Shown here: positions 1 through 25,091 of the stretch, in pieces
Numbering within the stretch: the stretch's first letter is position 1
Layout: each line of letters opens with the position of its first letter
DNA from: a virus
Strand: one strand, 5' to 3'
Virus record (IMG/VR): IMGVR_UViG_3300037264_003358
Coordinates: 1-25,091 of that record
Length of the DNA stretch: 25,091 nucleotides
Translations under genes and position numbers: made by a program
Notes under the pieces: generated by a model
Told to the model about the DNA's origin: nothing
The model's database searches: none
Seen by the model: only the letters and a program-made list of their open reading frames with translations

Positions 1-148
1 GGTCTACGTGCACCCGGCACCGCCTGGTCACCGTGATGTGAACTACATCGTGCCTGGGATCGAGGGAGTAGGCCACGTCCACGTCGAACACCTCGGCGCG
101 CGTCAGCGCTGCGTTGAACCTCTCCATGAGCTTCGTCTTGGTCTCCAT
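1..148 (-). CDS. Partial hypothetical protein (C-terminus outside window)
   Basis: An open frame starts with ATG at 148 and runs off the left edge after 49 codons, beginning METKTKLMERF and continuing with no stop. Its start codon shares one base with the TGA of the P-loop gene upstream (TGATG), so it is the next cistron of the leftward early operon and probably depends on translational coupling. The visible part has a charged amphipathic N-terminus (about residues 1-20) followed by alternating hydrophobic residues that suggest beta strands. No family is recognised and no function is proposed. Confidence 0.6.
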   Translation of the reverse strand, partial: METKTKLMERFNAALTRAEVFDVDVAYSLDPRHDVVHITVTRRCRVHVD

Positions 149-600
149 CACCGCACCTCCACGAGCACGCCGCGCTTTTCCAGCTCCGGTATGAGCTCGC
201 TGAACACCGTCCAGCATCCCTTGCTCATGTTCTCCTGTGACGATGTAAGCACTCCGTGCGCGCCACGCAAGTACACAGCGCGGACACAGGGCTTACCGGT
301 CTCATAGGTCCGCAGCCACTTGCGCAGCGCGCGCGGCACGACCACGCCCTCGACGATGGCAACGCTTCGCGTCACCACCGGGTTGAACCAGTCGGCCACC
401 TTCTGCGACTCCTCCGACCACGTCAAGCCTTGGCCCATGAGCTGGTCGGTGCACGCGACGTCCCCGCCGATGTGCGAGGCGAGCGTCATCGCCAGCGAGG
501 ACTTGCCCGACCGCGGGCCGCCAGCGACGACCACGTGGACGCCGAGGTGCGGTGCGTCGCTCACGTAGACGCCGTCTCCCAGGTACTCGGGTTGCTTCAT
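148..600 (-). CDS. Small P-loop NTPase-like protein
   Basis: This 150-aa protein has a clear Walker A motif, GGPRSGKS, at residues 27-34, directly after a hydrophobic strand (VHVVVAG). SVAIVEG at residues 79-85 is a plausible Walker B or kinase-type strand. The fold is therefore likely that of a P-loop kinase or AAA-type NTPase, but it is short and no lid or substrate-binding signature is evident. Residues 6-13 read YLGDGVYV, a motif I recall from the N-terminus of an unrelated family of tiny phage proteins. The start follows GGAGG by 4 nt and overlaps the upstream stop as ATGA; the stop overlaps the next start as TGATG. It belongs to the leftward early operon. Nucleotide binding is well supported; the biological role (nucleotide metabolism, host takeover or other) is unknown. 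Confidence 0.75.
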   Translation of the reverse strand: MKQPEYLGDGVYVSDAPHLGVHVVVAGGPRSGKSSLAMTLASHIGGDVACTDQLMGQGLTWSEESQKVADWFNPVVTRSVAIVEGVVVPRALRKWLRTYETGKPCVRAVYLRGAHGVLTSSQENMSKGCWTVFSELIPELEKRGVLVEVR

Positions 601-863
601 TTCTCCTCCAGGTCTGCAAAGCCGAGCTGTCGCTTGTCCTTCTTCCGCCCCTTGCGCGGCTTGCGCTTCCGCTCAGCGAACACGTAGCCCATCGCGTGGA
701 GCGTGTTGCTCCATTGCCCGCGCTCGTAGAGCGCATGGAGGCACGCCACGCAGCTCACCGACAGTGGGGGGTCTACGGTGGCGACCAGCGGCTCGATCGC
801 CCTGGTGTTGCACAGCGGCGCCAACGAGGCCTCCGGCGCTGGCGCGTGGACTACTCGGGCCAC
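597..863 (-). CDS. Hypothetical Cys-containing protein with basic tail
   Basis: This is an 88-aa product from a GTG start at 863. GGAGG sits 5 nt upstream inside the end of the preceding gene, and the two genes overlap by 13 nt. The protein has Cys18 and a CVAC motif at 38-41 followed by His43, which might bind a metal, though a full zinc-ligand set is not obvious. Residues 64-78 are very basic (ERKRKPRKGRKKDKR), suggesting contact with nucleic acid. The last codons overlap the next start as ATGA. A longer frame exists upstream to 1145, but that part is only antiphase to the DnaA-like gene and is excluded. No family is recognised. Confidence 0.65.
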   Translation of the reverse strand: MARVVHAPAPEASLAPLCNTRAIEPLVATVDPPLSVSCVACLHALYERGQWSNTLHAMGYVFAERKRKPRKGRKKDKRQLGFADLEEK

Positions 864-1123
864 AGCGCCCTCCGCTCCTTGCTGCGCTGCATGTAGCGGA
901 CGTTTGCCTCCCGGTTGATGCCTCGGTAGACGCTCGTCCGGTTCGCGTTGGTGACGCGTGCGATCTCCGGGTAAGACATTCCCGTCGCGCGCAGGCGCTC
1001 CCACACCATGCGGCGCGCGCGGTGGATGCGCCGAGCTGGCGAGGAGCCGAGGATGTCGCGCACGCCGATGCCAGTCTCGAGGACCACATCGGCGATGATG
1101 CGTGCGGCAAGGTCGACGCTCAT
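851..1123 (-). CDS. Stand-alone DnaA domain IV-like DNA-binding protein
   Basis: The 90-aa protein resembles the C-terminal DNA-binding domain of the replication initiator DnaA without any AAA+ ATPase domain. Residues 9-26 match the lead helices (IIADVVLETGIGVRDILG). The basic helix at 31-46 corresponds to the linker before the DNA-contacting helix-turn-helix, and residues 49-70 (MSYPEIARVTNANRTSVYRG) occupy the helix-turn-helix. The DnaA signature GRDHTTV is replaced by NANRTSV, so DnaA-box specificity may be changed or lost. ATG at 1123 is preferred: it overlaps the methyltransferase stop as ATGA and has GGAGG 8 nt upstream. A frame extends five codons further to a GTG. In the operon it lies directly downstream of an adenine methyltransferase. 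Family assignment comes from pattern memory; the role in replication or regulation is inference. Confidence 0.75.
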   Translation of the reverse strand: MSVDLAARIIADVVLETGIGVRDILGSSPARRIHRARRMVWERLRATGMSYPEIARVTNANRTSVYRGINREANVRYMQRSKERRALWPE

Positions 1124-1584
1124 GGCCTCCACCTCCACGGCTCAAAGCCCTTCCTGACGCCGTACACGCACAGCATCACGTCCTTCGGGTAGGGATTCTT
1201 CCCGTCGAAGCTCGGCCGCGGACGCAGTGGCAAGACGCGAGCTCGCCCCCACACGTAGCTCGTGAACCACTCGCTCCCCACGCTGGCCGGCACCAGCAGC
1301 GCGATCTTCGCCCCGTGCCTCGCCTCCAGCGCGCACTTCTTCACCCACGGCTCGATGCTGGCAAAGGGCGGGTTCAGCCACAGGAGGCCGCTCCCGAGCT
1401 TGTGCCACACCACCTTGAAGGTGTCGCGGTCCTCGTCGATGAAGAAGTCGCAGCGCTTGTTCGCCGCGCTCGCCGCGAGGTCGCAGGTGATCTTTCCGAA
1501 CTTCTCCTCGACGGCCGCAATGAGGTCCCATGGCGTGGCGTGGACGCCGTGGCTAGAGCCCCGATGGAACGCCGCGCCGCTCAC
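1120..1584 (-). CDS. Phage DNA N-6-adenine methyltransferase (Dam-type)
   Basis: The 154-aa protein fits the short phage N-6-adenine methyltransferase family (Pfam Dam). It transfers a methyl group from S-adenosylmethionine to adenine in DNA. The N-terminal ATPWDLIAAVEEKFG (residues 16-30) and CDLAASAANKRC (34-45) are typical of this family, and the catalytic NPPF sits at 71-74 within GLLWLNPPF. IALLVPAS (94-101) and SEWFTSY (104-110) follow. Length is close to the usual 150-180 aa. The start is a GTG at 1584 overlapping the upstream stop as GTGA, with an AAGGGA-type ribosome site; the longer frame reaching 1746 is antiphase to the upstream gene. Likely roles are protection of phage DNA from host restriction or marking of regulatory sites. 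The target sequence cannot be read from the protein. Confidence 0.9.
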   Translation of the reverse strand: MSGAAFHRGSSHGVHATPWDLIAAVEEKFGKITCDLAASAANKRCDFFIDEDRDTFKVVWHKLGSGLLWLNPPFASIEPWVKKCALEARHGAKIALLVPASVGSEWFTSYVWGRARVLPLRPRPSFDGKNPYPKDVMLCVYGVRKGFEPWRWRP

Positions 1585-1799
1585 TTGTCGAGTCCCTTCT
1601 CTCCGGCGATCCACGCCGAGATGATGAGCACCCCATCGTCGTCCTTCTTGTAGACCTCGCTGTCGTCGTGCACCTGCGACTTCGGGATCCAATGCGCGTC
1701 CTTGTCGATGACCACCTTGATGGCCTTCGGTGACTCGTCGATGCACGTCACGCCCTCAATGCGGACCGGCGGCTCCTCGTCGTATCCTCGTTTGCCCAT
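1581..1799 (-). CDS. Conserved small phage protein (HWIPKSQ motif)
   Basis: This is a 72-aa acidic protein and the first gene of the leftward early operon. Residues 19-66 (from CIDESPKAIKVVIDK through HWIPKSQVHDDSEVY to LIISAWIAGEKGL) match a pattern I recall from many small phage proteins. These carry an 'xxWIPKSxIxxDSEV...LxVxxWxAxxKGL' core and have no assigned function. It is probably a small beta barrel. There is no Shine-Dalgarno sequence. The ATG sits 6 nt after a -10 element (1806-1811), which places the predicted transcript start at the start codon itself, so translation may be leaderless. The stop overlaps the methyltransferase GTG. Confidence 0.8.
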   Translation of the reverse strand: MGKRGYDEEPPVRIEGVTCIDESPKAIKVVIDKDAHWIPKSQVHDDSEVYKKDDDGVLIISAWIAGEKGLDK

Positions 1800-1805
1800 G
1801 CCCGA

Positions 1806-1834
1806 ATCTTAGCCAGTCTGGATCCTGGTGTCAA
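1806..1834 (-). promoter_or_regulatory. Strong sigma70-type promoter for the Dam/DnaA-like operon
   Basis: Read on the minus strand, a perfect TTGACA (1834-1829) is followed by exactly 17 nt and TAAGAT (1811-1806). Six bases later comes the ATG at 1799. With usual spacing, transcription would start at or within one base of the ATG, predicting a leaderless mRNA. Confidence 0.75.
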
Positions 1835-1851
1835 CCACGTCAGCACTGTGT

Positions 1852-1857
1852 TATACG
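1852..1857 (+). promoter_or_regulatory. Possible -10 element for the rightward Cys-rich gene
   Basis: TATACG lies 6 nt upstream of the ATG at 1864, the same geometry as the other promoters in the window. No good -35 is present at 17 bp: that position is the same hexamer that serves as the -35 of the leftward promoter, read backwards. Two divergent promoters sharing one -35 region would exclude each other. The call is weak on its own and rests on the shared pattern. Confidence 0.35.
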
Positions 1858-1863
1858 TTTACC

Positions 1864-2127
1864 ATGACGTGGTGCGGATTCCTGTGCGCGTGCGGATGCG
1901 GTCAACGCTGTGCATGCGAGCGCGAGATGGGCGAGCTGGAGGACTGGAAGCCGTTTGAAGCGCCCGAGCGTCGCAAGGCTCGCCAGCGTCGGGCGATGGC
2001 GCGACATGTCCGCATCACCGGCGGACCGCCCATGGCGAAGGCTCACCCTGCTCCGAAGCGGGTCACCTGTGGGCAGGGAGGGTGCGTGCTGGCCCTCGGG
2101 CACCGCGTGCCGTGTCAGCCGTCATAG
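1864..2127 (+). CDS. Small Cys-rich protein, putative zinc binder
   Basis: An 87-aa protein transcribed opposite to its neighbours. The N-terminus holds six cysteines in 18 residues (Cys4, 8, 10, 12, 16, 18 within LCACGCGQRCACE), and the C-terminus has Cys69, Cys74, His80 and Cys84 in CVLALGHRVPC. The latter resembles the CxLPxGHxGPC zinc-binding ends of many small phage and actinobacterial proteins. The middle (residues 35-66) is basic and probably flexible. ATG at 1864 is chosen over an upstream ATG at 1828 because 1828 lies inside the divergent promoter region. No Shine-Dalgarno sequence precedes it. The 3' end overlaps the convergent gene at 2122 by 6 bp. Function is unknown. Confidence 0.55.
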   Translation: MTWCGFLCACGCGQRCACEREMGELEDWKPFEAPERRKARQRRAMARHVRITGGPPMAKAHPAPKRVTCGQGGCVLALGHRVPCQPS

Positions 2128-2394
2128 TGGCCTGGTGCCGCCGAACAGGACGTGGTCCTTGCTCATCATCTTTTCGACGTGAACGACGCACTCGGCACAG
2201 AGATAGGCGGACCACTTCCGCCGGCCGTGGATCTCACCGACGGCCACCAGCATCCACCCGCGCTCCTTGATCTGGTTTTCAAGGCCCTTCATGGCGTCCG
2301 AGCCCAGCGTGTTCGAGGCCTCGAACGCATCTTTCTTTGGGCACCGTCCGCAGGTGACGGAGGACCGGATAGTGACCGTGGTGTCGGTTCTCAT
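2122..2394 (-). CDS. Small four-cysteine (zinc-ribbon-like) protein
   Basis: A 90-aa protein with two CxxC knuckles, CGRC at 15-18 and CAEC at 66-69, separated by a helical region and a hydrophobic strand (RGWMLVAVGEI). This is typical of a small treble-clef or zinc-ribbon domain. It is the last gene of the leftward operon starting at 3383. Its ATG overlaps the upstream stop as ATGA, and a GGTGAG element lies just before it. Its stop converges with the rightward Cys-rich gene. No specific family is recognised; nucleic-acid or protein binding is an inference from the zinc-ribbon layout. Confidence 0.65.
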   Translation of the reverse strand: MRTDTTVTIRSSVTCGRCPKKDAFEASNTLGSDAMKGLENQIKERGWMLVAVGEIHGRRKWSAYLCAECVVHVEKMMSKDHVLFGGTRPL

Positions 2395-2588
2395 GTGCTC
2401 ACCGGCTCGAGCTCGCCCGTCGTCAACCTGCGCTCCAACTGGTCCTCGGCGCGCTGAAGGGCCTGCGCGGTCTGCTTGCGGACCTTGCCGCCCTTCTTCC
2501 AGCGGATGACCGTGGTGTGCGTCACGTCGCAGATGGCCGCGAGCGCGTAGATGCGCCGCCGGTCGTAGTCGACCTTGGAGCTACCCAC
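2391..2588 (-). CDS. Small helix-turn-helix DNA-binding protein
   Basis: The 65-aa product begins at GTG 2588, which overlaps the upstream gene's end (stop TAG at 2581-2583) and has AAGGTG 7 nt upstream. Residues 12-35 (RIYALAAICDVTHTTVIRWK) form a good helix-turn-helix with a Cro/XRE- or MerR-like sequence; the recognition helix would be THTTVIRWKKG. A basic turn and an amphipathic C-terminal helix (residues 38-55) follow. It could be a transcriptional regulator of the early region. A small terminase subunit is a less likely alternative because such genes usually sit beside the large subunit. The stop overlaps the next ATG. Confidence 0.65.
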   Translation of the reverse strand: MGSSKVDYDRRRIYALAAICDVTHTTVIRWKKGGKVRKQTAQALQRAEDQLERRLTTGELEPVST

Positions 2589-2772
2589 GCGGCACCACCT
2601 TGGGCCCATCCTTCCCGACGAACGGGATCGTCCCACCCATCGTGGTGGTGAGGATCAGGACCGGCCTATCCGCCATCAGCTCGTGGCAGTTGATATGGTG
2701 CCCGCTTGAGTGCGCGTCGCCACGCTCATGGAAGGCCCAAAAGCGGCACTCGCACTCCTTCGCGTCACGCAT
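2581..2772 (-). CDS. Small Cys/His-rich hypothetical protein
   Basis: A 63-aa protein whose first half is rich in possible metal ligands (Cys7, Cys9, His15, His21, His25, His26, Cys29, His30 around DAHSSGHHINCHE). The second half is a hydrophobic strand (PVLILTTTMGG) and a short tail. Its ATG overlaps the end of the upstream gene by 8 nt and has GAGAGG 7 nt before it; its end overlaps the next GTG. Placement and ribosome site support a real gene. I do not recognise the family. Confidence 0.55.
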   Translation of the reverse strand: MRDAKECECRFWAFHERGDAHSSGHHINCHELMADRPVLILTTTMGGTIPFVGKDGPKVVPRG

Positions 2773-2923
2773 GGTCGACCCTCTCGTTGAGCAGCTTCAG
2801 GCTCAGCCGGAGCGCGGCCTCGATGCTCATCGGCGTCGCGCGGGCCATCTCCATCGCTCCCTGCATGAGTCGGCGGCGCTCATCGGGCGGCAGGTCCTTC
2901 AGTCTGCGGATTCGTTTTCGCAC
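2765..2923 (-). CDS. Very small basic helical protein
   Basis: This 52-aa product starts at GTG 2923, inside the end of the zinc-finger gene (25-nt overlap), with AAGGAG 5 nt upstream. The N-terminus is strongly basic (VRKRIRRLKD). The rest is predicted helical, with an Arg-rich first helix and a second amphipathic helix (SIEAALRLSLKLLNE). An upstream frame reaches 3001, but that part is antiphase to the zinc-finger gene. Codon use and overlaps suit a translated gene. Function is not known. Confidence 0.5.
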   Translation of the reverse strand: MRKRIRRLKDLPPDERRRLMQGAMEMARATPMSIEAALRLSLKLLNERVDHA

Positions 2924-3312
2924 TCGGCCTCCTTGAACTCGGGGTGCTGCGTCTCCATGTGCCGCATGAGGTTCTGAAACGTGCGATTGCAGCAGGGACA
3001 CACGCCGTTGCCGACGCGGTTGCGTACCCTGGTGACCTGCCCGCGGTACGCTCGAGCTGATCGCTTCGCGCTCTCGGTCCGAGCCTGCTCTCGCTGTACA
3101 CGAGCCCTTTCCTCAGTAAGTTGCTTTTTCAGCTGCTCCACTTCCGACTCCCCGAAGCGTAGTCGGTGCCCCCTGGGACAGTGGAAAACGGTTCCCTTGA
3201 CGCGAGCGACGCGCGCGAACTCGCGAGGCATGCCGAAGGCCATCCCGCAGCTCTCGTCCCAGCACTCGAAATGCTCCAGGCAGCTATGGAACTGCAAAAC
3301 CTGTGCGCTCAT
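2899..3312 (-). CDS. Zinc-finger/coiled-coil phage protein
   Basis: A 137-aa protein in three parts. Residues 17-49 hold Cys17, Cys22, Cys45 and His49, a probable N-terminal zinc knuckle. Residues 55-90 form a charged coiled coil. Residues 105-123 are a C2H2-type finger (Cys105-x2-Cys108-x9-His118-x4-His123, CPCCNRTFQNLMRHMETQH). I recall this three-part layout and the 'GVCPCCNRxFxNLxRHMxxxHP' ending from uncharacterised proteins in many phages and prophages. ATG 3312 has AAGGAG 8 nt upstream and overlaps the stop of a 24-codon leader ORF as ATGA. It is the first sizeable gene of the leftward operon and possibly a DNA-binding regulator. Confidence 0.75.
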   Translation of the reverse strand: MSAQVLQFHSCLEHFECWDESCGMAFGMPREFARVARVKGTVFHCPRGHRLRFGESEVEQLKKQLTEERARVQREQARTESAKRSARAYRGQVTRVRNRVGNGVCPCCNRTFQNLMRHMETQHPEFKEAECENESAD

Positions 3313-3383
3313 GGCTTCGTCTCCTTGAAGCGTGCTCGCCGCGGGTGAACGAGGTCCTGGGGGTAGGGCCACACGGCGAGCAC
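3309..3383 (-). CDS. Putative 24-codon leaderless leader ORF
   Basis: This frame opens with GTG at 3383, exactly 6 nt after the -10 TATGGT, so the predicted transcript would begin at this codon. It reads VLAVWPYPQDLVHP and continues with a basic stretch ending KETKP. It stops at TGA 3311-3309, overlapping the zinc-finger gene's ATG as ATGA. Third codon positions are mostly G or C, as in the other genes. It could be a leader peptide that delivers ribosomes to the next gene, or a real small protein. There is no experimental or homology support; the geometry is the evidence. Confidence 0.45.
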   Translation of the reverse strand: MLAVWPYPQDLVHPRRARFKETKP

Positions 3384-3389
3384 GTAGCT

Positions 3390-3418
3390 ACCATAGGAGT
3401 TTGCGAACTCCGTGTCAA
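3390..3418 (-). promoter_or_regulatory. Sigma70-type promoter for the leftward zinc-finger/HTH operon
   Basis: On the minus strand a perfect TTGACA (3418-3413) is followed by 17 nt and TATGGT (3395-3390). The spacer is occupied by a 16-bp inverted repeat. Transcription would begin about 3383, at the GTG of the leader ORF. Confidence 0.7.
3396..3411. promoter_or_regulatory. Operator-like dyad inside the leftward promoter spacer
   Basis: GGAGTTTGCGAACTCC has perfect 6-bp arms (GGAGTT/AACTCC) and fills 16 of the 17 bases between -35 and -10. A bound dimer here would block RNA polymerase. The ribbon-helix-helix gene 56 bp away is the obvious candidate ligand, by inference. Confidence 0.55.
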
Positions 3419-3431
3419 CGTCGTGTGGCGC

Positions 3432-3460
3432 TTGTCAGCACATGGCGAAGTGGCTACGAT
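3432..3460 (+). promoter_or_regulatory. Promoter for the ribbon-helix-helix gene
   Basis: TTGTCA (3432-3437) is followed by exactly 17 nt and TACGAT (3455-3460). The ATG comes 6 nt later at 3467, predicting a leaderless transcript. Its -35 is only 13 bp from the -35 of the divergent leftward promoter, so the two would compete for polymerase. Confidence 0.65.
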
Positions 3461-3466
3461 GTCCGC

Positions 3467-3625
3467 ATGCCTGCCAAGAAAGACCAGCTGCCGAACCTCA
3501 ACATCCGCATGACGAAGGACGACCATCGCGTTCTCGCCCGGCTCTGCAAGGAGCTGGGCCTCAACGTGTCCAGCGTCGTCCGCGTGGCGCTGCGCGAGCT
3601 TGTGCGGCAGCGAGCAGCCGCGTGA
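3467..3625 (+). CDS. Ribbon-helix-helix (CopG/Arc-type) regulator
   Basis: A 52-aa protein with a strand (residues 9-15, PNLNIRM), a first helix (TKDDHRVLARLCKELG), a turn (LNVS) and a second helix (SSVVRVALRELVRQR). This is the standard CopG/Arc/MetJ layout, in which a dimer inserts a two-stranded sheet into the DNA major groove. It stands alone, divergent from the leftward small-gene operon and facing the end of the virion operon, with only 7 nt between convergent stops. No toxin partner is present. It probably represses the divergent promoter through the dyad at 3396-3411 and may control itself. No Shine-Dalgarno sequence precedes the ATG. An upstream extension of the frame to 3332 runs through the divergent promoters and is rejected. 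Confidence 0.75.
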   Translation: MPAKKDQLPNLNIRMTKDDHRVLARLCKELGLNVSSVVRVALRELVRQRAAA

Positions 3626-3632
3626 GCGACCG

Positions 3633-3944
3633 TCACTTGAGGTGATACAGGGCCGTGTATTCCTTGCCGGCCGCCGTGGTCGACTCGATGACGACCGGGG
3701 CCGCGACAAGCTCGGCGGGCGCGATCGTCGCGGCGACGGTATCCGTGAACGGCGTCCCGGCGGCGTTCTTTGCGCGGTAGGTCAGCACCCACGGGCCGGG
3801 GCTCCACAGGATGATGCTCGACGGCGAGAGCGGCGTCCCGTCCTTTAGCCTGACGACGAGGTCGATGTCGGCGCCCGCGGTGGTTCCCGAGACGGTGAAG
3901 TCGGCGGTGTTGAGGTTCGTGTTGGTGACGGGATCGTTGGCCAT
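3633..3944 (-). CDS. Small beta-rich virion-operon protein
   Basis: A 103-aa protein with alternating hydrophobic strands, for example DIDLVVRLKDGTPL and WVLTYRAKNAAG, resembling a small Ig-like or fibre-associated beta domain. It is the last gene of the leftward virion operon. The ATG lies 1 nt after the previous stop and has AGGGAG 8 nt upstream. A structural or decoration role is inferred from location and composition; no family is recognised. No convincing terminator hairpin with a U-tract is visible in the few bases separating it from the convergent regulator. Confidence 0.65.
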   Translation of the reverse strand: MANDPVTNTNLNTADFTVSGTTAGADIDLVVRLKDGTPLSPSSIILWSPGPWVLTYRAKNAAGTPFTDTVAATIAPAELVAAPVVIESTTAAGKEYTALYHLK

Positions 3945-3945
3945 G

Positions 3946-6060
3946 TCATTCGCTCCCTAGGCGCTGCTCGCGCGTTTCGAGGCCCTGCCCGAGCTTCGGG
4001 GCGCCGCCGATCTTGGCCGCGCGCGTGTCGGACTTGCTTTGCTCCGCCCCATAGCTCTCTTGTACCGCGGCGATGACGCGCGGGTCCAGCGTCGGATCCG
4101 TCGGGGCGTCGAAGGCGATCCCCAGCGCCACGCGCGTATCGTAGTCCGGCATCGAGCCGCGCCGGATGTTGCGGGCATACTCGCGGAGCACGCGCCCGCG
4201 GAGGTCCAGGTACATGTCCGGCATGTGCTGCTTCAGCGCGCTGATGGTGTCTCCGTAGATCCATCCGCTTTGCAGCTCGCTGAGGACCGCGCCTGCGCCG
4301 TCGGTGAGCGCGTCCTGCGTGCGCTCGAGCTTCTTCACGCGGGTCGGGTCCTTCGGGGCCCGGCGGAGGATGCTCCCGGGCGCGTCCATGAACTCGCCCA
4401 GCGTCTTGACGTTCTCGAGGAGCTTGCTCTGGATGGCTGCCGCCGACTGCTTCGGAATCCGCTTCTCCAGCTCGGCGAGGACCGTCGCGTCCGTCCCGAG
4501 CTGCTGCATCTGCTCGACGGCGCGCACGCGCTGGCGGTGCTCGCTCGAGCCCGCCGGCTCCCCGTCGGCGAGGCGGATGCCGGTCTGCGCCGTGCCACGC
4601 GCGGCAATCTCGGCGATCTTCGCCACGCTGTCCGCGTGCTTCGTCGTGATGGCGGAGAGCGCGGAGAGCACCGAGGCAGGGATCCCCGTCGCCACGCTCA
4701 GCGCGCGCGTCGCCGCGTTCCCGGCGGCGCCCGAAGCGACCTGTGCGGCGAGCTCGCGCGCCTTGTTGGCGCCCACGCCGGGGATCGGCGGCGCCTCGGC
4801 GGCCTCCTTCAGCTCCCTGGCGAGGTCCGCGGCGTGGCTCTTGGCCTTGTCGAGCGCCTCCGCCGTCGTCTTGGCGGCCTTCTTGGGGAGACCAGGGCCA
4901 GCTTCGCCCAAGAGGCCCTCCGCACGCGTCGCCCACCCTTCGAAGTCGCGGTGCCACGAGGCCACGTCCTTGGTCGTCGGGTCGGATGTGAGCCTCGGGG
5001 GCGGCTCGATCTTCGGGATCACGGGTGCCACGGCGCCGCCGGTGGGCTTGACGACGCCAGTCATGTCCTGGCCCAGCTGCCTGCGCAGCTCGTAGCCCAT
5101 ATCGCCAGCCACTCCGCGCGCCGCGGCACCGCGGGAAGTGCGGAGAGAGGACCGATCGAGGTTCCGGTGGACCTCGTCGGCGTGTTGGACCGCGGAATTG
5201 ACCCGATCCAGGGCTGATTTCGTCGGGATCCGCCGCGCCACCGCCGTGGAAGCGTCATCGGCGGCCCCGAGGAGCTTCGCCACGCCCGCTTTGACGGCGT
5301 TGGAGGTGGTTTCGGCCGCTTTGGCGCCCGCGCGGACCGCCCCGGAGGCGAGAGGGGCCAGCGCGCCACCGACGCCCCCCAATCCGGCGCCCAACCCCAC
5401 GTTTTTGAGGATGTTCTTGCTGATCTCGGCGCTGATGACGTCCAGCGTCACCGGATTCCCGCTCAGAACCGCGTCGGTGACCGCCTGCTGGACCGTGATA
5501 TTGGCGCCCTCGGCCATCCCGGCGCCGATCCCGCGCACCAGGCTGCTGCCCGTCCGTGCGAGCAGCGACGGAGCAGCGGCGGCCGCCTCGCCAGCGATGC
5601 CTGCCCCTCGAGCGATGCCACCGGCCGTTCCTGCGGCCTCCGCGGCTGCTGTGCCGCCCGCGAGGCCCGCTTCGCCAGCTGCCCCCAGGAGCCGGGCGCC
5701 ACTCCGCAGGGCCCCTCCTGCTGTCGCGGCGAGGGCAACGCCGCCCGCGATCTCGCTACCCGTCGAAAGCATCGGGTTGTAGGCCCGGAGCTTCGCCAGG
5801 TCCTCGGGCGTCGTCAGCTGGCCGAGCAGCAGGTCACTCAGGCCGAAGGGAACCGCTCCGCGCGCGAAGCCGGCGCCCGCGGCAGCCGCCATCCCGCCGG
5901 GGCCGCTGTAGGCCTTGCGCTCCTCGTAGCCCTGCGCCTCTTCGGGGACGGCGTAGCGGAAGTCTCCGCGCGCCACGCCCTTCGCGGCCTCGTCGGCGGG
6001 GAGGATCCCCACCTCGTTGCCGATGACGACCTTGACCATGCCCGGCGTCGTGTCGGCCAT
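3946..6060 (-). CDS. Large Ala/Gly-rich protein, probable internal virion (ejection) protein
   Basis: This 704-aa protein has an N-terminal segment of about 55 residues, then a long Ala/Gly-rich, weakly hydrophobic region (about 55-260) with several stretches able to associate with a membrane. Helical, charged segments follow (for example about 395-425 and 500-600) and a compact C-terminal part with GWIYGDTISALKQHMPDMYL. Long low-complexity helical proteins at the end of a short-tailed-phage virion operon are usually internal core or ejected proteins that help DNA cross the cell envelope. No lysozyme or transglycosylase motif was recognised. AGGA lies 4 nt before the ATG. Assignment rests on position and composition, not homology. 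Confidence 0.6.
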   Translation of the reverse strand: MADTTPGMVKVVIGNEVGILPADEAAKGVARGDFRYAVPEEAQGYEERKAYSGPGGMAAAAGAGFARGAVPFGLSDLLLGQLTTPEDLAKLRAYNPMLSTGSEIAGGVALAATAGGALRSGARLLGAAGEAGLAGGTAAAEAAGTAGGIARGAGIAGEAAAAAPSLLARTGSSLVRGIGAGMAEGANITVQQAVTDAVLSGNPVTLDVISAEISKNILKNVGLGAGLGGVGGALAPLASGAVRAGAKAAETTSNAVKAGVAKLLGAADDASTAVARRIPTKSALDRVNSAVQHADEVHRNLDRSSLRTSRGAAARGVAGDMGYELRRQLGQDMTGVVKPTGGAVAPVIPKIEPPPRLTSDPTTKDVASWHRDFEGWATRAEGLLGEAGPGLPKKAAKTTAEALDKAKSHAADLARELKEAAEAPPIPGVGANKARELAAQVASGAAGNAATRALSVATGIPASVLSALSAITTKHADSVAKIAEIAARGTAQTGIRLADGEPAGSSEHRQRVRAVEQMQQLGTDATVLAELEKRIPKQSAAAIQSKLLENVKTLGEFMDAPGSILRRAPKDPTRVKKLERTQDALTDGAGAVLSELQSGWIYGDTISALKQHMPDMYLDLRGRVLREYARNIRRGSMPDYDTRVALGIAFDAPTDPTLDPRVIAAVQESYGAEQSKSDTRAAKIGGAPKLGQGLETREQRLGSE

Positions 6061-6066
6061 GGCGTC

Positions 6067-7968
6067 CTACTTGTAGAGCCGATCGGGGTCAGGCTTGGGT
6101 GGTCCAGCCGGCTCCTGAGACGGTGGCTTGGGGAGTTCGGTGCCAGCGGGAACGCCGAAAACCTGGCCCGTCTCGGCGAGAGAGCGCCCGGTCATTTCAC
6201 GCCGCGCCTCGCCGCGCCGTGACTTGTAGATTTTCGCCCGTTTCTTCCCCTCGGCGTCGCGGTAGGTGCTTCCGGGCTCGACGGCATGTGACTCGGCGGT
6301 TGTGTCGACGAGATCCTCAACGTCGCGCTGGATTGAGCCTAACGCCTCGCCCGCGTTGGCGGCGTTGATTTCCGCGGGTACGACGATGCCGGCGCGGGCC
6401 ATGTTCTGGTCGTGCTCGCGCACCACTCCCTGGTCCAGCGCCTTGGTGTGGACCATGAACGTGATCCACGCGGCCTTGCTCTTCTGGATCTCTCTGGCTG
6501 TGAAGTTGGCTTCGTCCCATCGGCCCTCGTCGGCCGCGGCCTTGAGCTGCTGGAGGAGTCGCCTGGTCGTTGTGAGGTATGTGCCAGAGTCTCGGAGAAG
6601 CTTCGCTGTCTCCTTGTTGTCGACGAACCCGCCGTAAGCCGGAACCTCGTAGCCGATCTTGCCCTCGTCATACTCGACGTCCCAGCCGCCCTCGATTTCC
6701 TCCATCCCCGTCTTCGCCTTGCCGCCCATGCCCACCGCGAGCTTCTGCTGCTCAAGCTGACCGGCGTAGTCGCGCATCGTCACGTCCAGCACCTCGTTGT
6801 TGCGTTGGATCGCTTCGATAGCCTGCCGCGCTCCGATCTTCGCCTCCTCGGTCGCCGCCTCCGTCTCCATCTGCTGGAGGAACTGGATCGCCTGATCGTT
6901 CAGGCCGCGCTTCGCCATCGCCTCGGCCGCCGGCAGGTCGCGCAGCTGGTCGAACAACGTCCCGAGGATGTGCTGTTCCGCTCCAACACGCCGGCCAGCG
7001 GTGTCGATGTCGGCCTTCTGCGCCGCGATGTCCTGGTCGCGCATCGTCATGAACATCTCGGCGGCCTGGTTGCCCTGGCCCGTGAGCGCGCCGCCGATGC
7101 CGCCCAGCATCAGCGAGAACGCCATGAAGATGTTCCCGAGGGCGCCCTTCTCCTTCATCATCCGGTCCGGGTCGATCTCTCGGTTCGCCGCGTCCGCGAG
7201 CGCGATGACGTTCTGGGACCGCTGCTCGATGTCCCGGTGGAACTTGTCCACCTTCTCGCGGCTCGCCGTCTCGACAGCCTTCCGTTCCTCTTGGAGACGC
7301 TGGTTCTCATCGAGGACGCGCTGCCCACGCGCCGCGTCGCCCGTCTTCATTTCGGCCTCGGCCTTGAGCTTCGCCTGGACCGGATCAAACTTCGTCATCA
7401 CGCCTGCACGCGCCTGAAGGCCTCCGCCAGGCCCGGTCTTGTTGTACCACTGGCCGTACGCCTCCAGCTGCTCGTTGGCCTGGTCGATGGTGATCCGCCC
7501 GGCCTCCAGGTCGTCCATCACCGTCGCCGGATAGATCTCCGGGTTCGCGCCGAAGAACCGGCCCCCATACGTTCCGGGCGGCCCCTCGGGAACCGGAGGC
7601 GCCAAGGTGCCCGAGAGCGCGGCGGTAGTCTGATAGGCCTGGGCGGCCTCGGCGCGCTTTCCCGCGGCGCCGGCCCGCACGCCCTCTTCGTCCCCGGGCA
7701 TCTTCGCTTGGAGGCCGGCCATCCGCGCAGCCATCGCGTCCCCCGTCTCGCGGAAGACGCGGGCTGCCTCCATGGCTTGGTAGGGCGTCAGGTCGGGAAC
7801 GTTGGTCACCGCCTCGCCCTGCGCCGTCGCCGCCTCCTTGAACGGCTCGATGGGCAGCGGCGACACCTCGGTCCTCGAAGCGGGCGGCCCGGACGGCGGA
7901 ACCGGCGGACCCTTGTACCGCATCGAGTCGGGGAGGTACGCGTCCTGCGGGAGGGGCGGGAAAGCCAT
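6067..7968 (-). CDS. Probable internal virion/ejection protein, helical
   Basis: A 633-aa protein with a Pro-rich start (residues 1-40), a long helical and coiled-coil-prone centre (about 195-265, rich in Lys, Glu, Arg), a hydrophobic glycine segment at 277-297 (ALGNIFMAFSLMLGGIGGA) that could insert in a membrane, more helices (300-420), and a mixed C-terminal domain ending in a Pro-rich tail. This fits a protein stored in the head or tail and ejected into the host. ATG 7968 shares a base with the preceding stop (TGATG); the frame remains open 31 codons further upstream, but that part is antiphase to the previous gene. The nearest ribosome site, GAGAGG, is 11 nt away, so coupling is likely. 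No enzyme motif is seen. Confidence 0.6.
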   Translation of the reverse strand: MAFPPLPQDAYLPDSMRYKGPPVPPSGPPASRTEVSPLPIEPFKEAATAQGEAVTNVPDLTPYQAMEAARVFRETGDAMAARMAGLQAKMPGDEEGVRAGAAGKRAEAAQAYQTTAALSGTLAPPVPEGPPGTYGGRFFGANPEIYPATVMDDLEAGRITIDQANEQLEAYGQWYNKTGPGGGLQARAGVMTKFDPVQAKLKAEAEMKTGDAARGQRVLDENQRLQEERKAVETASREKVDKFHRDIEQRSQNVIALADAANREIDPDRMMKEKGALGNIFMAFSLMLGGIGGALTGQGNQAAEMFMTMRDQDIAAQKADIDTAGRRVGAEQHILGTLFDQLRDLPAAEAMAKRGLNDQAIQFLQQMETEAATEEAKIGARQAIEAIQRNNEVLDVTMRDYAGQLEQQKLAVGMGGKAKTGMEEIEGGWDVEYDEGKIGYEVPAYGGFVDNKETAKLLRDSGTYLTTTRRLLQQLKAAADEGRWDEANFTAREIQKSKAAWITFMVHTKALDQGVVREHDQNMARAGIVVPAEINAANAGEALGSIQRDVEDLVDTTAESHAVEPGSTYRDAEGKKRAKIYKSRRGEARREMTGRSLAETGQVFGVPAGTELPKPPSQEPAGPPKPDPDRLYK

Positions 7969-8360
7969 CAGGGGGGCAGCCTCTCCACGTCGAGATCGAC
8001 GTTGGCCGTGGTCGCCATGGCGAACGGCGCCGCCGAATCGCGGTGCTGCCGGAAGATCCACTCCTCCTGTGCGCGCAGTTCAATGAGGCTCGTTTGCCCC
8101 GTGGCGGCGCGGATGCCGATGTAGCCCGCGTTCCCGATGGGGTTGCGGTTCTTCAGCTTCCACACGCCACCGACCGCGGTGTCAGCGCTGGTCCCGAGGT
8201 CGATCGCCTCCTCGACACCGGCGACGAAGGTTTGCGTCGTCCCGCGAACGCACTTCGTGCCCGTCACGTCGATCTGCTGCGTCCGCAGCGGCACCGTCCA
8301 CGTCTCTCCGTTGGAGAGCACCGCCTCGGCGCTCGTCACGATCGTCAATTCCTTGGCCAT
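7968..8360 (-). CDS. Small beta-sheet virion protein
   Basis: A 130-aa protein with many short strands (LTIVTSAEAVLSNGETWTV, GVWKLKNRNP, AGYIGIRAATG). It resembles the small beta-rich proteins made by tailed phages for capsid decoration, tail plugs or fibre attachment. ATG 8360 overlaps the previous TGA and has AGGGAG 6 nt upstream. A run of six C residues directly precedes its stop codon. It sits between two putative internal virion proteins. The exact role is not recognised. Confidence 0.65.
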   Translation of the reverse strand: MAKELTIVTSAEAVLSNGETWTVPLRTQQIDVTGTKCVRGTTQTFVAGVEEAIDLGTSADTAVGGVWKLKNRNPIGNAGYIGIRAATGQTSLIELRAQEEWIFRQHRDSAAPFAMATTANVDLDVERLPP

Positions 8361-9856
8361 CACTTGCTCCCTGGGAACCGCGCCAGAAGCGCATCGAGCC
8401 GCGCGCGCGCGCGCCGGACTGCATCATCCGGCAGCGCCGGAGCAGCATCCATCCGTCCGCCTTCGCCACCGTGACCGGGCACGCTGCCGGCTCCCTCGTC
8501 GCCGTAGGCGTAATCCGCGGGAGCGCCACCCGAGCGGCCCCGGGGGCCACGGCGCCCGGAGTAACCCTCCCAGTGGGGCTCGATGGCGTTGATGGGAATC
8601 CCGCCGATCTCCCGCATCTTTCGTGGCTCCGGCTGCTCCAGCTCGCGGACGCGCTCGTTCAGTCGGCCAAGGAGCGCCAGCGCCGTGGTGCTCGCCTTGG
8701 GGCCGTCCACCTGCTTCACGCCGCCCTCGCCCTCGCGAACGAGGCCGGCGCCGATCGGGGTGCGCTCCAGCTCCTGCGCGCTCACGCCGTACTGCGGGCC
8801 AGGGCGCTGCGCGGCTTCGGGGCCAGGCTGGTACTCGAACTCGCGGCCCCGGAGCGCATCGAGGGCCTGGTCCTCGCGCTGAGTGCTCGCGCGCGGGAGC
8901 GGGTTCGGGCTCGGGCGCGCAAGCAGGCTCGACGTTCGCTCGCCTTCGGCATCGAGCTCGCGGAAGATCCGACCCACGCCGCCGCCTGTCCCCGGGCCTG
9001 TTCCCGCTCCGCCCTGGTAGGTGTTGCGCCCCGGCGGGAGCCCACGGCCGTGCTGCTTCGTCTGCCCGAGCGCGGCGTCCATCTTGGCCTGCTCCACGTC
9101 GAGCGCCAGCGACAGCTCGCTCACCCGGCTGTCCGGGAGCGTCTGCGCCTTGTTCCACGACTGCTCCGCCAGCGACACAGCCCACTCGGTCGCCGCGGCG
9201 TACTCCGCCTCGCTCATCACGCCGGCCTGCATCGCCGCCTGGAGGTCGTCGAGCTGACCAGCCGCCTCGCCGTGGATCGCTTGCTTGATGCGCTCGTCGC
9301 TGCCCAGCCACGCGCCGCCCATGCTGCCGAGTCCGCTTAAGATACCCCCGCCGATCTGTCCCCAGATCCCACCCTCCGCGTCCTCTTCCGCCTTGTCGGC
9401 GGCATACTTCGCCGAGCGCGCCATCTCGTAGGCGCGCTGGTAGTCGGCCATCAGAACCTCGGTGCCGAGCATCATCTGTGGCTCAGTCCCGAGCGCCTGG
9501 AGGTAGCCAGCCTGCGCCTGACCAAACTCCTGCGCCCGGTTCATGCCCATCTCGCGGCTCAGCCCTGCGCCTTGCTGCGCGCCTCCTAGCTGCGCGGCGC
9601 GGAGAGCCAGCGGGCTCTGTGACCCGGCCGCCGCCATGCGCATCTGCTGCTCCGCCTGCGACTGTCCCGCGAGCTGCGACTGCTGCGCCACCGACGCCGC
9701 GCCGCTCCTCTGCGCCTCCAGCGCCGCGCGCGCCACCTGCTCGTACTGCGCGAGCCATGGATCGAGACCCTGCTCGTACGCCTTCCGAGCGTTGGCCTCG
9801 GCAATCGCGTGGGCCGCGTCTTCTGGCGTGGTGAATATGCCGGGTTGAGTGATCAT
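8360..9856 (-). CDS. Virion protein with glycine-rich hydrophobic hairpin, paralogue of next gene upstream
   Basis: A 498-aa protein. Residues 20-125 are helical and rich in Gln/Ala. Residues 165-186 form a glycine-rich hydrophobic segment (WGQIGGGILSGLGSMGGAW) ending in SDERIKQAI. Residues 190-260 are helical, and the remainder is low-complexity Gly/Pro/Arg-rich. The N-terminal half and the hydrophobic motif are clearly related to the 232-aa protein encoded just upstream, so the two look like a duplicated pair. SDERIKQ recalls the SDxRLK motif at the start of phage intramolecular chaperone (peptidase S74) domains, but no full S74 domain follows. The ATG overlaps the upstream stop as ATGA. 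Likely an internal or tail-associated protein involved in DNA ejection; low homology support. Confidence 0.6.
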   Translation of the reverse strand: MITQPGIFTTPEDAAHAIAEANARKAYEQGLDPWLAQYEQVARAALEAQRSGAASVAQQSQLAGQSQAEQQMRMAAAGSQSPLALRAAQLGGAQQGAGLSREMGMNRAQEFGQAQAGYLQALGTEPQMMLGTEVLMADYQRAYEMARSAKYAADKAEEDAEGGIWGQIGGGILSGLGSMGGAWLGSDERIKQAIHGEAAGQLDDLQAAMQAGVMSEAEYAAATEWAVSLAEQSWNKAQTLPDSRVSELSLALDVEQAKMDAALGQTKQHGRGLPPGRNTYQGGAGTGPGTGGGVGRIFRELDAEGERTSSLLARPSPNPLPRASTQREDQALDALRGREFEYQPGPEAAQRPGPQYGVSAQELERTPIGAGLVREGEGGVKQVDGPKASTTALALLGRLNERVRELEQPEPRKMREIGGIPINAIEPHWEGYSGRRGPRGRSGGAPADYAYGDEGAGSVPGHGGEGGRMDAAPALPDDAVRRARARLDALLARFPGSK

Positions 9857-10551
9857 CCGTAGTAGCCGCCGCCTCCCCCTTGGTAATTTTTATCCGTCTG
9901 CGTAGGCGACTTCGGCCCGGCTGGTGTGCTCGGGCTACCGGCCCATCCGGCGCCGGCCGTCGACAACCCTTGGAGCGCGCCGCCGCCCAGCTTGCCCCAC
10001 ATCTGCATCTGGGCGATGCTGCTCTGCGCGTTGATTCCGTACTGCGCCGCGAGCGCGTCGAGCTTCGCCAATTTGTTCTGCATGTCGAGCTGGTGTAACT
10101 GCTGCTCGAGCTGCGCGCGCTGGAGGAGCGCCGCCTGTTGCATCTCTTGCCCCTGCTGCATCTCTTGGGCTTGGATCGTCTGCGCCGTCATCCCCTGCTG
10201 ACCCTCCAGGCGCCCGCTGGCGTACTGTCCCGCGCGCGCGGCGGCGGCGCTTCCACCGTAGCCGGCCGCCATGGCGTTGATTCGGCCCTGCTGCTGGCCG
10301 GTTGCCGTCTCGAGCTGCTGCTGCGCGGGCGTCCGGCGATCCTCGGCTTGGTTGAGGTACGCTTGCGCCTGCTGAAGCACCGGCTGATAGGCGTCGCCGA
10401 ATTGCTTCTGCCACTGCTGAAGCTGCGTGGGCGGAGCCGCTCCGCCAAGGCCCATCTGCGCCATCAGCTTCCGGCGCATCTCCTCGGGCATCCACGAGGG
10501 GATCTGCTCCTCGCCGAATGCGACGTATTCGCCCGCTGGTGTGAGTGACAT
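9853..10551 (-). CDS. Gln/Ala-rich virion protein with glycine hydrophobic motif
   Basis: A 232-aa protein. After a short N-terminal domain (SWMPEEMRRKLMAQM at 19-33), residues 42-180 form a Gln- and Ala-rich helical region. Then come WGKLGGGALQGLSTAGAGW at 185-203, matching the segment in the 498-aa neighbour, and a Gly-rich tail ending GGGGGYYG. A role as an ejected or internal virion protein that forms or crosses a membrane channel is plausible. GAGG lies 7 nt before the ATG, just after the stop of the nozzle-like gene. The helical region is low in complexity, so database similarity may be misleading. Confidence 0.6.
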   Translation of the reverse strand: MSLTPAGEYVAFGEEQIPSWMPEEMRRKLMAQMGLGGAAPPTQLQQWQKQFGDAYQPVLQQAQAYLNQAEDRRTPAQQQLETATGQQQGRINAMAAGYGGSAAAARAGQYASGRLEGQQGMTAQTIQAQEMQQGQEMQQAALLQRAQLEQQLHQLDMQNKLAKLDALAAQYGINAQSSIAQMQMWGKLGGGALQGLSTAGAGWAGSPSTPAGPKSPTQTDKNYQGGGGGYYG

Positions 10552-10555
10552 CGCG

Positions 10556-13500
10556 TTACCTCGCCTCCGCCAGTTTAGCCCGACCGGCCTTTTTCCGCAC
10601 CTCCACCGCGAAGCCGCTGATGACCGGGCCCCGCCCGGGCTCGAGCGGCACCGCCGGGTCGCGCGTCTCGCGCATGCGGAGCTTCACCACCTCGCACTTG
10701 GTCCCGTGGATGGCCATGAGCAGGTTCCGCTCCGGATCGGGGAGCTGCGCATCCTGCTCCGCGGTCGTCAGCGTCAGCGAGTCGGTCGGCTCCGTGGCGT
10801 AGTCCACGAGGATGTCGAGCGTGATGGTGCTGCCGTCCACGCGACGCAATAGCGCCTGGCCGTAGCGCGTGCGCATGTAGCCGCCGATGTCGCCGAGGCG
10901 GATCCAGCCGGTCTCCACTTCCATGTCGGCGTAGGTCGCGCCCGCGTCGATGCTGGTGGTCGCGTCCTCGACGTAGGGGATGCCGCCCGCGGTGACGATC
11001 CAGTACTCGCCGTCGAGGTAGGCGCCGCCGGTGATGTCGAGGAGCTGGCCGTTCGCGTCGCGCGGTTCCCATCGGCTCCACGCGCCGACGCTGTAATCGA
11101 AGACGAGAACGATGGAGGCGCCCGCGCCGTTGTTGCACGTGAAGCGGAGTTGCGTCACGCCCTTGCAGTCGACCGCCGAGGTGATAGTGGGGTAGGCCGC
11201 GAGCGAGTCCTCGACGGGGGCGCCGATGTACTCGACACGGAGCGCGCGGGAGACTTGATAGAGGCCCCCTTGGCTCTGGAAGAACACCCCGCCGTCCTCT
11301 TTGCCCAGCGTCCAGTTGACGACGCTCCGCGGGTCGATGCAGCCGTACGGGGCGATCTTCCGAATGACGTAATCGTTCCCGACTGCGGCGTTGTCGGGGC
11401 CGCTCCCGGCGATGATGTACGTGGCCTCCTGGCTCCAGCCGATGGCGCGGCCGTCGAGCTCCCGGCCGCCGAAGATGCGCGAGCCGTCGGGGACGAGGAG
11501 CGAGAACCCTTCGTTTGCTTCGGGGACGATGGAATCATCCGACGCTGACCCCTGCGCGAAGGCTTTGGTGAAGCCGAACCGCGCCTTGCGCATGTGGTCG
11601 CCGGTGAAGACGCGGTCTCCGACCACGAAAACGATCCGTCCGCCGTCGGGCATGACGGCCTCCACCTGATCGGGGACGTAGATCGTCTCGGCCAGCTGCG
11701 TGTTCACCGTCAGGTCGCGGTAATTGGACAGCGACCGCGCGGCCTGGGTGTTGGCGTTCACCATGCCGCCGAAATTGGTCCGCGCCGGATCGGCGATGCC
11801 GTTCGGCGTGCTGTTGCGGTAGACGACCGCGCTCATGTCCTGGTTGTCGCGATGCGTGAACGGCAGCGACATCATGGTCACGGTGGCGCTGGCGTTGGCC
11901 GTGGGCGTGATGGTCCGCGTGTAGTCGGGCACGCCCCGGTGGCGCCAGCCACGCTCCCGGTGCTCCCACGTGGACTGGTAGATGTAAGGAATGCTGATGG
12001 TGAGCGGCAGCGTGCCCGTGGCGACCTGCGCGAGAGATGTGATGACCGGCGGGATCAGAAAGCCCCACTCGATGGCCTCCCCGCCCGCGTACCACGTGAA
12101 ATACCCGCCCCCGATGATCGCGGCGCCGCGCGCGATGGCTGCCCCAATGGGAGCCTCGCGGTAGTCGAGTTGCACTTCGCTGGCGCCGAAGCTCGGGATC
12201 GCATCGACGGCCGCGGCGTTGAAGTAGAAGAAGCTCATGGCCTGCGCCATGCACCGCCACTCGTTGGGTCGCGTGGATGGCTGGTGCGCGCGGCTGCCGT
12301 TGCCGGTGTTGATGAGGTGGTTTTTCGGCGAGCCGAGGCCCACGTCGAAGGCAGCCGCAAGGCGAGTGGCATTTGTGGTAGCGCCCGGCTGGTCGTTGAG
12401 ATCCACGACGCAGTTGGCCATGAGCCCCATGGCGAATTGCTCATCCTGGCCCACGCCCAAGATCGTCAGCTCGCCGGGTGTCGTCACACACGACACATAG
12501 GCGCGGCCGTCCTGCCACCACGGTTGCGACAGCGGCATTGCGTTGTAGCCGATCGCCTCGGCAGCGCCGGGGCGGATGTCGCCGCCGTCGGATGCTCGCA
12601 CGCTGCGCCAATGTAGATCGCCGCCGATGGTCGTCGAGCTGGTGTTCCTCACGCCCCAGGTGACGACGACGCGCAGCTCCCCGGTTTCGTCGCGTCCCAT
12701 CGCGACGCCGAGGTTTTCTCCCTGGTCGCTGACGCCTGTCGTGCCCACGGTGACCGCGCCGGCCCACTCCGCTCCCATGGTGGCGCGCTTGAAGGCGCGC
12801 ACGCGGATGAGATCGGACTCTGCCGCCTCGATCCACGCCACGTAGACGCGATCATCTTCCCCGATGCCGTCGCACGTCGCAACGCGGTAGTACGTCGCTC
12901 CGGTGATGCTCCCGGTAGCCTGGGAGACGCTGCCTTGGCTCCAGCGTTCGAGTTGAATCGTGGTCTGAAGGCTGTCGATGTAGGCCGTCATGTAGTCGGT
13001 CGTCTGGACACCGACGCCGCAGTACATGCGCACGGCGCCGTCGTGCGCCATGTCGGTGGTGACGTTCGCGGCAACCGTCGGAGCCGCTCCCGGCGTAAGC
13101 GTCGGGTAGACGTACCGCGCGAGAGTCGCGGGAGACGCGAAGTTGTTTGCGAAGAGGATGACGTGGCCCAAGCCGTGCTTGATGACGCGGGGCGAATGTG
13201 GAGCGCTCGCGCCGCTCGCCTCCGCGGTGAGAAGCTCGAACGTGTCCTCGCCATCCGCCGACTTTCCAATCATGCGGATGCGAGATGAGGGCGTCCCGGC
13301 GTTGTCGGTGTCGCTCGTTCGGTTGAGCACGGTTTGCCGCGCAGCGTAGACCGAGAACCCGTTAGACTCAGCAGAGTCTGGCGCCGTGAACGTCGGCTCG
13401 TGGTGGAACACAGGGAGCTGGTGCCCGGTGCACGGGCTCAGCGGCCCACGGTCGACCCATCTGTCGGCCTCGGGGACGTAGGCGAACAGCCTGCGCGCGC

Positions 13501-13777
13501 CGAAGGCGACCACCTCGCCTTGCGAGGGCCGCTCGTTGGGAATGGCGAGAAGGCCGCGCACGGGCCCATGCTGGCCGAGCTTCCAGCCGGCTGAGGGGGT
13601 TGCCCCGCCGACGACCGAATCGGTGACGCGACGGAAGCCGTTGCGTTTGGCGATCCCGCCCATCTTCACGAAGTAGCCGTTGACGATCTTCGCCATCGCC
13701 TCGCCGGGCAACATGCGATCGTCGATCGACTCGTCGATGCCCTTCAGGAGCGGGATGGGGAGGCGTTCGGTCGGCAT
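10556..13777 (-). CDS. Large tail nozzle/hub-type protein
   Basis: The 1073-aa product is the largest in the window. Its opening (residues 8-50, PIPLLKGIDESIDDRMLPGE, then IVNGYFVKMGGIAKRNGFRRV) resembles the start of short-tailed-phage nozzle or stabilisation proteins (P22 gp10 and T7 gp12 type), which begin with a 'GI-D-R-P-----N-----G-L-KR-GF' pattern. The rest is overwhelmingly beta-strand with many aromatic residues, consistent with a propeller-like hub. It would sit below the adaptor ring and close the DNA exit channel. The start overlaps the preceding stop (TGATG). No enzymatic depolymerase motif is recognised. The adaptor gene two genes upstream supports the assignment. Confidence 0.7.
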   Translation of the reverse strand: MPTERLPIPLLKGIDESIDDRMLPGEAMAKIVNGYFVKMGGIAKRNGFRRVTDSVVGGATPSAGWKLGQHGPVRGLLAIPNERPSQGEVVAFGARRLFAYVPEADRWVDRGPLSPCTGHQLPVFHHEPTFTAPDSAESNGFSVYAARQTVLNRTSDTDNAGTPSSRIRMIGKSADGEDTFELLTAEASGASAPHSPRVIKHGLGHVILFANNFASPATLARYVYPTLTPGAAPTVAANVTTDMAHDGAVRMYCGVGVQTTDYMTAYIDSLQTTIQLERWSQGSVSQATGSITGATYYRVATCDGIGEDDRVYVAWIEAAESDLIRVRAFKRATMGAEWAGAVTVGTTGVSDQGENLGVAMGRDETGELRVVVTWGVRNTSSTTIGGDLHWRSVRASDGGDIRPGAAEAIGYNAMPLSQPWWQDGRAYVSCVTTPGELTILGVGQDEQFAMGLMANCVVDLNDQPGATTNATRLAAAFDVGLGSPKNHLINTGNGSRAHQPSTRPNEWRCMAQAMSFFYFNAAAVDAIPSFGASEVQLDYREAPIGAAIARGAAIIGGGYFTWYAGGEAIEWGFLIPPVITSLAQVATGTLPLTISIPYIYQSTWEHRERGWRHRGVPDYTRTITPTANASATVTMMSLPFTHRDNQDMSAVVYRNSTPNGIADPARTNFGGMVNANTQAARSLSNYRDLTVNTQLAETIYVPDQVEAVMPDGGRIVFVVGDRVFTGDHMRKARFGFTKAFAQGSASDDSIVPEANEGFSLLVPDGSRIFGGRELDGRAIGWSQEATYIIAGSGPDNAAVGNDYVIRKIAPYGCIDPRSVVNWTLGKEDGGVFFQSQGGLYQVSRALRVEYIGAPVEDSLAAYPTITSAVDCKGVTQLRFTCNNGAGASIVLVFDYSVGAWSRWEPRDANGQLLDITGGAYLDGEYWIVTAGGIPYVEDATTSIDAGATYADMEVETGWIRLGDIGGYMRTRYGQALLRRVDGSTITLDILVDYATEPTDSLTLTTAEQDAQLPDPERNLLMAIHGTKCEVVKLRMRETRDPAVPLEPGRGPVISGFAVEVRKKAGRAKLAEAR

Positions 13778-14133
13778 CAGTACACCGCGATGGCGACGCT
13801 CACGGTCACGCCGGAGTCGTTGCGCAGGGTCAGCGTATCACTGCTCGTCGCCGTCTCCACGATGGCTCCGTTCACCGTGCCGCTCGGCGCGTGAAGCCGC
13901 GTGATGATCCATCCGCGTGGCGCGCGCCCGAGGGCGTGGCGGAAGACGGCGGTGGCGCCGGTGGTGAGCGTCTTAGAGTCGAGGAACTTCACATCGCCAT
14001 CGAGGAACGGGTGTTTGCTCGCTGCGCGGGCATCGTCCTCGACGGCCTCTTGCTGCGCGACCTGTGGGTAGTCGCCCTGGAGCGGCACAGCGGCCCCGCG
14101 CCGTGCCCGGTTCGACATCCGGGCGCGTCCCAT
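13777..14133 (-). CDS. Small virion protein of the head-tail region
   Basis: A 118-aa protein with a basic N-terminus (MGRARMSNRARRG), a polar helical part (VAQQEAVEDDARAAS) and a C-terminal beta-rich half (FRHALGRAPRGWIITRLHA to the end). ATG 14133 overlaps the adaptor stop (TAATG). A second ATG five codons later is an alternative start, and neither has a strong ribosome site, suggesting coupling. The C-terminal strand pattern is like small tail-tip or spike-anchoring domains seen between adaptor and nozzle genes. The role is inferred from position. Confidence 0.65.
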   Translation of the reverse strand: MGRARMSNRARRGAAVPLQGDYPQVAQQEAVEDDARAASKHPFLDGDVKFLDSKTLTTGATAVFRHALGRAPRGWIITRLHAPSGTVNGAIVETATSSDTLTLRNDSGVTVSVAIAVY

Positions 14134-14870
14134 TACGGCTGGGGCTCGCGGAGGTAGGGCCCGCCGTGGAAGTCCATCCAGGCGTGGTCGTGGCGCACGT
14201 CGCTCACCCGCGCCGGTCGTCCGGCGTCGCGGTTGCCAGCGAGGGCGTCGATCTGATCGGAGATGGTCTTCTGCTTGTCGCGGAGTGCGCCGTATTGCTC
14301 GAGCGACTCCTCCTTGATGAGCAGATCGCACGCGGCTTCGTAGACCGCCCACTCTTCCCAGCCGTTGATGCCGTCGAAGGTGTTGGGCGTCCCGGGAGAC
14401 GCGACCAGGCGCGTGAAGCGCGGCACGTAGTAGATGAGGAGCGAATGTCCGCTCGCGTTCGGCTTCGGGCGGATCTCCACGTTGCTTCCGCGGAGCTGGT
14501 ACATGTAGCTGTAGAGCCCGACGTATCCGGTCTGCTCGCGCTCCAGCAGAATGGCGCGCTCAGCGTCGTTGAACGGCTGGAGCTCGCGGCGCCACGTCCC
14601 ACCGTCGCTGACGATGAGGCGCGAGAGCAGATAGAAGTCTGCGGGGAGCGCGTAGCTGAAGGTCCCCGACACGAGCGCGATGGTGCCGTCGGTGGAGAAG
14701 AACGGCTGACCCCACGCCAGGATGAGCTTGTCGTAGAGGCGCTCGATCGCCGCGTTGATACGACGATCGAGCATCTCGTTTTTGATGAAGTGGGTGGCCG
14801 CCTTGGTGGTGTTCATGTCCGACACGTCACGGACGCGCGCACGGAACTCCTCCAGGGTGACGGCTGCCAT
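14133..14870 (-). CDS. Head-tail adaptor (portal-ring tail adaptor)-like protein
   Basis: A 245-aa protein with an N-terminal helical part (EEFRARVRDVSDMN, then LDRRINAAIERLYDKLILAW), a beta domain with FSYALPADFYLLSRLIVSDG (about 71-89), and a C-terminal helical segment (WEEWAVYEAACDLLIKEES). Phage adaptors that bind the portal dodecamer (P22 gp4 and T7 gp11 types) share 'INxAixxLyd', 'yxLPxDFy' and a late 'AxyLLikee' helix. The gene lies after the capsid and before the nozzle-like gene, as expected. The ribosome site before the ATG is weak (GGGTGA). Confidence 0.75.
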   Translation of the reverse strand: MAAVTLEEFRARVRDVSDMNTTKAATHFIKNEMLDRRINAAIERLYDKLILAWGQPFFSTDGTIALVSGTFSYALPADFYLLSRLIVSDGGTWRRELQPFNDAERAILLEREQTGYVGLYSYMYQLRGSNVEIRPKPNASGHSLLIYYVPRFTRLVASPGTPNTFDGINGWEEWAVYEAACDLLIKEESLEQYGALRDKQKTISDQIDALAGNRDAGRPARVSDVRHDHAWMDFHGGPYLREPQP

Positions 14871-14873
14871 GGA

Positions 14874-15068
14874 TCACCCGAGCGAGATGGTCACGCCCTC
14901 GCTCTTGCCCAACATGTGCACGAGGCACACGAACATGTCGTAAGCGTCCTCGTGGTCTTCCTCGGGGACGCCCATCATGGAGGCCCACTCGCAAAAGAGC
15001 GGGTAGGCCTCCCCCTTGTCGCCCGAGGGCGCCGACGAGTTGCCTTGCTTGATGTAGTCCTTCAGCAT
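14874..15068 (-). CDS. Small acidic head-module protein
   Basis: A 64-aa acidic protein with a flexible start (MLKDYIKQGNSSAPSGDKGE) and a helical, Met-rich second half (FCEWASMMGVPEEDHEDAYD). ATG 15068 lies just after the preceding stop; a longer frame to 15113 only overlaps the upstream gene. Small acidic proteins in this position may be assembly factors or head completion proteins, but nothing in the sequence decides this. Confidence 0.5.
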   Translation of the reverse strand: MLKDYIKQGNSSAPSGDKGEAYPLFCEWASMMGVPEEDHEDAYDMFVCLVHMLGKSEGVTISLG

Positions 15069-15072
15069 GGCA

Positions 15073-15453
15073 TCACGTCTGCGGAATGATCCGGTACAGC
15101 TCGAGAAAAACACTCACCACGGCGTTGTCCGTCGGATCCGCGGCGGTGTTGCCGTTCGCGGCGTTGGTCGTCACCTGCACCGTGTTGGCCGCCGCGCCAG
15201 CGCTGACGGCGGTGACCTTGCCGTCGAAGCCGACGAGGCGGACGTTCACATGGCCCTCGATGTCGGCGTAGGTGTCCGTCAGCGTCATGGTGAAAACGCC
15301 CGCGCTGTTGCGGACGATGGTGCTGGTGATGAGATTGCCGCGGTCCACGATCCCGTCCGGGTTGCTGGTGCCGTTGATGGTGAAGCGCACGTTGCCATTC
15401 ACTACATCGGGCTGGGCATGCCCCAACGGGTAGCCGCCGTCGCCCGCGCTCAT
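15073..15453 (-). CDS. Small beta-rich capsid-associated protein
   Basis: A 126-aa protein made mostly of strands (VNGNVRFTINGTSNPDG, FTMTLTDTYADIEGHVNVRL) and Gly/Ala/Asn-rich turns. The hydrophobic and Thr-rich composition is typical of capsid decoration proteins or head fibres. Its ATG overlaps the upstream stop as ATGA, and it follows another small beta protein directly downstream of the major capsid gene. It and that neighbour may form a decoration system. No homologue is recognised. Confidence 0.65.
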   Translation of the reverse strand: MSAGDGGYPLGHAQPDVVNGNVRFTINGTSNPDGIVDRGNLITSTIVRNSAGVFTMTLTDTYADIEGHVNVRLVGFDGKVTAVSAGAAANTVQVTTNAANGNTAADPTDNAVVSVFLELYRIIPQT

Positions 15454-15917
15454 ACGAACTCCAGAACGACGCTGAGGTAGCCGACGGCGAGCGCCACCCC
15501 GGTGCCGGACTTGACCTGATCGATGACAAGCACCTCGCCGTTGGCGATGGTATCGGTGCTGGCCATGGCGAACGCGCGCGGTACGTCGGCCGTGAACGCG
15601 GTGGCCGAGGTAGCGAGCGCATCATAGGCCGTGGTCGCGCCGCCCGCGCCGTCCTGCTTCCCGATCGTCTGCGTCGTGAAGTTGGACCCGTTGGCGGCGG
15701 CGGTCGTCAGGTAGACGAGCGACGCGGCGACGATGCGTACGGTGTAGCCGGTCTGATTGTGCCAGACGATGTGCTCCTCGTTGTCGGCCGCCGCAGCGTC
15801 TGCGCGGAGCATGCACGACAATTGACGGCGCCGCAGCGCCGCTTCGATGTCCGTGGGGCCGCTCGTCACGGAGTGACCGAAGTCGGCAAGTTTCTTGGTT
15901 GCATCCGACATTGGCAT
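15450..15917 (-). CDS. Probable capsid decoration/head protein
   Basis: A 155-aa product directly downstream of the major capsid gene, a frequent location for capsid-stabilising proteins. After a helical start (SDATKKLADFGHSV; EAALRRRQLSCMLRAD) it is beta-rich and Ala/Thr-rich (YTVRIVAASLVYLTTAAANG; ATTAYDALATSATAFTADVP). AAGGAG lies 8 nt before the ATG, one of the best ribosome sites in the window, consistent with high expression. The assignment to decoration is based on position, size and composition. Confidence 0.65.
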   Translation of the reverse strand: MPMSDATKKLADFGHSVTSGPTDIEAALRRRQLSCMLRADAAAADNEEHIVWHNQTGYTVRIVAASLVYLTTAAANGSNFTTQTIGKQDGAGGATTAYDALATSATAFTADVPRAFAMASTDTIANGEVLVIDQVKSGTGVALAVGYLSVVLEFV

Positions 15918-15929
15918 GACGGGTTCTCC

Positions 15930-17177
15930 TTACAGGGTGGCGAGCACGCTGTTGTTCGGACGGAAGCAAATGTTGTTCATGTAGGACTTGATCCTGAACT
16001 GCTTGCCGTCGGTGTTGGTGTCCACGAAGTAGCGGTCGCCCGCGAACTTGTCGAAGTGGGGAAGCTCGCCGAGGGCGCGAAGCTCCCAGCTGTCGAGCTC
16101 GGTGAGGAGGGCGTGGTCGTAGGACCACACCGGATCCGAGAGCACGAACAGCGGGCCGCCCGCCGTCATGATCTTGAAACCATCGTAGAAGATGTTCGCC
16201 TGCGACACGGCCTTGCCGTTGACGCGCTGCTCACCGGCCTGGAGCTTGGCCGGTTCGTAGCGCGAACGCGCCTGGAGCGACAGCGCCAGGTCCGAATGCC
16301 GACGGCTGTTGATGACCGCCACGTTCATCTTGCGGGCGCCGAAGATTTGCCCATAGGACGCTGCGCGGACGATGGTGTTCTCGACGGGGCCGCCTGCGCC
16401 CTGGGTGTAGCGGATGCCAGCCAGCTTGTGCGGGTAGTCCGTCCGCGTCGCGCCGAAGAGCGCCGCGGGGGACGCGGACGTGGTGATCCAGCGCAGGATG
16501 CCGGCGATGACGTTGTTGTAGTCGCCGTCGCGGAAGAGGTAGTCGCTGGTGCCCCAGTCGGGAACCGTGGTGACCGCTTCCAGCGTGGTGAGCGTGCCTG
16601 CGACCGGGTCGACGCCGGTGACCGTGAGCCGCCCTGCGTGCACGCCGCCGGCCGCGAGGCCGTCGTCGTTCGCGCATTGCAAGATCATCCGATCTTCGAA
16701 GAAGACCGCATCGAGCGGGTTCTGGAGCGTGAGCGTGGTGCCGGACGGGGCCACCGTGGTGGACAGCTGCGCGAGGGAGCCGCCGCCGTTGCCGCAAAGG
16801 TAGATGCCGTTTCGACGGCTCCACTCCGCGAGCGCCATGTCGGTGTGCAGCTTGAGCAGGTTCTCCATGGCGCCGTCGTCGCTCGCCGAGGCCATGATCG
16901 CCTCGTTGGAGATGGTCCCGAGAACGTACGAGGGCGTTCGGGTGACGTTGAAGCTGCGCTTGGCCGACGTGCTTTGGTTCTGGTGCGCCCGGTCGTAGTC
17001 GTTCGAGCCGGTGATGGTGCTCAGGATCGCCGTGATGCGGAAGTCGTCGCCGGCGAACACGGTGTTCTTGGGGATCGCCCCGAAGAGGGACGACTCGGGG
17101 TACAGGGCTTTCTGGCCACCGTCGTCATACAGCCGCTTCAGAAGTGGCTGGCCGGTGGTCGTGGTTTCGATGCTCAT
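15930..17177 (-). CDS. Major capsid protein
   Basis: The 415-aa protein is assigned as the HK97-fold shell subunit on order (terminase, portal, scaffold, this gene), length and composition. After a short N-terminal arm come a long strand-and-helix domain including QNQSTSAKRSFNVTRTPSYV (about 66-85), a helix carrying the LLKLHTDMALAEWSRRNGIY segment (about 107-126) as in the spine helix of many capsid proteins, a beta-rich P-domain region, and a C-terminal part with NVAVINSRRHSDLALSLQAR and a strand-rich end. GGAGG about 7 nt before the ATG gives a strong ribosome site, and the gene is preceded by an 89-nt untranslated spacer with a hairpin. No protease is evident nearby. Confidence 0.8.
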   Translation of the reverse strand: MSIETTTTGQPLLKRLYDDGGQKALYPESSLFGAIPKNTVFAGDDFRITAILSTITGSNDYDRAHQNQSTSAKRSFNVTRTPSYVLGTISNEAIMASASDDGAMENLLKLHTDMALAEWSRRNGIYLCGNGGGSLAQLSTTVAPSGTTLTLQNPLDAVFFEDRMILQCANDDGLAAGGVHAGRLTVTGVDPVAGTLTTLEAVTTVPDWGTSDYLFRDGDYNNVIAGILRWITTSASPAALFGATRTDYPHKLAGIRYTQGAGGPVENTIVRAASYGQIFGARKMNVAVINSRRHSDLALSLQARSRYEPAKLQAGEQRVNGKAVSQANIFYDGFKIMTAGGPLFVLSDPVWSYDHALLTELDSWELRALGELPHFDKFAGDRYFVDTNTDGKQFRIKSYMNNICFRPNNSVLATL

Positions 17178-17242
17178 GCACTTTCCTCCAGCTCCGCGGA
17201 TGCGAAGCGATCAAGTGACACGACGCGGTGTGCCTACCGAAA

Positions 17243-17260
17243 CGCCGTTACCGTACGGCG
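17243..17260. terminator. Hairpin upstream of the capsid gene
   Basis: CGCCGT and ACGGCG pair across a 6-nt loop in the only sizeable spacer (17178-17266) within the virion operon. On the leftward transcript it is followed by UUUCGG rather than a full U-tract. It may attenuate, or act as an RNA-processing or stabilising element that sets capsid mRNA apart from scaffold mRNA. No clear promoter was found in the same spacer. Confidence 0.3.
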
Positions 17261-17266
17261 AGACGT

Positions 17267-18343
17267 TCAGCTGATTCCGAACTGGCCACGAAGGAACGGC
17301 GCAAGCGGCTCATCTCCACCTTTCGATGGCGTCTTGTTGGACGCTGAGGCTGCTGCATCGTTTGAGATCCCTTGTGAGCTCGTTCGCGGGCGGCTCTGCC
17401 CGGGTGCGGCCTTTTGCGGCTGGCCGTTCGCCGGAGCATCGCCGAGGAGTTCTCGACGACGGTTGTGTGAATACAAATATTCCGCTTCCGCCGCACTGTC
17501 CAGTTTGCGGATGATCCAAAGCGGGTCGGAGATGTCCTCGCCGGGGAAGGCGCCGCGGCTCGCGAGTGCCATCAGCTGTTCCACTGCCGGCTTGATCTCT
17601 ATCTCGAGCCTCGACGCGGGGAGCGACGCGAGAGACGGAAACGCCTTGGCGAGCTCGCCGTGGCTGGGGAGCTGCTGGATCATGGAGACCATGTCGTTGA
17701 TGGGCTGCGTCGCCTTGGCGTTCTCGATGGCTGCGACCTTCTCCACGAGCGGCTTCAGCGCCTCGTCGATGACCGCACGCATGTCCTCGCTCGCGCCCTG
17801 GGCCTTGGCCTTCACGCCCTGCGCGGCGACCGCGCGCATGACGTCGGTGAGCGACATGCCCGTCTCGCGCGCAGCCATCTCAAGCGCCGCGATGGCGTTT
17901 TTCGACCGGAGCGCATCCTTGATCGGACGGGCCCCTAGCGCCTCGGCAAGCGCCTGGTCGCGCTCGCGCTCTGCGCGCTCGGCGCGGGCGGTGGCTTCCG
18001 TCTCGCGCCGCCGCGCGGCGTTCATGCTGTCGATGAGCTTGCGGCGCTCGACGCGCTTGTCCTCGGGCGCAGGCGGCTCCTTCGGCTTGTCGTCCGCGGG
18101 CGGAGCGGGCGGGGCGGCAGCGTCGGCCTTTGCGTCGCCAGGCGGCGGAGCGGGCGGGGCGGCGGCAGCGTCGGCCTGCTTGTTCGCGAAGTCTTCTGCG
18201 GCTTGCGAACTTTCCTTCGAAGCTTTGCGAAGATGGTCGACGCCCAACTCTTCCGCGAGGATGCCGCCGAGGGCAACGCCCATCGGAATGCTGTCGCCAG
18301 TGGGTGCCTTGTCTGGAACGTCGGATTTCTGCTCGTCCGCCAT
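17267..18343 (-). CDS. Scaffolding protein
   Basis: A 358-aa acidic, mainly helical protein between portal and major capsid, the classic scaffold position. Residues 1-55 are helical, residues 57-93 are a Pro/Ala-rich linker with two near-repeats (ADAAAPPAPPADDKP), residues 96-135 are a charged coiled coil (Arg/Glu/Ala-rich), and the rest is helical with a disordered end. This matches scaffolding proteins that direct procapsid assembly and then leave or are degraded. The ATG is 15 nt after the portal stop and has only a weak ribosome site. A fused protease is not apparent. Confidence 0.75.
   Translation of the reverse strand: MADEQKSDVPDKAPTGDSIPMGVALGGILAEELGVDHLRKASKESSQAAEDFANKQADAAAAPPAPPPGDAKADAAAPPAPPADDKPKEPPAPEDKRVERRKLIDSMNAARRRETEATARAERAERERDQALAEALGARPIKDALRSKNAIAALEMAARETGMSLTDVMRAVAAQGVKAKAQGASEDMRAVIDEALKPLVEKVAAIENAKATQPINDMVSMIQQLPSHGELAKAFPSLASLPASRLEIEIKPAVEQLMALASRGAFPGEDISDPLWIIRKLDSAAEAEYLYSHNRRRELLGDAPANGQPQKAAPGQSRPRTSSQGISNDAAASASNKTPSKGGDEPLAPFLRGQFGIS
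18099..18177. repeat. Two-copy direct repeat in the scaffold gene
   Basis: A 31-bp unit at 18099-18129 recurs at 18144-18177 with a 3-bp (GGC) insertion. Both are in frame and encode the Pro/Ala-rich linker of the scaffold protein. The unit contains several G-runs on the plus strand. It looks like a recent in-frame duplication. Confidence 0.8.
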
Positions 18344-18358
18344 GGCGCAAGCTTACGA

Positions 18359-20194
18359 CTACACGGGCGGCGCGGGCAAGGGTGGCTTTGGGAGCTGCAT
18401 CTTCATGATGGGCGCCTCCAGGCCGGGGACGGGCATGCCGCCCGCGCCCATGGCTGCGCCGGCCGCCGTCGTCGGGATGACCGGGGGCGGTGCGGGAGCC
18501 TCGCCGCGCTGGAGCATCTCGGTGGCAGCGGCGATCCAGTCGCGAACCGGCTGAACCTTGTCCTCGGGCGTCTTGAGCGCCTCGGCGAGCGTGGCGTACC
18601 GAGCCGCAAGGCCGATGCCGTACCCGAGGTCCCAGTAGGGCCGCGGCGGGATGAAGCGCCCGGTGATGAGCATCTCTTCCATGATCTCCTCGAGCAACTC
18701 GCGCGGCGCCGTCTCCAGCTCGCGGATGCGCTCGAGCTCGGCGAGCTTGGAAGCCTGGAGGAACGTCCGCTCGTCGATGAGGCCGACTTTTGCGATCTCG
18801 AACAGCGTGTTGAGCCTGGCGCTGACGCTGCTCCCGAGGGCGTTCACCGGCGCCACGCGCGCGTGAAGGTTCTCGATGTCGAGGGCGAGCTCTCCCCAGG
18901 GGACGCGCACCGGCTGGCCGAAGCGCTTGGTGATGACCTCGAAGCTCTCGTCGCCCTCTGCGATCTGCGCGGCCATCTCGATGTATGCCTCGCCCACCTG
19001 GCCGCGGACTTCGCTCGATCCACGGTGCCACGTGATGAAGCGTTTCGATCCCTGGTCGGCGAACTTCTGGATCGCGAGGCTCGAATCGAGCCGCACGCCC
19101 TGGGGCAAACTCGACTGCGCCGCCATCTCGTTCACGCCGAGCACCGCGAAGATGTCGCCGATGTACGTGCGCATCTGCGCGTAGGCGTCCGCCGGCATCG
19201 ACTGCGGCACGTACTGCTGCGGTTGCCACTGCCCATCCACTTCGACCATCGCGCCGACGTCGTTCACGATGTGCGCTTTGACGATGTGGCCCTGGCGCGG
19301 CAGGAAGATGAGCGGCCGCGCGTGGATGTGCATCGAGTCCTGCGTCCGCTTGAGGAGCTTGTTCAGCTCGAGCTGGATCGGGATGGCGCGGTAGATCGGG
19401 GGCTCCGGCCACCAACCCATGTCCGCCGCCATTGGGCGCCACGAGAGCACTGGCCACTGCGGAAGGTCGTACTCGTCCTCGTCGAGCAGGCCCCCCTTGA
19501 TGGCGCAGACGTATTTCCCTGGGTCTTTGTGGCGAGCCGTCCGCCACATCTCGATGACGACGACGTTCTCCTCGCCCTGTACGACGGTCCAATCGTCGTC
19601 GGCTGGACTGGACGCGGCGAGGATTTGCTTCAGCCGATGCGGAAACTTCGCGGCGAGCCAGCGCTTGTTGACGCTGCGCCGAATGCTCCACGTGCGCGGG
19701 TCGACATCGATGCAACTGCGATCGTCCACGTCCACGTGAAGCGGATGGATCCGGTTCCATCCCGGCCGGTTGCCGTCGATCATCGGCCGGAGAAACCCGG
19801 CGCCACAGGTGACGCCGTTGCGAAGGAACGGGGGCCACGTGTTCGTGTCGAAGCGGTCGCGCTGCGCAAACGCCGCGATGGCGTTGGTGGCGTGGCGCGC
19901 CGCGCGGCGCGCTTCCCAGCCGCCCGTGACCATGTCGAGTTGCGGCTCGATGACCTGCTGACACATGTCGTTGACGATGGCGTCCGTCGCGTTGCCGATC
20001 GCGTTGTAGGCGAGCCGTGGCGTGCGGCGCGACCAGCCGCCGCCTAGCGACCACGGGCCAGCTTCGCCGTAGACGCACAGGCACTTGGCGATCATCTGCT
20101 TTCGGTCGCTGGTGACCATGCGGGTGCGGTCGCTCTCGTCGAACACCGCCGACGCGAGCGAGTCGCCCTTGTATTCGTCCCAGCTCCGGTTCAC
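18359..20194 (-). CDS. Portal protein
   Basis: A 611-aa protein in the standard terminase-portal-scaffold-capsid order. Segments such as RLAYNAIGNATDAIVNDMCQ (about 60-79), NGVTCGAGFLRPMI, IPIQLELNKLLKRTQDSMHI (about 271-290) and LPQGVRLDSSLAIQKFADQG (about 363-382) fit the clip, stem and wing helices of large podovirus-type portals. The length is typical for these. The C-terminal ~45 residues are Pro/Ala/Gly-rich and likely disordered or a short barrel. It forms the dodecameric DNA entry channel and binds the adaptor below and the terminase during packaging. The start is GTG 20194, with GGAG 7 nt upstream inside the end of the preceding ORF. Confidence 0.85.
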   Translation of the reverse strand: MNRSWDEYKGDSLASAVFDESDRTRMVTSDRKQMIAKCLCVYGEAGPWSLGGGWSRRTPRLAYNAIGNATDAIVNDMCQQVIEPQLDMVTGGWEARRAARHATNAIAAFAQRDRFDTNTWPPFLRNGVTCGAGFLRPMIDGNRPGWNRIHPLHVDVDDRSCIDVDPRTWSIRRSVNKRWLAAKFPHRLKQILAASSPADDDWTVVQGEENVVVIEMWRTARHKDPGKYVCAIKGGLLDEDEYDLPQWPVLSWRPMAADMGWWPEPPIYRAIPIQLELNKLLKRTQDSMHIHARPLIFLPRQGHIVKAHIVNDVGAMVEVDGQWQPQQYVPQSMPADAYAQMRTYIGDIFAVLGVNEMAAQSSLPQGVRLDSSLAIQKFADQGSKRFITWHRGSSEVRGQVGEAYIEMAAQIAEGDESFEVITKRFGQPVRVPWGELALDIENLHARVAPVNALGSSVSARLNTLFEIAKVGLIDERTFLQASKLAELERIRELETAPRELLEEIMEEMLITGRFIPPRPYWDLGYGIGLAARYATLAEALKTPEDKVQPVRDWIAAATEMLQRGEAPAPPPVIPTTAAGAAMGAGGMPVPGLEAPIMKMQLPKPPLPAPPV

Positions 20195-20195
20195 C

Positions 20196-20357
20196 TCAGC
20201 GCTCCACCCAAAGCACCTGATGTGGCGGATACTCGCGCGTCACGTTCCAGCCGCGCAGGCGGAGGACGACCCATCCCAGATCGGTGACGGCGAGAGCTTC
20301 GGCGTGCTCGTGGCTGACGGTTCCGATCTCCGAGTCACGAAGACACGCCCTCGTCAG
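20196..20357 (-). CDS. Small ORF lacking a normal start codon (possible +1 frameshift product)
   Basis: The frame encodes a plausible C-terminal protein segment (EHAEALAVTDLGWVVLRLRG and a tail ending VLWVER) and ends 2 nt before the portal start. No ATG, GTG or TTG occurs in frame between the preceding gene's body and this segment; the only options are CTG at 20357 or reading in from the preceding gene. The preceding frame runs through a CCC-CCT run (20361-20357), where a +1 slip would join the two into about 136 residues. The coordinates given start at CTG and are provisional. An assembly or sequencing indel in the C5 run is an alternative explanation. Function is unknown. Confidence 0.4.
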   Translation of the reverse strand: MTRACLRDSEIGTVSHEHAEALAVTDLGWVVLRLRGWNVTREYPPHQVLWVER

Positions 20358-20607
20358 GGGGAACGCCGGGGAGCTCTTCGAACTTGGGGACGAGGCCGGA
20401 TGCCCAGTGCTCGGCGTTCTTCGGGAGCGGGCGGCCGTCGAGGAGCTGGATGAGCGGGTCGTCGTGTTTTCGATCTCCATGGGGCGTCTCCTGACGAATC
20501 AGATCGAGCTGGAGCGTCAGCTCTTTGGTTTGGTAATGGCGGACGCCATTGGCCTGAAGGATTGCGAGGAGGCGCGTCAGGTGATCCAAGTCCGGTCCGT
20601 GTACCAT
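20335..20607 (-). CDS. Small conserved-type phage protein between terminase and portal
   Basis: A 90-aa protein starting at ATG 20607, 31 nt inside the end of the terminase gene. Residues 7-38 (LDHLTRLLAILQANGVRHYQ, TKELTLQLDL) resemble the short 'LxxxLxxxGVxxYxTxxLxLxL' proteins that many phages encode next to the large terminase. Their function is unassigned; a motor accessory or head-assembly role is a guess. The C-terminal part is Pro- and acid-rich. It ends at TGA 20335, in the overlap with the start-less ORF described separately. Confidence 0.65.
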   Translation of the reverse strand: MVHGPDLDHLTRLLAILQANGVRHYQTKELTLQLDLIRQETPHGDRKHDDPLIQLLDGRPLPKNAEHWASGLVPKFEELPGVPPDEGVSS

Positions 20608-22037
20608 GAGTCCTCGTCCTTCGGTTCATCAGCATACTGGTCCAAGGTGCGTTGCAGCAAGTCGTCGGCGGTGTCGGGTCGGCCGATGATGGTCTTCTCC
20701 TTGCGCTCGAACACGCTGATCCCGGTGCGCTGGTGGACGCACAGCGCGAGCGCCGCGACGAGGTCGGAGTGACTCCCCTTGGTTCGCGACATGTGGATGG
20801 TCACACGTCCGCCGTGCGTGGGCGTTGCCACAACCTGGCGCAGCTCGTCGACCATGCCGTCGCAAACGGGGTCCTTCTTGGGGATGGTTACCTTTCCCGC
20901 GTTCATGACGACGCGCAGGCGGATGTACTGCTCTGTCTGATCCTTCGGCGGATCGAGGAGACCGATGCCCCAGCCGGCCAGGTGCTCGAGCGCCGTGTCG
21001 CGGTAGTAGTGGTCCGCGGCCACCTTGTCCATTTTGAACCGTTGGAGCGACTCGCGGAATTTCGTAAGGACAGCGCTCGGGACGAGCGGCCCGTTGATGG
21101 GCCGGACGCACTCCGCGTGCGCCACGTGGTAGACACCGTCACGAACAGCGCAGATGACGAGGGCCGCGGCGTCGCGCCGGAACCCGAGGTCCATGCCCGC
21201 GACGAGGTTTTCCCCGTCGACCACGCCAGGGAACCCGTCAACGAGCGATGCGTCTATCGCGCGGCCGTCGATGAGGCTGTCGGCATCGCTCGGCATCGGG
21301 ATGGCGCCGTACTCTCGGCGGAACACCAGCTCGTCCGGCTCCTCTGCGCGGCACTCGGCTTCCGTCGCCCACGGCTCCTCGTTGGCCACCCACGTCGGGG
21401 CGCGGCGAACCATCTGCCGCGCGGTGTCGCCCTCGGCCATGTGCTTGTGGTGCGCATCGAGCATCGCCCACGGCGAGCTGAAGAGAAGCTCGCGCGCGAG
21501 GACCATGCTCTTCATCGCGGGGCGAGCGCTGCGGAGAATCTCCGTCGCCGGGTTCGACCCGAGCTTGTCGTCGCGCCACTTCGAAACCTCGTCGCCGCCG
21601 AAGCCGATCCAGGTACCGCCGACGATGGTGTCGATCTTCGCCGCGTAGATGCGGATCATGCGGTCCGGTCGGCTCTTGATGAAGATGTCGTCGTAGCTCG
21701 AATACCACTCCTCCCCGAGCGCATCGAGGATCGCCTTGATCGTGCGGATGCGGCCCTTGACCTCCTTCGTGGAGACCGAGGCGAGCGCGTAAATCCCGGT
21801 GTCGCCCTTCGGGACCACGTGCTCGCCGTAGAGCACCTCAGCAACAGCGATGCGGCAATGCTGGTCGCTCTTGCCGCCGCGCCGGCCGACGCACACCACG
21901 AGGCGGCGCTTGCCCTCGACGTAGAATTCGCGCATCAGCTCGCGCCACCACTTGCTCATGGGGTGGAAGCCGGCCGCCGCGAGGCGACCGTCCATCTCCA
22001 TGAGCTTGTCGAAGAAGGGCGCGCGCGACGCGATCAC
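20577..22037 (-). CDS. terL: Terminase large subunit (TerL)
   Basis: The 486-aa motor protein cuts and pumps DNA into the procapsid. The N-terminal ATPase has Walker A GRRGGKS at 51-57 and Walker B IGFGGDE at 144-150, with Asp149/Glu150 catalytic. The C-terminal RNase H-type nuclease has its acidic residues at Asp283 (GMDLGFRRD), Asp342 (KVAADHYYRD) and Asp425 (SHSDLVAAL). All expected catalytic residues are present, and the length is normal for TerL. GTG 22037 is chosen: it overlaps the upstream stop as GTGA, and GAGG lies 4 nt before it. The frame extends to 22403, but only antiphase to the upstream gene. No recognisable small terminase subunit lies next to it, which is unusual. Confidence 0.93.
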   Translation of the reverse strand: MIASRAPFFDKLMEMDGRLAAAGFHPMSKWWRELMREFYVEGKRRLVVCVGRRGGKSDQHCRIAVAEVLYGEHVVPKGDTGIYALASVSTKEVKGRIRTIKAILDALGEEWYSSYDDIFIKSRPDRMIRIYAAKIDTIVGGTWIGFGGDEVSKWRDDKLGSNPATEILRSARPAMKSMVLARELLFSSPWAMLDAHHKHMAEGDTARQMVRRAPTWVANEEPWATEAECRAEEPDELVFRREYGAIPMPSDADSLIDGRAIDASLVDGFPGVVDGENLVAGMDLGFRRDAAALVICAVRDGVYHVAHAECVRPINGPLVPSAVLTKFRESLQRFKMDKVAADHYYRDTALEHLAGWGIGLLDPPKDQTEQYIRLRVVMNAGKVTIPKKDPVCDGMVDELRQVVATPTHGGRVTIHMSRTKGSHSDLVAALALCVHQRTGISVFERKEKTIIGRPDTADDLLQRTLDQYADEPKDEDSWYTDRTWIT

Positions 22038-22969
22038 TCGGCCTCGCTCGAGACGATCCTCCACCCACTGCCGTCGCAGTACGTCAGCCGGTGCAAGGTG
22101 ATATCGTGCACCTGGAGGCCGTCGTTCGCTGAGTCGCAGTCGATGGCGTGGCGCTGCGTCGTCGTCATGCGCGGCGCTGGAAGCGCGCCCTTCGTGGTCG
22201 AGTCGACCTGGAGCTTTGCGTTGATGTTCGCCGCGCCGAGGCCGATGTACAGGCCCCCCGGAGACGAGACGCTCACGCCGGCATAGTTCTGGTTGGCATC
22301 GAGGTGGATGCGGTTCGACGTGTCGATGCGGACGACCTCGATGTACCCCTGCGTGGTCTTGTCGCCCCACAGAATACCGGTGTTGTTGCCGTGCTTGTGC
22401 CACCCGCCGTTCGGCTCATAAGCCGAGGCGAAGCCATTCGTCGGCTCGAACAGGAACATCGGCGAAAAGTCATCCTTGGCGATGATGCCGCGGCCCTGTA
22501 GGCCCCAGTGACCTGTCTCGGTCGTCCAATTGACGATGGCCGAGATGGGGACGCGCGCCGTGGTGCGGTCGGCGTTGCGCCATACCCAGTGGAACTCGGA
22601 GAAGAGCGGCCCGTCGTTGGGGTTCTTGTAGCTGTACTCGAGCTGGAGGTGACTCATCACCTTGCCCTGCTCGTCGCTGAGGTTGTGCCCGGCGGTCCAG
22701 ACCTGGTTGTCCACGCCGTTCGTCGGGTAGCGCTTCATACGCATCCCGCCCGCCGGGTGCATCGACGACTCGGTTACTGGAGCCATCTCGAGCCAGCTCT
22801 CCTGCCCGTCCGCCTGTAAGCGCAGCTGCGGCGCGCTTTCGCTTCCCTCGATGCACATCGGATCGCCGCACGTCTCCTGCGCCGATGCAACGGTGGCCGT
22901 GTCGTCGAGGGTGGCGCACGCCGCGCCGAGCAGTGGCCCAACGAACAGGGCGAGAGTCACATGTCTCAT
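22034..22969 (-). CDS. Fibre-type protein with N-terminal export/lipoprotein-like signal
   Basis: A 311-aa product. Residues 1-20 (MRHVTLALFVGPLLGAACAT) look like a signal peptide: a basic residue, a hydrophobic core, then either a poor lipobox (GAAC) or an AxA signal-peptidase site. An acidic Thr/Ser-rich linker and three cysteines (to about 39) follow. The body is beta-rich with many aromatic residues. The C-terminal about 55 residues (STTKGALPAPRMTTTQRHAI, and GLQVHDITLHRLTYCDGSGW) match the 'STxKGxLxPRMTTxQRxAI...GLxxYxxxxxxLxxxxGxxW' ending of phage tail-fibre and surface-protein domains. ATG 22969 overlaps the upstream stop as ATGA. A receptor-binding or tail-fibre role is likely; the export signal is odd for a virion protein. 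Confidence 0.65.
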   Translation of the reverse strand: MRHVTLALFVGPLLGAACATLDDTATVASAQETCGDPMCIEGSESAPQLRLQADGQESWLEMAPVTESSMHPAGGMRMKRYPTNGVDNQVWTAGHNLSDEQGKVMSHLQLEYSYKNPNDGPLFSEFHWVWRNADRTTARVPISAIVNWTTETGHWGLQGRGIIAKDDFSPMFLFEPTNGFASAYEPNGGWHKHGNNTGILWGDKTTQGYIEVVRIDTSNRIHLDANQNYAGVSVSSPGGLYIGLGAANINAKLQVDSTTKGALPAPRMTTTQRHAIDCDSANDGLQVHDITLHRLTYCDGSGWRIVSSEAE

Positions 22970-23685
22970 ACGGCGTACCTGCTTTCCAGGTAGTTCCGCA
23001 CCTGTGCCTGTTCGTTCGCCGTCAGAAGACGGTTGTATTCGATCACCTCGTAGACGTCGCAGTCGGCTGGCGCGCTCGACTGATCCCCGAAGACGCCGAT
23101 GCACATGCCGTCTGGGTCGACCGCTCCCATGGCTTGTGCGCCGTCCTCCTCTGCCGTGTCGATGCACCTAAAATAGCTATCGGCACCAGAAAACCCGCCT
23201 TCGAAAAGGTGGAACAGGCTCGGGTTCACGGTAACGTCATTGGGCGCAGGTGCACCTGTCGCGAATTGGCCGACCAGCGTCGGGGTCGCGTTTTGGTTGT
23301 AAAAACGTCGACTGTTGCCAGTTGCTCCGTCTATCGGAGTGAAGTCCTGCCCTCCAGCTTGCGTGCGATCGAACACGGCAGCGAGGAACACCGTCACAGG
23401 ACGAGCCTGAGTCCACGTCCCGCGAAGGAATGTGCTGTCGGCCGTGGTGAATCGCAGGAACGGCTTTCCGCTCTGCCCACCGGTCATGTACGCAGGCTGC
23501 TTCGACGGCGTTCCCTGTGAGACGTTCCTGGCGAGGCCGCTCTGGTCAGCCCACGCGCTCACGTCGGAGCCGTTGAGGGTGATCCCTAGGTCGGAGCGCA
23601 GCCACAGGACGTTGCCGCTGATGCCATTGGCCCCCCAGGCCGCCAGCCGCAGCCTCCCCATCGACAGTTTCCCGCGCCGCTGCAT
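22966..23685 (-). CDS. LamG/concanavalin-like fibre or receptor-binding protein
   Basis: A 239-aa product and the first gene of the leftward virion operon. From about residue 24 it has the layout of a LamG-like jelly roll: GNVLWLRSDLGITLNGSDVS, AWADQSGLARNVSQ, GKPFLRFTTADSTF, a long series of strands, and the ending DVYEVIEYNRLLTANEQAQV then RNYLESRY. Both the 'LWLRSDLGITLNG..VSAWADQSG' start and the 'EVIEYNRLLTxxEQxxVxxYLxxRY' end are common in glycan-binding fibre proteins. It is likely to bind host surface carbohydrate. The start may be ATG 23685 or the ATG at 23661 (MGRLRL); neither has a strong ribosome site. Confidence 0.75.
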   Translation of the reverse strand: MQRRGKLSMGRLRLAAWGANGISGNVLWLRSDLGITLNGSDVSAWADQSGLARNVSQGTPSKQPAYMTGGQSGKPFLRFTTADSTFLRGTWTQARPVTVFLAAVFDRTQAGGQDFTPIDGATGNSRRFYNQNATPTLVGQFATGAPAPNDVTVNPSLFHLFEGGFSGADSYFRCIDTAEEDGAQAMGAVDPDGMCIGVFGDQSSAPADCDVYEVIEYNRLLTANEQAQVRNYLESRYAV

Positions 23686-23690
23686 GCGGT

Positions 23691-23696
23691 TACACT
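23691..23696 (+). promoter_or_regulatory. Possible -10 element for rightward structural genes
   Basis: TACACT ends 6 nt before the ATG at 23703, the same TANNNT-N6-ATG geometry as at 1806 and 3455. The sequence 17 bp upstream is a poor -35 (TTTCCC); TCGACA lies too far upstream (24 nt) to serve as one. The call relies on the shared pattern. Confidence 0.3.
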
Positions 23697-23702
23697 TACC
23701 AC

Positions 23703-24002
23703 ATGAGCCTCTCGGTCGGCATGGGTCCCCCGTATGCGCTGCGCGTCACGTGCACAGGCGGCAGCATCGACTACACCACGGTCACCGCGGTCGCGATGTT
23801 CGTCGAGAAGCCGACGCGCGAGACGGTGTGGTCCGCGTCCATCCAGGCGCAGAGCGCGACAGCGCTCACCGCCGAGCACCTGATGAGCAAAGCGGACCTC
23901 GTGGACGCTGATGCTGGTACCATGCGCGTGTTCCTCGATATGACCGTCCCCACGGGGACCCTTTTTTCATCCACCGCCGAGGTGGAGATCGTGACCCGAT
24001 AA
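23703..24002 (+). CDS. Small beta-sheet virion-type protein
   Basis: A 99-aa protein with regular strand-rich sequence (YALRVTCTGGSIDYTTVTAV; ETVWSASIQAQSATAL; AGTMRVFLDMTVPTGTLFSS), suggesting an Ig-like or decoration fold. It is the first rightward gene, with only 17 bp to the divergent LamG gene's ATG and no Shine-Dalgarno sequence before its own ATG. The next gene follows after 13 nt. A structural role is inferred from composition and from the neighbouring structural gene. Confidence 0.6.
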   Translation: MSLSVGMGPPYALRVTCTGGSIDYTTVTAVAMFVEKPTRETVWSASIQAQSATALTAEHLMSKADLVDADAGTMRVFLDMTVPTGTLFSSTAEVEIVTR

Positions 24003-24015
24003 AGGAGTAGACGAA

Positions 24016-24468
24016 ATGGCTCGATGGGGAGTAGCTGCAAGCAAGGGCGCCGCAAACGTCCGGTGTGTCCTGGCCATCACAGCCGCCGCCGCGTCGCCCC
24101 GGCGCGCGAAGGTCTACGACTGGACCTTGGCGTGCTCCGCGGCGCCCGCGGACGCCACATGGATCCACGAGGGCCAGCGTTGCACGACGGCGGGGACGGG
24201 TTCGGCGAAGACGCCTAACTCGCTCGACCCGGCCGACTCGCTTGCGTCAACGATCGTCTGCAACGACACGATCACCGTCGACCCGACCGCCACCGCCAAC
24301 GCCTTCGTGTTCCGCAAGACGCTGAACCAGCGCGCCACGTTTCGCTGGGTCGCGGCGCCCTACGGCGAGCTCATCATCCCGGCGACCGCCGCCAACGGGT
24401 TCCTACTCGGGCTGTCGGCCGTCACCACCACCGACTTCGCCTACGACGCGCACTACGAAGAGTATTGA
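24016..24468 (+). CDS. Virion structural protein (NQRATFRWVAAP type)
   Basis: A 150-aa protein with the layout KVYDWTLACSAAPADATWIH (about 32-51), a polar middle, NSLDPADS (about 68-75), then LNQRATFRWVAAPYGELIIP (about 103-122) and a strand-rich end. I recall this 'P.KVYDW..G..A.PADN......TP..LDPAD......NQRATxRWVAxPGxELVxPATA' pattern from small structural proteins of several tailed phages. AAAGGAG lies 8 nt before the ATG. It likely contributes to the virion as a minor capsid or tail component. Assignment is from recall. Confidence 0.7.
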   Translation: MARWGVAASKGAANVRCVLAITAAAASPRRAKVYDWTLACSAAPADATWIHEGQRCTTAGTGSAKTPNSLDPADSLASTIVCNDTITVDPTATANAFVFRKTLNQRATFRWVAAPYGELIIPATAANGFLLGLSAVTTTDFAYDAHYEEY

Positions 24469-24734
24469 TGCGCCGACCGCAGGGATACGCCGTCACCGTC
24501 GACCCGGACGGGCCCACCGTCGAGGAGGACACCTTCACGTGCAAACACTGCAACTCCATCGTCTTCGTCAAGCCGGGCGCGCCCGCGTCGGCCTGCGGTG
24601 GGTGGTGCGGGCGCTGCGCGGCGAACATCTGCGGACCCTGCGCCGACGAGATGAGCCGCACGCTGAAGTGTCGCCCGTTCGAGAAGTGGCTTGATAAAGT
24701 CGAGGCGCGCGACCGCCTCCGGGCGGCGCTGTGA
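24468..24734 (+). CDS. Phage zinc-ribbon protein
   Basis: An 88-aa protein with Cys25-x2-Cys28 (CKHC), Cys43, Cys47-x2-Cys50 (CGRC), Cys55-x2-Cys58 (CGPC) and Cys68, enough ligands for two zinc sites. The start QGYAVTVDPDGPTVEEDTFT and the ending CRPFEKWLDKVEARDRL match a small zinc protein I recall in many tailed phages, where it sits among structural genes. ATG 24468 shares a base with the preceding stop (TGATG); an in-frame TTG immediately before it is a less likely start. The biochemical role is not known. Confidence 0.75.
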   Translation: MRRPQGYAVTVDPDGPTVEEDTFTCKHCNSIVFVKPGAPASACGGWCGRCAANICGPCADEMSRTLKCRPFEKWLDKVEARDRLRAAL

Positions 24735-25021
24735 ACGAGGAACTCGCCCTCAAACTCGCGCCCCACAACAAGGGCCAGTGCCGCATCTGCAAGCGCGTGG
24801 GCCCACTGAACGGCGCCCTCGTCACGTGGTGGGCCGGCGTTCCCGTCTCGGTGGTCTGCCCCGAATGCTTCGCGCTCGGGCGCCGCGTGGTGCTAAAGCG
24901 CCGCGAGGAAGGCGTTGAGGTGATGGTTCTCGAACATGACACAGCCACAATACAGCTCGTCAGTAGCACCGCGGATATTTCACAGGCGGCGGCACAGAGG
25001 GCGCCGTCGAAGGGATGGTAG
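24731..25021 (+). CDS. Small zinc-ribbon hypothetical protein
   Basis: A 96-aa protein starting at GTG 24731, overlapping the preceding stop as GTGA. Cys17-x2-Cys20 (CRIC) and Cys43-x2-Cys46 (CPEC) flank hydrophobic strands (ALVTWWAGVPVSVV), a compact zinc-ribbon layout. The C-terminal 30 residues appear disordered. It continues the rightward cluster of zinc proteins. No family is recognised. Confidence 0.65.
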   Translation: MNEELALKLAPHNKGQCRICKRVGPLNGALVTWWAGVPVSVVCPECFALGRRVVLKRREEGVEVMVLEHDTATIQLVSSTADISQAAAQRAPSKGW

Positions 25022-25025
25022 CCCG

Positions 25026-25091
25026 ATGGATCCAGTCGAAAACCAGCGATATCAGTATTACGAGGGCGGACGGTTCGTCTGCAAATGGGTT
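25026..25091 (+). CDS. Partial hypothetical ORF (cut by right edge)
   Basis: An open frame begins at ATG 25026, 4 nt after the previous stop, and continues to the window edge (22 codons, starting MDPVENQRYQYYEGGRFVC). A GAAGGGA element upstream could serve as a ribosome site. The fragment is too short for a functional call. Confidence 0.45.
   Translation, partial: MDPVENQRYQYYEGGRFVCKWV

Follow-up and report, generated by a model that had tools for sequence, protein, structure and literature searches.

The 84-bp region at positions 3383 to 3467 of the virus record studied here is best read as an ordinary small-repressor control region of a tailed phage, with two sigma-70-type promoters and unusual leaderless starts, whose regulatory mechanism is partly supported. 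The window, by which we mean the whole stretch of DNA that was analyzed, is a 25,091-bp IMG/VR virus record classed as linear, with a GC content of 67%. On the predicted promoters, the region has the layout of a divergent switch, the promoters of a regulator and of an early-type operon standing back to back. The initial annotation had proposed such a switch, in which a ribbon-helix-helix (RHH) protein represses the divergent operon; the divergent promoters, the RHH protein, and the small-gene operon on the opposite side were all recovered, and from their arrangement we infer that the protein may bind a dyad in the leftward promoter and repress the operon. The evidence on promoters, dyad, and RHH protein comes from one genome.

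Predicted divergent promoters

The leftward promoter (TTGACA-N17-TATGGT, minus strand, 3390 to 3418) comprises a -35 box at 3418 to 3413, a 17-nt spacer at 3412 to 3396, and a -10 box at 3395 to 3390, with a predicted start near 3383. Its rightward counterpart (TTGTCA-N17-TACGAT, plus strand, 3432 to 3460) has its -35 box at 3432 to 3437 and, after 17 nt, its -10 box at 3455 to 3460, and transcription is predicted to start on the first base of the ATG at 3467. When the coordinates were recomputed, the gap between the two -35 boxes was 13 bp (3419 to 3431), in agreement with the back-to-back arrangement described initially.

Promoter-like matches are not in excess by number alone, the window holding 3 and the shuffles about 2 on average. 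Only two TTGACA sequences are found in 25 kb, both leftward and each ahead of a plausible gene, and back-to-back pairs no more than 40 bp apart arose in 2 of 300 shuffles. All three promoter matches place exactly 6 nt between the -10 box and an ATG or GTG (ATG 3467, ATG 1799, and GTG 3383), an outcome seen in 0 of 300 shuffles (mean, 0.06); the count was made after this spacing had already caught the eye, which leaves the shuffle test not fully independent, but the margin is large. The rarity of TTGACA, the rare back-to-back pair, and the uniform spacing make the promoters credible, and we regard these sequence-based predictions as well supported.

Predicted leaderless starts and a probable leader reading frame

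Because the -10 box lies exactly 6 nt before the start codon, the RHH gene and a 72-aa gene starting at 1799 look leaderless. In mycobacteria, leaderless RTG starts are documented, as are small leaderless open reading frames (ORFs) ahead of genes, and initiation there needs no more than a 5'-terminal RTG (PMC4633059). The features expected of a leaderless gene, an RTG some 6 nt past the -10 box and the absence of a Shine-Dalgarno sequence, are present in the window's sequence.

At the head of the leftward transcript there is probably a 24-codon ORF (GTG...TGA, minus strand, 3309 to 3383) that is likewise predicted to be leaderless, its GTG following the -10 box by 6 nt. The TGA of this leader overlaps the ATG of the first main operon gene (ATGA). 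Its frame is the best of six over the stretch from 3383 to 3312, and its codon score was equaled or exceeded by 3.6% of wrong-frame controls. As a prediction, the leaderless starts are cleaner than the link between protein and dyad and can be tested, and they suggest 5'-terminal start codons for the control genes of this phage; reading them as leaderless also reveals a leader ORF that annotation would overlook.

The segment from 1799 to 1864 may be a second divergent leaderless region. On its left, a promoter (TTGACA-N17-TAAGAT, minus strand, 1806 to 1834) whose spacer holds no dyad precedes the 72-aa gene (phrog_8389, minus strand, 1581 to 1799), which would start 6 nt past the -10 box. On its right, the ATG of an 87-codon Cys-rich ORF (1864) follows a weak -10 box, TATACG, by 6 nt; this frame is the best of six, yet its codon-usage score is below zero, which makes the ORF doubtful. 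The sequences GTGTCAAC and GTCAGCAC are common to both divergent regions, with part of this sharing being the -35 box itself. Elsewhere in the window, a leftward and a rightward ORF have their ATG codons (23685 and 23703) 17 bp apart, and the rightward one is preceded by TACACT-N6 with a weak -35 box.

The RHH protein

The rightward gene (plus strand, 3467 to 3625; coding score, +26) starts with no Shine-Dalgarno sequence and encodes a 52-aa regulator that matches Pfam RHH_1 with an E value of 3.2e-5 and 24.1 bits, over the curated cut-off of 20.5, which bears out its initial assignment as a ribbon-helix-helix protein. In a single-sequence monomer model, the two helices expected of the family, at residues 17 to 30 and 34 to 51, follow an N-terminal segment in which the strand was unassigned; Foldseek placed Arc and CopG among the top matches for this model, each individually nonsignificant. 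The best NCBIfam match was RelB_DinJ (E value, 3.1e-5), under its cut-off: membership among RelB/DinJ antitoxins requires 45.65 bits, against the 24.1 obtained, and an adjacent toxin gene, and no such gene was seen. Nor was a copy-control or partition partner seen beside the gene, which is the single rightward gene here and converges with the structural block, 8 bp separating the ends.

The leftward operon

The operon consists of small genes, beginning with a 137-aa product of the phrog_33336 family (minus strand, 2899 to 3312; E value, 1.6e-21) that has a zinc-finger-like C terminus, CPCC...H...H. An AAGGAG precedes its ATG, and the start at 3312 is backed by the homologue alignment. The C-P-C-C...H...H pattern is invariant, and the family occurs in many IMG/VR phage contigs. 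Further along lies a 65-aa helix-turn-helix (HTH)-like protein (minus strand, 2391 to 2588; phrog_409 E value, 0.002), modeled as three helices with a mean pLDDT of 70; its family matches are weak, some being to regulators and some to terminase small subunits. Farther on are a DnaA-C-like HTH protein and an ORF resembling adenine methyltransferases; the phage adenine/DNA methyltransferase-like reading frame, at 1120 to 1530, matches phrog_111 with an E value of 2e-23.

Alignment of phrog_33336 gathered 193 relatives, of which 80 were kept. In these, as in the phage records consulted, another gene usually lies close upstream of the phrog_33336 gene, and no homologue of the RHH protein was found near it. 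Many related phages have it overlapping the upstream gene by 4 nt, as in the window. Several homologues in Mycobacterium and Gordonia phages adjoin RecT and exonuclease genes, that is, they are located in early-type regions. Genes like the phrog_8389 72-aa gene were found at six IMG/VR loci, all of which also carry phrog_33336.

Relatives of the phage

Homologues were found for single genes only and not for the control region. Searches of viral, genome, phage, and plasmid collections, from which records near the window were perhaps left out, returned no phage with this control region, and an exact search for the promoter-plus-dyad pattern had no match. No relatives were found in IMG/VR with the portal, capsid, RHH, terminase, 1,073-aa, and 704-aa structural proteins as queries, nor did a portal search of phage records give a match. 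With the RHH protein as query, searches of phages, plasmids, and genomes yielded either no match or weak ones whose contexts were unrelated. The terminase aligned with proteins in a few genome bins, the best being a Byssovorax bin at 38%, and these loci had nothing else in common with the window except one marginal DnaA-like match.

Nearly all structural genes at 3949 to 18343 are without PHROG matches, which marks the lineage of this phage as poorly sampled. The portal (18359 to 20194) is P22-like. Within the structural region, a reading frame at 22034 to 23167 carries, by eye, a lipoprotein-like signal, ALFVGPLLGAAC. Lysogeny functions (an integrase or a maintenance repressor) were not seen among the proteins scanned in this linear, perhaps partial, 25-kb record.

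The spacer dyad and its possible binders

A dyad, GGAGTTTGCGAACTCC, occupies positions 3396 to 3411 and fills 16 of the 17 bases of the leftward spacer, as the initial annotation had described. Its 6-bp arms are perfect around a TGCG loop, and 7 of 8 pairs match when it is taken as a full 16-bp palindrome. The window holds 18 perfect 6+4+6 dyads, its 23 near-palindromes are at the chance level (shuffles gave 24.5 ± 5.3), and a dyad is found in about 0.9% of 17-bp stretches. Since dyads are common at the chance rate, the position of this one in the spacer is worth roughly P = 0.01 to 0.03. Further copies, which the initial annotation had suggested seeking, did not turn up: the 25-kb record contains no second copy. 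The dyad is thus weaker evidence than the promoters.

Measured from the leftward start, the center of the dyad is at about -20, which would be the classic position for a repressor; measured from the rightward start, it is at about -63, so that an operator here would act asymmetrically: the RHH promoter would not be blocked, and an RHH protein bound at the dyad would repress the operon and not itself. With the half-sites 10 bp (about one turn) apart, two dimers would bind one face of the DNA. Two other roles for the dyad were considered. Activation of the MerR type, which goes with a 19-bp spacer, was rejected for this spacer of 17 bp, and an RNA hairpin is unlikely because the dyad is upstream of both predicted transcription starts; a search of Rfam returned no family match.

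The promoters could be real and the palindrome a chance feature of GC-rich DNA with no regulatory role. That palindromes are as frequent in the window as in shuffles, that a second copy is absent, and that no conserved relative was found all speak for this explanation, but a chance palindrome would fill a given spacer almost exactly in only about 1% of cases, and this one adjoins a regulator gene; on balance we consider chance rather unlikely. The adjoining regulator might instead be an autoregulator that shuts both promoters from a direct repeat, TGTCA-R-C (plus strand, 3412 to 3439), leaving the spacer dyad incidental. The two copies of the repeat, gTGTCAaC (3412 to 3419) and tTGTCAgC (3432 to 3439), are 20 bp apart and span both -35 boxes, and TGTCAAC and CGTCAGC recur at the second divergent region (1828 to 1846). 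RelB binds [A/T]TGT[A/C]A hexads (PMC2812701), to which TTGTCA conforms exactly, and RelB_DinJ is the best, if subthreshold, NCBIfam match of the protein. This match, however, falls far under the curated score, and RelB sites are contiguous hexads, not copies 20 bp apart. The recurrence, moreover, is partly to be expected, since TGTCAA is the complement of the consensus -35 box. We judge an autoregulator of this kind unlikely.

HTH dimers, too, typically bind palindromes of this kind, 16 bp long and with one turn between the half-sites. The dyad might then be bound by the HTH-like operon product at 2391 to 2588, in a Cro-like feedback, or by a host regulator, with the RHH protein acting elsewhere. 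The three-helix model and weak regulator matches of the HTH-like protein would fit such a role, but those family matches also include terminase small subunits. Another binder seems distinctly unlikely.

A model for the control region

In the model that we prefer, the two promoters would fire apart, the leftward one into the early-type operon of small genes and the rightward one into the single RHH gene, and both transcripts would begin on a start codon or no more than one base from it. As paired dimers, the RHH protein would bind the dyad in the leftward spacer, between the two promoter boxes, and block RNA polymerase there, such that the operon would be switched down as the protein accumulates, whereas the promoter of the RHH gene itself would stay unblocked or might even be helped. 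Having finished the 24-codon leader, ribosomes would reinitiate on the first main gene through the ATGA overlap. We advance the model as a whole, combining repression through the dyad, leaderless transcripts, and leader reinitiation, tentatively and at somewhat less than even confidence. If the RHH-dyad pairing is correct, it would provide a minimal pair of repressor and operator in a phage that has hardly any characterized relatives.

A more elaborate proposal is that the early operon is under two-level control from the one 84-bp region, by an RHH repressor at the dyad and by the leaderless leader, whose Shine-Dalgarno-independent translation would gate the first operon gene through the stop-start overlap. 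Taken jointly, these steps appear improbable; were they true, the control genes of this phage would be tuned to leaderless translation.

Comparison with known systems

The immI region of phage P22 encodes Arc, an RHH repressor of the 53-residue class whose operator lies between the -35 and -10 boxes of the promoter that it controls. The window resembles it in having a short phage RHH protein and a candidate operator between these boxes, and the protein has matches to an Arc-like PHROG (phrog_582) and, by Foldseek, to 1par. The phrog_582 match is weak (E value, 0.04), however, the operator sequence is unrelated, the window's gene is predicted to be leaderless, and mnt and ant genes were not identified in the window. 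Autoregulated repressors of the CopG, omega, and RelB type are also short RHH proteins encoded beside the promoter controlled, but the putative target here is divergent rather than cotranscribed, and no counterpart of their toxin, copy-control, or partition partners was seen beside this gene.

Back-to-back promoters that set a regulator against an early operon are shared with lambda-type regions and that of Staphylococcus aureus phage 13. Unlike these regions, the window has an RHH rather than an HTH regulator and one dyad rather than several operators, and no integrase or lysogeny genes were seen in it. The predicted leaderless starts differ from mycobacterial leaderless mRNAs (PMC4633059) in belonging to a phage, but share with them an RTG that follows the -10 box by about 6 nt and a small ORF abutting the next gene.
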